In this document: positions 1-64,000 of the stretch, one piece after another
Numbering within the stretch: the stretch's first letter is position 1
Layout: each line of letters starts with the position of its first letter
From: a virus
Reading direction: 5' to 3' (one strand)
Length of the DNA: 64,000 nt
IMG/VR virus record: IMGVR_UViG_3300020200_000009
Coordinates: 1 to 64,000 of that record
Notes under the pieces: model-generated
The model's database searches: none
What the model was told of the DNA's origin: nothing
The model's input: only the letters and a program-made list of their open reading frames with translations
Position numbers and translations under genes: made by a program

Positions 1-4
1 CAAA

Positions 5-49
5 CTGGCACATTCTCACCCCCTGGAGACCCCTGGGGGTGCTTATAAT
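5..49 (+). promoter_or_regulatory. Putative early/middle promoter of the helicase gene
   Basis: A CTGGCAC element at 5-11 lies 39 nt upstream of a consensus TATAAT at 44-49, with a GC-rich spacer. Transcription would begin near 56, leaving a leader of about 15 nt with no Shine-Dalgarno before the ATG at 71. The layout matches the promoters at 1371 and 1656. Inference from pattern only. Confidence 0.55.
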
Positions 50-70
50 ATCTGAGCAATCACAGATTTC

Positions 71-1312
71 ATGAAACTTCGTCCCCACCAGATTCGTGCA
101 CTTGATGCAATGCGTCAACATTGCAAAGGTCAAATTGTCATTCCTACTGGTGGTGGCAAGACTTTTGTGATGATTCACCATACGCTGCATCTTCTCAACA
201 ATCCCCGCACGATTGTTGTTGTTGCTCCGCGTATTCTTCTTGCTACTCAACTGTGTGATGAGTTCGTGCAAGAGTTGCAGGAGCATCCTCACAATGCAGT
301 GCATGTATGTCATGCTCACAGCGGAGAATCGCACTATTTTCACTCTACCAACAGTGACAACATTGCGCTTTTCAATAATACTGCGCGAGCAGCAGGTGAG
401 TCCTGCATCATATTCACTACCTACCACAGTTTGCCCCGCATTGTTGATGCTGGCATCGACGTAGATTGTATCTATTTTGATGAGGCACACAATGGTTGCG
501 CGAAGTCTTTCTTTGTGAGTGTTGCTGCGATGTCTGACATGGCACAATCTTGCTACTTCTTCACTGCAACTCCGCGCATCTCTCAGAAACATGACCGTGG
601 CATGAATTATGTGCCTGTGTGGGGTAACGTTATCGAGAATGTGCCCGCACCTGAGTTGATTGCTGGTGGTAGTATTATTCCTCCCACTATCGTACCTTTT
701 CACACCGAGCATACTGTAGACAAGCAGAATCCGCATATTGTGCACTCTAACACTGTGCAAGATATCATCGACAATCTCGATGAAACTCATGCTGCTAAGG
801 TGTTGGTTGCTGTGCCATCTTCCAAGGTGCTCGGTAACATCCTCGGTCACACAGATATCATCAGTCAACTGCAAGAGCGTGGATACGATGTACTCCACGT
901 CACATCCAAGTTCGGTGCTTATGTCAATCAAACCAAAGTCAATCGCGAAAAGTTCTTTGAAACTCTCACTCAATGGGGTAAAGATGAAGCGCGTAAGTTT
1001 GTTCTCTTTCATTACAGCATCCTGTCGGAAGGTATCAACGTCCCTGGTCTCACTCACACGATACTTCTGCGGAATCTTAACATCGTCGAAATGGCACAAA
1101 CTATCGGTCGCGTTATCAGACTTGATAGGAGAGATTCCGCTGACATTGCGAGCGGTGCTATTCCTCCTGGCGCTCTGCATTTGTATCGCAAATCCACTGG
1201 TTACGTTACTGTGCCTGTGCATCGCAATTATGGTCCCCAAATTATCAAACGACTGCAGCGAGTAGTTGATGAGATCTTTGTGAATGGCACCGCTCCCACC
1301 GCTCTCGTGTGA
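71..1312 (+). CDS. SF2 DEAH-box helicase
   Basis: A 413-residue superfamily 2 nucleic-acid helicase. Walker A is PTGGGKT (residues 25-31), motif II is DEAH (137-140), motif III is TATPR (165-169), a SEGINVPG segment lies at 319-326, and motif VI is QTIGRVIR (343-350). Both RecA-like lobes are therefore present and no key residue is missing. It lacks the N-terminal domain that precedes the helicase core in T4 UvsW and its cyanophage orthologues (about 490-500 residues), so it is better called a DEAD/DEAH-family helicase than UvsW. Such proteins remodel DNA or RNA duplexes using ATP; the phage substrate is unknown. A TATAAT box ends 21 nt upstream of the chosen ATG. C-ending codons are common, unlike the virion genes downstream. 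Confidence 0.9.
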   Translation: MKLRPHQIRALDAMRQHCKGQIVIPTGGGKTFVMIHHTLHLLNNPRTIVVVAPRILLATQLCDEFVQELQEHPHNAVHVCHAHSGESHYFHSTNSDNIALFNNTARAAGESCIIFTTYHSLPRIVDAGIDVDCIYFDEAHNGCAKSFFVSVAAMSDMAQSCYFFTATPRISQKHDRGMNYVPVWGNVIENVPAPELIAGGSIIPPTIVPFHTEHTVDKQNPHIVHSNTVQDIIDNLDETHAAKVLVAVPSSKVLGNILGHTDIISQLQERGYDVLHVTSKFGAYVNQTKVNREKFFETLTQWGKDEARKFVLFHYSILSEGINVPGLTHTILLRNLNIVEMAQTIGRVIRLDRRDSADIASGAIPPGALHLYRKSTGYVTVPVHRNYGPQIIKRLQRVVDEIFVNGTAPTALV

Positions 1313-1370
1313 CCTGGTGTCCTACCATCACAAACACCATCAGCACCGCTGTAGTGGACACTATGACGAA

Positions 1371-1413
1371 CTGTCCACCAGAGGTCGCCAGGCGCCCCCA
1401 GAGACCCTATATT
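1371..1413 (+). promoter_or_regulatory. Putative promoter with CTGTCCACCA box
   Basis: CTGTCCACCA at 1371-1380 is 37 nt upstream of TATATT (1408-1413), with a GC-rich spacer. It would drive the 57-residue gene starting at 1459. The box-to-hexamer distance is identical to that at 1656-1698. Confidence 0.55.
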
Positions 1414-1458
1414 AAAGAGGTCAAGGGGGGAAAGACCTCCCACACTTAATTCCCAATC

Positions 1459-1632
1459 GTGAATCGTCAAGAACTTCTCGAAGCATACATCGACCGCATC
1501 CTTGACAACATGTCCACCAAAGATTTGATGCGTTTGGTAGGCGACCAGATCGAAGAAAATCTCTCTGGTTATAGCGACGAGGAACTGATTGCAGAGGTTG
1601 AAGAATATTATCCTGACCTGCTGGAGGACTGA
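1459..1632 (+). CDS. Small conserved acidic cyanophage protein (57 aa)
   Basis: The reading frame starts at GTG 1459 and ends at TGA 1630-1632, giving 57 residues. It starts with the peptide NRQELLEAYIDRIL and ends in an acidic helix (SDEELIAEVEEYYPDLLED). I recognise this helical pattern (LLEAYvD near the start, EEL..EV.EYYP.LLE at the end) from small hypothetical proteins of T4-like cyanophages; the function is unknown. No Shine-Dalgarno precedes the start. A promoter-like TATATT lies 45 nt upstream. The next in-frame ATG would remove the conserved N-terminal helix, which supports the GTG start. Confidence 0.8.
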   Translation: MNRQELLEAYIDRILDNMSTKDLMRLVGDQIEENLSGYSDEELIAEVEEYYPDLLED

Positions 1633-1655
1633 GACTCCGTGTGACAGTCCCCGAA

Positions 1656-1698
1656 CTGTCCACAAGGGGTTGCAATCCCCCCCAATCGCTGCCATACT
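1656..1698 (+). promoter_or_regulatory. Putative promoter with CTGTCCACAA box
   Basis: CTGTCCACAA at 1656-1665 sits 37 nt upstream of CATACT (1693-1698). The leader to the ATG at 1725 is about 20 nt with no Shine-Dalgarno. Same architecture as the promoter at 1371. Confidence 0.5.
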
Positions 1699-1724
1699 AC
1701 AAGAGTCAACCAAACAACCCAACC

Positions 1725-2039
1725 ATGCGTAAGATTGAATCCAAGATGAATGACGCCATCATCGATGGCAAGGATTTCAAGTCTGGCAACACTCAAGTCG
1801 TCACCATCAGCGACGTGTCGTTTGTCTATCTGCACGGCAATCACATCGCTTCCATTGGCAACGACTTCATCCAACTCTTCTCTGGTGGTTGGCACTCTGT
1901 GACCACCAAATCTCGTCTCAATGCACTTCTCTCCGTGCATGGTCTGCCTGGTGAGAAAGTCTTCCAGAAGAACTTTCAGTGGTTTGTGCAACAGGAAGGT
2001 GGTGCAATTCCTTTCTTTGATGGTATGCGTCTCGCTTGA
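1725..2039 (+). CDS. Conserved phage hypothetical protein (104 aa)
   Basis: A 104-residue protein beginning MRKIESKMNDAI. It contains the phrases SFVYLHGNHIA, FSGGWHSVTTKSRLNAL and GEKVFQKNFQWFV. I recognise this pattern from a small protein family of T4-like cyanophages and other phages without an assigned role. The frame is open further upstream to 1641, but that extension crosses the promoter-like CTGTCCAC/CATACT elements. The ATG at 1725 has a short leader like its neighbours and is preferred. The stop overlaps the next start (ATGA at 2037-2041), indicating translational coupling. Confidence 0.75.
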   Translation: MRKIESKMNDAIIDGKDFKSGNTQVVTISDVSFVYLHGNHIASIGNDFIQLFSGGWHSVTTKSRLNALLSVHGLPGEKVFQKNFQWFVQQEGGAIPFFDGMRLA

Positions 2040-2203
2040 TGAAACGACTGACATTCAAGAAAATCTCTCCTCAGAAAATGAAACTACTCTCTCTCACTTT
2101 CCTGGTTTGCTTTCTTCTCTTCCCTTCAGTGCGATATAAAACTGGTAGCGTCATTCATGCTGCTGCCGATGTTATCCAGTCCACCGCACAATCTGCAGAA
2201 TAA
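2039..2203 (+). CDS. Small single-pass membrane protein (54 aa)
   Basis: A 54-residue protein starting on the ATGA overlap with the preceding gene. A basic N-terminus (MKRLTFKKISPQKMK) precedes a hydrophobic stretch (LLSLTFLVCFLLFP, about residues 16-29). A short polar C-terminus follows (HAAADVIQSTAQSAE). This fits a single membrane helix or an uncleaved signal anchor with N-in topology. Similar short proteins occur in cyanophages, but I know no function. It is read mostly from the C-ending codons typical of this end of the window. Confidence 0.6.
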   Translation: MKRLTFKKISPQKMKLLSLTFLVCFLLFPSVRYKTGSVIHAAADVIQSTAQSAE

Positions 2204-2206
2204 ATC

Positions 2207-2404
2207 ATGCAATTCCAAGTTACCTACATTGAGTTCGATTTCGACGGTGAAGATGATATAGATGCCTATGAGAAAGACACCATTACTTCCGAAGTGATTG
2301 GTACATTCTGGGAAGCAGTAGATGAAGATGACCTCGTAGAAGAAATTACATGTGCATCAGGTTGGTGCATCAAGTCCATCGATTATCGTCACATTCTCAA
2401 CTAA
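2207..2404 (+). CDS. Small acidic hypothetical protein (65 aa)
   Basis: A 65-residue acidic protein starting MQFQVTYIEFDFDGEDD, with an acidic middle and the C-terminal phrase ASGWCIKSIDYRHI. It follows the membrane protein by 3 nt, so it is probably in the same transcript. The alternating hydrophobic N-terminus suggests a small beta-alpha fold. I do not recognise a named domain. Confidence 0.65.
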   Translation: MQFQVTYIEFDFDGEDDIDAYEKDTITSEVIGTFWEAVDEDDLVEEITCASGWCIKSIDYRHILN

Positions 2405-2409
2405 ACATC

Positions 2410-2520
2410 ATGTCTCGCTCACAACGTCAATCTCACATGGTTAAAACGAATACGACCCCGATTCGTTCTAACTTCGCTTCACACAACAAATATCTTGCTC
2501 AATCTCGCCCCTCTAAATAA
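2410..2520 (+). CDS. Possible basic micro-protein (36 aa)
   Basis: An ATG at 2410, 5 nt after the previous stop, opens a 36-residue frame (MSRSQRQSHMVKTNTT...) ending in TAA 2518-2520. The peptide is rich in Arg, Ser, Lys and Asn, and has no hydrophobic core. Tight spacing supports it, and the upstream gene is cotranscribed. Its stop codon coincides with a CTAAATAA late-promoter-like box. It could still be chance, because no homologue is recognised. Confidence 0.4.
   Translation: MSRSQRQSHMVKTNTTPIRSNFASHNKYLAQSRPSK
2513..2520 (+). promoter_or_regulatory. Late-promoter-like box CTAAATAA
   Basis: CTAAATAA lies 20 nt upstream of the 2OG oxygenase start at 2541. It resembles the T4 late -10 consensus TATAAATA and recurs before virion genes in this window. 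Confidence 0.5.
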
Positions 2521-2540
2521 AATTACATACATTATATCCA

Positions 2541-3182
2541 ATGACATCCAATCCACTCTCTGATAATCTTACTGAAACAATCGCTAATCAACAGGAAACC
2601 TACGGTGTGTTTCCTATTCCAGTTTCTAAGATTAAACTCGCAAATCATGAAACTTACAAGAAGCAAATCCTTAATTGGATGAGTACGCAAGATTTTTTGA
2701 AGCAACACGGTCGCGAAGCAATTTGTTTTAATGTCTTACAAGTTGGACCCACAAATCAACTCCTTCTCGATCTACCTGACCTCGCTCAAGATATACTCGA
2801 CGCTGTTAATAAACATAACGACAACGCTCACAAATATGCTTCCAATCTTGCCATCTCTGAATCATACCTAGAACTCCACAATAAAGGTGCAATCTATGCT
2901 CCTCACGAGCACTCGAATTGTTTATTCTCTCTTACCTATTTTGTCAACTATGATGTAGAACGACATGCTTACCTAAAGTTTAGACGTAACGTGTCTTCCA
3001 TGCATTACCCTGTCATCCAAATTGATTCCAAAGAGATGACACCTTACAACATGACCGAAGCAACATTTAACATGGCAGAAGGTGATGTTGTCATCTATCC
3101 TGCTAATATGACCCATGGTTATGATAACAACTACAACGATGAAAGAATCACTCTCACTGCCAACATCGTCCCCTCTGAATGA
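2541..3182 (+). CDS. 2OG-Fe(II) oxygenase, TIGR02466/PF13759-like
   Basis: A 213-residue protein with the double-stranded beta-helix signature of non-haem iron/2-oxoglutarate oxygenases. The metal ligands are probably the H122/H124 pair in APHEHSN and H192 in NMTHGYDN. R202 in DERITLTAN would bind the 2-oxoglutarate carboxylate. The spacing fits the putative 2OG-Fe(II) oxygenase family common in cyanophages. Substrates of these phage enzymes are not established; protein hydroxylation or nucleic-acid demethylation are usual guesses. It is preceded by a CTAAATAA box and followed by a strong inverted repeat, so it may form its own transcription unit. A second, unrelated-looking 2OG oxygenase lies at 61017. 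Confidence 0.8.
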   Translation: MTSNPLSDNLTETIANQQETYGVFPIPVSKIKLANHETYKKQILNWMSTQDFLKQHGREAICFNVLQVGPTNQLLLDLPDLAQDILDAVNKHNDNAHKYASNLAISESYLELHNKGAIYAPHEHSNCLFSLTYFVNYDVERHAYLKFRRNVSSMHYPVIQIDSKEMTPYNMTEATFNMAEGDVVIYPANMTHGYDNNYNDERITLTANIVPSE

Positions 3183-3183
3183 T

Positions 3184-3220
3184 AGTTTTCCACAGATTCC
3201 GCAGATTGTGGAAAACTTTT
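3184..3220. terminator. Perfect 11-bp inverted repeat, terminator-like, with two TTTTCCACA sites
   Basis: The left arm AGTTTTCCACA (3184-3194) and right arm TGTGGAAAACT (3207-3217) pair perfectly around a 12-nt loop, then TTT follows. It starts just after the oxygenase stop, so it can act as a terminator in either direction. Each arm also contains TTTTCCACA, the DnaA-box sequence reported for Synechococcus elongatus. A replication or DnaA-titration role is therefore an alternative reading. Confidence 0.6.
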
Positions 3221-3230
3221 AAATGTTAAA

Positions 3231-3237
3231 ATAAATA
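3231..3237 (+). promoter_or_regulatory. ATAAATA box
   Basis: ATAAATA in an AT-rich stretch after the inverted repeat, well upstream (about 160 nt) of the next gene at 3400. It matches the late-promoter-like motif but its distance makes it weak. Confidence 0.25.
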
Positions 3238-3347
3238 TAAACTAGCGAAGTATTCGTCTCGTTATTCTTTAGATCTATTGTAGTCTTAGAGCGTAACACA
3301 TGAAACGAGATTTTGTCAACACATCAGCATCCCAAATATGCAAGGAC

Positions 3348-3376
3348 TTGACAAACACTTTGCTACTCTCTATAAT
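3348..3376 (+). promoter_or_regulatory. Consensus sigma-70 promoter (TTGACA-N17-TATAAT)
   Basis: TTGACA at 3348-3353 and TATAAT at 3371-3376 are separated by exactly 17 nt, a full match to the host vegetative consensus. Transcription would start near 3383, 17 nt before the ATG at 3400. This is the strongest bacterial promoter I see in the window, and is expected to fire immediately on infection with unmodified host RNA polymerase. Confidence 0.85.
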
Positions 3377-3399
3377 TACAAAGCAACCACGCAAACTAC

Positions 3400-3588
3400 A
3401 TGGGAAGGACATACAAACGCAACGACCTACATAACACACGACGCCCGAAAAGTATCAGGGAAAAACGTCAATTCAATGGCAGCAAACGCCAGACTAATTT
3501 TGACAACGATTCCCAGGACTTTTCCACAGGGTATAACAAACTGCCCCGACAGTATGACAATTATTTCGAGGAACATGACGATGCTTAG
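3400..3588 (+). CDS. Small basic early protein (62 aa)
   Basis: A 62-residue protein starting MGRTYKRND, rich in Arg, Lys, Asn and Asp with almost no hydrophobic residues, so probably disordered or nucleic-acid binding. The MGRTYKRN-type start is familiar from small cyanophage proteins of unknown role. It begins 17 nt after the predicted start site of a perfect sigma-70 promoter, which supports this frame over the longer frame open from 3338 that would overlap the promoter. No Shine-Dalgarno is seen. It is the first gene of an overlapping four-gene cassette and overlaps the next start by 8 nt. Confidence 0.7.
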   Translation: MGRTYKRNDLHNTRRPKSIREKRQFNGSKRQTNFDNDSQDFSTGYNKLPRQYDNYFEEHDDA

Positions 3589-3745
3589 TAATGCCTACGA
3601 TGACCCACATGACCGCTCGCTCATTGATAGCGATGACGTTGATGATGACTGGATTGATAGTATACTGAAAGAGGCAGATGATGACCTCTACGATGATGCT
3701 AGTTTACTCGAATTCGCTCCTGATGATAGGGGGGACTGGTCATGA
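3581..3745 (+). CDS. Highly acidic small early protein (54 aa)
   Basis: A 54-residue protein with very high Asp content (about a third of residues), for example DSDDVDDDWIDSILKEADDD. A GAGGA Shine-Dalgarno at 3568-3572, inside the preceding gene, has good spacing to the ATG at 3581, which decides the start; an in-frame ATG at 3575 is too close. Strongly acidic early phage proteins can act as DNA mimics or bind basic host factors, but nothing here proves that. It ends in an ATGA overlap with the next gene, so translation is coupled. Confidence 0.65.
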   Translation: MLSNAYDDPHDRSLIDSDDVDDDWIDSILKEADDDLYDDASLLEFAPDDRGDWS

Positions 3746-3909
3746 GTAAGATAGTCGAATTGCAGACAATTCCTCCCGTTAATGTTAAACTATGGGAGAA
3801 GAATAAGCGTTATTTCTGGGCATATGATTATGATGCATGTCCTAAGAATGGTCCATTCAATTCCTCCAACCTTGCATTAGCGGACGCCTTAGACTATAGC
3901 ACAAAATGA
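3742..3909 (+). CDS. Small early hypothetical protein (55 aa)
   Basis: A 55-residue protein starting on ATGA overlapping the previous stop and ending on ATGA overlapping the next start. It contains an aromatic core (LWEKNKRYFWAYDYDACP) followed by NGPFNSSNLALADALDYS. This resembles small two-strand-plus-helix proteins of other phages, but I recognise no family. The double ATGA coupling is the main support that it is expressed. Confidence 0.65.
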   Translation: MSKIVELQTIPPVNVKLWEKNKRYFWAYDYDACPKNGPFNSSNLALADALDYSTK

Positions 3910-4103
3910 ATAGTATGTCAACCCACATTGAGGTCCAATTGGATCTATATGATGAAGGACAATTACCACCAGAAGAGCAAGTGCAACTCATGCAATTATT
4001 GATAGATATGGATATGGCACATCACCTCACAGAGTATCAACAATTCTGTGAATATTGCATCGCTGAAGAGTTATGCTATGATGTGAAATCACAGTGCAGT
4101 TGA
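3906..4103 (+). CDS. Small acidic early protein (65 aa)
   Basis: A 65-residue acidic, mostly helical protein and the last gene of the coupled cassette. It contains PPEEQVQLMQLLIDMDMAHH and three cysteines in the C-terminal third (FCEYCIAEELC). The start overlaps the upstream stop (ATGA); an in-frame ATG at 3915 is an alternative. The C-x2-C-x5-C grouping could bind a metal, but a fourth ligand is not obvious. Function unknown. Confidence 0.65.
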   Translation: MNSMSTHIEVQLDLYDEGQLPPEEQVQLMQLLIDMDMAHHLTEYQQFCEYCIAEELCYDVKSQCS

Positions 4104-4391
4104 TGTCTCTGAGGACAGTGTAATCGGTCGCGTTATGTGTATACGCGGTGCGGGTATACGTATATAAAAAACATCCCTAGAGCTAACCTACAACAGTATC
4201 CCAGTGCCCTCGCAATATATCAAAATGAAACTACGGGTCCCCCCATCTGAAAAAAATTTTCCAGGTTATAAATTGTCCACCAGGGTTTCGATAACTGAGC
4301 AAATAGAATACATTTTCATAACCCTCTCAGAGGCGCTTAGAATCGCCTATAATGCCCTTGTCAACACTATCCTTAGAAAAAGTAAGTAACT
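4104..4391 (+). other. 288-nt gap with promoter-like elements, no convincing gene
   Basis: The gap contains two GTATACG copies near 4140-4165 and an ATTGTCCACCAGGG box at 4272-4285, like those at 1371 and 1656. TACATT lies 36 nt downstream of that box. A TATAAT is at 4348-4353, giving a leader of about 30 nt to the gene at 4392. A frame open at 4204-4389 has a GTG start, overlaps these elements and is not convincing as a gene. Confidence 0.5.
4273..4314 (+). promoter_or_regulatory. Weak GTCCAC-box promoter candidate
   Basis: TTGTCCACCA at 4273-4282 is followed 36 nt later by TACATT (4309-4314), the same geometry as the stronger examples upstream. The TATAAT at 4348 may be the actual -10 instead. 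Confidence 0.3.
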
Positions 4392-4892
4392 ATGAGTAAT
4401 CGTGACAATGAATGGTTTGCCATTAACGAACAATGGAAAGACTTGATAGGTCTTCCATGGACAGGCAGACGTATATACGGATGTTATGAAATTATTCGAA
4501 AATATTTCAAAGCGAAGTATGGGATGAAGTTGATTGATTTCAATAAGATGGGAGTCTTTGCATTTACAGATGAGGCAATTGAAGAGAGTGCTGCTGGGTG
4601 GGCTTATAGAAAAGAATGGGGAGATGAATTAGACTTTGATAGTTTACAAGCAGAAGATGTCTTAGTATTTCTTTTGTATACAACTCCTCTTGGTGGAGCG
4701 TATTCTGCACCAGTAGGGAGAGCACCTAATCACGGGGCAGTTTATCTTGGTAATGGATTTATGTTACATCATCCTTATGATGGTTTGTCGGAAATTGCAG
4801 ACCTCAGACTAGGCGCTTCTGCCATATGGCGTCAATCCTGTGTCGGTGCAATTCGTGGCAATCCTGGTGCAATTCCTGCGAATCCTATATAA
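4392..4892 (+). CDS. NlpC/P60-type peptidase or cell-wall hydrolase
   Basis: A 166-residue protein matching the NlpC/P60 papain-like fold. C31 in RRIYGCYEII sits at the start of the catalytic helix. H114 in APNHGAVYLG starts the histidine strand, and a second polar site follows at H126/H127 in NGFMLHHP. In long-tailed phages such proteins (for example lambda gpK-type) cleave peptidoglycan peptides at the tail tip during entry. The virion genes that follow fit a tail-associated lysin. There is no signal peptide or membrane segment. The GxxGCYE active-site phrase is slightly divergent from the usual DCSG, so activity should be considered probable, not certain. It is followed by a small AbrB-like gene after 14 nt. 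Confidence 0.75.
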   Translation: MSNRDNEWFAINEQWKDLIGLPWTGRRIYGCYEIIRKYFKAKYGMKLIDFNKMGVFAFTDEAIEESAAGWAYRKEWGDELDFDSLQAEDVLVFLLYTTPLGGAYSAPVGRAPNHGAVYLGNGFMLHHPYDGLSEIADLRLGASAIWRQSCVGAIRGNPGAIPANPI

Positions 4893-4906
4893 GAGGATAT
4901 AGCAAG

Positions 4907-5077
4907 ATGACTATGAAGAGATATGTTTTAGATGTTGAGGAAGACGAGCATACTGGAGAGTGTTATGTCACATTTCCTGAGGAATTGCTTGAAGAGACTG
5001 GATGGGAAGAAGGCACACAATTAGAATGGTCCGAAGAGATTGATGGATCTATTATCCTTCGGAAAGTTGAAGAGTAA
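4907..5077 (+). CDS. AbrB/MazE-like small protein (56 aa)
   Basis: A 56-residue protein starting MTMKRYVLDVEED, with a swapped-hairpin AbrB-like pattern: a beta strand (CYVTFPEELLEETGW), an acidic turn (EEGTQLEW) and a final strand (DGSIILRKVEE). AbrB-fold proteins dimerise and usually bind DNA or serve as antitoxins. No toxin gene is adjacent, so a transcription or folding role is only inference. It is strongly acidic, which is unusual for a DNA binder. AGAGGA at 4892-4897 is a good ribosome binding site for the ATG at 4907. Longer forms in this frame would overlap the hydrolase. Confidence 0.65.
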   Translation: MTMKRYVLDVEEDEHTGECYVTFPEELLEETGWEEGTQLEWSEEIDGSIILRKVEE

Positions 5078-5102
5078 AAAAATCCGAAAAACCGCGTTAA
5101 CC

Positions 5103-5369
5103 ATGAATAACGATTATGATAGAGAAGAGGTAGTAGGTGATATTCCTACTGAATTCAACTCACCAGAAGAATATACCACGTGGTGTGTAAATAATTTAGC
5201 GCAAGCAATTACTAATTTATCCACTCGTATTACTAACTTGGAAATGATTATCCAAAAAATACCGCCCCCAGGTGCTGATATGATTCAGTATAAAATTCCA
5301 GGTACGGATGACTATAAAAATGTAAAAGAATTATTTGATGATATCTATTCAAAAATAGAGTCTAAATAA
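5103..5369 (+). CDS. Small hypothetical protein (88 aa)
   Basis: An 88-residue protein with an acidic N-terminus and a central heptad-like helix (LAQAITNLSTRITNLEMIIQ) suggesting a short coiled coil. A Pro-rich turn (KIPPPGAD) and an acidic end follow. The ATG at 5103 is chosen because the frame upstream overlaps the AbrB-like gene. A trimeric coiled coil next to virion genes may indicate a fibre-associated protein, but this is inference. The stop overlaps a CTAAATAA box serving the next gene. Confidence 0.6.
   Translation: MNNDYDREEVVGDIPTEFNSPEEYTTWCVNNLAQAITNLSTRITNLEMIIQKIPPPGADMIQYKIPGTDDYKNVKELFDDIYSKIESK
5362..5369 (+). promoter_or_regulatory. Late-promoter-like box CTAAATAA
   Basis: CTAAATAA overlaps the stop of the preceding gene and lies 23 nt upstream of the 1230-residue virion protein. 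It matches the T4-type late -10 consensus seen before other virion genes here. Confidence 0.6.
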
Positions 5370-5392
5370 TTCAACGCAAGAGTTTCCGTATA

Positions 5393-8300
5393 ATGCCCGC
5401 GTTTATATTAGAAACAGGTAGAGGATATCCAAACCCAATTGATGCTCAGGGGTATAGCACTGTATTTAAACGTCCAGCATCAGGGTCTTACCGTGGCGGG
5501 CACAATCCAAATATTGGCACAGGCACAGATTATCAAATTACATATGAGGGGTCAGGTCCAGGGTCTTTTCCTTTAGGGAAAGATTCTGTGCATTATATTG
5601 GTGACCAAGAACCTACATGTGTTGCAGATTGTGGTAAAACTAGACGACCCATATATCGTTGGTATCGTGGTGTAAAGAGAGACCATAAGTATACCTCAGA
5701 ACCTGAAATCCGCAAAGTGGATATGGGTTGCGAAAATGAGGATTGGAAAGAGGCAGCATCTGGTTACAATGCAGAGCCTCGTAGTAAAAAAGGTGTCTTC
5801 TATGTAATGGACCGCTACGTTAATGGTAGTGTGCCGCTAAAGGCTTGGTATTCACATTGGCCTGATAATTCATATTTAACTATAGGCACCAACCTACCCG
5901 AACCAGCGCAGATTGGTTGCGGGAGAAACTATTATACAGAAGTCGAAACCCTTGGATATGTTTTTACTACTCAAGCTGCAGCAGCTGCATATGGTGCGAC
6001 AGTAAAACCTTTACACCATTATCGTATGGGGAATTATGGTGACGGTAATGGTGAAGCAAAAGCGATTGATGATTTTTATACAATCACTCCAGAGAGTGAA
6101 GTTAATCTAGATGGTCCAATCGAGCCAGCGAAGCGGATGAAGCGGGAGTATAAGTATAAGGGAATTCTCTGCTATGTCTTTGTAGAAAGCTCACCAGAAT
6201 CTCCTCGTAAAAAAGTAGTTGATATTGGAAAGATTGGACCTACAGGACAATGTGTTGATAAGTCTGGATGGTATCAATTTAAATCAACAGGAATATTTTC
6301 ATATCGAGGTTATCGTACTATGTCTGGGACACCAGGTGTAGTTGGATTTGGTAATCCAGATAATGCTTCTATTATTTCAGCAAATGCAAACTTCGAATGG
6401 TTGTATGGATTAAATGGGGCTATTAAAGGAGCAGTGCCTCGGTTTCTAAGTTTTGAAGATTCATATGATTCTCAGTTTGTGTATTACCTATATGATACTT
6501 CATATCCATGGAATGGTCCTATCTTTGGTATTCAATACTTATTGAATAATGTGCCATGTTGCCCAAATGCCATGATAGGCCCCCCACCAACACCAATCTG
6601 TAATAAGGTAGAGAATTATCATTCTCACTTTTATCAAATCCGCCAGGATTCTTGGCAAACAACAAGAACTAAATTAACAATTAATGATTTGTCTACTTAT
6701 GGTGTAAATGAATCGTTTGTCACTATCGATACTGATAGTCCTAGAATCATGTTTAGATATCTTACTCGCACTGGAGATTATAATAGTGGCGAGAAAATTA
6801 ATGGATGGAATATTACTAAGGTTTTATATTATGGGGATGAATTGAAATGTGGTGTTATGGACCTAACCAAAAATGATGGAGTTGGAAATGCATTTACTTA
6901 TTTACAACAATTCACATCTACAGACGGTGGCACAATTCAAGTATTAGCAGGATTTGGAATTGGTAACAAAGCAGCGTTTGCTGGTGTGTATGAATTTCCT
7001 AAGAAAGTTTCTTACTATAAAGTTGAAATTAATCCCGAACATTTGATTCCGTCACGCACACTTGATGTAGCAAAAGCAGAAGCAGTCGTGAATGAAGTTG
7101 GAGCAATTACTTCTGTTAATATAATTAATGGTGGACGTGGTTATAGGAAACCTAATGTAGTTGCAATCTATCCTCGTGTCGATCAGAGTTGGTCTGCAAC
7201 TGACCTTGCAAAAACTCAAGAGGGTGCACTGAGTGGCACTACAGATGCAGCAGAAGCTTTACCAAGACCAGAAGTTGATGGTCAAATAAATGATGTAGTG
7301 CGTGATGCAGTTAAAGCACAGGGGATTGAGGATAAGAGAATTAAATTTCCCATAGACAAAGATGGGGATAAATTTGAATTGCGTCAAGCAAAATTAAAGG
7401 TTACCGAATTAAGTCCAGATGGTGTAATCATGTCCATTGGTGTTGTGGATGGTGGGGCAGGATATAGTCAATCTGAATTACCATCAGTCTTTATTACAGA
7501 CCCAGATGTATACACCCGAAAAGCTGAGGACCTTGGTCCTTTGGATAAGGAAACAGATTATTTTACCAAGGATGCATTCAAAAACGTTAAGATTCCATCG
7601 AGTGTAGGTAGTAGTGGTGGTGATGGAATAAGTCAATTAAAAAATATTATACAATCATCATTTAACATACTACAACAAAATACTGGAGGCGATCTTAATG
7701 CTGGTGGAGCGGTGCAGGTGCCAGACAGTTATATTCGCATGGCAGAAATAGATACTGCTAAAACTAGATATTGTACTAATCTACCAGCAACTTGTATTAA
7801 CATTGATGGTGATACTGGTGGAGTCCTTACGTCATTGCCAAACGCAGAAAATTTTAAATACCTGATGGCAAATAGTGGATTTGCAAAGTTTTATAAAGAA
7901 GGAATGTCTCAAGTATATGATATTGTTAAAAAGAATGATGAGCATAGTCGAACTGTTGGGAAAGGACTATATGGTGCCCAAGGAGGAAATCCTTGCCTGG
8001 ATGTATCACAACCCAAACTGTACAACGTACAACGTTGGTTTGATGTGCCTTGTGCATACTTAGCAGTTGGGTCTGATGGCAAACAAAAAGCTTTTGGATA
8101 TATGCCATTTAAATATTGTGCTTCAAATGAGATAGATGCATCCTTTACAGTTTCGTTGCATTTTGAAGGCAGCACAATAGGTCCACAAGGTGCACAATTT
8201 ATGAATTTTCTCAACACCTTTAAAAAACCAAAATTAACAGAAAAACGCAAAGCAGACGGTGGATATAAAACTTGGAGTTGCACTCAAGGGGTTGTAAAAG

Positions 8301-9085
8301 GAAGATGTTACAGAAACCCAAATAATTCTAACGATATTGTTTTTGTCCCTGTTGGACTAGACGAAAATACTTATGATTATAATCGAAGTGGATTTTCAGA
8401 ATTCGAGCAATTTAAATTATGGTTGGGGAATAATTTGACAAGTGGTAGTCTTACTAGTACTCCACTGACTTGGCAGACTGGATCGACAACTACACCTGGC
8501 ACTGGAGGGAATCCGCCAGTAACTACAATAACAACTTCTTCAACTTCATATACTAGATTCACAGTATCTTGTAGTCCAAATCCAGCAACTACTAATGTGC
8601 CAAATCATACCTGTTGGGATACCTTTGTTAGAAAAACTGGAAATGCCACAGGACCCTTGGATGTATATTGTGGATGGGATAATGCTGGAAATCCAATCCC
8701 AGGATTAAGATTCTGGGAAATTACTGGACCTGGAACGGGTGGCACTGTCAATCCATTTTGCTCACAATGTGCGATTCCTCCTGTAACTTTGCTTTTCACT
8801 CAACCTGCTATAGTGCCACCAAATGTAGGATTAGAAAATGTAAATGATGCATCTATAGCCATTGACCCACAACGAATATATACTGATACAAAATGGGCTA
8901 ATAGAAAAGTGTTGTCAATGGGTCCCTATTATGGCACTATGCTTGTAAGGAATTACTTGTCTGGAGGTATTACACAGTTAAGTAGAATGCTACGTAATTT
9001 TGGTAATCCATATTTTGATGAATGTAGTGACCCAGATACTAATCCTTACGTACAAGGAAATGAAATAATAGACTTATCGAGGTAA
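5393..9085 (+). CDS. Large virion protein with DUF5648-like and GSGY repeats (1230 aa)
   Basis: A 1230-residue protein, probably a virion or adhesin component. Residues about 78-275 contain three copies of a pattern that resembles DUF5648 (YRWY...DHKYTSEPEI, WYSHWPDNSYLTI...TEVETLGYVFTT, HHYRMGNY...DDFYTITPESEV). GGRGYRKPNV near residue 579 and GGAGYSQSELPSV near 687 are glycine-tyrosine strand repeats like those of the baseplate proteins downstream. The C-terminal quarter (about 1040-1160) is Ser/Thr/Pro-rich and has several cysteines. No signal peptide or membrane helix is seen. It is preceded by a late-type CTAAATAA box and followed 1 nt later by a PAAR-like gene, so it may belong to the tail tip or baseplate. 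I do not recognise a T4 counterpart. Confidence 0.8.
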   Translation: MPAFILETGRGYPNPIDAQGYSTVFKRPASGSYRGGHNPNIGTGTDYQITYEGSGPGSFPLGKDSVHYIGDQEPTCVADCGKTRRPIYRWYRGVKRDHKYTSEPEIRKVDMGCENEDWKEAASGYNAEPRSKKGVFYVMDRYVNGSVPLKAWYSHWPDNSYLTIGTNLPEPAQIGCGRNYYTEVETLGYVFTTQAAAAAYGATVKPLHHYRMGNYGDGNGEAKAIDDFYTITPESEVNLDGPIEPAKRMKREYKYKGILCYVFVESSPESPRKKVVDIGKIGPTGQCVDKSGWYQFKSTGIFSYRGYRTMSGTPGVVGFGNPDNASIISANANFEWLYGLNGAIKGAVPRFLSFEDSYDSQFVYYLYDTSYPWNGPIFGIQYLLNNVPCCPNAMIGPPPTPICNKVENYHSHFYQIRQDSWQTTRTKLTINDLSTYGVNESFVTIDTDSPRIMFRYLTRTGDYNSGEKINGWNITKVLYYGDELKCGVMDLTKNDGVGNAFTYLQQFTSTDGGTIQVLAGFGIGNKAAFAGVYEFPKKVSYYKVEINPEHLIPSRTLDVAKAEAVVNEVGAITSVNIINGGRGYRKPNVVAIYPRVDQSWSATDLAKTQEGALSGTTDAAEALPRPEVDGQINDVVRDAVKAQGIEDKRIKFPIDKDGDKFELRQAKLKVTELSPDGVIMSIGVVDGGAGYSQSELPSVFITDPDVYTRKAEDLGPLDKETDYFTKDAFKNVKIPSSVGSSGGDGISQLKNIIQSSFNILQQNTGGDLNAGGAVQVPDSYIRMAEIDTAKTRYCTNLPATCINIDGDTGGVLTSLPNAENFKYLMANSGFAKFYKEGMSQVYDIVKKNDEHSRTVGKGLYGAQGGNPCLDVSQPKLYNVQRWFDVPCAYLAVGSDGKQKAFGYMPFKYCASNEIDASFTVSLHFEGSTIGPQGAQFMNFLNTFKKPKLTEKRKADGGYKTWSCTQGVVKGRCYRNPNNSNDIVFVPVGLDENTYDYNRSGFSEFEQFKLWLGNNLTSGSLTSTPLTWQTGSTTTPGTGGNPPVTTITTSSTSYTRFTVSCSPNPATTNVPNHTCWDTFVRKTGNATGPLDVYCGWDNAGNPIPGLRFWEITGPGTGGTVNPFCSQCAIPPVTLLFTQPAIVPPNVGLENVNDASIAIDPQRIYTDTKWANRKVLSMGPYYGTMLVRNYLSGGITQLSRMLRNFGNPYFDECSDPDTNPYVQGNEIIDLSR

Positions 9086-9086
9086 C

Positions 9087-9617
9087 ATGGCATACGGACT
9101 ACTCAAACCAGTTGCAAGTTTAAATGGACTTCCCTGTTCAGGACACGGATTATGTATGCCTGCCACTATCCACTCGGTGCAAGTTTGCAGCAGCCCACCA
9201 GTTCCGTATTCTATTTACATTAAGAATTTTACATGTTGGTGGCCACCCCTACCATTAATCCCTATTTTTCCAGTTACACCAGACCGAGCTACAGTGCTTG
9301 TAAACTTTATTCCAGTTATGTTACTGGGGGATGCATTCATTTTTCACTTTTCACCTTGCACAAATATTATTTGGTATATTTGTCCATGTGGAAAAGGTGT
9401 ATGTATAATCCCAACTCCGATAATATGCAGTATTTTAACTGCTGAAGACACAGGTGTCGGACATATTAGAGTTGCAATAGCAACAACATTAACAGTTTTT
9501 GCATTAAAGAGACCAATTGCTCGTATATTGGACCCACTCGGTGTTGGATTTCCTGGATTTTCTTACCCCTGCTCTTCAGTTATTACATTTGGACATCCAA
9601 CAGTACTTGCATCTTGA
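9087..9617 (+). CDS. PAAR-like tail-spike-tip protein
   Basis: A 176-residue protein with short beta repeats resembling PAAR proteins. An N-terminal GHGLCMPATIHSV segment, a central VLVNFIPVMLLGDAF (the V-x-V-N-x-x-P-x-x-x-x-G-D pattern) and a final VITFGHPTVLAS fit the fold. It contains eleven cysteines and several Pro-rich turns. In T4-like phages PAAR proteins (gp5.4) cap the central spike and bind a metal at the membrane-piercing tip. It starts one nt after the 1230-residue virion gene with CGAGGT upstream. The match is by motif only, and the glycine/proline-rich hydrophobic composition could also fit another beta-rich virion protein. Confidence 0.6.
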   Translation: MAYGLLKPVASLNGLPCSGHGLCMPATIHSVQVCSSPPVPYSIYIKNFTCWWPPLPLIPIFPVTPDRATVLVNFIPVMLLGDAFIFHFSPCTNIIWYICPCGKGVCIIPTPIICSILTAEDTGVGHIRVAIATTLTVFALKRPIARILDPLGVGFPGFSYPCSSVITFGHPTVLAS

Positions 9618-9624
9618 CTAGATA

Positions 9625-9633
9625 TGCTATACT
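9625..9633 (+). promoter_or_regulatory. Extended -10 promoter candidate (TGCTATACT)
   Basis: TGCTATACT is an extended -10 of the host sigma-70 type, 21 nt before the ATG at 9655. A TTGCAT lies 15 nt upstream of TATACT, short for a -35. The same TGnTATACT form occurs at 59719. Confidence 0.4.
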
Positions 9634-9654
9634 TTATATGTTTCTGAGGAAATT

Positions 9655-9801
9655 ATGGCAGCAAAATCAAAAGTTGGACTAGTGAAGACAAACTATACCC
9701 CTGGTAAACCGAAAAAAACTCGGCAAGGGCGTAGTCAAAATACACATCTTGGAGCATCTGCACGAAATGGTCGTAAAAAAAGGTATCGTGGACAAGGTTG
9801 A
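9655..9801 (+). CDS. Small basic cyanophage protein (48 aa)
   Basis: A 48-residue, strongly basic protein starting MAAKSKVGLVKTNYTPGKPKK and ending KKRYRGQG. I recognise this as a recurring small gene of T4-like cyanophages. The extreme Lys/Arg/Gly content suggests nucleic-acid or ribosome binding, but no function is known. GAGGAA (9646-9651) is a clear Shine-Dalgarno for the ATG at 9655. Its last 14 nt overlap the next gene. Confidence 0.7.
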   Translation: MAAKSKVGLVKTNYTPGKPKKTRQGRSQNTHLGASARNGRKKRYRGQG

Positions 9802-9964
9802 GACAACGCCAGAGCGCGTAAATAAGGCAAATGAGGCACTTTTTCATGCAACAATGAATCTACCTACTGCAGCTGCACACTGTGGTATGACACAACGAGA
9901 GATGAAAATGACTTTTAGAGAGTTTTTGAAGTCTCATCCTTCAGATTATATGTTGAGTCTCTAA
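9788..9964 (+). CDS. Small helix-turn-helix-like protein (58 aa)
   Basis: Starting at GTG 9788 gives 58 residues beginning MDKVETTPERVNKANEALF. A predicted helix-turn-helix covers about residues 24-47 (LPTAAAHCGMTQREMKMTF). The GTG overlaps the previous stop region by 14 nt and is preceded by AAAGG. Earlier in-frame starts at 9749 or 9767 would overlap the upstream gene much more. I recall cyanophage proteins with this start. One possibility is a gp33-like late transcription coactivator, since those are small and often poorly conserved, but the sequence does not prove it. It sits directly before the late baseplate block. Confidence 0.65.
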   Translation: MDKVETTPERVNKANEALFHATMNLPTAAAHCGMTQREMKMTFREFLKSHPSDYMLSL

Positions 9965-9968
9965 ATAT
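9961..9968 (+). promoter_or_regulatory. Late-promoter-like box CTAAATAT
   Basis: CTAAATAT lies 54 nt upstream of the small gene at 10022, at the head of the gp25-gp6 block. A short AGAGA...TCTCT inverted repeat follows at about 9972-9989. Confidence 0.55.
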
Positions 9969-10021
9969 ATAAGAGATAGCAACCTCTCTAAAAGTTCTGT
10001 TGACCCTTAATGGAGAAACAG

Positions 10022-10207
10022 ATGGCAAATTCACCCGTAGATTTAGGAAATGAGTTTGTAAAATCGGGGATGACCTTAATTACTGACCCAAACAGTGATA
10101 AATATCTCAAAATGGCGCGAAAGCGCCAGTGCGATCCGCCCAAAGATCGCAATTCTAAATGGTGTGGTGGTAAAAATGGGTTTGATGACTATGTAGAGTG
10201 GATGTAA
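10022..10207 (+). CDS. Small conserved protein upstream of gp25 (61 aa)
   Basis: A 61-residue protein starting MANSPVDLGNEFVKSGMT. It contains the phrases LITDPNSDKYLKMARKR and SKWCGGKNGFDDYVEW. I recognise this pattern as a small conserved cyanophage protein found next to gp25. An in-frame ATG at 10010 is possible, but GGAGA right after it serves as a Shine-Dalgarno for the ATG at 10022, so that start is preferred. The stop abuts the gp25 start, suggesting coupled translation. Function unknown; location suggests a baseplate or tail-assembly role. Confidence 0.75.
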   Translation: MANSPVDLGNEFVKSGMTLITDPNSDKYLKMARKRQCDPPKDRNSKWCGGKNGFDDYVEWM

Positions 10208-10621
10208 ATGGCATCTTACAGATTCAGATCTGAAAAATACGTCAGTAGAGCATTTAAGGACTTGGCGATTTCATTTAATCGCAATCCCTCTACTGGCGAT
10301 TTTGGCATAGTTAAAGATGAAAACGCAATAAAACAGTCTGTAAGAAATTTAATACTTACTATGTTTGGTGAAAAACCATTTCAAGAGACAATTGGGTCTA
10401 AAGTAAAGATGCTTTTATTCGAACCGTGGGATGTTTTTGCTAAAGATGTTATCGAAGATGAGATTAAAGACACTATTGCTAGATTAGAACCACGAGTTGT
10501 AGTTGATTCTGTCGATTTAACAGACGATTCTGAGATTAATAGTATTCAAGTTTCTATAGATTATACAATTGTCGGACAAACACTTGTCCAAACCGTAGAT
10601 TTCTTGCTAGAGAAGGCATAA
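10208..10621 (+). CDS. 25: Baseplate wedge subunit gp25
   Basis: A 137-residue gp25/gpW-like lysozyme-fold wedge subunit, close to the 132 residues of T4 gp25. Diagnostic features are the N-terminal FKDLAISFNRNPSTGD, the conserved AIKQSVRNLILTMFGEKPF segment and the C-terminal hydrophobic strands ending VQTVDFLLEK. In T4, gp25 joins gp6 and gp53 in the inner baseplate at the sheath attachment point. It starts immediately after the preceding stop, and gp6 begins 1 nt after it, the usual cyanophage order. Confidence 0.95.
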   Translation: MASYRFRSEKYVSRAFKDLAISFNRNPSTGDFGIVKDENAIKQSVRNLILTMFGEKPFQETIGSKVKMLLFEPWDVFAKDVIEDEIKDTIARLEPRVVVDSVDLTDDSEINSIQVSIDYTIVGQTLVQTVDFLLEKA

Positions 10622-10622
10622 A

Positions 10623-12737
10623 ATGTCAGCAATTCCTTCACAGTTAACCTCTTTAGACTTTTTTGAAATTAAAGAGTCTATTAAATCTTACCTTAGGACT
10701 CGTAAAGAGTTTTCAGATTACGATTTTGAAGGTAGTAGCTCAAATTATCTGCTCGATATTTTAGCGTATAACACATATTACACGGCATTTAACGCAAACA
10801 TGGCGTTAAATGAGGCATTTTTAGAAACTGCTACCGTTAGAGACAATATTGTCAAGGTCGCCAAGCAGTTAAATTATACTCCTAGGTCAATTAAGGCGGC
10901 AGTTGCATGTGTTTCTCTTACTGCACAGACCGATATATCCCAAGATAACGTATCTTATCCAGAATTTGCGACTTTGAAGAAGGGAGATGTATTTGTTGCA
11001 GAAAATAGTAACGACACATATACATTTTGTCTACCTAAAGATGTCCAAGTGCCTGTTGACCCATCAACAGGGATTGCTAAATTTGAAAAAATTCTAATTT
11101 ATCAAGGAAATTTACTAGATTTTAACTATACTGTTGATTATACACAAAAACAAGAGTATATTATTCCTGCAGAAAATGTAGATACTGATTTAATCTATGT
11201 TGATATTGCTCCAAATGCACAATCTAGTGAAATTGACACATATAGTCTTAGTAAAAATGTAACTAGTCTTGATTCGAAGTCAAGAGTCTACTTTTTAGAA
11301 GAAAGTGATGACTTAAGATATAGATTAGTTTTCGGTGATGGTGTTATTGGTCGTAAATTAGTCGATGGAGAGTATATCAATATTACCTATGTCAGTACAT
11401 TTGGTGCTGAAGCAAACGGAGCTAGTGATTTTGCATATATTGGTAACATTATCGATAGTGATAATCGTGTAATATCCCCAGCTCTTATAAACCTTAGCAC
11501 TATAGACCCAGCACAACAAGGAGAGGATAGGGAAACTGGTATATCAATCAAATTTAGAGCACCAAGAGCATATGCTACTCAAAATAGAGCTGTTACCGAA
11601 GCAGATTATGAGCATATCGTCAGTGAGATATATCCAGCAGCGGCGTCTGTAACCGCCTATGGGGGTGAGAAACTCAGACCACCCGTATATGGTAAGGTTT
11701 ATATTGCAATTAGACCTAAAACTGGCACAAAACTGAATGCTACGACAAAAGTTAGAATTAAAAATGACTTAATGCGTTATACAGTAGCATCCGTTGAGCC
11801 AGTCATCATTGACCCAGTGACATATTATATTATTCCGAGGTCATACGTTTACTACAATGGAAATGATACAGGTCTTAGCGGTTCGCAATTATCAACAAAA
11901 CTATTGCAGAATATTGATGGATACAATAAGACAAATGCTCCTAATAAATTTGGAGGAAGAATTGACGGATCTAGATATGCCGCAATGCTGGATGGCAGCG
12001 ACAACGCAATTAGTGGTAGTGTCACCCAACTGACATTAGGACAAAATTTAGATAAATTTGTCTTCAGTAGTGTTTTCAACCAATGCTTAGATTTCGGGAA
12101 TCCATTTTACAATCCAGAAGATTTAGCTGGAAGAGACAAAGGTAATGGTAGTGGTAGTGGTAGTGGAAACCAAGGAAACGTTTGTGCTCCAAGTTTTTCT
12201 GTAGTTAAATCTGGCACATTTTATGCAACTGGTTATTCAGAAGATGTTTTAAATCTTATTACGGCAGATAACACTGCAAATGGGCAGATTACTACTCAAG
12301 TATTTTCATCAACAGACCAAAATAGGAATGTATTAGTGCCTGTTACGATTAGAGATGATGGAAGAGGCAATCTAATATTAGTTACAAAGAAAAATGAAAA
12401 AGAAGTAGTCCTTAGTGCTTCGGTAGGTAGTGTTAATTATCAAAATGGCACAGTTTGCGTTGGTCCATTATCAATTGAAGGCACTCCAGATGGGACTGAA
12501 AGACTTCCTATACAAGTTCTCCCATTTGGTGGGTCAATTAGTATTCCACCTGGCGTTGACCCAACTATTTTTAATCCATCTGTAAATCCTATTGATTATA
12601 CTATTTCAGATATTCCAATCCCAACGTTTGATCCTAATAATTTTAATGGATTTAACTTCGGTAACATATCAGGCATAAATATCATTGATTATCCAACGGA
12701 TACCTTTGAATATCCAGTTACTACATCCTGTTTCTGA
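10623..12737 (+). CDS. 6: Baseplate wedge subunit gp6
   Basis: A 704-residue gp6/GpJ-like wedge protein (T4 gp6 is 660). The N-terminus has the family pattern IKESIKSYLRTRKEFSDYDFEGSSSNYLLDILAYNT. The region MALNEAFLETATVRDNIVKVAKQ and the core FGDGVIGRKLVDGEYINITY follow, and AVTEADYEHIVSEIYP is the typical GpJ segment. gp6 dimers form the ring around the baseplate hub. Near residue 505 there is an unusual Gly/Ser linker (GNGSGSGSGNQGN). The region after it (SVVKSGTFYATGYSEDV onward) is a beta-rich C-terminal extension ending in a Pro/Asn-rich tail. The next gene starts 13 nt later. Confidence 0.93.
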   Translation: MSAIPSQLTSLDFFEIKESIKSYLRTRKEFSDYDFEGSSSNYLLDILAYNTYYTAFNANMALNEAFLETATVRDNIVKVAKQLNYTPRSIKAAVACVSLTAQTDISQDNVSYPEFATLKKGDVFVAENSNDTYTFCLPKDVQVPVDPSTGIAKFEKILIYQGNLLDFNYTVDYTQKQEYIIPAENVDTDLIYVDIAPNAQSSEIDTYSLSKNVTSLDSKSRVYFLEESDDLRYRLVFGDGVIGRKLVDGEYINITYVSTFGAEANGASDFAYIGNIIDSDNRVISPALINLSTIDPAQQGEDRETGISIKFRAPRAYATQNRAVTEADYEHIVSEIYPAAASVTAYGGEKLRPPVYGKVYIAIRPKTGTKLNATTKVRIKNDLMRYTVASVEPVIIDPVTYYIIPRSYVYYNGNDTGLSGSQLSTKLLQNIDGYNKTNAPNKFGGRIDGSRYAAMLDGSDNAISGSVTQLTLGQNLDKFVFSSVFNQCLDFGNPFYNPEDLAGRDKGNGSGSGSGNQGNVCAPSFSVVKSGTFYATGYSEDVLNLITADNTANGQITTQVFSSTDQNRNVLVPVTIRDDGRGNLILVTKKNEKEVVLSASVGSVNYQNGTVCVGPLSIEGTPDGTERLPIQVLPFGGSISIPPGVDPTIFNPSVNPIDYTISDIPIPTFDPNNFNGFNFGNISGINIIDYPTDTFEYPVTTSCF

Positions 12738-12742
12738 TAGTA

Positions 12743-12750
12743 ATAAATAA
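12743..12750 (+). promoter_or_regulatory. ATAAATAA box abutting a start codon
   Basis: ATAAATAA matches the late-promoter-like motif but ends right against the ATG at 12751. A transcript starting a few nt downstream would lack that ATG. It is either not a promoter, gives an internal start, or only modulates read-through from gp6. Confidence 0.3.
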
Positions 12751-15700
12751 ATGCAAAAAAATATTGCCGTTTCAGATAGAGTTGAATTCCAACTTCCAGA
12801 ATTTATTCGTGAGGAAGACAGGCAGTTTGTCCATTTTCTTTTTGAGTATTATAAGTCTCAAGAAAAAACTGGAAGACCTTACGATATTCTAAATAATCTT
12901 CTAAATTACCTAGATTTAAATAATTATTCTTCAGATATTTTATCAAGTAATACCAGTCTACTAAAAGATATTGGTATCTATGATACCAAGATTGAAATTG
13001 AAAATATTGATGGATTCCAACCACAAGATGGGTCCATTATGATTGATAATGAAGTAATCTACTACGAGACTCTAACTCGTGGACCAGATGCTATCATTAC
13101 TCCTGGTATTTCATTTTCTCAATTCAATAAGAAAAAGCAGTTATTAGAAAATCCATTCTCATTATTCAATGGTGTAAGGAAGAACTTTCCACTCTTGTTC
13201 TTGGGCACTCCTGTAGCACCACCATCTGCAGAGCACTTGATTGTTATTACATATAACAGCATGAAAGTGCCAAATGTTGATTACTTTATTGAAGGAGACG
13301 AGATTAGATTTGCAGTCGCACCCAGAGCACGTACAGGGGCTGACGATTCAGAATTTACACAGATTATCTATCTTGTTGGATATGCAGACCAAACAATTAT
13401 TACAACTGATAGTATACCTTATCAGGAATGGGAAGGAACAAAATCATATCCACTGAGAGTAAATACTCAAAGTTATACACCAACTTCTGAAATTGGTTTA
13501 ATTATCGAAAAAAATAATAAACTTCAAATACCATATGAAGATTATACTGTATTCAATCAAGAAGTAATTTTTAAATTTCCTATTGGGGCAGCTGATAAAA
13601 TCAATATTCGCTCTATAGAATATATTGCACCTTCATTTGGGTCTGGTGCACAGGCAGTTGTTTCAGTTGCAAATGATGGGTCAGTTTCCAAGATAATTAG
13701 CACACAAGGTGGAAAAGATTATCGCTTAGAGTTTGCCCCAAAGGTTATTATTCAAAGTAAAGATGGTGGTAGTGGATCTACTGCTAAAAGTTTAGTCAGT
13801 GGCATTAAAAATATTAATTTAATTGATGGTGGTCAAGGATATTCAACATATAATCCCCCAATTCCAGTAGTCGTTGCTCCAACAGATAGTAATGGTAGTC
13901 AGGCAAAACTATCATTAACGGTAGACGATGAAACGGGACAAGTAGATAGTATTACAATTGATAATTCTGGAAGTGGATACGATTTTATTCCAGCAATTAC
14001 TTTTATTAATCCAGGTGGTGCTAAAATTAGTAATCCAACCATTGATAGTGAGGGAAGACTCACTATAGGGTCTATTCAACTAACAAGTGGAGGTAATAAT
14101 TATACAAATGCACCATTAGTATACATTGACCCTGCACCCCCTGGCGGAATTAGTGCCCAAGCAATTTCTAAAGTTGACCAAGATGGTCAAGTCTATGAAA
14201 TTTCCATTACAAATCGTGGTAGAGGATATACAACACCACCTAGAGCACGCATTATCGATCCAATTGGTGCTCAAGTTTTAGATGTAACAGTTTCATCTGG
14301 TGTGGTAACAAATATTGAAATGCTTACAGGCGGATCAGGATATATTGATGCTCCATCTGTTTATATTGTAGATGATAGAAAAGATGCCTACGGAGTACCA
14401 ATTGGAGGCACTGGTGCAACTGCTGTTGCTACAATTTTTAATGGAGAAATTACAGATATCAACATTACAAATTTTGGTACAGGATATTCCACACAATATC
14501 CACCAAAAGTCTTTATTGCAACACCAAAATCTGCAAGAGCATCTGTTACTGTAGGATTCAATGAGGTTACTGGATTTGATATTCTACAGAATGGTAAAGG
14601 ATATTCACCATCTGCGTTTTTAAATTGCTCTAGAGGAGTTTCTGGTGCAGTTGGATATGACCAACAGCATAATGAGATTTATGCTGGAGAATCTGTACTT
14701 AGACAATCAAACCACCCCGCAGGATCTATAGTAACTAATTTGGATTCGTTATTTATCAAAGAAATATTTGATAAATTTAGAAGACAGTATCTTCCAACTA
14801 TCTCGATTGATTATTCTTCGGTAAATCCTGTACAAATTATAAAACAGATTAAAGATTATTATATTTCAAAAGGCACGAAACTTGCTACTCAATATCTCTT
14901 CAAAATTATGTTTGGAGAGGAAGTTGATGTTTATTATCCAAAGGATGAAATTATTAGTCCATCTGCAGCAACTTGGGTTGTAGATACAATCTTACGTGTA
15001 GAATTGATTAGTGGCAATTCAGAAAATCTTCTAGATTCTGAATTAATACAATATGCGGATCCTGTAGATCTTAATATAAAACCCGCAACGGCTTTAATTG
15101 AAAATGTTATCAGCATTATTCAAGGTAAAGATACCATTTATGAATTAGAAATTTCCGAAGAAACTCTTGCAGGGTCTTTTGTTATTCCTTATAAAACTAC
15201 TCTCGTTGAGCCTTTAACTACGACTTCAGAAATTATTACTGTTGACTCAACAATTGGATGGCCAGAAAGAAATGGCACAATTCTAATTGATGATTATGAA
15301 GAAGTCCAATATAAAGAAAAATCACTTAACCAATTTATTGAATGCACTAGAAAGAAAAATATTTCTGTTGGTGAAGATTGGGATCCTGGCACTACAATTT
15401 TTAGTAATATTTTTGTATATACAAACAAAGGCACTGACAGAGAGTGTAAGTTAAGAATATTAGGTATTGCAGAAGCAGGAACAACTGTCCTTGATGACAC
15501 TGGGTCTTATTACTTACCAGGGGATAAATTAAAAGTTGCAAATTTAGGATCGACTGTAGTTGGAGAAGAGAGATTAAACTCTTGGTTGTATAATGTCAAG
15601 AAACTGATTAAAGTTGATACTGTTACATCTGGTGGCGTTAATAATCAAACAGCAACTATAAAATGTAAGAATCCTCATGGATTGTTAGTTTCTGACCAAG

Positions 15701-18700
15701 TTACAATTTATGGTGCAAACCCTGTAGTTTATAATGGCACATTTATTGTAACGTCTCGTATTGATGACCTTACATTTTCATATCAATTAACTACTCCAAC
15801 TACCATAGTCCCTCAAGGTAATATTATTCTTTCTGTTGACTTAAACAGAGGGAAGTCTGATGTTACTTCAATTAATAAAATAATCAACGAATTTACCTCT
15901 AACGTTCAAAATACATTCTTCAACAAAGATTATGTCTATGTTGCTGCAAGTGGTCTTCCAAACTATAAAATTGGACCTTTTACTGGGTCTGCCCTTATTC
16001 CTGGAAATCAACGTAAACTACTAAGATTCCCCAGAAAAGTCCAGACTATTTCAGAAAGACAAAGTATTACTCCTGGCACATCTATTGGTGCCTGGATAAA
16101 TGGAGTTTCAATTTGGTCTTATAAATCAAGAGAATTCGTTAGATTTGGACCCATTACATCTATTGATGTTTTAAATGGTGGTGATGGATATGATGCAGGA
16201 AATCTACCTGCGCTAGAAATTAACGGTGGTAATGGCACAGGTGCTGCAGCAGAAGTGGAAATTAATGGAAAATTAGTTTCTTTTGATGTAACTAATAAAG
16301 GCAGTGGTTATACCGAACAACCTTTAGTTTCCATTGTCGGTGGTGGTGGTGTTGGTGCTACTGCACAAGCAGTTGTTACTGGTGGCAAAGTAACTAGAAT
16401 CTTAGTTGAGCAACCTGGTAGTGGATATACATCTCAACCATCAGTATCTATTACTGGTGGTGGGGGCACTGGTGCAGTTGCTGTTGCTAGCGTTAGAGGA
16501 CCCGTAAAATCTGTTAAGGTTACTGCTTTTGGTAGTGGGTATACGTCAGTGCCAACTATTAGATTGAATTCTGGTGAAGATGCATTAGCACAACCAATTG
16601 TAATTAATGGTCGTCTCGTTTCCATTGCTATCATTAATTCTGGAAAGGGATATACAACTCCACCTACACTTGTTATTAATGGAGATGGTTTTGGTGCTAT
16701 TGCAAAAGCAATTATTGGTACAGTTGGTGAAGATAAAGGTCGAGTTTTAAGTGTTGAAATTCTAAACAAAGGTATCGGATACACTCAAGGTAATACGACA
16801 ATTAGATTAGAATCTGTAGGTGAAAATGCAACATTCCAAGCAAATGTATTTGAGTGGAATAAAAATCTTCAATCAGAGTTATCTGCTAAGTTTGATTTTG
16901 CTAGTGGTTACGTTTTTACAGGAGCAAATAATCAGTTTGGTGGAGAATATGCTCACCTATCAGATCCTAAGCAGTTAAGATATGTTGTTGGTGACAATGT
17001 TTTCTTAAATCCTGTTACACAAAAATTCCAAGAATTAAGTGCAAACTTTAAGCACTCCCCAATCTTAGGTTGGGCATATGACGGCAATCCAATTTATGGT
17101 CCATATGGATATATTGACCCAACAGACCAAAATAGTGGCATTAGAAGACTTCGCACATCATATAAGTTAAAGACTAATATTGTATTTGATGCCATTACTA
17201 ATCCAACTCCTGCCCGTATTGATGGTCCATCATTAACAACATATCCTGCAGGGACTTTCATCGATGATTACTTCTATAATTTCCAATCTGGAGATTTAGA
17301 TAATTATAATGGTCGTTTTTGCAAAACTCCAGATTTTCCAGATGGAGTATATGCATATTTTGTCACTGTTGATGCATCGGATGCTGGTATTGCAGAGTTT
17401 CCATATATTGTTGGACCTCAATATAATTCATTACCAGATGGTTGGAATTTTGGTCAAGGGGCAACCCAAGAAAATATTCCAATGGATGTTGTTAGGTTTA
17501 GAGACCCATTTACTGATGTTGATATTGATGTAGAGCGCCAACCAAACCAAACAACTAGTATACTTACTACAGAAATTGAAGGATATCCAATTGTTTTTGA
17601 TATTCAAGATTCAAATAACGATGGGTTGATTGACGCAAATGAACAACAAGAGGTATTAGAGTTATCAGAAGAAGCAACTCTACAAATTTTTGATTACTTC
17701 CCACAAGTATCTGTAGAATCTAGAGTCGATATTGAAGTTGAGAGCACTACTCAATTTGAAGATGCTATAATCGATGGATTTGTAATTGAAAATCCAGGTG
17801 TTTCGTATCAAGTAAATGATGTAGTATTTTTTGATAATGAAGGTACTGGTGGATTTGGTGCATCTGCATTAATTGATTCCGTTAAAGGTCAAAAACTTGT
17901 TAGTTATACAAAAGAAATTATTGCTGATAAACCATATGGTGTAATAACAACTGAGATTGGACATGAATTAAAGCAGAATGATGAAATTATTGTAGATTCG
18001 ACTCCAGTCCTTGATAATACCAATAAAACATTTAAAGTTAAAGTTGTTGCTGGTATCGAAAAAATTAATATTATACAAAGCGGCACAGGATATAACGAGA
18101 CTATTCCACCAACATTTGAATTACTGTCAGAAACTGGACAAGATGGTGCACTTGAGCTGGTATTAGAAAATACTGGGCAAATTAATAAAGTTAATATTAT
18201 TAATTCTGGAAATGCATATGATACTGCAAATCCTCCAGAGATTCGTGTATCACACCCACAACAATTTAAGAAAACTCGTTATTGGTTAACTGAGTATTAT
18301 GAAGCATCTGGTGTAGTAAGAGTTTATCACTCTGTAACTACTTCTCAAAGATTTACATATATTTGTGGAAGTATTACTGAAACAGATGGTGATATTGCAG
18401 GATTCATTGCTAAGTTTGATGACCTTGGATCTAAGGTTTGGGAGAGAAATTTACTTCCACAAAACGCTGGTCAAAAACGATTAGAATTTGTCAAAATGGT
18501 GGTCACTGAAGACACCGAAAATGATTTTATCTATTTGGTTGGTCAATCATATAATACTGGAAGCACACAATATAATCCAGATGTCTTCCTTGCATTATAT
18601 GAGTCTGGATATAATAATGCAAATGTCCCTGATGGAATTCTGAAGTGGCAAAGGTCAATTGCTGGTATTTCTGGTAGCACTAGAAGAGATTATGTAACGT

Positions 18701-21700
18701 CAATCGCTCTTGACCAAGAGAAGAGAATTTATATCTGTGGATATACAGATACAAACTCTCCTGATCCAGACGACATGTGGGTTATCCAATGTAGTATTGA
18801 TGGGGATATTAAAGAGAAGCGTAAGATTGCATCTGAAGATGCATCTGAAAAGATGTATCAGATTCAAATGATAAAAGATGACATATTCTTCTTTGTTGGA
18901 GTAAATGAGGATAATGACGATTTACTCTTTGGTCAATTTGAATTTGATGGTGCAAATATTGAAGTTGATTGGATTAATCAAATTCCTGTTATTGGTGGAC
19001 AAGTGCAAAATCCAAAATTTGCATTTGATGAGTATGGAGCATGTGTTGTTGTTTGGGATGTATTTAACTCAGTAACTGCTAAAGTTGAAAAAATTCAAGT
19101 TAGTAAGTTTCTGTTAGAAACTGCTAGATCTGTATGGGATTGGTCCAAGACTGTTACACTTTCAACAACATTCACATCCATTAATAACGCTGGAATTTCT
19201 GTAGATATATTTGGTAACTATGTAGTAGTATCTGATGTAGTAACAGAGCAGAATGAAAAATTTGCAATAATTCATTACTTAAAATATGATGGCAGTATCC
19301 TTAAAGAAACTAAAGTTAAAGATGTAACTAATATTGGATTTAGTGCAAAACATCACACCACAGATAATTCTGGTGATTGTATTATCGTAGCAAATCGTCA
19401 ACAATCAAACCAATTAGCATCCTTTAGATTTAATACTTTTGGAAACCTAGAATTTGATTTTACAAAACAAAAGTTAGCAACTTGGTCATATGTAGACCAA
19501 ACAAATGTAACTTTAGACTCAACTGTATTTAAATATGGCACTCGGTCATTGAAGTATCTTGCTGGAGGTAAACCAGCAAAACTGAATAATTTTAATATTA
19601 CTCCAGTTGAATGGTCAATGAGAGCATGGTTCTCAATGAAGACTACTGCTTGGTCAACCGCCCATGAACCTGTATTCTTTGAAGTTGTCCCTGCTACTGG
19701 TAGCAAGATTCGTTTTAGTATCGATGGCAATTCAAGTAGTCCCAATTATCAAAAAGTATTAGTATACGTCAATTCCACTTTAGTTGCATCCTCAGTTTCA
19801 CAAACCAGTTGGACTGCCTTCGGTGGCGCTGCTTGGGTGCACATTACCTTCCAGAAGCGTTTAGAATCTCTTGGTCTCTATAAGTATGAAGTATTTGTTA
19901 ATGGTAATCTCCAATTAAGTTATCAATCCACTACTGACATTGGTCTTGATGATGTTGTAATCGGTGGTCCTGTAACATCACCAACTACAACTAACTGCTT
20001 TATCGGTAATATTGACGATTTGGTTATTGATGATATTGCACCATACTTTAACTCATACACTGTGCCAACAGCTGAAATTGAGATAACCACTAGAGACTCT
20101 GATGTTGCATTAATTAAGTTTGATAGATTACATACAAACCGCGATACCTTTACTTTTGCAGATTTAACAAAGTATAAAGACTTTGAATTTAGTGATATTG
20201 AAAGTACTACAACTTGGACAGACATTGTTATTCCTGGATTTACTACCTGGGAACTAGGTCCTGGTGGATTACAAATTCTCGATATGTCTCAGGTAGTGTC
20301 AACCTTTAATCCAACAACATTTAATTTAACTACTAAAAAATATCAATATACATCAAAAACCTCTACAATTCCTTCTCCTAGAGGTAAGAGATTACTGATT
20401 ACATCCGAAGTAATTAATAAATTCTACTTAAAAGATGCATCTTATCAAAAAATTGATAATGTGATGAATATTGTATTAAATCAAGATGTAAAATTCACAA
20501 AATATGCTCTTTTACAACAATTTAATTCTTTAGGTGTTGTTTCAGCATTTGGCACAATTGTAGAAGTCCCAACAGGATCTTTAACACAACCTGGAGTTGG
20601 AAATACCTATAAAATTGGTAAAGTTTTTGGCACCTTCAACACTACAGATAGATTAAAAACTAGTGTAGGTGATATTAACCACATTGAAGGAGAATACTTT
20701 GATACTGAAGAAGCAGAATCTCCCTGGCAACCTGGCAAAGCGTATGTAGTCGGAAATAGAGTATATTCAAACAAGAGAATTTATGCTTCACAGACAGATG
20801 GAGTTTCTGGCACCATTTCACCACAACATACAGCTGGTACTGCAACTGATGGGAATCTCAATTGGGCATTAGTCGGTAATGCAGGTATCTTTACTATAAA
20901 CTTGGCAGAAAAACCATATCCAAGACCAAAATATACAGATTTGGATATGCCTGAGTGGGATGCTCATAAGTTATATGCTGTTGGTCAAAAAGTATGGTGG
21001 AAATTAAACGTTTATACAGTAGCAACTGGTGGAGGTGGAGTTTCTGGGACTAATCCTCCAGTTCACTCTAGTGGTAATGCATCCGATGGTGGAGTAACTT
21101 GGAGTCATACATCTACTAACACACCAATTTCTTCATTTGCAAGATTTTTACCATATGACCAAGGAAATCATTACAGTGTTACTATTGAAGAAATACATCC
21201 TGGGTCGAATTTTATTCCTGGAGATGTAGTAACTTTTAATCAATCAAATCTTCAATTGTCAACAGATAGAAAAGTTGCAACTATTCTTGGATTTGCATCT
21301 GTTAAAAAAATTCGTGTTACAGCACGTTTAGAAAAAGATATTATTCCACAAACTCCTACTAGGACAAATTTAGTATACTGCACATCATCGACTCCACACT
21401 TCTATAAGGAATCAGATATTATTTTCAGTGAGGGATTCCAAGGCACTCAATTCAATGGGTCATTCTTTGTTAAGGATGTTATTGGTAGTAGAGATTTTAT
21501 ATTCGCAATCCGATCAACTGCTCTTACAGCACCACAATTTACTTCAAATGCAATTGCAAATGTTAATATCTATGCTAAGCACCCAACATTAACTTTTACA
21601 CGTAATCATCAATATAATTTTGATTTGAGTGATGCATCTAATTTTGGTTATTATCTCTCATTCTCTCAAGATAATCAATATAAATTAGAATATTCATTCA

Positions 21701-24700
21701 ATAATATTATTAGGGAAGGCACTCCAGGGATAGCTGCTCTAGGAGCTGCACCATTTGTTAAATTCCTAGCAATCGGTGCTCTTACAAATATTTCTTATTA
21801 TTTCGATCCATCACGCATTGGTAATACATCTCCAGTGGGAGCAAATTCATTTATTGACGTATTAGAAACTCCATTCAAAGGACGATTTAAAATCAATGAG
21901 GTCACTAATGATTTCACCTTTAAATTCCCGCTTTTGATAGAACCAGAAAGGTCATCTGCAGAAGTTGGAGCTGACGACCAGGATAATGAATATTCATATT
22001 ATTCAACTACTTCAGTAAAAGCAGTTGGTCCAATCAACTCAATTAAACTTGTTTCTCCTGGTGGATTCTATAAGAAACTTCCAATTGTTAAAGAAATTGC
22101 ATCTTTCCGCAGAATTGAAAAAATTATTATTGTCTCTGGTGGCACAGAGTATGCCCCTGGTGTATATTACGATGTCCCTATTTTTGGAGATGGAGAAGGA
22201 GCAAAATGTATTGTTACTGTAGATTTTGATGATGAAGTGGGGTCTGGCACCGTAGTCGATATTGATATATCGGACCCAGGAAAAGGATATACCTTTGCAA
22301 CTGTAGATATTGATGCAATCCCAGGAATTTTAGGACCACAACTTGCTGGCTCTGGTGCTGTAGCTACGGTAATCATTCCAGAAGAAGGTAGCGGATCGTC
22401 AGTATTCCTCACTGGTAAGAATATTGGTAAGATTAAGAGATTAAAAAATAATGAATTTGGATTTGGTTATTCACATGACTACACATTAAAACCAGAAATT
22501 ACATTCCCAGTTAATTTACAGTTATTCAATACTTCTATTCTATCTCAAATCAAGGTTACTAATCCTGGTAGTGGATATACATCTGCTCCTGCAGTAGTTA
22601 TTGAAGGTGGTGGCGGTACTGGTGCTGATGCACTTGCAATTATTAAGAATAATCGTTTAAGTGAAATTCAAATTAAAAATCCTGGGTCTGGATATTCATC
22701 AGAACCAACAATAACCCTTAAATCAGAATTTAACTACGTAGTTAACCTTGACCTCAACTATTTGCAGTTTAATTTCCCGCATGGTATTACAACTGGTGCT
22801 CCAATTCAACTTAGAGCTGAAGATGTCGGCACTACTGTTGGTGAGCTTCCAAAACCAAGTAGTGCTGGTTTAACAACTTTAGTTGAAGGACAAATTTATT
22901 ATGCAATTACTGGAGATATAAACTCTCTTGAGCCAGCTCAACTTAGATTTGCGTTAACAGCACAGGCTGCAGCTGCTGGCGATTACATTACATTTTTAAC
23001 ACAAGGTAGTGGTCGTCAAGTTCTATTGACGGAAGTCTTCGGTGGTAAAGCCGAAGCAGTTGTAGAAACTTCAAGATTCTTAGCAGGCGAAACAGTATTC
23101 CAAGGAAGCACTATTGAGCAGGCGACTGCAATAGGTAAAGTATCTACAAATACTGGATGGCAGATTGGTCCCAAAATTCTAAAAATTGTTGATTATGAAG
23201 GAGATTGGAAAATCGGGGAAAAGGTAAACGGTGTTATTTCTAAAGCATCTGGAGTAATTGATAATTTGAGCATGGCTCGTGGTGTGTTGAATATTGGGTC
23301 ATTAACTAAAACTCCTGGTAAGTTTATTGATGATGTGGGCAAACCTTCAGAAATTGTCCAAAAAATTCAAGATTCATTCTTCTATCAAAACTTCTCATAT
23401 GTTGTTAAGTCTGATATTCCAATTACAAGATGGAAAACCCAAATTTTACGAAATAACCACGCAGCTGGATTCTTAATGTTTGGACAATTGCAATTGTCTG
23501 GTGGAAAAGATATATCTGGACGTAGAGTTGCAACGGCGTTTACAAAAGAAGTAAACATTAATAACTATGCAAATATTAATGAAATCACTTCTTTTGCTGC
23601 GGCAGAACCAATCTATACCGACTATAATAATACAGAAGTCCTTTTCCGTAAGAAGCGTTTAACATCTTCAGAAGAAATTCTGACTTCTATCGTTAAAAAA
23701 TTGGACAATATAGCTAATCTCTTTAATGGAATTGATAAAGCATTCCCATTAACGATTCAAGGGGAGCAAGTAGTAATTAATACTAATCAGTTGCTTATTA
23801 CACTGAATGGTGTAATTCAATCTCCTGGAGATGCATATCAAGTAGTTGGCGGAAATATTGTATTCTCAGAGCCACCTAAACCGTCATCTAAGGTAGTTTA
23901 TAAAACATTAGGAATTACTCCTATACCGATTTATAGAATTGCTTTATATAGTGCACAGGTTGGTGCTACTAATTATGGTATTTTCCCAACATTAGGGCAA
24001 CAAGTAAAGGGCAATAATAGTAATGTTATTGCTACAGTAATTGATTCTGGCACAAATCATATTGATGTTATTAATCTTACTGGTGGGTCATTCCAATTGA
24101 ATGAAGAAATTGTTAGAGGAAATTTATTCTCTGCATTAGTACAAACAGTAACTCTTCTTAATACTGAAACTATCTTTAGATTTGAGGAAACAGTTACTAA
24201 TTTAAGTGGAAATACGGCAGTTATCAATCAAGTTAATGTCAATAATGGTCAATTAACAGATAGAGTAGTTGTAAGTAAAACATCTGGCACTGCTGAATAT
24301 GAGACAGGAATTTTTGATATTAAATTAAACGACTTCATTTATTCAGCATCTAGTAAAATTGCTGGTAAGGTAACATATATTTCACCTTATGTTGACCCAC
24401 AAACTAATCAACCTGTTGAAGAATTAATTCTCAACCAAGGGTCAACTTTTTACGGATTGCTGTTTGAGCGTTTAGTTAGTATTACCAATCCCAATATTAT
24501 CCTTGATGATATTTCAAAATCATCTATTACTCCAACAGAATTATATGACTCAGATAAACGTATTAATTCCAGTTTCTTAAGTTTTGAAGATGTAAGAAGC
24601 ACAGAAGTTGAATATACAGATCTTGCTAATGGCACTTTAGTAGACGAAGAATTTGTTGCAAACAAAAAAGTAGTTTATGCAAATCCCGTTTCGGCATATC

Positions 24701-27700
24701 ATGGAAGTGCTACTAATAGATTTAAAGATGCATCAGACATGATTAAATTCAATAAGCAAGAAATTATTGATTTTGCTGAAGCTGAAATTGCTGTGGAATT
24801 CCCAGACTTTTACTTCCCTGGTGATGTTATTACAAATCCATTCAGCAGATATTCAGATGCTTATAGAATGATTCAGAAAAATAAAAATCTGATTGTGGGT
24901 ATGGCATATGATGATATGAAGACCCAGTATCCATCAGCAACTATACCAAATGTTAATAAGTGCAAGAGAGATCTTACTTATTTCGTAGATGCATTGTCAA
25001 TTGACGTTTTCCGTGGGGGAAATGTATATACTAGAAAATTCACTTTGCAATATTTTGTCAATGGCACTTTCACTTATGTAAATGCTCAAGAATTAGAGAC
25101 TCGTTTCGCTTACGAAAAAGCACTGAGCTGGATGAAGAAAGCAATTACTAATCAACTGGCTGGCACTATTACTGCAGTAAACTCTACAGATTCTTGGGTT
25201 GGATATCAAGATTTAACAATCACTGCAGACCCATCACCAAATGACCCATATGGCACAAATGGAAGTAATACAAGTAACACAAATATCGATGTCTGCTCAG
25301 ATGTACAAGACGCTCTTGAAACACTTTGGGAGATAGTTGATGTTGCTTTGGGTGATGGCGACCTCACTGAATTACCAGATGAAGACCTAGGCACATATTC
25401 TCCTAATGAAATTAAGTGCCGTCGCGATATTGGTCTCTTTATTGATGCTATTGCAGATGATGTAGATAGAGGTGGAAACTATAACATTGTAAAATTCACT
25501 AAAAAATATTTCAATACTAGTGGACAACCTATTACAAATGGTTTAGTTAATGAAGAAGCACAGTCAGTTGTTGCATTTGAAAAAGCAAGAGACCTTGCAT
25601 ATAGAGCAATTAATAATCTCTTATACTATAAGATTCTTTCTCCTGTCAGTCCTAATTACAATCTTAACGACCCTCTGAGTTACGGTGGTACTGCACCAGG
25701 TCATACTTATGACGCAAACTATAGTTCTGGTAATAATCAAGATGTTGCAAACTGTGCTGATGTTAAATCGTATATTGCAACACTTACTGATATTGCAGTT
25801 GATGCCATCGTTGCTGGAAATCTGGATAACATTAATGCACTGTCAAGTATTACTGATGGCACATATGAAGACGGTGAAAATGTTAGGTCAACTAAACTTG
25901 CCTTTAAGAATAAATCTACAGGATTATTCACAACTGGAGACCAGATTAAAGGTGTAACTAGTAATGCAATTTTCAAAGCAATTGGGTCTAATACAGGACT
26001 GAAGTGGATTTATGCTGGACCAATCACTGGAACATTCCAAGTTGGTGAGTATATTACAAATTCAACTCTTACAAATCAAGGTGGTGTTACTCAAAGTGTT
26101 GTTGTTAAGAAAGCAGAATTAAGTGGCACAAAATCTCTCAAATTCTCTGGCACCTCATATCTTAGTGCAGCAGAATCATATGATTTTAATTTTGGTGCTG
26201 TAGATAATTTTACACTTGAGGGTTGGATTAGACCATCTGGTATCACTGGCACCCAACATATCTTTGATTTAAGAAGGGTTGTTGATTCTGGGTTAAGAGT
26301 TATCATGGATAATAAAAAACTCAGAGTTTATGATGGCACAACATCATTAATCATTAGTGCAGATGTATTTAATACGGCAAACACATGGTATCACGTTTCA
26401 GTCGTAAGAACTAATAATGTCCTTCAGGCATATGTAAATGGTGCACAAGTTGGGTCTAATTATGCAGATACTAACAATTATAAGTATGCACCATGCTACG
26501 TTGGATCTAGTTTCCAGGGCACCAGTGCATTTACTGGATATATGGATAATGTATATGTGAAGAAGGGCGAGTCAGACCATACTGGTGCTTTCACACCCCC
26601 AACACAAATTGATTATACAGATAGTAACATTGTGCTTGGATTGGATGGAGAAGGTCCACTTATTGTTTCGACAACAGACACTTATGCAACGTTAACTAGT
26701 GTTAATGTGTATAGCTCAACTATCAAAGTAGTAGACTATGAGAATTTGAGTTTTGTAATTAAAGATATTGACCTTGGTAGAAAAGAATACAGAGATTGTG
26801 CAAAAATTATTGGTGTGAATTCAGCTTGGATTGCTGATGAAGCAGTTGGACGCATGAAAACTCAGTTTCCTGATTTCATTATGCCTGGAGATGACCCAGG
26901 AAGTAATCAATATGGTGGCACAAATTACTGCATAAGAGACACAAGAGATTTTATTATTCCAGCTTTGGTAAAAGATTTAGAAACTGGAGGAAATTATAAT
27001 ACTTTATATACTGCTCGTACATATCTGACAACATCTGGTAAATTGCAGCATATTGGAAATGAAATTCTTCAAACTGTATATACTTGGGATGAAGTAAGCA
27101 ATATTATGATTGATGTAATCACTACAGTAAGTAGTGATTTGACTGGTGCATATTCAGATAGACTTCGTATTCCAAATAATTTTGCTTCACCTGCATCACA
27201 AGCGGTGCAAGATGAAATCCGTAAACTTATGGATGACATGTTGGAGGTTATTGCACCATCTCCTGATAGATTCCGTGATTCTGGAGTTATTATTTGGAAA
27301 AACCGCGATTATATTGCTGATGAAGTTGTTGGTTATATTCAGAACAAATATGTCCAAACTCTTGGTGGTGTTGCAGTAGATTTCCTGATTATTCCTGGTG
27401 GAGATGCCGCATGTAAGAAAGATATTAAGACTTATATTATTCCAGCAATTATTGCTGATTTAGCGACAGGCGGCACATATCAAACACAAACTGTAATTGA
27501 CAATTATCTCGATAGTCAAAAGAATATTTTGTTTGTTGAAGATGAATTAAATCCAATGTTGGATGCATTTAATAGGACAAAAGAATTGTGCCAATATGCA
27601 ATTAATAATCTTCTGTTGAACCCAGGTGAAACTGCTGCTGGTTTAGGGGTGCCAACCTGGGTGCAAGATGACTATTATGAGCCACAATATACTACGAAAA

Positions 27701-30700
27701 ATGCATATCGTGATACAACAATTACTATTGATGATGAAGGATATCCACAAACCAATCGTGTCAAAAATGATAGATTCATTGATGCAACTAATTTAATCAA
27801 GTCTAATAAAGAATTAATTGCTCAAGAAGCAGTTGCAATAATGAATAATCTATCTAAATTTGGAGATTTACAAATTCCTGGAGGGCACGTTAACTGTGAA
27901 GATGATGTTAAAGATGTATTAGATGCACTTATCCATGATTTACTGTATGATTGCAATGATAGAATATATGGAGCAGCATCACTGTATATTGAGCCAGAAA
28001 ATAATTCTCTTAGACATATTGAGTCTGAATGGGAAGCATCTGTAACAACGTTTAAAATTGTTAGAGATATTGCAACTCTAACAATGAGAAATGCTTTCGG
28101 TAGAGATTATATTCCTGGCACAAATAGATCTACTACAGCTGTAGAAAGCTATGAGCAGAATCCAAAAGACACTATTTTTGCAGACTGCGGTAATGCAATT
28201 GATGGAAATATTCGTTATATTGCCGAGCAAGCAGTATATGATGGACAACAACAATATCCAACTCTTGTAATTCCAGGTGGCTCAATTAACTGTGTGCATG
28301 ATGTTACTGATATCTTAGAAGCTCTGGTATTTAACCTTAAGTATGGTGGTGATAACTGGATGCAATATGCTACAGAATACTATGTAAACTATTCTGGTAA
28401 TTTACAGCATATTACATCTCAATCAGCTCAAACTATTTGGATTTTGAATAGAGCTAGAGATCTTGCAATTAAGGCAATTAAAGATGCTCCAATTACAAAT
28501 AACTCTGGGTCTACTAATATTCAAAGATATTATGATGCTGCACCAAATCCAACAAACCAACTGAGAAATTCAAATCAAACAACTGGAGTTATTATTACTG
28601 CATTTAATAACTCAGTCACCAGAACGTTTGCAGCAGGTACAAATAATATTGAAAATGCTGACAATACTAGCACTGGTATGGATAACAGTGACGATTTTGT
28701 TGCTCGTTGTGTTACGATACTTCCATCAACTACTCCAGTGAATTGTGTATTATTTGAAGGTGGTAGCACTGCCCAGGGCACATGGATTGGTTTCAGAGAT
28801 AATGGCACTTATTTAAGATTACGTGCAGGTACTGGAACTACTGCATATTCTGGAGGTGCAAGTTATACTAGTGATACTGGATTAGCAATGTTAGATATTC
28901 CTGTCTCAACATTGACTACAGCTGGTTACATGGATGGTAACCAACATGAATTAGTCTGGGAAGTTAGAGTTGGCGGTAATATTGCAACTGGACCAGGAAG
29001 AGTTAGATTGTTTATTGATGGTAACCTTGTTGGCGAAGCATCTACACCTGGTGTTTTAAATACTGGTCTTGGCGCTGCAGCAGGACTTTGGTCTAATGGT
29101 AACGTAGGAACGTTTGCAGCAACTGCAGCTGCAGTACCAAATGGAGAGCCAACTACAGCATGGCCATACCAAATTACTGGCACCATGTCTTACTATCGTG
29201 GTCGTTTAGTAGACCCAGGTTATACTGGTAATGAGGCAGCAGCAGTTATTGCTGATATTACGACCTTAATGCAAAAAGTTACCAGTGGTATTCAAACTCC
29301 AGCAACGGTTGCAACTCGTACATATACCTTACCAATAGTTTGGCCAGTTAAATTTACTCCAGAATCTGTTAAGCGTGATTTAAGTATTACATTTGATTCT
29401 GCTGGCGGTGGCAGTGGTGCAACCAGTACTTGGAATGCTACATGCTCAGAAGTTGCTTCTGCAATCAATACATTAATGGAAATATTAATTGATACTATTG
29501 AAAATGCAGCAAATAGTAATATTAATTATCTTTCAAGTATAACTAGAACATTTAAACCAACAAATAATACCATATATCAATATGGCACTTGCCATGATGT
29601 TGTGTCTGCGATAGATACGCTGTTTACCTTAATGTCTGAGACATTAGGTGCTGGTGCAGAGAATGCAAAAATGGTTGCAAATATGATTCTCTTCAATCAA
29701 ACAGCAATTGCTACAAGAGCACTTGATAAAACTACTTCATATTATGGCACAACAAATCTAACGATTGGATTCTGTAATAATGTCCTTAAAGCACTTCGTT
29801 ATGACATGATTACTGGAGGAAATGGGGCAACATTCTACTTGCTGCAGAGTTGGTTTGATGGCGAAGGAAACTTTATTGCATTCCCCACTGTAACTAGGTC
29901 TCATTTAATATATTGCATTACAAGACTCAGAGAATACATTAAGAGTGCAATGTATTTACTAGGTAGTGACCCAGCGTGGGCAACATATACCACTTATGAC
30001 CCACCTGGAAGATTAGAATGGTATCAAGAAGCTGCAGAATTTATTATAGATTCTTCTCTTAACCCGATTGAATTTGCATTAAGAAATTCTAAATTCCCAA
30101 CTGAAGCAAAAGTAACATTCCAAGCATCTGCTCATGCAGTAAATCTTAAGAATACTTACAATATGGGAATTGATTACAATACTGACCCAGCACTTGTTAC
30201 TCTCTTACCATTGATAGAAGTCGGATACGAGCGTGCTGAATATAGAATTAGAATTAATCGTCCTAACTTCTTCCGTAGAGGAGATATTCTCCAATATGTC
30301 CCAGCATCGTCAACTCCTCTTACTGGTTTGCAAAGTAATGAATACTTCTATGTAATTAATGCAGAAGCAAGTTGGTTTGAAATTGGTGCCCACTATATTC
30401 ATGATGGAAGATTTAGAAAATTTGAGGTAAGCACTACAAATACTGGAGCACAAATTTTACAGGTTGTTAGAAGATCTGGAGTTGTACAGAAAGATCCTAT
30501 TTTTGCAGTTGACCCATCAGATACACCAGTGCTTGGAGGATTTAATCTATCTGATATAATCTATGGAGTTACTTCAGAAGCATCTGCTGAGGTTGGGTTT
30601 GTGCAGAAGAATCTGGCCAAGATATTCAAAACATTCAACAGATATGACTTGATTGATGTCTCTGAAACATTGGGCGTATATGACAACTTTATAAATGGTG

Positions 30701-32928
30701 AGCAAGTTGTAGTCCAAGGAGCAACAACTAATACTGGATATGTTTATCAAACCAAAAATACAAATGATGATGGTGAAACATTTGTAAATATCATTGACAA
30801 AATTGGCACTATTTCAATTGGTGATACCATCTTAGGTATTACTAGTGGCACGACTGCTGAAATTGCTGCTATTTCTGACAGGATGTTGTTAAATGTCAAG
30901 TCTGGTGATTTCGCAGCAAATCAATGGTTGTTTGCAGAAAATGATGCAACGGAAGCATACATTACCGAATATGTAAATAAGAGCGGCACATTGACAGGGA
31001 ATACAGGAGGACGTATCACAATTGATGTTGAGACTATTCAGAATAGTTGGAATACTGGTGATGTAATTTATGGAAGTTTGACCGATTATATTCTTGATGT
31101 CAAAGGTATTTCTGGCACTCAACTTCAATTGAATCAGTATATTCACGGAACGAATGTTTATCAATTAGAGTTAGGAGTTGCAATTACGGATACTGGTGTT
31201 GCCGATACATTTAGACCTGGAGATGAAGTATATCTGCTTCAAGGAACTACGATTAAGAATCCTGGATTCAAAGCTACCGTGACAGAGTATATTAACGATA
31301 CTATCAATAATATCCATAGATTGTTTATCGCAAACTTGATTGATGTTGGAACAGGAGCACCTATTTCAGAAGTTGCTATCAGCTCAAATAATATTGGTAA
31401 AGTTGATATCGGGTCTAACTTCCCAACAGTTTACGCAAACACAATTTCTTACACTAATACTGGATATACTTCTTATGGTAAAGTTGTTGCAATTGAGCAA
31501 AGTGGGATTACTGCGAAAATCTGGGTAGAAAACGCAGTTGGTGACTTTGTTAATAACATGACTGTTAAGTCAGATTATGGATGGGGCGCAGGCGTATCCA
31601 AAGCAACTATTCTCCAAGGTAGAGTTGATAGATATTTCCGTGGATTTGATGGATCTCAAACAACATTTAGTCTGACTATTAATAATGGAGAAGCATACTT
31701 CCCAGATCCAGCAGGACATTTACTTGTATATGTAAATGCTGTTTTACAACCACCTGGTCCTACAAATGCTTATATTGCATTCTCTGATAAAATTCAATTT
31801 ACTGAAGCACCTGAAGTTGGGTCAGAATTTATTGGGTCTTACATAGGTAAACTTCGTCAACTAGATGATATTAGCTTTGAGTTTGATTCATTGCGCTCAT
31901 CGTTTAACTTAAAGCGTGGCGGTCTTTTCTACTCACTAACCTTAACCGAAGGGTCGTCTTCTGCTACTATTTTACCAGAAAATAATATTCTTGTATCTCT
32001 GAATGGAATTATTCAAGAACCAGGTGTTGCTTATAGATTAGTTGGGTCTAGAATTATTTTCTCAGAAGTGCCAAGATCTGGAGCATCGTTTGTAGGATTC
32101 TCATATATCGGTAGTGATGCTGATGTTATTGCTGCAGATGTGGTGCCACCTATTGAATCTGGAGACAAATTATTCATTGAAGGTGAAGAATTTGCTCGTG
32201 AAGTTGCTGTTATTGAGTCTTCTAACTCATTAGTAACATTTGAATATACTGGGTCGGTTAAAGGTAGAAATGCTGCTGCACTAGCACAAATTAAAGGTGG
32301 TCAACTAACAAGTGCAATTTTAACAAATCCTGGTAATGGATATACAACACGCCCCAACGTAGATATAATTTCATCCTCAGGTTTTGATGGAAGAATTAAA
32401 GCTCTGATGGGTATCACAAGAATTGATGTTAAAACTCCTGGAGTTGGATATAAGAATCCAGTTGTTGCTGTAGACACAACTGTCCCAGATGATTTTGTTT
32501 CTCCAACTGGCACTCCAATTAATGGTGGTATTGATATTTACAACCCCGATGAAAATGATGATATTATTGATAATCCTATTCCTCCTGGTTTTATCGCTAT
32601 CAATCAAAACCCTGTAAACGTAACTGTTAACCAAGGTCAAACTGCATTATTTACAGTTGCTGCTACGGTATCTAATAATCAAACTCTAAATTATCAATGG
32701 CAGAAGAAAGAATATGGTGCTGTAACTTGGTCTAATATTATTGGAGCAAACCAAGCAACATATATTACATTGAATGCTGCTCAATCTGATGATAATGATG
32801 AATTTAGAGTTGCAATTACTGCTGCTGGTGCTGCGCCAACTTATTCGTTGTCTGCAATTATTACTGTGCAGACAGGAGCAACAGTAATTAATAACTTTAA
32901 TCCATCAAATATTTTTGATGACATCTAA
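12751..32928 (+). CDS. Giant modular virion protein (6725 aa)
   Basis: An uninterrupted 20,178-nt frame encoding a probable baseplate or fibre protein. Residues 1-60 (LPEFIREEDRQFVHFLFEYY) and 677-745 (YLPTISIDYSSVNPV...LFKIMFGEEVDVYYPKDE) match an N-terminal module of large cyanophage baseplate proteins. Then come: glycine-tyrosine strand repeats (about 290-640, 1115-1370 and 3230-3300); a YHYH domain (about 1431-1560); a beta-propeller-like region (about 1837-2230); a LamG/ConA-like domain (about 2244-2428); two carbohydrate-binding CBM5/12-like repeats (about 2657-2712 and 2733-2790); seven Cys-containing helical repeats (about 3990-5770) interrupted by two more LamG-like regions (about 4455-4609 and 5287-5490); repeated L-NG-x-x-Q-x-PG-x-x-Y modules (about 3680-3721, 6324-6366 and 6413-6455); and an Ig-like domain near the end (about 6610-6712). 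There is no signal peptide or transmembrane helix. It follows gp6 in the same strand and probably helps form host-recognition or long tail structures. Individual boundaries are approximate and the T4 equivalent is not evident. Confidence 0.85.
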   Translation: MQKNIAVSDRVEFQLPEFIREEDRQFVHFLFEYYKSQEKTGRPYDILNNLLNYLDLNNYSSDILSSNTSLLKDIGIYDTKIEIENIDGFQPQDGSIMIDNEVIYYETLTRGPDAIITPGISFSQFNKKKQLLENPFSLFNGVRKNFPLLFLGTPVAPPSAEHLIVITYNSMKVPNVDYFIEGDEIRFAVAPRARTGADDSEFTQIIYLVGYADQTIITTDSIPYQEWEGTKSYPLRVNTQSYTPTSEIGLIIEKNNKLQIPYEDYTVFNQEVIFKFPIGAADKINIRSIEYIAPSFGSGAQAVVSVANDGSVSKIISTQGGKDYRLEFAPKVIIQSKDGGSGSTAKSLVSGIKNINLIDGGQGYSTYNPPIPVVVAPTDSNGSQAKLSLTVDDETGQVDSITIDNSGSGYDFIPAITFINPGGAKISNPTIDSEGRLTIGSIQLTSGGNNYTNAPLVYIDPAPPGGISAQAISKVDQDGQVYEISITNRGRGYTTPPRARIIDPIGAQVLDVTVSSGVVTNIEMLTGGSGYIDAPSVYIVDDRKDAYGVPIGGTGATAVATIFNGEITDINITNFGTGYSTQYPPKVFIATPKSARASVTVGFNEVTGFDILQNGKGYSPSAFLNCSRGVSGAVGYDQQHNEIYAGESVLRQSNHPAGSIVTNLDSLFIKEIFDKFRRQYLPTISIDYSSVNPVQIIKQIKDYYISKGTKLATQYLFKIMFGEEVDVYYPKDEIISPSAATWVVDTILRVELISGNSENLLDSELIQYADPVDLNIKPATALIENVISIIQGKDTIYELEISEETLAGSFVIPYKTTLVEPLTTTSEIITVDSTIGWPERNGTILIDDYEEVQYKEKSLNQFIECTRKKNISVGEDWDPGTTIFSNIFVYTNKGTDRECKLRILGIAEAGTTVLDDTGSYYLPGDKLKVANLGSTVVGEERLNSWLYNVKKLIKVDTVTSGGVNNQTATIKCKNPHGLLVSDQVTIYGANPVVYNGTFIVTSRIDDLTFSYQLTTPTTIVPQGNIILSVDLNRGKSDVTSINKIINEFTSNVQNTFFNKDYVYVAASGLPNYKIGPFTGSALIPGNQRKLLRFPRKVQTISERQSITPGTSIGAWINGVSIWSYKSREFVRFGPITSIDVLNGGDGYDAGNLPALEINGGNGTGAAAEVEINGKLVSFDVTNKGSGYTEQPLVSIVGGGGVGATAQAVVTGGKVTRILVEQPGSGYTSQPSVSITGGGGTGAVAVASVRGPVKSVKVTAFGSGYTSVPTIRLNSGEDALAQPIVINGRLVSIAIINSGKGYTTPPTLVINGDGFGAIAKAIIGTVGEDKGRVLSVEILNKGIGYTQGNTTIRLESVGENATFQANVFEWNKNLQSELSAKFDFASGYVFTGANNQFGGEYAHLSDPKQLRYVVGDNVFLNPVTQKFQELSANFKHSPILGWAYDGNPIYGPYGYIDPTDQNSGIRRLRTSYKLKTNIVFDAITNPTPARIDGPSLTTYPAGTFIDDYFYNFQSGDLDNYNGRFCKTPDFPDGVYAYFVTVDASDAGIAEFPYIVGPQYNSLPDGWNFGQGATQENIPMDVVRFRDPFTDVDIDVERQPNQTTSILTTEIEGYPIVFDIQDSNNDGLIDANEQQEVLELSEEATLQIFDYFPQVSVESRVDIEVESTTQFEDAIIDGFVIENPGVSYQVNDVVFFDNEGTGGFGASALIDSVKGQKLVSYTKEIIADKPYGVITTEIGHELKQNDEIIVDSTPVLDNTNKTFKVKVVAGIEKINIIQSGTGYNETIPPTFELLSETGQDGALELVLENTGQINKVNIINSGNAYDTANPPEIRVSHPQQFKKTRYWLTEYYEASGVVRVYHSVTTSQRFTYICGSITETDGDIAGFIAKFDDLGSKVWERNLLPQNAGQKRLEFVKMVVTEDTENDFIYLVGQSYNTGSTQYNPDVFLALYESGYNNANVPDGILKWQRSIAGISGSTRRDYVTSIALDQEKRIYICGYTDTNSPDPDDMWVIQCSIDGDIKEKRKIASEDASEKMYQIQMIKDDIFFFVGVNEDNDDLLFGQFEFDGANIEVDWINQIPVIGGQVQNPKFAFDEYGACVVVWDVFNSVTAKVEKIQVSKFLLETARSVWDWSKTVTLSTTFTSINNAGISVDIFGNYVVVSDVVTEQNEKFAIIHYLKYDGSILKETKVKDVTNIGFSAKHHTTDNSGDCIIVANRQQSNQLASFRFNTFGNLEFDFTKQKLATWSYVDQTNVTLDSTVFKYGTRSLKYLAGGKPAKLNNFNITPVEWSMRAWFSMKTTAWSTAHEPVFFEVVPATGSKIRFSIDGNSSSPNYQKVLVYVNSTLVASSVSQTSWTAFGGAAWVHITFQKRLESLGLYKYEVFVNGNLQLSYQSTTDIGLDDVVIGGPVTSPTTTNCFIGNIDDLVIDDIAPYFNSYTVPTAEIEITTRDSDVALIKFDRLHTNRDTFTFADLTKYKDFEFSDIESTTTWTDIVIPGFTTWELGPGGLQILDMSQVVSTFNPTTFNLTTKKYQYTSKTSTIPSPRGKRLLITSEVINKFYLKDASYQKIDNVMNIVLNQDVKFTKYALLQQFNSLGVVSAFGTIVEVPTGSLTQPGVGNTYKIGKVFGTFNTTDRLKTSVGDINHIEGEYFDTEEAESPWQPGKAYVVGNRVYSNKRIYASQTDGVSGTISPQHTAGTATDGNLNWALVGNAGIFTINLAEKPYPRPKYTDLDMPEWDAHKLYAVGQKVWWKLNVYTVATGGGGVSGTNPPVHSSGNASDGGVTWSHTSTNTPISSFARFLPYDQGNHYSVTIEEIHPGSNFIPGDVVTFNQSNLQLSTDRKVATILGFASVKKIRVTARLEKDIIPQTPTRTNLVYCTSSTPHFYKESDIIFSEGFQGTQFNGSFFVKDVIGSRDFIFAIRSTALTAPQFTSNAIANVNIYAKHPTLTFTRNHQYNFDLSDASNFGYYLSFSQDNQYKLEYSFNNIIREGTPGIAALGAAPFVKFLAIGALTNISYYFDPSRIGNTSPVGANSFIDVLETPFKGRFKINEVTNDFTFKFPLLIEPERSSAEVGADDQDNEYSYYSTTSVKAVGPINSIKLVSPGGFYKKLPIVKEIASFRRIEKIIIVSGGTEYAPGVYYDVPIFGDGEGAKCIVTVDFDDEVGSGTVVDIDISDPGKGYTFATVDIDAIPGILGPQLAGSGAVATVIIPEEGSGSSVFLTGKNIGKIKRLKNNEFGFGYSHDYTLKPEITFPVNLQLFNTSILSQIKVTNPGSGYTSAPAVVIEGGGGTGADALAIIKNNRLSEIQIKNPGSGYSSEPTITLKSEFNYVVNLDLNYLQFNFPHGITTGAPIQLRAEDVGTTVGELPKPSSAGLTTLVEGQIYYAITGDINSLEPAQLRFALTAQAAAAGDYITFLTQGSGRQVLLTEVFGGKAEAVVETSRFLAGETVFQGSTIEQATAIGKVSTNTGWQIGPKILKIVDYEGDWKIGEKVNGVISKASGVIDNLSMARGVLNIGSLTKTPGKFIDDVGKPSEIVQKIQDSFFYQNFSYVVKSDIPITRWKTQILRNNHAAGFLMFGQLQLSGGKDISGRRVATAFTKEVNINNYANINEITSFAAAEPIYTDYNNTEVLFRKKRLTSSEEILTSIVKKLDNIANLFNGIDKAFPLTIQGEQVVINTNQLLITLNGVIQSPGDAYQVVGGNIVFSEPPKPSSKVVYKTLGITPIPIYRIALYSAQVGATNYGIFPTLGQQVKGNNSNVIATVIDSGTNHIDVINLTGGSFQLNEEIVRGNLFSALVQTVTLLNTETIFRFEETVTNLSGNTAVINQVNVNNGQLTDRVVVSKTSGTAEYETGIFDIKLNDFIYSASSKIAGKVTYISPYVDPQTNQPVEELILNQGSTFYGLLFERLVSITNPNIILDDISKSSITPTELYDSDKRINSSFLSFEDVRSTEVEYTDLANGTLVDEEFVANKKVVYANPVSAYHGSATNRFKDASDMIKFNKQEIIDFAEAEIAVEFPDFYFPGDVITNPFSRYSDAYRMIQKNKNLIVGMAYDDMKTQYPSATIPNVNKCKRDLTYFVDALSIDVFRGGNVYTRKFTLQYFVNGTFTYVNAQELETRFAYEKALSWMKKAITNQLAGTITAVNSTDSWVGYQDLTITADPSPNDPYGTNGSNTSNTNIDVCSDVQDALETLWEIVDVALGDGDLTELPDEDLGTYSPNEIKCRRDIGLFIDAIADDVDRGGNYNIVKFTKKYFNTSGQPITNGLVNEEAQSVVAFEKARDLAYRAINNLLYYKILSPVSPNYNLNDPLSYGGTAPGHTYDANYSSGNNQDVANCADVKSYIATLTDIAVDAIVAGNLDNINALSSITDGTYEDGENVRSTKLAFKNKSTGLFTTGDQIKGVTSNAIFKAIGSNTGLKWIYAGPITGTFQVGEYITNSTLTNQGGVTQSVVVKKAELSGTKSLKFSGTSYLSAAESYDFNFGAVDNFTLEGWIRPSGITGTQHIFDLRRVVDSGLRVIMDNKKLRVYDGTTSLIISADVFNTANTWYHVSVVRTNNVLQAYVNGAQVGSNYADTNNYKYAPCYVGSSFQGTSAFTGYMDNVYVKKGESDHTGAFTPPTQIDYTDSNIVLGLDGEGPLIVSTTDTYATLTSVNVYSSTIKVVDYENLSFVIKDIDLGRKEYRDCAKIIGVNSAWIADEAVGRMKTQFPDFIMPGDDPGSNQYGGTNYCIRDTRDFIIPALVKDLETGGNYNTLYTARTYLTTSGKLQHIGNEILQTVYTWDEVSNIMIDVITTVSSDLTGAYSDRLRIPNNFASPASQAVQDEIRKLMDDMLEVIAPSPDRFRDSGVIIWKNRDYIADEVVGYIQNKYVQTLGGVAVDFLIIPGGDAACKKDIKTYIIPAIIADLATGGTYQTQTVIDNYLDSQKNILFVEDELNPMLDAFNRTKELCQYAINNLLLNPGETAAGLGVPTWVQDDYYEPQYTTKNAYRDTTITIDDEGYPQTNRVKNDRFIDATNLIKSNKELIAQEAVAIMNNLSKFGDLQIPGGHVNCEDDVKDVLDALIHDLLYDCNDRIYGAASLYIEPENNSLRHIESEWEASVTTFKIVRDIATLTMRNAFGRDYIPGTNRSTTAVESYEQNPKDTIFADCGNAIDGNIRYIAEQAVYDGQQQYPTLVIPGGSINCVHDVTDILEALVFNLKYGGDNWMQYATEYYVNYSGNLQHITSQSAQTIWILNRARDLAIKAIKDAPITNNSGSTNIQRYYDAAPNPTNQLRNSNQTTGVIITAFNNSVTRTFAAGTNNIENADNTSTGMDNSDDFVARCVTILPSTTPVNCVLFEGGSTAQGTWIGFRDNGTYLRLRAGTGTTAYSGGASYTSDTGLAMLDIPVSTLTTAGYMDGNQHELVWEVRVGGNIATGPGRVRLFIDGNLVGEASTPGVLNTGLGAAAGLWSNGNVGTFAATAAAVPNGEPTTAWPYQITGTMSYYRGRLVDPGYTGNEAAAVIADITTLMQKVTSGIQTPATVATRTYTLPIVWPVKFTPESVKRDLSITFDSAGGGSGATSTWNATCSEVASAINTLMEILIDTIENAANSNINYLSSITRTFKPTNNTIYQYGTCHDVVSAIDTLFTLMSETLGAGAENAKMVANMILFNQTAIATRALDKTTSYYGTTNLTIGFCNNVLKALRYDMITGGNGATFYLLQSWFDGEGNFIAFPTVTRSHLIYCITRLREYIKSAMYLLGSDPAWATYTTYDPPGRLEWYQEAAEFIIDSSLNPIEFALRNSKFPTEAKVTFQASAHAVNLKNTYNMGIDYNTDPALVTLLPLIEVGYERAEYRIRINRPNFFRRGDILQYVPASSTPLTGLQSNEYFYVINAEASWFEIGAHYIHDGRFRKFEVSTTNTGAQILQVVRRSGVVQKDPIFAVDPSDTPVLGGFNLSDIIYGVTSEASAEVGFVQKNLAKIFKTFNRYDLIDVSETLGVYDNFINGEQVVVQGATTNTGYVYQTKNTNDDGETFVNIIDKIGTISIGDTILGITSGTTAEIAAISDRMLLNVKSGDFAANQWLFAENDATEAYITEYVNKSGTLTGNTGGRITIDVETIQNSWNTGDVIYGSLTDYILDVKGISGTQLQLNQYIHGTNVYQLELGVAITDTGVADTFRPGDEVYLLQGTTIKNPGFKATVTEYINDTINNIHRLFIANLIDVGTGAPISEVAISSNNIGKVDIGSNFPTVYANTISYTNTGYTSYGKVVAIEQSGITAKIWVENAVGDFVNNMTVKSDYGWGAGVSKATILQGRVDRYFRGFDGSQTTFSLTINNGEAYFPDPAGHLLVYVNAVLQPPGPTNAYIAFSDKIQFTEAPEVGSEFIGSYIGKLRQLDDISFEFDSLRSSFNLKRGGLFYSLTLTEGSSSATILPENNILVSLNGIIQEPGVAYRLVGSRIIFSEVPRSGASFVGFSYIGSDADVIAADVVPPIESGDKLFIEGEEFAREVAVIESSNSLVTFEYTGSVKGRNAAALAQIKGGQLTSAILTNPGNGYTTRPNVDIISSSGFDGRIKALMGITRIDVKTPGVGYKNPVVAVDTTVPDDFVSPTGTPINGGIDIYNPDENDDIIDNPIPPGFIAINQNPVNVTVNQGQTALFTVAATVSNNQTLNYQWQKKEYGAVTWSNIIGANQATYITLNAAQSDDNDEFRVAITAAGAAPTYSLSAIITVQTGATVINNFNPSNIFDDI
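24718..30060 (+). repeat. Seven-copy helical repeat region within the giant protein
   Basis: A roughly 120-170 residue unit recurs. Its pattern is a helix ending N-K-x-x-I-A-x-E-A-V, a target I-P-G-G, a C-x-x-D-V/I motif, then a DAL...DL-x-x-GGN segment, a Y-x-x-x-x-G-x-L strand and a helix ARDLAxxAINN. Copies start near 24718, 25400, 26780, 27270, 27770, 28180 and 29680. Two beta-rich LamG-like insertions lie between copies. The region is diverged but clearly homologous. Confidence 0.65.
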
Positions 32929-32932
32929 ATAA
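32925..32932 (+). promoter_or_regulatory. Late-promoter-like box CTAAATAA
   Basis: CTAAATAA overlaps the giant gene stop and is only 10 nt before the ATG at 32943, so it would leave little leader unless initiation occurs close by. An AAAAGGA Shine-Dalgarno-like run lies between them. Confidence 0.4.
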
Positions 32933-32942
32933 AAGGAAAAAC

Positions 32943-34544
32943 ATGCCTGCAAACGCCAGTTACAACAATGCTACAAAAAGACTTGCAGTGTCTGCGGATA
33001 ATCTTCCAGGACCTGTAAGTCGTGGCACATTTCCAAACCAGAATAATACAAATACTGTAACAGAGCAAGATTTTGATCATGAGTTTTTATATCGTGGTGG
33101 CACTTTTGGAGTTACACGTACATTTGATAGTAATGCTTGGACGCAAACTGGATTTATTAGAAGTATTACTCTATCTGTAGCAGATAATGCATTGTTTGGG
33201 GTTAATAATCAAATTAGAAGTGGAGACCATCTCTTCTTTGTTTTTAGTGATGGAATAAAAAGAAAATTTTTATTTACTGGCACTACATTTACATCGATTG
33301 CTGATAGGTGTTGGTTAGCTGCAGATAATAGACTTGATTTGATTATGACAAATCAAGCAGCGTCAACTGGCACATACACATACTATGACCAAAGAAATGG
33401 GCGATCGGCAACCCCACTTGGTGCTATTGGAATTGCAGCAAATGGAGTAGTATTATTCAATCCAAGTGCAGGGACTGCTGCAAATCCACCATTTGGATTT
33501 AATTGGAATACATACAGGCAGGATTCTACAACTCCTATTAATTTCGGTGAAGATACTTGTGGTGGACGACCAGATGTAACAGGTCAATACCACTACCAGG
33601 ATAGTTCTATTTTAACCTGTTGGCGAACCTCTGGAGCGATGTCTACTTATAATGATTATTATGGAAGCTCCCAATATAATGGTGATAATATTAGGCATCC
33701 AGATGGACATTCAAAAATTATAGGATTTTCATTTGATGGATTCCCCATATACGGACCATACGCATACAACAGTCCTTGGGATAATTTAAGTGGAGTCAAA
33801 TATTTGACTTCATCTTTTGAGATTAGAAATACTGAAGTTTCTGGAAGACCACAATATGGTGCTACACTTCAAAATCCTCCTGCTGGCTCATTAATGCAGG
33901 ATTGGCGATATGAAGAGGGTTTAGGTGACCTGGATATACATAACGGAAGATTTTGTATAACTCCAGAATATCAAGATGGCACGTATGCATATTTTATTTC
34001 TATTGATTCTAATGGAAAGCCTGCATTTCCATATATAATTGGCACGTCTACTAGGGAAACTATTGACCCACCGCCAGGAAATGGAGCAAGAGCTCCAGAG
34101 CTTCCGCCGCCTCCACCACCACCTGATTACGTCAGACCAACTCTTCAATTCACGTTACAACCACAAAATGCAACTGTAAATGCTAATCAATCTGTAACAT
34201 TTACTGTACAAGGTCAAGTGGTTACAAGCGAAGCAGCAACTTCAATTGGATATCAATGGTTTAGATCGACTGATGGCGGTTTTGCGTTTGCTGCTATTAC
34301 TGGAGCAACGAATAGCACATATACTATAACTGCTCTAGCATATATGACTGGGTATCGATACAGATGTCGTATTACTGGACCTTTAGGAGTGCCTACAAAT
34401 CGTACTGCATCAAATTCTCCCCTAGATTCAAATACAGCAGTCCTAACAGTCACTGGTGGTGGAGATGGTGGAAGTCTAAACAATAGATTTGATTCTTCAT
34501 CATCAAGATTTGACTCGACTTCACAAAGATTTGACGGCACCTAA
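32943..34544 (+). CDS. YHYH and Ig-like domain virion protein (533 aa)
   Basis: A 533-residue protein, probably a fibre or capsid decoration component. The region SKIIGFSFDGFPIYGPYAY to AFPYIIGTS (about residues 255-375) is a YHYH domain; a related QYHYQDSS lies just before. The C-terminal about 400-508 is an Ig-like domain (ATVNANQSVTFTVQGQV, IGYQWFRSTDG, CRITGPLGVP). A Pro-rich hinge (PELPPPPPPPDY) joins them. It ends in three RFDS-type repeats (NRFDSSS SRFDSTS QRFDGT). Both domains have counterparts in the adjacent giant protein (YHYH near residue 1431, Ig near 6610), suggesting this gene arose from, or exchanges modules with, it. T4 has no counterpart. A CTAAATAA box overlaps the previous stop. 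Confidence 0.8.
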   Translation: MPANASYNNATKRLAVSADNLPGPVSRGTFPNQNNTNTVTEQDFDHEFLYRGGTFGVTRTFDSNAWTQTGFIRSITLSVADNALFGVNNQIRSGDHLFFVFSDGIKRKFLFTGTTFTSIADRCWLAADNRLDLIMTNQAASTGTYTYYDQRNGRSATPLGAIGIAANGVVLFNPSAGTAANPPFGFNWNTYRQDSTTPINFGEDTCGGRPDVTGQYHYQDSSILTCWRTSGAMSTYNDYYGSSQYNGDNIRHPDGHSKIIGFSFDGFPIYGPYAYNSPWDNLSGVKYLTSSFEIRNTEVSGRPQYGATLQNPPAGSLMQDWRYEEGLGDLDIHNGRFCITPEYQDGTYAYFISIDSNGKPAFPYIIGTSTRETIDPPPGNGARAPELPPPPPPPDYVRPTLQFTLQPQNATVNANQSVTFTVQGQVVTSEAATSIGYQWFRSTDGGFAFAAITGATNSTYTITALAYMTGYRYRCRITGPLGVPTNRTASNSPLDSNTAVLTVTGGGDGGSLNNRFDSSSSRFDSTSQRFDGT

Positions 34545-34548
34545 ATAA
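34541..34548 (+). promoter_or_regulatory. Late-promoter-like box CTAAATAA
   Basis: CTAAATAA overlaps the previous stop and is 21 nt upstream of the fibre gene at 34570. Confidence 0.55.
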
Positions 34549-34569
34549 CACTGTAAAGAGTAACTATCA

Positions 34570-36048
34570 ATGGCTAAACAAAATATTAACATAGGTACAT
34601 CTGCCAATGATGGGACTGGAGACAGTCTTAGAGATGGCGCTATTAAAGTAAATAGCGTAATCAATGAAATTTATACCAATCTAGGCAATGATACTAATCT
34701 TTTAGTGAATGTTAATAATCCTGTAGATGGACAAGTGCTCAAGTGGAATGGCACAGTCTTTGCAGAAGGTCATTTTGATGCGTTAAGTGCAGATTTAAAT
34801 GTTAAAGGTTTTAGAATTATATCACAAACAAATGGTGATATAGTAATTAAGCCGCATGGCACAGGGGATATTAAATTTTGGGCAGGCAATACTGGTAGTG
34901 CATACACTTATATTGATGGTGCTGATGGTAAATTAAAATACACTAATGTGTATGATGATATAACTGATTTACCAAATGCAACTAGTCATCATGGAATGTT
35001 TGCTCATGTGCATGAAACAGAAAGAGCATATTATGCCCATGGCGGTTCTTGGACTCAACTAATTGATAATGGGTCATCAATTGGAGAATTATTCGATGTT
35101 GACATGACTGTTGGAGGTGGTCCTTCAGCAGGTCAAGTATTAAAATGGAATGGAGAATCCTGGGCCCCTGCTAATGATTTACTAGGAGAGGGGGGCGGCG
35201 GTGGTGGTGTCGTAAATCAATGGTTATCTATTTTTGCAGATAGTGGACAAACTACTGCCAGTGCACCTACAGATGTTTTAACAATTGCTGGTGGAACAAA
35301 TATATCAACTTCTATTAGTGGAGATACTCTTACTGTCGATTTCACTGGAGAATTGGGAGGTCCAACTCAAAATGCCTTTGGCACTATTGGGGCTGACAAT
35401 GGGAGTAATACTGCATCTACACCATCGGCAACAATCAATATTGTCGGTGGCACAGGTATTACTACAGCAATTAATGGTAGTAATTTAACTGTAACTAATA
35501 GTCAACCAAACATTGTCCAAGAAGTTTATAAAACTGTTGCTGGAGATACTGGGAATACCACAGCACAATTAGCAACTTCTACATTAACCATTGCTGGCGG
35601 TTTAGGTCTTACCACTGTAGCAACAACAAATACAATTACAGCAAATGCTCAGTTTTGGACTAATGGCACAATAGCAGAAAACAAAACTATTATTTTCGAT
35701 GCTGATGGTCAATCTGTAATTACACCTAGTCCAACACTTGGATGGACTATTACTGGCACTACTGGTGGAGGTTATAAATTTACTGGACCTGGAGTTTCAA
35801 GTGACACTTCCAATCCGACAATTTATGTGTATAGAGGATTTACCTATAGATTTAATAATCAATCTGGAGTAGCGCACCCATTTGCACTACGTCAAAGTAG
35901 TGGAGGAAGTTCTGTTACTACTGGAGTAACTGGGTCACTCAATGGTGTGCAATTTTGGACTGTGCCTATGTCTCTTGCTGCTGGCACGACATATGTCTAT
36001 CAATGCACCCAACACCCAGGCATGATAGGAAACCTCGTGGTCGTATAA
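34570..36048 (+). CDS. Fibre protein with cupredoxin-like C-terminus (492 aa)
   Basis: A 492-residue fibre-like protein. The start MAKQNINIGTSANDGTGDSLRD and KVNSVINEIYTNLG is the usual N-terminus of a family of cyanophage tail fibre proteins. The middle has two VLKWNGxxxA phrases and a glycine-rich turn (EGGGGGGV). Repeats such as TIAGGTNISTSISGDTLTV and NIVGGTGITTAINGSNLTV suggest beta-solenoid strands. The C-terminal 120 residues resemble a cupredoxin: AHPFALRQ provides a His, and YQCTQHPGMIGNL provides Cys, His and Met in the order of a type-1 copper site, as in plastocyanin-like domains. Copper binding is inference. It is followed by another virion gene after 3 nt. Confidence 0.75.
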   Translation: MAKQNINIGTSANDGTGDSLRDGAIKVNSVINEIYTNLGNDTNLLVNVNNPVDGQVLKWNGTVFAEGHFDALSADLNVKGFRIISQTNGDIVIKPHGTGDIKFWAGNTGSAYTYIDGADGKLKYTNVYDDITDLPNATSHHGMFAHVHETERAYYAHGGSWTQLIDNGSSIGELFDVDMTVGGGPSAGQVLKWNGESWAPANDLLGEGGGGGGVVNQWLSIFADSGQTTASAPTDVLTIAGGTNISTSISGDTLTVDFTGELGGPTQNAFGTIGADNGSNTASTPSATINIVGGTGITTAINGSNLTVTNSQPNIVQEVYKTVAGDTGNTTAQLATSTLTIAGGLGLTTVATTNTITANAQFWTNGTIAENKTIIFDADGQSVITPSPTLGWTITGTTGGGYKFTGPGVSSDTSNPTIYVYRGFTYRFNNQSGVAHPFALRQSSGGSSVTTGVTGSLNGVQFWTVPMSLAAGTTYVYQCTQHPGMIGNLVVV

Positions 36049-36051
36049 TAA

Positions 36052-37938
36052 ATGGCAAAAACAGTACCTGGAAGTGGCGCAGAAATATTCCCAGTATTTA
36101 ATAGTATTTCTGGGGTAAGAGAAGTATATGTCATTAATGGTGGTACAGGGTATAGTCCAACTAATCCACCTAGACTTCGTATCGAAAATTGTGGCACTCC
36201 AATTCGTGAGGCAGTTTTAAGACCAGTAATTCAAGGATCTTTAGGTGAAATTACTGCTGTTGAAATTTTAGATCCAGGAGAAGGTTATAACCCACTTCGA
36301 TTGGTAATTACAGATGCAAATGCTTCAGTACAAGCTGCTGGTCGAATATTCCTTAAACCAGATGGAGGAATTGACTATATCCAAGTAACTAAATTTGGAG
36401 ATGAATATTATAATGCAACTGCAGAAATCGTAGGAGGAGCTGGATCTGGTAGTGAATTGATACCAATTACAGGATCGATAACAGGTCTTGCTATTGAAGA
36501 GTATGGTAGAAATTATACAGAGACTGATACTAACCTTGTTATTACTGGAGGAGGAGGTGGCACGGGTGCTAGTGGTGTTGTATCTGTAAACAGATTTAGT
36601 GAAGTATCTGGTATTACATTAACAAACCAAGGTGAGTTTTTTGAAACTGCTCCCATCATACAATTAATTGGTGGTGGAGGGTCTGGTGCATCTGCACGTG
36701 CGAATATTAATTTAGGAAAAATTACTAGCATCAATCTTTTATCTAGTGGTAGTGGATATGTAAATACCCCTCAAGTTGTTTTTGCAAGAAATACTGATTT
36801 AGTTAAAACCACAAGAAATAGACGGTCATTAAATACTACAATTTATGATTTAACAGGACTTCTTAAAAATGTCACAATAGACGACGATGAAATTTTTGTA
36901 GAAACAACGGACCCATATGTGGGGTCTGGAAAAATTCTCTTAAATAAAGAAATCATTAGATACACTGGAAAAACACCAATTTCCTTTACTGGATGTGATA
37001 GAGGAATTAACTTCCGTTTTGACCAAAAAATTATCCTTGATAGTTTGCAAAATGACCCAAATACAGGAATTTCAAATTATCAATTCCAAGTAACCGATAA
37101 GGTTAGACGTGCAGTTGAAAATGCTAATAATAGAAAGCCAATTGTATATGATTGGAATCCAGCAGAAAGAGCATTATATTTAACTTTTGAGGTTGATGCA
37201 CTATCATTTATTGATGGTGGTAGGTCTAATGAGAAATCAAAAATTATCGCATTTTCTGCTGGCATCGCTGCTGCATCTGGAACTGGAGTTGCTCCGCACA
37301 CTTTAGTTGAAGCAGAGGGGCAAAATATTGTTGCATTTACTAACCCAATATCATTTATTCTTAATAGAAAATTTGAAGATAATGATGAGCAATATACAGA
37401 TTCCAACGGAAATTTAATTACTGGTGACGGTATTGCAGACTTAATTAATGATAATACAGAATTTGACAATCAAATTAGTTTAGATGGTGGAATTGCATCA
37501 TCTAAATATGGTATTGAGGAAAATCTAGGTGGCACTAATACTACCCTTTTCCAAGTAGGAGACCAACTATACGATGGTAGTCCTAGTGGTGGACTACTTG
37601 CAACTGTGCAATCTGCTGGTCAATTAGGTGATGGTGACCCTCATGTTTCATCCGCTGATATTGTAATAAAATACGATACAGTAACCTTATTCTCAGTACC
37701 AGGTAGTGGTGGTGAAGAAACAGTTACAGGAAGTACATCAGGCGTAAGTGCAACTACTGTTTCTAGACGAGTTGGCAGTAAACCAGGACAGTTTATTTTG
37801 ACTGTAAAAAATATTACTAATAATAATCTTGTGTATAAATTTGCAGTTGGAGAAACACTTGAAGGGGTTACAAGTGGTGCTGAAGCAGAAATTATATCTG
37901 TTGCATACACTTCATTCGTCAGAAATGAGCCTGAATAA
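36052..37938 (+). CDS. Virion protein with glycine-rich strand repeats (628 aa)
   Basis: A 628-residue protein, probably part of the baseplate periphery. Residues about 20-255 carry GSGY-type repeats (VINGGTGYSPTNPPRL, GGGGTGASGVVSV, SGSGYVNTPQVVFA). The segment IFVETTDPYVGSGKILLNKEIIRYTG is a strand-turn module also present in the giant protein (SIMIDNEVIYYE) and the DUF4815 protein. Near the C-terminus, VGETLEGVTSGAEAEI is the GE-x-x-x-G-x-TSGA module. It starts 3 nt after the fibre gene and ends before gp8. I do not recognise a T4 homologue. Confidence 0.75.
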   Translation: MAKTVPGSGAEIFPVFNSISGVREVYVINGGTGYSPTNPPRLRIENCGTPIREAVLRPVIQGSLGEITAVEILDPGEGYNPLRLVITDANASVQAAGRIFLKPDGGIDYIQVTKFGDEYYNATAEIVGGAGSGSELIPITGSITGLAIEEYGRNYTETDTNLVITGGGGGTGASGVVSVNRFSEVSGITLTNQGEFFETAPIIQLIGGGGSGASARANINLGKITSINLLSSGSGYVNTPQVVFARNTDLVKTTRNRRSLNTTIYDLTGLLKNVTIDDDEIFVETTDPYVGSGKILLNKEIIRYTGKTPISFTGCDRGINFRFDQKIILDSLQNDPNTGISNYQFQVTDKVRRAVENANNRKPIVYDWNPAERALYLTFEVDALSFIDGGRSNEKSKIIAFSAGIAAASGTGVAPHTLVEAEGQNIVAFTNPISFILNRKFEDNDEQYTDSNGNLITGDGIADLINDNTEFDNQISLDGGIASSKYGIEENLGGTNTTLFQVGDQLYDGSPSGGLLATVQSAGQLGDGDPHVSSADIVIKYDTVTLFSVPGSGGEETVTGSTSGVSATTVSRRVGSKPGQFILTVKNITNNNLVYKFAVGETLEGVTSGAEAEIISVAYTSFVRNEPE

Positions 37939-37943
37939 TTATC

Positions 37944-37951
37944 ATAAATAA
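37944..37951 (+). promoter_or_regulatory. Late-promoter-like box ATAAATAA
   Basis: ATAAATAA is 23 nt upstream of gp8 at 37975. Confidence 0.55.
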
Positions 37952-37974
37952 ACTTATAAGCAAACTGGTATAAA

Positions 37975-39510
37975 ATGGCGTTACTTACTGATCAATTCAG
38001 AATTTTTACTGCCAATCGTCTTATCAAAGCATTGGAGGGTCCAGACCCTACTCAGCCTGATATTGATGCTGGCAGTGACCGTGACCGTCTTTATGTTTTC
38101 ATTGGTCGTCCACAACCATGGGATAATGAAAATGCGGCACCAGACCCGATTGATTCTCTGCAAGAATTCGGAGATACATTTTCTGATATGATTTCTTTGA
38201 AGAGAGTGCTTGCAAATGACACAATTCAAGTTATTCGTAGAATTGATTGGATTCCACCTGAGCAAACAACTGGTGGACTAGGATACGTTTATGACATGTA
38301 TCGTCATGATTATAGTGCAACAAAAACAGCATCATCTGGTGCAACCAAACTTTATGATGCTGATTTCTATGTTGTAAACTCATCATATCAAGTATATAAG
38401 TGCATCTATAACGGCACGTCACCTTCAGACCCCAACGGTAAACCATCCACTGTTGAGCCAACAGGGACATCTACATCTATTATCACAACTGCAGATGGAT
38501 ACCGTTGGAAGTATATGTATACAATTCCAGTTGGTATGGTGCTGAAATTTTTCTCAAATGAATACATGCCAGTGTTGCAAGACACCGCTGTAGTATCTGA
38601 TGCTATTGGGGGTGAAATTGATACTGTTATTATTTCATCTTCAGGATCTGGATATAACAATGGCACCTACGAAAATGTGCCAATTAAAGGAGATGGTATT
38701 GGAGGAAGAGTCTCCTTAGTTGTAGATGGTGGTCGTCTCGTTTCTGCAACAGTTACTTCAGGTGGTAGTGGATATACTTTCGGAAAAGTAATTATTGATG
38801 AAGTAAATGGTATTGGAGCTGGCACTGGCACTGGCGGTAGTATTGAGGTGATTATCTCCCCAACTGGAGGTCACGGGTATCAACCATCAACTGAGATGGG
38901 TGGATATAGAGTAATGATTAATACTAAGTTTACCTATGCTGAAGGAAGTGGTGACTTCCCAACAGATAATGACTATCGTCGTATTGGTCTTCTTATTAAT
39001 CCATACAAGTATGGCACAAGTGAATTGGCTGCTGAAATTACCTTATCAGCAACTAAAGCAGTTATTTTCCCTCCAACATTCACTGGGCAATTTGTAACAG
39101 ATGAAATTATTACACAATCACGCACTATCGGTGGACAGCAGGTAACTGCTAGGGGTCGAGTAATTTCTTGGAATACTAGCACAAAAGTGCTGAAGTATTA
39201 TCAAAATAGAATTGATGGTATTTTCCCAGAATTTACTGGTAGTTTAATTGAATTTGAAGGAGGAAACCCAGTTGTAGGTAGCACCTCTGGTGCATCAGCT
39301 GACCCCGATATTAACTTCCCAATTGTATCTGGATCTTCAACTAGAGTTATTAACAATACGGAGTTTGACCTTGGTATGTCATTTACCAATGGTTATGCAA
39401 AACCAGAAGTTGAGCCCAATTCTGGGCAAATTATTTACATAGATAATAGAGGTGCGATTACTCGTGCTGGTGACCAAATCGAAGACATCAAGATCGTAGT
39501 AGAGTTCTAA
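37975..39510 (+). CDS. 8: Baseplate wedge subunit gp8
   Basis: A 511-residue gp8 homologue, longer than T4 gp8 (334). The N-terminus MALLTDQFRIFTANRLIKALEG and the YVFIGRPQPW / ISLKRVLANDTIQVIRR / YVYDMYRHDY sequence are typical of cyanophage gp8. GYRWKYMYTIPVGMVLKFF is a conserved internal motif. The C-terminal half holds glycine-rich insertions absent from T4 gp8: SGSGYNNGTYENVPIKGDG, GGSGYTFGKVII and a VVGSTSGASADP turn. gp8 dimers lie at the wedge periphery and help hold the baseplate in the dome state. The DUF4815 gene starts 1 nt after. Confidence 0.92.
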   Translation: MALLTDQFRIFTANRLIKALEGPDPTQPDIDAGSDRDRLYVFIGRPQPWDNENAAPDPIDSLQEFGDTFSDMISLKRVLANDTIQVIRRIDWIPPEQTTGGLGYVYDMYRHDYSATKTASSGATKLYDADFYVVNSSYQVYKCIYNGTSPSDPNGKPSTVEPTGTSTSIITTADGYRWKYMYTIPVGMVLKFFSNEYMPVLQDTAVVSDAIGGEIDTVIISSSGSGYNNGTYENVPIKGDGIGGRVSLVVDGGRLVSATVTSGGSGYTFGKVIIDEVNGIGAGTGTGGSIEVIISPTGGHGYQPSTEMGGYRVMINTKFTYAEGSGDFPTDNDYRRIGLLINPYKYGTSELAAEITLSATKAVIFPPTFTGQFVTDEIITQSRTIGGQQVTARGRVISWNTSTKVLKYYQNRIDGIFPEFTGSLIEFEGGNPVVGSTSGASADPDINFPIVSGSSTRVINNTEFDLGMSFTNGYAKPEVEPNSGQIIYIDNRGAITRAGDQIEDIKIVVEF

Positions 39511-39511
39511 C

Positions 39512-42500
39512 ATGCCGCAGAATACTAACCTGAATATCGCTCCTTATTTTGACGACTTTGATAAGGACAAGAATTTCTACAGAGTCCTCTTTAGACCTGG
39601 ATTTCCTATTCAGGCAAGAGAACTCACTACCATGCAATCGATTCTGCAGAATCAGATTGAATCGATTGGTCAACACTTCTTTAAAGAAGGGTCCATGGTC
39701 ATCCCAGGACAAGTTGGTTATGACCTTAATGTGCAAGCTGTTATTCTTCAGCAATCATTCCTTGGTGTTGATATTGAAACGTATCGAGAGCAATTGAATG
39801 GGCAAATTATTGAAGGTATTACTACGGGAGTTAAAGCAAAAGTACTTTATTCAATCTCAGCAGAAGAATCGGATCGTGGTTATATCACATTATATGTAAA
39901 ATACGTTGACTCGGGTGATACTGTATCAACAGAAAATTTTAAAACATTCCAACCAAATGAGCAACTTCTTGCAGAAAAAGAAATCACATTTGGTGCAACC
40001 TTAATTGAAATCGGGTCTCCGTTTGCTCAACTTTTACCAGCAAACGCCACTTCACTTGCATCATCAGCATATATTAATGCTGGTGTATATTTTATGAGAG
40101 GGCATTTTGTAGATGTCCAATCTGCATATTTGATTCTTGACCAATATGGTAATAATCCATCATATAGAATTGGTCTTGAAATAAGCGAATCAATTGTCAC
40201 TCCAGAGGATGACCCCGAGCTCAATGACAATGCAGCAGGGTCGTCAAACTATGCAGCACCAGGTGGACATAGATTCAGAATTAAAACATCTCTTACTAAG
40301 AAAGTAATTTCAGATGAAACTGATAAAAATTTCATTGAATTACTTCGTATTAATAATAGTAAGGTTGAGCAATTTGTTAATGCAACTGCATACTCTGAGT
40401 TAGAAAAGAGTCTTGCACGTCGCACGTATGAAGAATCTGGTGATTATGTAATTGAATCAATTACAGCTAAAGCACGAGAGCAACTTGATGATGGATTTAA
40501 TAATGGTGTGTATCGCCCTGGAGAATTGTCAGCACAGAAAAATCTAGCGTCTGATGATTTTGTTACATTTGAAGTATCTCCTGGAAGAGCATACGTTAAA
40601 GGATATCGAACTGAGTTTTTAGTGCCTCAGTATGTAGATTGCCCAAAACCAAGAGATTATGAAAGTGTGCAAAATAGCATTCTTTCATTCAGAGTAGGTA
40701 ACTTCGTTAAGGTATATGATGTATATGGTTGGCCAGATTTAACTGGAGAAGGAGTCACGAAAGCATACCAAGTGCTTGAATTATATGATAATTGGACTAT
40801 TGGCACCACCAATACGGTTGTAGGCACAATGATTGGGCGTACACGCACCATTCAAATGCAACTAGATTCTGGTGAGGTATATGATATGTGGATTTTCGAT
40901 CCACAAATGTTTACTGCTATTAATTTTGCAGCAGGAAATCAGGCGGTAATAGTTGGAGATGTATTAGTAGGAAGGACAAGTGGTGCTAGAGGATTTGTTG
41001 CTCAAGCCCCTGGCGGTACATCATGTATGCTTGAGCAAGTTTCGGGAGTATTTTTAAATGGAGAAGTGCTTCTGAGAGATAACAGAGTAGTTGGCACTAT
41101 GACCGCTGCACATACTTACAATCTTACTGATGTTAGAACTTGCCGTGGTAGAAATAATAACAATGCAATTATTTTTGGAGCAAACTGGCAATTAAATGAC
41201 CAGCAAGAAATTGAATCATCCACAGTAACAATTGACCAGACTGGCGGCACTATTACTGGATTCCGTACAAAATTTGCTAATGATTTAAGACCTGGTGATG
41301 TAATTACTCCTACTAATACTACTCCAACAGGTAATAATACTCTTAGAATTACAAGAGTAAACCCAACACAAATTTCCGTGAGCAGTGGAAATGCGTATAC
41401 TGGGGCACCAGTATCATCACACATTTTTAATTATCTAACTCAAGTAGCGAAGATTGATTCTGCGCTTAAAAAAGGCACGGTGGCTAGTGGAGAATTTGCA
41501 TCTCTTACTAGATTAAGACCATTTATCTTCCAAAAAGATTATCAAGATGGTGAGATGTCTGTTGACTGCGCTCGCGTATCTATGAGGTCTATTACTGATG
41601 AATCCTTCTTTGTATATCGCACGTTTACTAATAAGACAGTAGTTGCTGGTGGCATCACAGTATCTCTGCCAGAATCTGAGCAATTTGCATCGTTAGATAA
41701 TGAAAACTATGTTTTAACTATCTTGGCACAAAACGGATCTGCATATCCTGTCGGAAAAAATCTTGATATTGATGCACTTAATGATGATGGCACTCTTACT
41801 GTTACATTTGGTGCAGATAGACAGTCAATTACAATTTCTGGATTGACTAATGTGCAAACAGTTAAATTGACTGCACTGATATCAAAAAATATTGTTACTA
41901 GAAAAATCAAAACTGCATCAAAGATGCGTGCTATGAAAGTTATACGCACGCAGAATAATAATGATGTGCAGAAATTTGGACTAGCATATGGTAATTTATA
42001 CGGCACTCGTATTGAAGACAATGAAATATCATTTGCGTTAAATGATGTTTATAAGATTCATGCAGTATACGAATCAGAAGATGATTCTGATGCTAGTCCT
42101 CCATACATTGTGTTGCAGAATCCAACATTCTTTGATAATGGTAGTGTAGTTATTGGTAAAACATCTGGTGCACGTGGTAGAGTTATTCAATTTATCAACA
42201 GCACATTAAGATTATATTTTATCTCTCTTAACAATATTCCATTTATAGCAGGTGAGCAAATTGATGGAGTTGATGATGATAATATCCAATTAGTAGGATT
42301 TGTAGATGATGCTGAGGGATCTATTTTCAAAGGTAGTAAAGTAATTACTACTCAATTTGAATTGGATTCGGGACAGAAACCACATTTCTATGATGTGTCT
42401 CGCATGATTCGTTTGCCAGGTTTTTCGGCACCGATTCGTAAAGTAATGGTTATCTTTGATTACTTCTTACACGAATCATCTGGTGATTACTTCTCAGCGC

Positions 42501-45500
42501 AATCATATACAGGTATTGGATTTAAAGATATTCCAAAATATAAATTAGATGGGTCCATCAACTGGATTAGAGACCAAGTTGACTTCCGTCCTGGTGTTGG
42601 AGAATTGGCATCTGGCACTGGATCTATCACTGCACCATTCTTTGTAAATTGTGCATCATTGGATTTTGGTGCTCGTCAGTTTGATACTTCAGGTGGAGCT
42701 GGTGGGTCTACAATCTTTGATGTGCCTAAAGTAAATACTGAAATTAGATTTGACTATACTTATTATATTCCAAGAGCATCAAAACTTTTCTTAACTCATG
42801 ACAATCAATTAAAGATTGTAAATGGTGCATCTCACCCAGAACTGCCACCCCCAGATAATATTCAGAATGCTATGTTACTCGCATCTATTGAAATGCGAGC
42901 ATATGTATATGATGTAGAAAGAGATGTAATCATCAGACCAGAAATCATTCGTCGTTATACGATGAAAGACCTTGGGGATATAGAAACTCGTCTACGTAAT
43001 GTTGAATATTATACTGCACTTTCTTTACTTGAATCTCAAGCAGAAAATACAAAAACATATGATGACAATGGGTTTGACCGTTTAAAGAATGGTTATGTTG
43101 TGGACGATTTCACAGACCATAGCATTGGAGATGTGTTTAACGTAGATTATAAATGCTCTCTGGATTTCAAAGAAGGTTTCCTTAGACCTTCTCACTATAC
43201 AACAAATGTGCCATTACAATTGAATTTAGATGCATCTACAGATGTTGTAAAAACTGTAGGGAATATGGTCCTTCTTCCATATGAAGATTTGGCTATTATA
43301 ACTCAACCATATGCATCTCGTACTGAAAATGTTAATCCATTCAACGTGTTTGCATTTATTGGTAGAGTTGACCTTTCCCCTGCTTCAGATGATTGGGTGG
43401 ATATCGATCGTCTACCTGCTCGTATAGAAAACGTAGAAGGTGATTTTTCTGCTGTTTCTAGAGATTTACAAGTTGACCAAAACGGATTCGCTCCTATTCA
43501 ATGGGGGTCGTGGGAGACTAACTGGACTGGAGAATCTTTAGTTTCAACTAGTCAGTTCACGGGCGACGGTAGTTTTGCACAAGGTGGTCGTCGTCTCGGT
43601 CGTTTAGGACACGGACAAGGACAGCAACCAATCTTCGTGCATGAAAGACGCACATGGAGGGTAGTAAATAACCAAGCACGTCAGGGTGTAAGGACAAGAG
43701 TAACCCCAAGAGTTGACCAAAAATCATTGGGCGATACTATCCTTTCGCAATCTGTAATTCCTTGGGTGCGCTCTAGAAATGTTGGTTTTAACATTGAGAG
43801 AGCTAAGCCTCGCACAAGAATGTATCTATTCTTTGATGGAGTAAACATTACAAATTATGTAACACCAAAAATTATTGAGTTGACAAAGAGTAGCACTCAA
43901 GATACAAACACAAATGAAACTCCATTCGTGGTTGGCGAAACTGTAATAGGACAAACCTCAGGTTGTCGTCTTCGTGTTGCTCCTGCAAATGATGGTTATA
44001 AAACTGACCCATATGGTGTCGGCACCGCTCAACTTGCAGAATCCTATGCATCACAAACCAATTATTTAAATATTGACATTACAGCAATGGCAGAAAGTGT
44101 TAATCCAAATTTCTATGGAAATGTATTAACAGGTGAAGTATTAGTTGGACAAACATCAGGTGCTAGAGCAATTGTTAGAGACCGTCGTATTCTCTGTGAT
44201 AATATTGGGCAAACAATCGGAACATTCTTTATTCCGTCTCCAAAAATTGATTCAAATCCACGTTGGGCAACTGGCACCAGAACTGTAAGATTTACAACAT
44301 CACCAACAAATGATAAAACGCCTGGCACGGTAGATTCTTCTGCAGAGACTACATATACTGCCTCAGGTCAATTAAGAGTTATACGTGAAAATATTCTTGC
44401 AGTACGTAATGCAGAACTTGTTAGAGATACTGTATCGGATGAAAGAACTGTTATCACTACTAGGACAGATGAGAGACAAATTGGATGGATTGACCCGTTA
44501 GCACAATCCTTTATTGTAGATGAGCAAGGCGGAGTATTCTTAACAGGTGTTGATGTATTCTTTAGAACTAAAGATGATACTATTCCAATCTCCATGCAAA
44601 TTCGAACCATGGAAAATGGATATCCGACTAAAGATATTCTTCCGTTCTCTGATACTACGCTAAGTCCAATAGAAGTTGAATTGTCAGAAAACGCTGCAAT
44701 TCCAACTAGATTTACATTTAGGTCTCCAGTATACATTAAGTCATCGATAGAATATTGCTTTGTGCTCTTATCAGACTCAAACTCATATAATGTTTGGATT
44801 TCTAGAATGGGTGATATTGATGTATCAGGCACCAGAACTATTTCCGAACAACCATATGCAGGTGTGCTATTTAAATCGCAAAACGCATCAACGTGGACAG
44901 CAGACCAATATGAAGATTTGAAATTTACAGTTTATCGTGCTGACTTTGTATCAAATATTGGTACTGCAATATTTAATAATGCAGAATTAGGTAAAGGAAA
45001 TTATGGTATTCATAACTTAATTGAAAATCCTATTGAAACTCTTAAACCAAACCAGCAATTGGTATTAGCAACTGACCAGAATTACAACTTCACAGTTGGA
45101 GCCAGAATTGTACAGGAACCCTCAGGTGCATCTGCTACGGTTAAAGAGTTTGATTCAGTTTCAAATCCAGAAGTATTAAAAATTACTGATATATCTGGTA
45201 TTTTCTCTGCTGGATTCTTAGATGCTAATGGTAATGCATTCCAAGGATTGTCATCTTCACAATCAGTAGCAACTATTGTTTTGTCAGCCGTTTATAACGG
45301 CACATTCGTAGTTGGTGATATAGTCACTGGCAGCACATCTAATGCTGATGGTGTTGTTACATCTTATGCTGCTAATACTCTAACCCTTAACTATGTTGGT
45401 AAGAGCTTTAGCACTTCAGATACTTTGACAGCACCAAGTGGTGTAAGTGCAACTATTACATCCATTAATTATAGTGGAGATTCTCGTAATGCATATCCAA

Positions 45501-46831
45501 CTGCAGCACCTTCTTATCCTTCTGATGATAAGGAAGTATTAGTGCGTCATAGAAATCATGGTATGCACCAACGAACAAATAATGTATTGATTGAAGGTGT
45601 AGTTTCTGAAGTGCCACCAACAACCCTAACAACAACTTTAACCGTAGGATCATCAACGATTCAAATTCAAGATGCATCTCAATTCCACAGAATTATTGGT
45701 GGAGCAACTATAGGTAACCTAAATCCTGGTTATATTAAAATCAATAATGAGTTGATTCAATATGCTGGAATTTCAGATAACGGTCAAACAATTACTGTTG
45801 CAACTGGCGGCAGAGGAGCAAGCGGCACTGCTGATGTTGAGCACCCATCTGGTAGCGTAGTTGAATGTTACAATCTTGATGGAATTCCCCTGGTTGATAT
45901 TAATAAACTTCACCAAAAACTTGAGTGTCCATGGATGGATACATATATGTTAGCCACTAATCACGTAGCAACTAATGGAATTCGTGCAGGTGGCACTAAT
46001 GCTTATGGCACACAAAACGTGCAGTTTGAGGTATTGACTCCAACAGTATCTACTATGGTATTGCCACAGACACAAATTGTAGCTCGTGTAAATACGACAA
46101 CTGCAACTTCAGTTGGAGATGGTGGAGGAGAAGGTGGGTCTTCTCCAATTGACCAAGCGTCATTTATTAATAATGGAAACTTTACAGATGTTGTATTGAA
46201 TAACAAAAACATTTTCTCATCTCCTCAAATGATTGCTTCTAAGGTCAATGAAGATAATGAATTAGACGGAAATAAATCCTTTACGATGGCTGTTGAATTG
46301 ACAACAGAAAAGCCTACTCTTTCTCCATGTATTGACCTTGACCGCACTTCATTAATCTGCACAACCAATAGAATTAATATGTGGCCAGGTGGACCTAATG
46401 TTTATGGTCAACAGAATCAGATTGATAGAACTCAAGATGTTTCTACCTTCCCAATTGGTGACCAGAATGACGCTGTGTATATTACAAGACTTGCACGTTT
46501 AGCTAAAGAAGCTCGCTCGCTGAAGGTTGATTTCCAAATCGCTCGTCATCCTACTACTGAAGTTAAAATTTACTATAGAGCATTTAATACTGGCGACGCA
46601 GCAGACTATAATACTCTTGGTTGGACAATTATGCCTCTACCAACAAGTAATATTAATGCAGCAGAAGCATATGATACTTCACCTACAGACCAATTCTTGT
46701 GGAAAGATTATTCATATGAAGTAAGAGGTCTAAGTTTTAACGCATTCCAAGTTAAAATTGTTATGAGATCTAAGAGTCAAGCTAATGTGCCACTCATTGC
46801 AGATTTACGTGCTATTGCACTTGCTACATAA
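39512..46831 (+). CDS. DUF4815-domain virion protein (2439 aa)
   Basis: A 2439-residue virion protein, one of the largest of T4-like cyanophages. The N-terminal about 600 residues match DUF4815 (YFDDFDKDKNFYRVLFRPGF, ARELTTMQSILQNQIE, KEGSMVIPG). Further on are repeated GE-x-x-x-G-x-TSGAR modules, e.g. VGETVIGQTSGCRLRV, GEVLVGQTSGARAIV and VGDIVTGSTSNADGVV. PGYIKINNELIQYAG is a strand-turn module shared with the giant protein. A low-complexity Gly/Ser run (GDGGGEGGSSP, about residue 2205) precedes the C-terminal beta-rich part. It probably forms a long peripheral structure attached to gp8, perhaps replacing T4 gp7/gp10-type proteins. It starts 1 nt after gp8, so it is translated in the same unit. 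Confidence 0.85.
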   Translation: MPQNTNLNIAPYFDDFDKDKNFYRVLFRPGFPIQARELTTMQSILQNQIESIGQHFFKEGSMVIPGQVGYDLNVQAVILQQSFLGVDIETYREQLNGQIIEGITTGVKAKVLYSISAEESDRGYITLYVKYVDSGDTVSTENFKTFQPNEQLLAEKEITFGATLIEIGSPFAQLLPANATSLASSAYINAGVYFMRGHFVDVQSAYLILDQYGNNPSYRIGLEISESIVTPEDDPELNDNAAGSSNYAAPGGHRFRIKTSLTKKVISDETDKNFIELLRINNSKVEQFVNATAYSELEKSLARRTYEESGDYVIESITAKAREQLDDGFNNGVYRPGELSAQKNLASDDFVTFEVSPGRAYVKGYRTEFLVPQYVDCPKPRDYESVQNSILSFRVGNFVKVYDVYGWPDLTGEGVTKAYQVLELYDNWTIGTTNTVVGTMIGRTRTIQMQLDSGEVYDMWIFDPQMFTAINFAAGNQAVIVGDVLVGRTSGARGFVAQAPGGTSCMLEQVSGVFLNGEVLLRDNRVVGTMTAAHTYNLTDVRTCRGRNNNNAIIFGANWQLNDQQEIESSTVTIDQTGGTITGFRTKFANDLRPGDVITPTNTTPTGNNTLRITRVNPTQISVSSGNAYTGAPVSSHIFNYLTQVAKIDSALKKGTVASGEFASLTRLRPFIFQKDYQDGEMSVDCARVSMRSITDESFFVYRTFTNKTVVAGGITVSLPESEQFASLDNENYVLTILAQNGSAYPVGKNLDIDALNDDGTLTVTFGADRQSITISGLTNVQTVKLTALISKNIVTRKIKTASKMRAMKVIRTQNNNDVQKFGLAYGNLYGTRIEDNEISFALNDVYKIHAVYESEDDSDASPPYIVLQNPTFFDNGSVVIGKTSGARGRVIQFINSTLRLYFISLNNIPFIAGEQIDGVDDDNIQLVGFVDDAEGSIFKGSKVITTQFELDSGQKPHFYDVSRMIRLPGFSAPIRKVMVIFDYFLHESSGDYFSAQSYTGIGFKDIPKYKLDGSINWIRDQVDFRPGVGELASGTGSITAPFFVNCASLDFGARQFDTSGGAGGSTIFDVPKVNTEIRFDYTYYIPRASKLFLTHDNQLKIVNGASHPELPPPDNIQNAMLLASIEMRAYVYDVERDVIIRPEIIRRYTMKDLGDIETRLRNVEYYTALSLLESQAENTKTYDDNGFDRLKNGYVVDDFTDHSIGDVFNVDYKCSLDFKEGFLRPSHYTTNVPLQLNLDASTDVVKTVGNMVLLPYEDLAIITQPYASRTENVNPFNVFAFIGRVDLSPASDDWVDIDRLPARIENVEGDFSAVSRDLQVDQNGFAPIQWGSWETNWTGESLVSTSQFTGDGSFAQGGRRLGRLGHGQGQQPIFVHERRTWRVVNNQARQGVRTRVTPRVDQKSLGDTILSQSVIPWVRSRNVGFNIERAKPRTRMYLFFDGVNITNYVTPKIIELTKSSTQDTNTNETPFVVGETVIGQTSGCRLRVAPANDGYKTDPYGVGTAQLAESYASQTNYLNIDITAMAESVNPNFYGNVLTGEVLVGQTSGARAIVRDRRILCDNIGQTIGTFFIPSPKIDSNPRWATGTRTVRFTTSPTNDKTPGTVDSSAETTYTASGQLRVIRENILAVRNAELVRDTVSDERTVITTRTDERQIGWIDPLAQSFIVDEQGGVFLTGVDVFFRTKDDTIPISMQIRTMENGYPTKDILPFSDTTLSPIEVELSENAAIPTRFTFRSPVYIKSSIEYCFVLLSDSNSYNVWISRMGDIDVSGTRTISEQPYAGVLFKSQNASTWTADQYEDLKFTVYRADFVSNIGTAIFNNAELGKGNYGIHNLIENPIETLKPNQQLVLATDQNYNFTVGARIVQEPSGASATVKEFDSVSNPEVLKITDISGIFSAGFLDANGNAFQGLSSSQSVATIVLSAVYNGTFVVGDIVTGSTSNADGVVTSYAANTLTLNYVGKSFSTSDTLTAPSGVSATITSINYSGDSRNAYPTAAPSYPSDDKEVLVRHRNHGMHQRTNNVLIEGVVSEVPPTTLTTTLTVGSSTIQIQDASQFHRIIGGATIGNLNPGYIKINNELIQYAGISDNGQTITVATGGRGASGTADVEHPSGSVVECYNLDGIPLVDINKLHQKLECPWMDTYMLATNHVATNGIRAGGTNAYGTQNVQFEVLTPTVSTMVLPQTQIVARVNTTTATSVGDGGGEGGSSPIDQASFINNGNFTDVVLNNKNIFSSPQMIASKVNEDNELDGNKSFTMAVELTTEKPTLSPCIDLDRTSLICTTNRINMWPGGPNVYGQQNQIDRTQDVSTFPIGDQNDAVYITRLARLAKEARSLKVDFQIARHPTTEVKIYYRAFNTGDAADYNTLGWTIMPLPTSNINAAEAYDTSPTDQFLWKDYSYEVRGLSFNAFQVKIVMRSKSQANVPLIADLRAIALAT

Positions 46832-46846
46832 TATAGGTACTAGAGA

Positions 46847-46894
46847 GTCTCTTTGCAACCCTTACAAGGTTGATTATAATTATTTTTAGATACT
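46847..46894 (+). other. Gap with two short inverted repeats
   Basis: The 63-nt interval after the DUF4815 gene contains AGAGA-g-TCTCT and a CAACCCTT-ac-AAGGTTG hairpin with one bulged C, then AT-rich sequence with a T run. It may be a weak terminator or mRNA-processing element. It is too short and lacks the arms for a tRNA. Confidence 0.35.
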
Positions 46895-47185
46895 ATGTCA
46901 AGTCCTTTTTATTCGCAACCACCTCAACATCCATCAACCGATAAGATTAATATTTTCAAACCAAATCTTATACCTGTTGAAGGTAGAGAGGGTTGGTTTC
47001 GAGACCCAGATACAAATGCAATTGTAAATTGTAATGATACTGAGTATGATAATTACATGGCATCATATGAGCGCCGTCAAAAGAAAGATTCTAAATTAGA
47101 GTCTTTACAAGATGATGTTAATACGCTAAAATCAGATCTCGGTGAAATCAAAGACCTACTCAAATTATTAACTAAAGGAGAATAA
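46895..47185 (+). CDS. Small coiled-coil protein (96 aa)
   Basis: A 96-residue protein. The N-terminal half is Pro-rich (SSPFYSQPPQHPSTDK) and includes EGWFRDPDTNAIVNCND. The C-terminal third is a heptad-type helix (SKLESLQDDVNTLKSDLGEIK) ending LLKLLTKGE. The pattern is familiar from small cyanophage proteins near fibre genes. A coiled-coil oligomer beside long fibre genes could be an assembly chaperone or joint protein, but this is inference. The next coiled-coil gene starts 1 nt after its stop. Confidence 0.7.
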   Translation: MSSPFYSQPPQHPSTDKINIFKPNLIPVEGREGWFRDPDTNAIVNCNDTEYDNYMASYERRQKKDSKLESLQDDVNTLKSDLGEIKDLLKLLTKGE

Positions 47186-47186
47186 A

Positions 47187-47405
47187 ATGCCCGCTGAAGT
47201 GACAGAAACCATGGACCAAGACACCCTTCTTACTCAATTTCGTACTCGTTACGAATCTCTAGTTCGTCAAAATCAAGAGTTGGCGAAACAAATCAAAGAA
47301 AATGAAGTGACTGCTTTCAAACTCCAAGGAGCAATTGAAACATTAGAGTATCTCGGCGGAAACGATGAGGGGTCTAATGAATCTACAGAAGAAGCTGCTG
47401 AGTAA
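47187..47405 (+). CDS. Small coiled-coil protein (72 aa)
   Basis: A 72-residue protein with an amphipathic helix through most of its length (LLTQFRTRYESLVRQNQELA...IKENEVTAFKLQGAIETLEYL) and an acidic tail. The length and composition resemble small trimeric chaperones such as T4 gp57A (79 residues), which folds the long tail fibres, and it lies directly before the 2301-residue fibre gene. The similarity is in character only; I cannot show sequence homology. A strong intrinsic terminator follows its stop. Confidence 0.7.
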   Translation: MPAEVTETMDQDTLLTQFRTRYESLVRQNQELAKQIKENEVTAFKLQGAIETLEYLGGNDEGSNESTEEAAE

Positions 47406-47412
47406 TGCAGCG

Positions 47413-47432
47413 CCCCCATAAGGGGGTTTTTT
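47413..47432 (+). terminator. Rho-independent terminator
   Basis: A CCCCC/GGGGG stem with a 4-nt loop (ATAA) followed by six T residues lies 8 nt after the stop of the 72-residue gene. It ends the gp8/DUF4815 operon and separates it from the fibre gene, which has its own ATAAATAA box. Confidence 0.85.
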
Positions 47433-47439
47433 ATTACGC

Positions 47440-47447
47440 ATAAATAA
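47440..47447 (+). promoter_or_regulatory. Late-promoter-like box ATAAATAA
   Basis: ATAAATAA lies 7 nt downstream of the terminator and 43 nt upstream of the fibre gene at 47491. The terminator-promoter pairing supports real transcription initiation here. Confidence 0.65.
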
Positions 47448-47490
47448 ACAAGAAAGACTGTATCCAGTTGTTGCAGGACCCGTATAAGCA

Positions 47491-50400
47491 ATGGCAAATA
47501 GAATTCAACTAAGACGAGATGGTGCTCAACAATGGGCAAATGTTAACCCAATTCTTGCACAAGGAGAGTTGGGAATTGAAATCGATACATCTCGTATCAA
47601 AATTGGTGATGGTGTTACAGCATGGAACTCTCTCAAGTATGAGAGACCCATTGAGTCGGAATCTAATACTGCCAATACTCTGGTAAAAAGAAACGCAGAT
47701 GGTAACTTCGAAGCAGGTGCTATTACTGCTTCACTTATTGGTAATGCTTCAACTGCAAGTAGACTAGCAAACGCTCGTCAAATCACCCTTGGTGGTGACA
47801 TGACAGGTAGTGGCACATTTGATGGGTCCTCGAATCTTACAATCACTGCTGAATTAAACTACGTTCCTGCTCTTCCACACTACGATCCTCTAGATTTAGA
47901 TGCTACAGGCACATATACCCGTTTTACCGTAGACTCTCGTGGACGTATTGTTGATGCTGATACTCCAACTACTCTTGCTCAGTATAATATAGTTGATGCA
48001 CAAGCATTAGATTCTGACTTGACATCGCTCGCGAGCATGACTGGTTTTGGATTTATTTCACGTGAAGCTGTAGGCACTTTAGTTAATCGTACTATCACTG
48101 GTGGTAGTGGTCGTATTATTGTGCAAAATGGTAGTGCCCAAACAGCAAATCCATTCCTTGACCTTGCAGATACTACAGTTGTTGTGGGTAAATACAATCC
48201 CATCACAGCGATGGACCCGCTAGTTAATCCAAAAATATCTGCAACAACTGGTGAGCAAACTGTTAATACTTGCAACTTACAAGTTGACAGATATGGTCGT
48301 TTAATTTATGCTAATACTTCACCCATTGCTACAGCAACCCAGGGCGCGAAGAATGGCACATCATTTTCTAATTATAATAATTCTACAGCATATCCTAGAT
48401 TTTCAAAAGTTATTGCAACTAATGGGAGATGTTATCAAGCAGCGATTAGGGATATTCCAGCTGGACTTGGAGAACCGTCACACAACACCCAGGATGGTGC
48501 TGCAGACGATCAAGGTGGATGGAGAGACTTGGGTACTGATGCCATCGAGCAAAAAGGTCTGGCGAGTTTTGACCAAGAAGACTTTGACGTAGATGCAAAT
48601 GGACATGTAACAATTGCTGCTGCAGCAATTGAAAATACACAACTACAATCTCTCGGTAGATTGATGTTTACTGACCAAAGTTCTACTGAGGTATTCGAAC
48701 TTGACACCGAGCGTACGATTAATAATGCATATCACGGCATTACCTCTATTAACCATGTTAATGTTAACAACAGGACTGGTAATAGCGTCTTTCGTGTCGT
48801 TGGTTATAATACTACTGAATATCCATATCAACCTGGAATTCTCCCTCAGGGATCTTCCTATCCCGCTGTTGCTGCTGATACTCAATATGGTAATGGCAGT
48901 TCTAACTCGGGATCTTCATTTACTGGTGCTTTTGACCTTAATCTCGACACTACCATCTCTGGTAACATCACTCTTGATGTCTCAAAAACAAATCAATTTA
49001 TAAAGCGCACTAGCGGTAATGTTGACTTCCATCTTCAAATCAATGAAAATGCATCTCGTAATTTAAATATCTATGCAGAAAATGCACATACAACAGGTTT
49101 AGCAAATATTAACATCATTGCTGATAATGAAATCACTATTACTAGCACGGATGGTAATTATTTTGTTAACGTAGAAGATTATAGATTCCAACAGAATACT
49201 CTTAGCACTCGTAATGCTACGATGATTCTTGACCCAGGTGATGATGATGCTATTACTGGTCTTGTCCAAATTCGTGGTGATTTGCAAGTAGATGGTGTAA
49301 CTACAACTGTTAATTCGGTTGTAATGACTGTCCAAGACCCTATCATTACCTTAGGTGGTGAGGATGTTCTTACAAGTGATGACAATAAAGACCGTGGTAT
49401 CGAATTTAGGTATTATGATACTCAACAACGTTTTGGTTTCTTTGGATGGGATGAAAATTATGCAAATGCTAATATCTGGAATGGCACTGGCGGGTATCGC
49501 TTCCTCTACAATGCGACTAACACCAATGAAGTTTTTACTGGCACTGACGCTGCTCTCATTGCTGGTAACCTCCGACTCACAACAAACACAAACTCAACTA
49601 GTACAACTACAGGCACTTTAGTAGTTACTGGTGGATTTGGTCTTTCTGGAAATGCTCACATTGGGGGCAATGTCACCATTGCAGATTATCTAGAAGTAAA
49701 TGATACTATTCTTTTGAAGTCGGATAATGAAGACTTCTTAATTCAAACTGGCGCAGGAGTTACTAAATTTAGTGTAGATTCTGATAATGGTAATACTGTA
49801 ATTGAGGGCACATTAGATGTGCAACTTGAGACTGAAATTACTGATAACCTTATCATTTCTGCCGACGCTAAAGAATTTATTATTCGGACTGCTGGTAATA
49901 TTAATAAGTTTACAGTTGATACTGATAACGGAAATACTGATATCCAAGGCACTCTCCACGTTGTCAATTCTGTTGATTTTGATAATGCTTTTAATGTCGA
50001 TGGTGCTGTAACATTTAATAGCACTTTAGATGTTGATGATGATGTAGTTTTTCATAATGACTTCTTAATGGATGTCAGTGGGAAATTCTTTACTATAACT
50101 AACGGGACATCCCAAAAATTCCGAATTGATACAGCAACTGGTAACACTGATATTGAAGGCACATTGAATGTTGCCGCATTTAATACATTTGAGCGCACAA
50201 ATAATATTGTAGTCGATGCCGTAGCATCTGAATCTGACATCACTTTGACTACTCAGGGTAATGCAACATTCCAAGGTGGTGTTAATATTGAGAAAGATGT
50301 CCGTATTGCGACAGACCTTTACGTTGCTGACCGCATCGTAGTTAAAGATGCTGGCACTGCTCGCACTCGTCCATCATTACTTAACAACCTTGATGTAAAA

Positions 50401-53400
50401 TATCATCAATATATTGGTGCAAGTGCTGCACATAATGCAACTTTTGCAAATGACCCAGGTGCCAACTTAAGGATTGCTGGTGGAGTTGGTATTGTAGATG
50501 ACCTCCATATTGGCGACGATCTTTTTATTGGTAAAGTTGGAGTTAACGATACTGTAGAATTTCAAGTTTTAGGTGAATCTGGAGCTACTACTATTGGTAG
50601 AGATGGTCAAGGTAATGCTACTGATGGTAGTCTTACTGTCCATGGTGATGTTATCTTTAATAGAAATGTAACATTAAATGGTAGTGCACTTACATTAGGT
50701 AATGAATCCTCAGATGCATTAGCAATAAATGCAACATCTACATTCAATGCTGGAGTATCTCTTTCTGGGTCAAATAATCTTTCCGTTGGCGGAAACGTTT
50801 CTATAACGGGTAATCTTACAGTCAATGGTAGCACCACAACTGTAAATTCGACTACCGTTACAGTTGATGACCCAATCATTACTTTGGGTGGAGACACTGC
50901 TCCAACCTCAAATGATGCTAAAGATAGAGGTGTTGAATTTAGATATTTTGCTGGCGGTGCTGCTAGACTTGGATTCTTTGGATGGGATGAGTCTGCAGGA
51001 AGATATTCATTCTTAAACACTGCGACAAATACATCTGAGGTCTACGCAGGCACTCGCTCAGGCATTGATGCTGGGTCGTTAAAACTATTTGATACCACAA
51101 ATGCTACTAGTCCTTCTAGCGGCACTCTTGTCGTTGGTGGCGGTGCTGGTATTGGTCTCAAATTATTTGTAGGTTCAGACCTCTCAGTGTCTGGTGGTGC
51201 AACAATTACTGGAGCAACTACACTCTCGTCTACTCTGAGTGTTGCTGGTGATTTCAATGTTTCTACAACATTTACTGTAGATGACACGACTGGTAATACA
51301 TTTGCTAATGGCACATTTACTGTTAATGGTAATGCTGCAATTGGTAATGCATCATCAGATGCTCATACATTTTTAGGTACAGTTGCTTTTAACCAACCAA
51401 TTACTTCTACTGATATTACAGCAGACCAAATCAAAATTGGTGTTGATGCATCAAATGAAATTAGTACTACTGCTGGTAATTTAATCCTTGATTCCTTTGC
51501 TGGCACTGTTGCGATAGACGATAATGCTACTGTTGCTGGCACTTTAGGAGTTACTGGTGTAACCACACTTTCTTCTGCATTGGTAGTAAATGGTAATGCC
51601 ACAATTGGTGATGCTGGCACTGATGCTCATACTGTCAATGGCACTGTGCAATTCAATCATGCAATTACAGGTGCTGCTCGTGCAAATATCCGAAATATTA
51701 AAATTGGCACTGATGGGTCTTCAGAAATTAGCACAAGCGCAGGTAATCTCATTTTAGATTCCTTTACAGGACTTACACAAGTTGATGATAATTTGAGTGT
51801 AGTTGGCACATTATCTGTTGGTGGTAATACTGCAATTGGGGATGCTGCAACTGATGCTCATACAGTTACAGGTACAATTACTTTTAACCAAGCAATTACC
51901 TCTACTGATATTACTGCAGACACCATTAAGATTGGTGTTGACGGGTCTTCAGAAATTAGCACAACAGCAGGCAACCTCGTCTTAGATTCTTTTACAGGGA
52001 CTACTCAAGTTGATGATAATCTTTCAGTATCTGGCACTTCTTTGCTTACGGGTCAAACTACAGTTACCGATAACATTATTCTTAATGCAGCATCTAAGTC
52101 ATTTATTATCAGAAGCAATCTTGTAGATAAATTCACTGTTGACTCTTCGACTGGTAATACTACTATCGCAGGTAGTTTGGGTGTTACAGGTGCCACCACA
52201 TTGAGTAGCACTCTTGCAGTAACAAGTGGTGTTACATTATCGAGTACTCTTGGTGTTACTGGGCAAGTATCAGTTACTAATGCAACTAATCCATCTATCG
52301 CGCCCAATAATTTTGCAAATCTTTTACAACCAGCATTCAAAGTAACTGGTGGGATGCAGGTTGGTGGACACCTTGCCGTCGCTTCTAATCTTAGAGTATA
52401 TGGCGACTTTGAGATCGACGGCAACGTTCTGACAACTGGTAACCAAGGATTCACTGGTAGAGTAACATTTAATAGGAATGAAACTCCAACAACTCTTGCC
52501 AGTGGTGCGCCATTGATGATTCCTAATGGTGGTGCAACTATTGCAACAGATTTGTTTGTAGGATCTGATATTTTTATTGGTGCAAATAATGCTACTAAAA
52601 TTTCACTTTTTGGGGATACAGGTAATGCAACATTTGCTGGGACTCTTGGGGTTACAGGTAATACTACATTAGGGATTCTTGGATGCTCAACCCTTACTAC
52701 TTCTGGGACAGCAAATATTGCAGGATCTCTACTGGTTAACACAAACAAATTTACTGTTATAGCAGCAAGTGGTAATACTTCTGTTGCTGGCACATTAGCT
52801 GTTACTGGTAATACTACACTTACAGGCGCCCTGAATGTTATTAGTGCAGTAGATTTTGATAGCACTCTGAATGTTGATGGTGCCACTACATTTAATAATA
52901 CCATCACTCAGAATAGCACTTCACTCTTTAAAGATAATTTTGTATTACAGGGTGCTTCTAAAGTATTACAACTAAAAGATGGTGCAGGGAATATCAAGGT
53001 TGAAATGCAATCTACCAGTGGTAATATTACTGCTAATGGATTAGTTTCTTCTAATACTCTTGCAACAAGTAGTAATGCTACAGTTGGTGGGACTCTTGGG
53101 GTTACAGGTCAAATTACTGGTAATGTAACGGGTAATCTCACAGGGATTGCAGATAAGAGTAATCTGGTTAACATTACAGAAACTGCATCATCAAACCTTT
53201 CATATTTTATTCCATTTGTATCTACAAACTCTGGATACACTGAAGTCCGTACGGATTCTAGCAACCTTACATATAATCCTAGCACTAACACACTTCAAGT
53301 TAATAACTTTAAATCAACTACTGACTTTGAAGTCCAAGGTAACCTGAATGTTACTGGTACTATTAGTTTCTTCCAATCAACAGTTGGTAGTATTGCTAAC

Positions 53401-54396
53401 CATACTACAAATGCACTTGCAGAAGGCACATCAAATCTTTACTTCACTAATGAAAGAGTTGATGATAGAGTTGCTGCTCTGATTAATGGTGGCACGGGTA
53501 TTGCTGCATCTTACGATGATGCTGGCAATGTTTTGAGTCTTTCTGTTGACTTTGGAGAAATTAGCACTACAAATCTGACCGAAGGCACCAAACTATTCTA
53601 TACCCAAGCAAGATTTGATACTGCATTTACTGCTAAAACAACAACGAATCTAGCAGAAGGCACTAATTTATACTACACCCAAGCAAGATTTGATACTGCA
53701 TTTACTGCTAAAACAACAACGAATCTAGCAGAAGGCACTAATTTATACTACACCCAAGCAAGATTTGATACTGCATTTGCTGCAAAATCAACAACAAATC
53801 TAGCGGAAGGCACTAATTTATTCTATACAGATGAAAGAGTCGATGACAGAGTTGCTGCTCTGATTATTGGTGGCACTGGAATTTCTTCCACCTACAATGA
53901 CACGGCAAATACATTAACATTAGCAGTAGACTTTACCGAATTTTCTACCACTAATATTGTTGAAGGCACTAATTTATACTACACCCAAGCAAGATTTGAT
54001 ACTGCATTTACAGCAAAATCAACTACTAATCTGACGGAAGGCACGAATCAATACTTTACAAATGCAAGAGCAAGATCTGCAATTAGTGTTTCTGGATCGT
54101 TAGGTTATAATTCATCCACTGGTGTTATTTCATATACTGCTCCAACAGTTACTGCCTTCGGGCAAAGTCTTATTGATGATGTTGATGCTGCAGCAGCTCG
54201 AACAACCTTAGGTCTGGGTACTGCTGCTACAACTGCTAGCACTGCATATGCAACATCTGCTCAAGGTTCTACTGCCGATGATACTAGTAGTGATTTGAAT
54301 GCTCTTTATGCTGCTTTAAGAGCAATTGGAAATGATGTTAATGTCACTGATATCACAACACTTAAAGCTGCTCTTGCTGCACTCACTCGCCCTTAA
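47491..54396 (+). CDS. Mtd-type N-terminal tail fibre with repeat shaft (2301 aa)
   Basis: A 2301-residue tail fibre. Residues 1-50 (NRIQLRRDGAQQWANVNPIL, GELGIEIDTSRIKIGDGVTAW) match the N-terminal domain of Bordetella phage Mtd and many fibres, which anchors the trimer to the baseplate. The long shaft consists of Gly/Thr/Ser/Asn repeats such as GNTTIAGTLGVTGATTLSST and DAHTVNGTVQFNHAITG. Two related blocks contain VDDPIITLGG...DRGVEFRYF...FGWDE (near residues 600 and 1120). Toward the C-terminus are tandem TNLAEGTNLYYTQARFDTAF repeats. It probably contacts host surface sugars. The strand repeats suggest a trimeric beta-helix shaft. There is no reverse transcriptase or variable-repeat cassette nearby. 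Confidence 0.88.
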   Translation: MANRIQLRRDGAQQWANVNPILAQGELGIEIDTSRIKIGDGVTAWNSLKYERPIESESNTANTLVKRNADGNFEAGAITASLIGNASTASRLANARQITLGGDMTGSGTFDGSSNLTITAELNYVPALPHYDPLDLDATGTYTRFTVDSRGRIVDADTPTTLAQYNIVDAQALDSDLTSLASMTGFGFISREAVGTLVNRTITGGSGRIIVQNGSAQTANPFLDLADTTVVVGKYNPITAMDPLVNPKISATTGEQTVNTCNLQVDRYGRLIYANTSPIATATQGAKNGTSFSNYNNSTAYPRFSKVIATNGRCYQAAIRDIPAGLGEPSHNTQDGAADDQGGWRDLGTDAIEQKGLASFDQEDFDVDANGHVTIAAAAIENTQLQSLGRLMFTDQSSTEVFELDTERTINNAYHGITSINHVNVNNRTGNSVFRVVGYNTTEYPYQPGILPQGSSYPAVAADTQYGNGSSNSGSSFTGAFDLNLDTTISGNITLDVSKTNQFIKRTSGNVDFHLQINENASRNLNIYAENAHTTGLANINIIADNEITITSTDGNYFVNVEDYRFQQNTLSTRNATMILDPGDDDAITGLVQIRGDLQVDGVTTTVNSVVMTVQDPIITLGGEDVLTSDDNKDRGIEFRYYDTQQRFGFFGWDENYANANIWNGTGGYRFLYNATNTNEVFTGTDAALIAGNLRLTTNTNSTSTTTGTLVVTGGFGLSGNAHIGGNVTIADYLEVNDTILLKSDNEDFLIQTGAGVTKFSVDSDNGNTVIEGTLDVQLETEITDNLIISADAKEFIIRTAGNINKFTVDTDNGNTDIQGTLHVVNSVDFDNAFNVDGAVTFNSTLDVDDDVVFHNDFLMDVSGKFFTITNGTSQKFRIDTATGNTDIEGTLNVAAFNTFERTNNIVVDAVASESDITLTTQGNATFQGGVNIEKDVRIATDLYVADRIVVKDAGTARTRPSLLNNLDVKYHQYIGASAAHNATFANDPGANLRIAGGVGIVDDLHIGDDLFIGKVGVNDTVEFQVLGESGATTIGRDGQGNATDGSLTVHGDVIFNRNVTLNGSALTLGNESSDALAINATSTFNAGVSLSGSNNLSVGGNVSITGNLTVNGSTTTVNSTTVTVDDPIITLGGDTAPTSNDAKDRGVEFRYFAGGAARLGFFGWDESAGRYSFLNTATNTSEVYAGTRSGIDAGSLKLFDTTNATSPSSGTLVVGGGAGIGLKLFVGSDLSVSGGATITGATTLSSTLSVAGDFNVSTTFTVDDTTGNTFANGTFTVNGNAAIGNASSDAHTFLGTVAFNQPITSTDITADQIKIGVDASNEISTTAGNLILDSFAGTVAIDDNATVAGTLGVTGVTTLSSALVVNGNATIGDAGTDAHTVNGTVQFNHAITGAARANIRNIKIGTDGSSEISTSAGNLILDSFTGLTQVDDNLSVVGTLSVGGNTAIGDAATDAHTVTGTITFNQAITSTDITADTIKIGVDGSSEISTTAGNLVLDSFTGTTQVDDNLSVSGTSLLTGQTTVTDNIILNAASKSFIIRSNLVDKFTVDSSTGNTTIAGSLGVTGATTLSSTLAVTSGVTLSSTLGVTGQVSVTNATNPSIAPNNFANLLQPAFKVTGGMQVGGHLAVASNLRVYGDFEIDGNVLTTGNQGFTGRVTFNRNETPTTLASGAPLMIPNGGATIATDLFVGSDIFIGANNATKISLFGDTGNATFAGTLGVTGNTTLGILGCSTLTTSGTANIAGSLLVNTNKFTVIAASGNTSVAGTLAVTGNTTLTGALNVISAVDFDSTLNVDGATTFNNTITQNSTSLFKDNFVLQGASKVLQLKDGAGNIKVEMQSTSGNITANGLVSSNTLATSSNATVGGTLGVTGQITGNVTGNLTGIADKSNLVNITETASSNLSYFIPFVSTNSGYTEVRTDSSNLTYNPSTNTLQVNNFKSTTDFEVQGNLNVTGTISFFQSTVGSIANHTTNALAEGTSNLYFTNERVDDRVAALINGGTGIAASYDDAGNVLSLSVDFGEISTTNLTEGTKLFYTQARFDTAFTAKTTTNLAEGTNLYYTQARFDTAFTAKTTTNLAEGTNLYYTQARFDTAFAAKSTTNLAEGTNLFYTDERVDDRVAALIIGGTGISSTYNDTANTLTLAVDFTEFSTTNIVEGTNLYYTQARFDTAFTAKSTTNLTEGTNQYFTNARARSAISVSGSLGYNSSTGVISYTAPTVTAFGQSLIDDVDAAAARTTLGLGTAATTASTAYATSAQGSTADDTSSDLNALYAALRAIGNDVNVTDITTLKAALAALTRP
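53565..54070 (+). repeat. 75-bp tandem repeats in the tail fibre gene
   Basis: A 75-bp unit encoding TTNLAEGTNLYYTQARFDTAF-AK recurs near 53565, 53638, 53713, 53788, 53943 and 54018. The copies starting 53638 and 53713 agree at every position for about the first 66 nt, so a recent duplication is likely. Later copies have substitutions and an inserted ERVDDRVAAL unit. Confidence 0.8.
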
Positions 54397-54402
54397 TAAC
54401 TA

Positions 54403-55203
54403 ATGTCAACTCCAACTTCTAAAGCAGAATTAAAAGAATATTGTCTTCGTAGACTGGGTAAACCAGTTTTGGAAATCAATGTTTCTAACGATCAAGTAGA
54501 TGATGCGGTAGATTACACTTTACAGAAATTTCAACAATTTCATTACGATGGTGCTGAGCGAGTCTATTTAAAGCATAAAATTACTCAAGATGTTTTAGAT
54601 CGAGCAAAGACTTCAACAAATACACAATCTAAGGCAGGTAACGATACTTGGAAAGAGGGAAATGGTTATATTGAAGTCCCAGAGCATATCCTTGCTATAG
54701 AAGGTCTTTTTTCTTTTACAGATAAAGGTACAGCAAATATTTTTGATATTCGTTATCAAATGCGTCTCAACGATTTGTATGATTTTACATCTACCCAATT
54801 TTATCATTACTACATGATTCAACAGCATTTGGAAACTATTGATTTTCTTCTTGAAGGAATGAAACCGATTCGTTATAGTCAAGTGCAAGATAGACTTTAT
54901 ATTGATTGGGATTGGCCAGCTGATGCTCAATTAAATCAATTTATTGTAGTTAAGGCATGGAGAGCACTTGACCCAAATACATGGACTGAAATCTACAATC
55001 AGATGTGGGTCAAAGATTATGCTACTGCTAAAATTAAAAAGCAGTGGGGGCAAAATCTCACCAAGTTTACAGGCGTGCAAATGCCTGGAGGTGTTAGTCT
55101 TAATGGTGAGATGATTTATAATGATGCTGTTGAGGAGTTAAAAAATTTAGATGAGCAACTTCGCACTACATGGGAAACACCACCGTTGGACATGATCGGA
55201 TAA
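54403..55203 (+). CDS. 13: Neck protein gp13
   Basis: A 266-residue gp13 homologue, somewhat shorter than T4 gp13 (309). Conserved segments are KAELKEYCLRRLGKPVLEIN and DDAVDYTLQKFQQFHYDGAE near the start. DWDWPADAQLNQFIVVKAW and the C-terminal TAKIKKQWGQNLTKFTGVQMPGG also fit. gp13 and gp14 form the neck joining head and tail. It starts 6 nt after the fibre stop, and gp14 follows after 1 nt. Confidence 0.93.
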   Translation: MSTPTSKAELKEYCLRRLGKPVLEINVSNDQVDDAVDYTLQKFQQFHYDGAERVYLKHKITQDVLDRAKTSTNTQSKAGNDTWKEGNGYIEVPEHILAIEGLFSFTDKGTANIFDIRYQMRLNDLYDFTSTQFYHYYMIQQHLETIDFLLEGMKPIRYSQVQDRLYIDWDWPADAQLNQFIVVKAWRALDPNTWTEIYNQMWVKDYATAKIKKQWGQNLTKFTGVQMPGGVSLNGEMIYNDAVEELKNLDEQLRTTWETPPLDMIG

Positions 55204-55204
55204 T

Positions 55205-56080
55205 ATGGCACTCAATCCATTCTTTACTCAAGGCACTACGGGAGAGCAAAATCTACTGGAGGATTTAGTTGCAGAGCAGATTAAAATGTTCGGGAAAAAT
55301 GTTTACTACATTCCTAGGACTTTAGTTAAAGAGGATACAATTTTTACAGAAGATACCCTATCACGATTTGATAGTGCATTTGAAATTGAAGTTTATCTTG
55401 AAGATGCTATTGGGTTTAGGGGTGATAAGGATATGTTTACTAAATTTGGTTTGAGGATTTCAGACCAGGTAACGTTTATTGTTTCTAAGAAAAGATTTAA
55501 ACAAGCAGTAGACGATAATACAACTTTAATTGTAGAAGGGAGACCAAATGAAGGAGACCTTATTCATTTTTCAATGGTCGGAAAAACTTTTGAAATCCAG
55601 TATGTTGAGCATGAAGTGCCCTTCTTCCAGTTGGGCAAAGTGTATGTTTGGGGTCTCAGATGTGAGCTCTTTGAATTCAGCGATGAGGACATCGATACAG
55701 GAGTCCCAGAGGTTGATGCTATCCAAACCAACTTTGCAAATGCAATCACACTCACCTTGCTTGCAGGTGGGACAGGAAACTTTACCCCTGGTGAGACTAT
55801 TACGGGATCCGTTACCAATTCTACTGCTGATGTGAAAACTTGGGATAGTGCCACTGGTAAACTTGTTGTTATTAATAGGTCGGGTAGATTTAGTATTCCT
55901 GAAACTATCACTGGGAATACTAGTCTTGCATCTTGGACAACAGGGAATTTCAATACGATAAATAATGTGAATGATGATACAGATCAGAATTTCGATATTG
56001 AAATCAAAGCCGATGCGATTCTTGATTTTACAGAAGGAAATCCATTTGGTGACTACGGCAATAAAGGTGGGACAGTCTAA
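55205..56080 (+). CDS. 14: Neck protein gp14
   Basis: A 291-residue gp14 homologue (T4 gp14 is 256). The N-terminus MALNPFFTQGTTGEQNLLEDL and the YYIPRTLVKEDTIFTEDTLS motif are conserved, followed by FRGDKDMFTKFGLRISDQVTF. The extra length comes from an internal glycine-rich GE-x-x-x-G repeat (PGETITGSVTNSTADVKTWD then IPETITGNTSLAS, about residues 197-245) of the kind seen in baseplate proteins of this phage. The stop overlaps the gp15 start (TAATG), so translation is coupled. Confidence 0.92.
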   Translation: MALNPFFTQGTTGEQNLLEDLVAEQIKMFGKNVYYIPRTLVKEDTIFTEDTLSRFDSAFEIEVYLEDAIGFRGDKDMFTKFGLRISDQVTFIVSKKRFKQAVDDNTTLIVEGRPNEGDLIHFSMVGKTFEIQYVEHEVPFFQLGKVYVWGLRCELFEFSDEDIDTGVPEVDAIQTNFANAITLTLLAGGTGNFTPGETITGSVTNSTADVKTWDSATGKLVVINRSGRFSIPETITGNTSLASWTTGNFNTINNVNDDTDQNFDIEIKADAILDFTEGNPFGDYGNKGGTV

Positions 56081-56883
56081 TGCTAGGAACATATGCATAT
56101 CACGAAATTATTAGAAAGACAGTAGTCAGTTTTGGCACACTGTTTAATAATATTGAAATTCGTCGCACTTCTGGAAGTAAAACAGAAGTTATGAAAGTGC
56201 CTTTGGCATATGGTCCAAAACAAAAGTTTTTATCAAGACTAAGAGCTATTGGTGATTTAAGTAAAAAAGACCAAGTGCAAATTACTTTGCCACGTCTTTA
56301 TTTTGAAATTACTGGTATTTCATATGATGCAACTCGTAAGTTATCTCCAACCCAAGTTATTCGTCATACAAAAAATGATGGGACTGAAACTAAAGTTTTT
56401 ATGCCTGTCCCATATAATTTAAATTTTGAGTTAGGGATTCTTGCAAAAAATCAAGATGATGGTTTACAAATCTTAGAGCAAATCCTTCCATTCTTTCAAC
56501 CAAGTTTTAATATCACAATGAATTTGGTTTCAGAAGTTGGAGAAAAAAGAGACTTCCCAGTCACTCTAACATCAGTAGATTACTCAGATGATTATGAGGG
56601 TGACTTTGATACTCGTAGGACATTAATCTATACCTTACAGTTTACCTGCAAAACTTATCTGTATGGTCCTGTTAGTGACGCTACTAACTCTCTTATCAAG
56701 AAAGTGCAGGTTGATATGGCAACTCGTGTAGATGTTACTGCCCCTAGAGAAGTGCGTTATACAGTAACACCAGATCCTATTAACGCAGATCCAGATGATA
56801 ATTTTGGATTCAATGAAATTTATAGTGAGTTTACAGATGCAAAATCATGGAATCCAGTGACGGGACAAGATGAAGACATTTGA
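56080..56883 (+). CDS. 15: Tail sheath stabiliser and completion protein gp15
   Basis: A 267-residue gp15 homologue, close to T4 gp15 (272). The N-terminal TYAYHEIIRKTVVSFGTLFNN and central KLSPTQVIRHTKNDG segments match. PYNLNFELGILAKNQDDGLQI and LIYTLQFTCKTYLYGPV are further typical phrases. gp15 hexamers cap the tail and make the tail-to-neck connection. It overlaps gp14 by 1 nt and gp16 by 14 nt. Confidence 0.93.
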   Translation: MLGTYAYHEIIRKTVVSFGTLFNNIEIRRTSGSKTEVMKVPLAYGPKQKFLSRLRAIGDLSKKDQVQITLPRLYFEITGISYDATRKLSPTQVIRHTKNDGTETKVFMPVPYNLNFELGILAKNQDDGLQILEQILPFFQPSFNITMNLVSEVGEKRDFPVTLTSVDYSDDYEGDFDTRRTLIYTLQFTCKTYLYGPVSDATNSLIKKVQVDMATRVDVTAPREVRYTVTPDPINADPDDNFGFNEIYSEFTDAKSWNPVTGQDEDI

Positions 56884-57280
56884 TGGTATTGAAGATGCTT
56901 TGGATGTAGAGACTTCTATAGTCCCAGTAGATGAGACTGCAATTTCTCAGGCAAATCCTACTACAACAAAAGACCAACTAAAAAAGGATTATGAATATAC
57001 AAGAGCAAATTTGTATAGTCTAATCGAAAAGGGACAAGAAGCAGTTGATGGTATTCTTGAATTAGCACAAGAATCTGACCAACCTCGGGCATATGAAGTT
57101 GCTGGTCAACTAATTAAACATATTGGAGATGTTGCTGATAAACTTGTAGACCTTCAAAAGAAGGTAAATGAAATTGAAAATCCAAAGAAAGAAAAGCAAA
57201 TTACCACAACAAATAACACCATGTTTGTTGGTAGCACTGCAGATCTTGCAAAGTTTTTAAAGTCTCAAACAGATAAATAA
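56870..57280 (+). CDS. 16: Small terminase subunit gp16
   Basis: A 136-residue gp16 homologue. The mostly helical centre (LKKDYEYTRANLYSLIEKG, AVDGILELAQESDQPRAYEV, QLIKHIGDVADKLVDLQKK) and the C-terminal NTMFVGSTADLAKFLK are conserved in T4-type small terminases. It recognises the DNA and stimulates gp17. The start overlaps gp15 by 14 nt. Unusually, gp17 is not adjacent: ten genes intervene, a pattern seen in several cyanomyoviruses. Its stop coincides with an ATAAATAA box. Confidence 0.9.
   Translation: MKTFDGIEDALDVETSIVPVDETAISQANPTTTKDQLKKDYEYTRANLYSLIEKGQEAVDGILELAQESDQPRAYEVAGQLIKHIGDVADKLVDLQKKVNEIENPKKEKQITTTNNTMFVGSTADLAKFLKSQTDK
57273..57280 (+). promoter_or_regulatory. Late-promoter-like box ATAAATAA
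   Basis: ATAAATAA overlaps the gp16 stop codon and is 12 nt upstream of the ATG at 57293, with an AGGA Shine-Dalgarno between them. The leader would be very short. Confidence 0.4.
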
Positions 57281-57292
57281 TCATAGGAATAT

Positions 57293-58960
57293 ATGGACTT
57301 GTATATGTCATTTTCAAAATTTATGTCCGAGGAAGGTGCGGACAGAATTAAAGATCGTAGACTTGAAAGAGGTGGCATGGATGGCAATACACGATATCCT
57401 ACAAAACCGTCTACATCTGCACCACAATCTGATGCTGATAGAAAAGCAGCAATGGATAAGCATAGACAGACTGCCAATGACGCACTAGCTGCAGTGAGAG
57501 CATCAATAGCAAAAAAGTATGGTAGTAAAGCTCTCCTTCCTAATAGAAGTGAAGAAACAGTCTTTGAAAAACTTGGACTGTGGGACCGCATCCATGCTAA
57601 AAGAAAGCGTGGAGAACGTCCAGCCAGACCAGGTGAAAAAGATTATCCAAAAACTTTAAACGTTGAAGCAAGAGTAGATGATAGGATTCCAGAATGGAAA
57701 AGATCTGCTGCTAGAACTGATAGATATGGTAATCCACATGGTTCTGTGGGCAGTGGACCTCAGAGAGATCGTAGAGCAGAGCATGAAGAAAGAAGAGGTG
57801 TCAAGACTAAGGGGTCTAGGGTTACAGAAGACACTATTCAGGAAGATGAGTATCGTAGATTAATGGCGCAAGAGCGTCGGGATGAGCGAAATAGAGAACA
57901 AGCGCGTGCTGGTCGCAAGAGCATTACTCCTGGGGTCCGAGCCGCCAGTGCTGGTAGAGACTATGCTAATAGCAATATCAAATTTCATGCCAAAGTAACT
58001 GGTAAGACGACAACAACTGAAGAGTCTTTACATGAAGCAGGTGGTCGCCAGGGCGGCGGCACAATTCGACCACCAAAACCAGGCAAAAAACCAGTAGAAA
58101 CTCAACCAACTAATCGTGGTGCTATCCGCTTCGGAAAAGTTAATTCTTCTTATGCACCAGAAGGTGAGGTTATTGATGAAGCAGGTGACTATTGGCATCC
58201 AGATCCAGAAAAAGATAAGAAAATTAGTGGTGCTGGAAATAAACTTCGTGCACGTGAAGATCAAGCAGCTTCTCAACAACCAAAAGAAGACCCTAAGAAA
58301 CTACGTCCTGGGGAATCTTACTCAGATTATTCTAATAGAATACAAGGAAAGACTAAACCACAACCCGTAGCAAAACCTTCTCTTTCAGATAGAATAAAAA
58401 ATAAACTTGGTAAAGTAATTGATAAAGTCGGAGGTATTAAAACCGAAGGTTGTATTACATATCGGGATTTTATCTTAGAGGGTAATCGCACTGCTCGTAT
58501 GCTGCATAAATCAAACACTAAAGTCACAGGTCATATTTCTGCAGATCGTGGCAACGATGAGAGTAAGAATCGTGAAGGTCGTAAGACTCTTGAGAAAGAC
58601 CTTAAGAAGCACGGCATTGGACATAAGAAAGGTGTAGGTGAATATAAGTATGACAGTGGAGAAACTGGTAGAGAAGTTTCCTATCAAACATCTAAACCAG
58701 ATAAAATGTCTAAGCGTAGATTTGGAAAGGTAATGCGTCGTCTTGGTCGTAAACATGGTCAGGAATCTGTTATTACAAAAGATTCCAGCAAACCTGCTAA
58801 ACTACATTACACTGAGAAAGGTAGTAAAGCAAAGTCTGACTCTATTGGCAAATCTAAAGCTGGCAAGCACCCCGAAGGCTATGGTGAAACATCTGGCACT
58901 AAGGTGAGAGGCGGCAAACTTCCTGCTAAAACAACTAAAGGGTCTTATCATTATGGATGA
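57293..58960 (+). CDS. Basic probable internal head protein with capsid-targeting-like motif (555 aa)
   Basis: A 555-residue, strongly basic and mostly disordered protein with DRIHAKRKRGERPARPGEKD (about 98-117), a pattern common in cyanophage virion proteins. Residues 388-397 are ITYRDFILEG, similar to the capsid-targeting peptide of T4 internal proteins (MKTYQEFIAEA), and Glu-terminated sites like VIDEA (293-297) and SLHEA (245-249) resemble gp21 cleavage sites. The C-terminal domain (about 411-497: GHISADRGNDESKNREGRK..., LGRKHGQESVI) resembles DUF3293 of other phages. An in-frame ATG at 57305 (MSFSKFM) is possible, but AGGA at 57284-57288 favours 57293. It is probably packaged with DNA in the head; inference. 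Confidence 0.75.
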   Translation: MDLYMSFSKFMSEEGADRIKDRRLERGGMDGNTRYPTKPSTSAPQSDADRKAAMDKHRQTANDALAAVRASIAKKYGSKALLPNRSEETVFEKLGLWDRIHAKRKRGERPARPGEKDYPKTLNVEARVDDRIPEWKRSAARTDRYGNPHGSVGSGPQRDRRAEHEERRGVKTKGSRVTEDTIQEDEYRRLMAQERRDERNREQARAGRKSITPGVRAASAGRDYANSNIKFHAKVTGKTTTTEESLHEAGGRQGGGTIRPPKPGKKPVETQPTNRGAIRFGKVNSSYAPEGEVIDEAGDYWHPDPEKDKKISGAGNKLRAREDQAASQQPKEDPKKLRPGESYSDYSNRIQGKTKPQPVAKPSLSDRIKNKLGKVIDKVGGIKTEGCITYRDFILEGNRTARMLHKSNTKVTGHISADRGNDESKNREGRKTLEKDLKKHGIGHKKGVGEYKYDSGETGREVSYQTSKPDKMSKRRFGKVMRRLGRKHGQESVITKDSSKPAKLHYTEKGSKAKSDSIGKSKAGKHPEGYGETSGTKVRGGKLPAKTTKGSYHYG

Positions 58961-59099
58961 AAAACATCAATTTTCAGAAGATTTGAAATGTAAATTCTGT
59001 GGAATAACTCCACCCAAAGGACATTGGAGACCTAATACTTGGTTACAAAAACATGAGGAGAATTGTCCTCTTAATCCATCGCTTGCAGACAAACAATGA
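58953..59099 (+). CDS. Small CCHC zinc-finger-like protein (48 aa)
   Basis: A 48-residue protein starting MDEKHQFSEDLKC. C13 and C16 (CKFC), H34 and C38 (KHEENC) could bind one zinc ion in a C-x2-C-x17-H-x3-C arrangement. It overlaps the basic protein by 8 nt and ends on ATGA with the next gene, so all three are coupled. The context suggests a role with the packaging-cassette proteins, though it could be any nucleic-acid or protein binding. No homologue is named. Confidence 0.6.
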   Translation: MDEKHQFSEDLKCKFCGITPPKGHWRPNTWLQKHEENCPLNPSLADKQ

Positions 59100-59680
59100 A
59101 TACTTTTCAAGAGTTTATAACAGTTACTGAAGGTCTTGATATGAAGACCTTCAAAGCAAATCGTAGAAAAGCACAGAGAACTGCTGCAACTGCTGATGCT
59201 CGTAAGAGAGGGCACGAAGGACACGAATGGCACAATACTGGAAGAACTTATAGTCCAGATGAAGCAAAGTCTCGTCGTGCAAATATGTCCGATGATGATA
59301 GAGCAGCAAGACACCGTGCTGCTGTAGATCCTGATGATGATCGTGATGAGAATACATACTCAGCAACTAAGACTAAGAATCCTAGGAAGCAACGTAAGCA
59401 GGCTGCCATGGGGGAGGGTGTGACTTACCGCGACTTCATTACAGAAGTTGCAGCGTGGCAACGTAAAGAAGGTAAGAACAAAACAGGTGGACTTAACGAA
59501 ATAGGACGCAAATCTTACGAGGCAGAAAATCCTGGGTCGGATTTAAAACCACCCCAACCTGGTGGTGGTCCACGTAAGAGGTCATTCTGTGCCCGTATGG
59601 GTGGGGTGAAGGGACCGATGAAAGATGAAAAAGGTCGCCCAACAAGAAAAGCACTAGCACTAAGAAAGTGGAAATGCTGA
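59096..59680 (+). CDS. DUF6321 protein with T4 internal-protein-like targeting peptides (194 aa)
   Basis: A 194-residue basic protein. The start MNTFQEFITVTEG closely resembles the T4 internal-protein capsid-targeting sequence MKTYQEFIAE. A second copy lies at 109-118 (VTYRDFITEV), just before DUF6321 (about 119-194: AAWQRKEGKNKTGGLNEIGR, FCARMGGVKGPMKDEKGRPT, ALRKWKC). The N-terminal part is Arg/Asp-rich and disordered. A gp21-type protease cut after FITE would release the DUF6321 part inside the head. The stop codon of the zinc-finger gene overlaps the ATG. Confidence 0.75.
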   Translation: MNTFQEFITVTEGLDMKTFKANRRKAQRTAATADARKRGHEGHEWHNTGRTYSPDEAKSRRANMSDDDRAARHRAAVDPDDDRDENTYSATKTKNPRKQRKQAAMGEGVTYRDFITEVAAWQRKEGKNKTGGLNEIGRKSYEAENPGSDLKPPQPGGGPRKRSFCARMGGVKGPMKDEKGRPTRKALALRKWKC

Positions 59681-59718
59681 CATAGTATCATTAGATATAT
59701 TTTAATTCTATTAAATAG

Positions 59719-59727
59719 TGATATACT
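59719..59727 (+). promoter_or_regulatory. Extended -10 promoter candidate (TGATATACT)
   Basis: TGATATACT gives an extended -10 of the host sigma-70 type, 22 nt before the ATG at 59750. TTAAATAG, a weaker late-like motif, lies just upstream at 59711-59718. Confidence 0.4.
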
Positions 59728-59749
59728 TTCAGTAGTTGCTTGATACAAT

Positions 59750-59977
59750 ATGGTAACATTTTATTTTACTCTCGCTATCATAGTATTATTGCTTTGGTAT
59801 GGGGGATTAGACGGCACTCTGCGATTATTTGCATATGTCGATTTGCAAATAAGATATGCTGGTATTCAAGCACAACTGTCATGGATGCGTTGGAAACTTA
59901 AGAAGCAACTTATTAAGGATACAACAGAATTCCAAAAGTTTCTTCAAAAAGAGGACAAATATGAAAGAAATATCTAA
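59750..59977 (+). CDS. Small membrane protein (75 aa)
   Basis: A 75-residue protein with an N-terminal hydrophobic segment (FYFTLAIIVLLLWYGGL, about 4-20) and a basic, helical C-terminal half (SWMRWKLKKQLIKDTTEFQK). Topology is probably one membrane helix with a cytoplasmic amphipathic tail. The function is unknown; similar small membrane proteins occur in cyanophages. The next gene overlaps it by 17 nt. Confidence 0.65.
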   Translation: MVTFYFTLAIIVLLLWYGGLDGTLRLFAYVDLQIRYAGIQAQLSWMRWKLKKQLIKDTTEFQKFLQKEDKYERNI

Positions 59978-60221
59978 TCTTTCTATAGAAAGAAAAGAAT
60001 GTGAAAGATGTGGTGCAATATGGATGAATGGAGAACACTACTGGTCTGGCACAGGAAAGAAAGGTAATGAATTAGATCTTGCTGGGTTAGTTTGTAATTC
60101 AATAAAAGCACCAGAATGTATAAATCCTAGTTTAGGAAAAAACGGGGGCGACACCTGGGAGAAAAGATTGACAGATTTAAATAATGACCATCCATTCAAT
60201 CACCAGTCAACAATTAAATAA
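59961..60221 (+). CDS. Small Cys-containing hypothetical protein (86 aa)
   Basis: An 86-residue protein starting MKEISNLSIERKECERCGA. C14 and C17 form one CxxC pair; C45 in LAGLVCNS and C53 in PECINP may complete a zinc site. The frame is open further upstream, but that would overlap the previous gene almost entirely; the ATG at 59961 gives only a 17-nt overlap. The phrase GGDTWEKRLTDLNNDHPFN is unusual. The family is not recognised. Confidence 0.6.
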   Translation: MKEISNLSIERKECERCGAIWMNGEHYWSGTGKKGNELDLAGLVCNSIKAPECINPSLGKNGGDTWEKRLTDLNNDHPFNHQSTIK

Positions 60222-60258
60222 TCCTATATATTAATACTGGCATACAAGGAGATGGAGG

Positions 60259-60375
60259 ATGTCCAAGTCCCCAAACAAAGGTAAAAAGGGTTCTCCTGGA
60301 GGTCAAAAGAACTCCAAACAGAATCAAGGAAATGCTACTGCTAAGAAAGCAAAGAATGGTGGCAAGAAAAAATGA
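60259..60375 (+). CDS. Highly basic micro-protein (38 aa)
   Basis: A 38-residue protein (MSKSPNKGKKGSPGGQKNSK...GGKKK) of almost only Lys, Gly, Ser, Asn and Gln. GGAGATGGAGG upstream is a strong Shine-Dalgarno for ATG 60259. It ends on ATGA overlapping the next gene, which supports translation. A charged peptide of this kind may bind nucleic acid, but no function is known. Confidence 0.6.
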   Translation: MSKSPNKGKKGSPGGQKNSKQNQGNATAKKAKNGGKKK

Positions 60376-60584
60376 TTCCTCTAATCCTGGCATCAATTTT
60401 TACAGCTACTCCCATGGGACCTGGACAGGTACCTCACTTTATGAGAACTTGTGATAGAATACGTATTCATGATGCTAAGTCAGGCACCAATTGGATTCTT
60501 TGTATCAACGGTGTTTATCAGTTTCCTAAAAACGGAAAACCTCAGGACAGGAGTTTGCCACAACATAAACAACAATTAATTTAA
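60372..60584 (+). CDS. Small hypothetical protein (70 aa)
   Basis: A 70-residue protein with a weakly hydrophobic N-terminus (MIPLILASIFTATPMGPGQV) that could be a signal peptide, followed by a globular-looking region (CDRIRIHDAKSGTNWILCIN) with two Cys that could form a disulfide, and a basic end. It overlaps the previous gene on ATGA. Family unknown. Confidence 0.55.
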   Translation: MIPLILASIFTATPMGPGQVPHFMRTCDRIRIHDAKSGTNWILCINGVYQFPKNGKPQDRSLPQHKQQLI

Positions 60585-60588
60585 TAGT

Positions 60589-60744
60589 ATGAACTATATT
60601 GTATTTGCTATTGTTGGGATGGTAGAGACTGGACCGAATGTATGTAAGATTGATTACTTACGTTATGTTGATGTTGCGTCAGTAACCATTCCTTGCAATG
60701 TCATCAAACTAAATACTATACAGGACCCAGGACAAAAGAAATGA
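60589..60744 (+). CDS. Small hypothetical protein (51 aa)
   Basis: A 51-residue protein with hydrophobic N-terminus (MNYIVFAIVGMVETG) and two Cys (NVCKIDYLRYV, IPCNVIKLN). It begins 4 nt after the previous stop and ends in an ATGA overlap with the next gene. A CTAAATA box lies inside its 3' end. I recognise no family. Confidence 0.5.
   Translation: MNYIVFAIVGMVETGPNVCKIDYLRYVDVASVTIPCNVIKLNTIQDPGQKK
60709..60715 (+). promoter_or_regulatory. Late-promoter-like box CTAAATA inside a small gene
   Basis: CTAAATA lies 25 nt upstream of the gene at 60741, within the coding sequence of the 51-residue gene. Its position relative to the downstream start matches the other late boxes. Confidence 0.45.
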
Positions 60745-61010
60745 GATTAAAAATTATAGGAACAGAGGTAGCTTTAGCAACCACAGCAGCAGCAGCAAGC
60801 GACTTTAGTAACGCAAGAGAAGTTCGTCTTGTGCATGACGCTACTGCTGCTACAACTCATTTAGTGACAATCACCGATTCTAGTGGCACTACATTGGCAA
60901 CTTTTAGTATGCCAGCATCAAATGTTGTTGTTATTAGAAAAGAGCCAACCCATAAAATTTTTGCTTCTAATGATGATATTAGAGGAGTAGCAGTTTCATA
61001 CGTCTCGTAA
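60741..61010 (+). CDS. Small virion-like protein (89 aa)
   Basis: An 89-residue beta-rich protein starting MRLKIIGTEVALATTAAAASD. I recognise this as a family common in cyanophages that is usually annotated as structural or hypothetical (VRLVHDATAATTHLVTITDS, TLATFSMPASNVVVIRKEPT, IFASNDDIRGVAV). The frame extends upstream to 60693 but the ATG at 60741 fits the ATGA overlap and the late box. It could be a decoration or minor virion protein. Confidence 0.75.
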   Translation: MRLKIIGTEVALATTAAAASDFSNAREVRLVHDATAATTHLVTITDSSGTTLATFSMPASNVVVIRKEPTHKIFASNDDIRGVAVSYVS

Positions 61011-61016
61011 TAAAAC

Positions 61017-61640
61017 ATGATTGATAATGCGATTATGCTTGATAAGCGTAATCAAGTTGTGGTAATTGATAACTTGTTTACACTTGCAGAAATTGAATAC
61101 ATCCATGAGTATTTTTTAAAATTCGATGGGTGGCAGTTTATTTTCGATGATTCTCCAGAAGACGATACTGCATATTATTCCTTGGGTAGAGTAGTAGACC
61201 AACCAAACTTTGGTGAGTTTGAAAATTTTTGCATTGATTATGCATTTAAACGAGCGGGAATTCCTATACCAAAATTTCACCGTTGCGTACATAATGCATT
61301 TAGATTTGGAGATACTGCTGGACTTCACGTAGATGGAGAGCATCTAGATGCTCTCAGTTTTTTGATATACGGTAATAAAGAGTGGCACCACAGTTGGGGT
61401 GGTGAAACAGTTTTTATGCTTAACAATGAAATATCAGATATTGTAATCCCCAAACCTGGAAGGTGTGTCGTTTTTCCTGGTTTAGTTTTACACGGGGCAA
61501 AACCACTATCGAAAATTCATAAGTTTCCTGCTAGATATAGTGCTGTCTTCCAATACTGTCCAGGTCAAGAAGACGCAGTGTTAGCACATGCTGCTACACA
61601 ACCAAAAAATACTAGAACATTTCCTCATGTCTCAACCTGA
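61017..61640 (+). CDS. 2OG-Fe(II) oxygenase, prolyl-4-hydroxylase-like (207 aa)
   Basis: A 207-residue 2OG-Fe(II) oxygenase. The iron triad is H104 and D106 (LHVDGEH) with H159 (VLHGAKP). R173 (PARYSAVFQY) would bind 2-oxoglutarate. The fold resembles PF13640 (prolyl 4-hydroxylase, PHD2-type). This is a different class from the enzyme at 2541. It starts 6 nt after the structural gene and its end overlaps gp17 by 14 nt, so it is cotranscribed with the terminase. Substrate unknown. Confidence 0.8.
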   Translation: MIDNAIMLDKRNQVVVIDNLFTLAEIEYIHEYFLKFDGWQFIFDDSPEDDTAYYSLGRVVDQPNFGEFENFCIDYAFKRAGIPIPKFHRCVHNAFRFGDTAGLHVDGEHLDALSFLIYGNKEWHHSWGGETVFMLNNEISDIVIPKPGRCVVFPGLVLHGAKPLSKIHKFPARYSAVFQYCPGQEDAVLAHAATQPKNTRTFPHVST

Positions 61641-63279
61641 TATTTACTTAGGCAATCCTAATCTTAAGCGGGTTAATGTTGCACAAAATTTTACACCAGA
61701 TGAAGTAAAGGAGTATATTAGGTGTAGTAAAGATCCAGTTTACTTTATAAAAAAATACATTAAGATTATTTCGCTTGATAGAGGTTTGATTCCTTTTGAG
61801 ATGTATGACTTTCAATCTGATATGGTTGAGAAGTTTCATGAGAATAGATTTAATATTGCAAAACTACCTCGACAGTCTGGAAAGTCCACAGTAGTTACTG
61901 CATATCTACTTTGGTATTCTCTTTTCAATGCAAACTCAAACATTGCTATCCTTGCTAACAAAGCAGCAACAGCAAGAGAAATGTTACAACGTTTACAACT
62001 ATCATATGAAAACCTCCCAAAATGGATGCAGCAAGGAGTTGTCAACTGGAACAGAGGTAGTCTGGAATTGGAAAATGGAAGCAAAATCATGGCTGCTTCT
62101 ACTTCTGCATCTGCTGTCCGTGGTATGTCCTTTAATATTATATTTTTGGACGAATTCGCGTTTATTCCGACGCACATTGCTGATGAGTTTTTTAGCTCTG
62201 TGTATCCTACTATTTCCTCTGGTACATCTACTAAGGTCATAATCATTTCTACACCGAAGGGAATGAATATGTTTTATAAACTTTGGCATGATGCGGAATT
62301 GAGTAGAAATGAATATGTTACTACTGAAGTGCATTGGTCTCAGGTGCCTGGGAGAGACTCTGACTGGAAAGAACAAACAATCCGAAATACTTCAGAAGAG
62401 CAATTTAATCAGGAATTTGAGTGCGAATTTTTAGGGTCTGTTAATACTCTTATTACATCTGCTAAGTTGAAGACCTTAGTATATGACACACCAATTACAT
62501 CTAATGCTGGATTAGATGTATACGAAGACCCAGAAGAAGACCACACATATGTTATGACTGTAGACGTTGCACGAGGACTGACAAAAGATTACTCAGCATT
62601 CTGTGTGATTGATACAACCACTATCCCATATAAATTAGTAGCAAAATATCGCAACAACAAGATTAAACCATTGCTATTTCCAAACGTAATCAATGATGTA
62701 GCAAGAGCATATAACCATGCGTATGTCATGGTAGAAGTTAATGATATTGGTGGGCAGGTAGCGGACACACTTCAGTTTGACTTAGAGTATGATAACTTAT
62801 TAATGTCTTCCATGAGGGGCAGAGCTGGACAAGTAGTAGGGCAAGGATTTTCTGGGTCAAAAGTGCAATTAGGAGTTAAGATGTCCACAGCAGTTAAAAA
62901 AACTGGATGTGCAAACATGAAACAATTGGTCGAAGATGATAAACTAGTCTTTACTGACTATGATATTATTTCAGAGTTAACTACCTTTATTCAAAGAGGT
63001 CCAGCGTGGGAAGCAGAAGAAGGGTGTAATGATGACCTTGCAATGTGTCTTGTAATTTTTAGTTGGTTAGCAACTTCAGATTACTTTAAAGAATTACATA
63101 ATGATGATGTCCGTAAGAGAATGTATCTTGAGCAAAAAGAAGCAATCGAAGCAGATATGTCACCTTTTGGATTTATCGATGATGGGATTAGTGGAGACAC
63201 TACATTTGTAGATGAAGATGGTCAAGTCTGGCATACTCCAGAGTATGGGGATATGGCATACATGTGGGAATATAGATGA
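61627..63279 (+). CDS. 17: Large terminase subunit gp17
   Basis: A 550-residue gp17 homologue (T4 gp17 is 610). The ATPase has Walker A RQSGKST (82-88), Walker B IIFLDEFAF (171-179, with D175 and catalytic E176) and coupling motif STPKGMN (208-214). The C-terminal nuclease has D313 in VMTVDVARGLTKD, VEVNDIGGQVAD and a NDDLAMCLV motif near the end. It packages and cuts phage DNA at the portal. The ATG at 61627 begins MSQPDIYLGNPN; an upstream start in the same frame would lengthen the overlap with the oxygenase. Confidence 0.97.
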   Translation: MSQPDIYLGNPNLKRVNVAQNFTPDEVKEYIRCSKDPVYFIKKYIKIISLDRGLIPFEMYDFQSDMVEKFHENRFNIAKLPRQSGKSTVVTAYLLWYSLFNANSNIAILANKAATAREMLQRLQLSYENLPKWMQQGVVNWNRGSLELENGSKIMAASTSASAVRGMSFNIIFLDEFAFIPTHIADEFFSSVYPTISSGTSTKVIIISTPKGMNMFYKLWHDAELSRNEYVTTEVHWSQVPGRDSDWKEQTIRNTSEEQFNQEFECEFLGSVNTLITSAKLKTLVYDTPITSNAGLDVYEDPEEDHTYVMTVDVARGLTKDYSAFCVIDTTTIPYKLVAKYRNNKIKPLLFPNVINDVARAYNHAYVMVEVNDIGGQVADTLQFDLEYDNLLMSSMRGRAGQVVGQGFSGSKVQLGVKMSTAVKKTGCANMKQLVEDDKLVFTDYDIISELTTFIQRGPAWEAEEGCNDDLAMCLVIFSWLATSDYFKELHNDDVRKRMYLEQKEAIEADMSPFGFIDDGISGDTTFVDEDGQVWHTPEYGDMAYMWEYR

Positions 63280-63280
63280 T

Positions 63281-63526
63281 ATGACAGAAGAGTTTGGTAT
63301 AGACCTAGAGCACTTTCTTTTTGTAGACCGACAGTGTAGGAAATGTCTACGTATTATGTCACTGGTAGATAATTTTTATTTGACAAGAAAAGATAGAGGA
63401 TCTAATCCATCAGCATACTCATATGTGTGTAAAGAGTGCACCATAAAAAGAGTATCTAAAACTTACCGAGCGGGAATAAAGCATAAAAAAGAAGTATGTA
63501 TTGATGAAAATTATCCCGATTGGTAA
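63281..63526 (+). CDS. Zinc-ribbon protein between gp17 and gp18 (81 aa)
   Basis: An 81-residue protein with two CxxC pairs: CRKCLRIMSLVDNFY and VCKECTIKRVSK, about 26 residues apart. A single zinc ion between them gives a ribbon. Small zinc proteins at this position (between terminase and sheath) recur in cyanophages; the role is unknown. The chosen ATG at 63281 is 1 nt after the gp17 stop. An upstream start in this frame would overlap gp17. Confidence 0.75.
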   Translation: MTEEFGIDLEHFLFVDRQCRKCLRIMSLVDNFYLTRKDRGSNPSAYSYVCKECTIKRVSKTYRAGIKHKKEVCIDENYPDW

Positions 63527-63573
63527 TATTTTTTTATTCACGTCATATTTCCCCTCTGTAAACATAGAAAATT

Positions 63574-63580
63574 CTAAATA
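63574..63580 (+). promoter_or_regulatory. Late-promoter-like box CTAAATA before gp18
   Basis: CTAAATAG lies 40 nt upstream of the gp18 start, in the only gap of the gp17-gp18 region. T4 gene 18 is also a late gene. Confidence 0.6.
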
Positions 63581-63621
63581 GTTTCAGCATCCAATGATTG
63601 AATCTATCAAGGAGATTACAG

Positions 63622-64000
63622 ATGGCATCAACACAGCTTTCCCCAGGGGTTGTTGTACTAGAAAGAGATCTTACGAGTGTAGTAAACTCGACTGTCGATA
63701 ATATTGCTGCCATCGTCGGCGCATTTGAAAAGGGTCCTGTAGAGCAAGTAACCACTGTCACTAGTGAGAAGGAACTTCTCTCTATCTTTGGTCGTCCAAA
63801 CGACTATAACTACGAGTATTGGTTTTCAGCAGCGCAATTCCTGCTGTATGGTGGCTCACTCAAAGTAGTGAGAGCGTTTAACGCTTCCCTTAAAAATGCA
63901 ATTGATAGTGCTCAGTTTGTAGTAAATAATTTTTCAGCATCAGATACTACTCTGACTGTTGTTTCTGCAGTAGATTTTGATGTCAATGACATCCTTCTGA
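63622..64000 (+). CDS. 18: Tail sheath protein gp18 (partial, 5' end)
   Basis: The first 126 codons of gp18 run off the right edge. The start MASTQLSPGVVVLERDLTS and NIAAIVGAFEKGPVEQVT match the sheath N-terminal arm of T4-like cyanophages, as do FGRPNDYNYEYWFSAAQFL and SLKVVRAFNASLKNA. AAGGAGA is the Shine-Dalgarno. gp18 forms the contractile sheath around the tail tube; full-length cyanophage copies are much longer than this fragment. Confidence 0.95.
   Translation, partial: MASTQLSPGVVVLERDLTSVVNSTVDNIAAIVGAFEKGPVEQVTTVTSEKELLSIFGRPNDYNYEYWFSAAQFLLYGGSLKVVRAFNASLKNAIDSAQFVVNNFSASDTTLTVVSAVDFDVNDILL

Follow-up and report, generated by a model that had tools for sequence, protein, structure and literature searches.

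What kind of protein is encoded by a single reading frame of 6725 codons lodged in a baseplate gene cluster, and what might the modules strung along it do? The frame spans 20,178 nt, or 31.5% of the window, i.e., of the 64,000 nucleotides analysed here, which are the opening 64 kb of an IMG/VR virus record 89,743 bases long. The first-pass annotation had described one uninterrupted frame of this extent in the gp6-gp8 baseplate region, combining many modules in one virion polypeptide of extreme size. The frame, its share of the window, the locus and the modularity were all correctly described; the extreme size was not, and two features had been overlooked, namely, a relationship to T4 gp7 and a series of phycobiliprotein-like repeats. 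The giant ORF and the family to which it belongs are already known, as is its occurrence in virions, and its size is not news; the importance of the locus lies in the phycobiliprotein-like modules.

Results

The locus and the family

The genes at this locus follow the order PAAR, gp25, gp6, the giant, a YHYH protein, a gp9/gp10-like connector, a phrog_708 protein and gp8, with gp25 and gp6 directly upstream of the giant and gp8 downstream, beyond three other genes (Table 1). The gp25-gp6-[giant]-...-gp8 synteny is shared by about 13-15 cyanomyoviruses; the T4 gene between gp6 and gp8 is gp7, and the giant occupies the gp7 slot. The PHROG 701 profile (6136 positions) matches the giant nearly end to end and in order, from residue 5 to ~6590, the two halves of the protein scoring 4139 and 2306 bits. 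Relatives of the N-terminal part were found in 343 phage records, nearly all from cyanophages, and IMG/VR contains at least 584 contigs with relatives of the core. The giant is matched best by the proteins of S-WAM1, S-SZBM1, P-RSM6 and P-TIM40.

Within its own family, the giant is of ordinary size. Among 15 cyanomyovirus orthologues, the product of the locus ranges from 1937 to 8573 aa, and the window protein is the median (P-RSM6, 8573; P-TIM40, 7351; P-SSM7, 7124; S-SSM4, 6932; ACG-2014d, 6817; S-WAM1, 6737; S-SZBM1, 6619; S-RIM8, 6395; Syn9, 6076; P-HM1, 4446; SynMITS9220M01, 4067; ACG-2014j, 3516; and S-CREM2, 1937 aa, the last assigned by gene position). In P-SSM4, a frame of 7312 aa bears phycobiliprotein-like repeats and, like the versions in P-RSM6, P-TIM40 and P-SSM7, exceeds the window protein in length. 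Orthologue comparison places most of the length variation at aa 1770-2790 and 3980-5900, between the conserved parts at aa 1-1770, 2790-3980 and 6300-6590.

Table 1. Features of the giant gene, its baseplate neighbours and the cpeT loci inspected
Feature	Residues (aa)	Position (nt)	Strand	Basis or remark
Giant gp7-type baseplate wedge protein (best reading)	6725 in total	12751-32928	+	phrog_701, second contig, dN/dS
N-terminal block	1-121	12751-13113	+	Retained even in the 3516-aa ACG-2014j version (its 5-123)
gp7 motif 1, FYxSKGTxxSxxYLFKxLFGEEV	~699-728	14845-14934	+	T4 gp7 730-759; hhalign, PDB, Pfam
GSGYTxxPxV-type beta repeats	~1184-1311	16300-16683	+	PHROG matches
YHYH domain (PF14240)	1369-1542	16855-17376	+	Pfam E 4.1e-30
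gp7 motif 2, YxIKSxxxIxxWKxxxxxNxHPAGF	~3550-3579	23398-23487	+	T4 gp7 864-893; hhalign
Phycobiliprotein-like repeat 1	4044-4132	24880-25146	+	CKRD
Phycobiliprotein-like repeat 2	4195-4287	25333-25611	+	CRRD
Laminin_G_3 lectin-type domain (PF13385)	4467-4603	26149-26559	+	Pfam E 5.7e-15
Phycobiliprotein-like repeat 3	4690-4790	26818-27120	+	CIRD; modelled unit, aa 4676-4835
Phycobiliprotein-like repeat 4	4851-4951	27301-27603	+	CKKD
Phycobiliprotein-like repeat 5	5019-5112	27805-28086	+	CEDD
Phycobiliprotein-like repeat 6	5153-5243	28207-28479	+	CVHD
Phycobiliprotein-like repeat 7	5649-5734	29695-29952	+	Degenerate, without CxxD
C-terminal block, fold unassigned	6300-6590	31648-32520	+	Strongly conserved; orthologue comparison
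gp25, baseplate wedge		10208-10621	+	phrog_261; upstream
gp6, baseplate wedge		10623-12737	+	phrog_219; directly upstream of the giant
gp8, baseplate wedge		37975-39510	+	Pfam Phage-Gp8; downstream
cpeT loci inspected		L042 8953-9480; L043 9571-10095; L153-L160

A second very large ORF of the window (39512-46831, 2439 aa) contains DUF4815 and has orthologues named VrlC or baseplate wedge tail fiber connector. A 2301-aa ORF at 47491-54396 has an N-terminal major tropism determinant domain (Mtd_N, E 8.6e-13). It also contains, at 53581-53825, a 75-bp tandem repeat with a unit of 25 aa and, to judge from these features, probably encodes a receptor-binding fibre.

Relationship to T4 gp7

A profile of 13 giants was compared, in 45 sliding windows, with a profile of five Straboviridae gp7 proteins and with 12 control T4 tail/neck proteins. 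Only two places in the giant match the gp7 profile, and they do so in gp7 order: motif 1 at a hhalign P of 2.1e-8 (probability 95) and motif 2 at 1.5e-4, weak alone, compared with 0.013 for the best of the controls. In a blind search of 177,635 PDB sequences, the motif-1 profile retrieved gp7 first and second (E 7.8e-5 and 2.4e-4), and the same motif is matched by Pfam Baseplate_wedge (PF23786, E 6.5e-4). For the motif-2 profile, gp7 was one of only two PDB matches at E<10, aligned at the correct place, with an E of 1.2 that is not significant alone. A phmmer search with T4 gp7 found no match among the giants, and single-sequence PDB searches with the two halves of the giant returned nothing significant; profiles were therefore needed.

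The similarity is confined to these two motifs of ~30 residues each. Profile comparison found no counterpart of T4 gp7 residues 1-640 anywhere in the giant, the alignment of the N-terminal block with gp7 645-765 is weak and non-significant (P 0.07), and the AlphaFold2 model of the putative gp7 core (aa 640-960) is too poor for use, with a pLDDT of 38. Because nothing matches gp7 1-640 and the core model is of such quality, we refer to the giant as gp7-derived and not as a complete gp7; it is best read as a gp7-like core interrupted by huge insertions and followed by a long C-terminal extension. An annotation as gp7 or wedge initiator is already present on the records of P-HM1, S-RIM8 and SynMITS9220M01 and on the original records of S-SZBM1 and S-WAM1. 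In P-HM1 (L009), two genes are annotated as gp7, one in the gp7 slot (8130-21470, 4446 aa) and the other further downstream (32325-39602, 2425 aa). The gp7 link would provide a function for a family of at least 584 IMG/VR contigs that is now labelled only as virion structural protein.

Virion presence and proposed baseplate role

The S-SZBM1 orthologue, named baseplate wedge initiator (6619 aa, 724.20 kDa), was identified by LC-MS in purified virions, with 71 peptides, a coverage of 13.5% and an emPAI of 0.41 (PMC9146016, Table 1), which answers in part, for this ~52-56% identical orthologue, the question of incorporation raised at the outset. Taking this together with the locus and the motifs, we find it likely that the giant is the cyanophage counterpart of gp7, a single chain built into the baseplate with its modules facing the host. 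The protein would most probably be made as one chain and then incorporated, its gp7-like core, kept as scattered C-terminal segments, starting the assembly of each of the six wedges and contacting the gp6 and gp8 neighbours. The ~2,800 residues inserted between the two gp7 motifs (beta-repeat, YHYH and other modules) and the ~3,100 residues after motif 2, with the Laminin-G lectin-type domain and seven repeats of predicted phycobiliprotein fold, would form an extensive layer projecting outward to contact or bind the host surface. Where in the baseplate the giant sits, and in how many copies, is inferred by analogy: T4 gp7 is present in six copies per baseplate, and six copies of the giant would add ~4.4 MDa to this structure. 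S-SZBM1, S-WAM1, P-RSM6 and P-TIM40 are reported to be without long tail fibres (PMC9146016), so the closest relatives of the giant leave room for adsorption via the baseplate. Considering the domain types and the missing tail fibres, such a role of the lectin-type and other modules is plausible.

The great length and the clear modular boundaries would also suit a polyprotein that is translated whole and then cut into several virion proteins. This is unlikely: gp7 is not known to be cleaved, Pfam, PHROG and NCBIfam profile searches detected no protease-like domain in the giant, and a single frame keeps the N-terminal, central and C-terminal core blocks together in each of the 15 orthologues, including the 1937-aa version. 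The published mass spectrometry of the S-SZBM1 orthologue does not state peptide positions, which leaves some room for cleavage, but lists the protein as one entry (PMC9146016). We also consider it unlikely that a tail fibre or adhesin simply happens to be encoded next to gp6, as might be suggested by the lectin-type, YHYH and repeat modules of the giant and by the name 'putative fiber' of the Syn9 orthologue, given that the gp7 motifs, the gp7 operon slot and the conserved core present in every version all point to a wedge scaffold.

The frame itself runs from ATG to stop, with no internal stops, and encodes a protein of ~735 kDa; at the base composition of the window, a stop-free run of 6725 codons is expected by chance at ~1e-224. 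The same gene is found on a separate contig, IMGVR_UViG_3300020214_000064 (L028 and L019), with 4 mismatches and no gaps. Over codons 661-6725, 90% of the gene, comparison with a relative of ~75% nucleotide identity (L021) yields a dN of 0.145 and a dS of 1.48, with dN well under dS in each 300-codon block. Thus, the gene is intact, purifying selection acts on it across the tested 90%, and a misassembly or sequencing error joining adjacent genes, in favour of which no evidence was found, is refuted by the second contig, by dN/dS throughout and by isolate genomes with the same single frame.

Shared structural modules

The modules identified in the chain include the YHYH domain, beta repeats, the Laminin_G_3 domain and the phycobiliprotein-like repeats. 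The GSGYTxxPxV-type beta repeats are also present at aa ~407-535 and ~3273-3320 and are common to several other cyanophage structural families, and the gene after the giant (32943-34544) also encodes a YHYH domain (E 1.4e-34). That several structural proteins here have both elements in common suggests an exchange of modules and accounts for the cross-hits between PHROGs. The C-terminal block had no match in the PDB.

Phycobiliprotein-like repeats

The giant contains seven helical repeats of ~100 residues between aa 4044 and 5734, and at least one such repeat is found in 12 of the 13 giants compared. A Pfam scan of the repeat-bearing half returned Phycobilisome at a summed E of 1.2e-6, with no single stretch significant; single repeat copies were matched by Pfam in eight of 21 cases, at or below significance (best 0.0014), and NCBIfam returned allophycocyanin beta (E 0.0033). 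A profile of the 21 copies matched 141 PDB sequences at E<10 (best E 2.8e-6), and the 60 listed among these are all phycobiliproteins, including cryptophyte forms, the engineered smURFP and a bacterial fluorescent family member. In this search, the C-x-x-D of the repeats aligns on the KCARD bilin-attachment motif. One repeat unit (aa 4676-4835) was modelled with AlphaFold2 without templates at a pLDDT of 84 and a pTM of 0.83, and the top 50 PDB matches of the model in Foldseek are all phycobiliproteins, at a probability of 1.00 and TM of 0.54-0.74 (best E 0.002). Other structural and tail proteins of Synechococcus phages have BFVD models that contain the same fold. By profile and by model, the repeats are homologous to phycobiliproteins, with a predicted globin-like phycobiliprotein fold. 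One repeat, searched against genome contigs, yielded no cellular relative.

Phycobiliproteins and related bilin-binding globins bind their chromophore at a CXRD motif (PMC10151467). At the aligned attachment site, Cys is present in 95% and Asp in 89% of ~100 repeat copies, closely related copies being counted. In the window, three of the seven repeats carry CxRD and six carry CxxD; among 57 copies from 12 giants, 25 have the full CxRD, 22-23 another CxxD and nine neither.

In the open-access literature searched, phycobiliprotein-like domains are nowhere described for structural proteins of phages. Within that scope, these repeats are the new part of the present analysis.

Bilin genes of repeat-bearing phages

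The gene cpeT, which encodes a phage bilin-lyase, has baseplate-hub or tail-fibre genes as its neighbours in each of the 10 repeat-bearing phages in which it was found; the P-RSM6 CpeT match is under the ORF length limit of this placement survey. In S-PM2 and ACG-2014j, cpeT is located 1.4 kb and 0.3 kb, respectively, upstream of a repeat-carrying tail-fibre gene (product of ~3,800-4,060 aa), in seven more genomes it adjoins or just precedes a gp5-like hub/lysozyme gene, with a gap of 2-25 bases in S-WAM1, S-SZBM1 and P-TIM40, and in P-HM1 it is found a few genes ahead of a tail-fibre gene. A tRNA cluster of S-PM2 is annotated inside the short-tail-fibre CDS (L042 13557-18384; record 168556-173383); ARAGORN detected no tRNA at that place and nine in 8383-10303 of the locus, so the annotated positions look misplaced.

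CpeT is present in 10 of 15 repeat-bearing and in none of eight repeat-free genomes (Fisher p 0.0027; hand-picked sample). Because the terminase tree holds only 2-3 independent pairs, such that shared ancestry could explain the pattern, this co-occurrence is not counted as correlated evolution, and we set that interpretation aside. Bilin reductases show no association with the repeats (7/15 against 2/8, p 0.40). Neither CpeT nor a bilin reductase was found in the record to which the window belongs, an incomplete genome, and the repeat-bearing ACG-2014d, S-T4 and S-SKS1 have no detectable CpeT and no above-threshold bilin reductase.

Discussion

We propose that the phycobiliprotein-like domains form a decoration of the baseplate that serves host recognition, and that bilins may be covalently bound to them. 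Somewhat the more probable view, in our judgement, is that the repeats form a bilin-free structural or protein-binding scaffold derived from the phycobiliprotein/globin fold, in which Cys and Asp would serve folding, or else mimicry allowing them to bind host proteins. The restriction of the full CxRD to a part of the copies argues for a bilin-free state, as do the three repeat-bearing phages without detectable CpeT or above-threshold bilin reductase; however, a near-invariant Cys and Asp at the aligned site and cpeT within the tail gene cluster are not expected of a mere scaffold. More tentatively, these baseplate and tail proteins might be chromoproteins, with bilins produced by phage pcyA, pebS and ho1 or by the host and covalently attached to the repeats during infection by the phage CpeT-type lyase, so that the virion would be pigmented or bilin-stabilised. 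The small remaining probability falls to other roles.

The usual explanation of cyanophage bilin genes is host light harvesting. Prochlorococcus is without intact phycobilisomes, yet its phages carry bilin genes, too. The role of these genes has been called a mystery (PMC3037559). If the repeats are bilin-loaded, the target of the phage bilin genes would be the virion and not host light harvesting; a phycobiliprotein-fold substrate in the phage's own virion, with a lyase encoded beside the hub and tail-fibre genes, would provide a different, testable answer.

Whether bilin-free, as we favour, or bilin-loaded, the repeats belong to a protein that can be set against several known systems. One is S-SZBM1_208 (6619 aa, PMC9146016), a full-length orthologue that is found in virions and differs in having another copy of the variable repeat region. 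PHROG 701 shares the in-order match over nearly the whole ORF and the same locus in the cyanomyoviruses compared but is filed, without a function, under 'head and packaging' (virion structural protein); this category looks wrong because gene order and the gp7 motifs indicate the baseplate. T4 gp7, the wedge initiator (1032 aa; PDB 5IV5, 5HX2), has the same position between gp6 and gp8 and the same two C-terminal motifs in the same order, whereas the giant is 6.5 times longer, shows no counterpart of gp7 residues 1-640, separates the motifs by ~2,800 rather than ~100 residues and adds lectin, YHYH and phycobiliprotein-like modules. Finally, the repeats share with phycocyanin, phycoerythrin and allophycocyanin (PF00502) the profile, the predicted fold and, in most copies, the C-x-x-D part of the C-x-R/x-D motif. 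Unlike in these proteins, the Arg of CxRD is often replaced at the putative bilin sites, no partner subunit is known, and the copies in the giant are tandem domains inside a phage structural protein.
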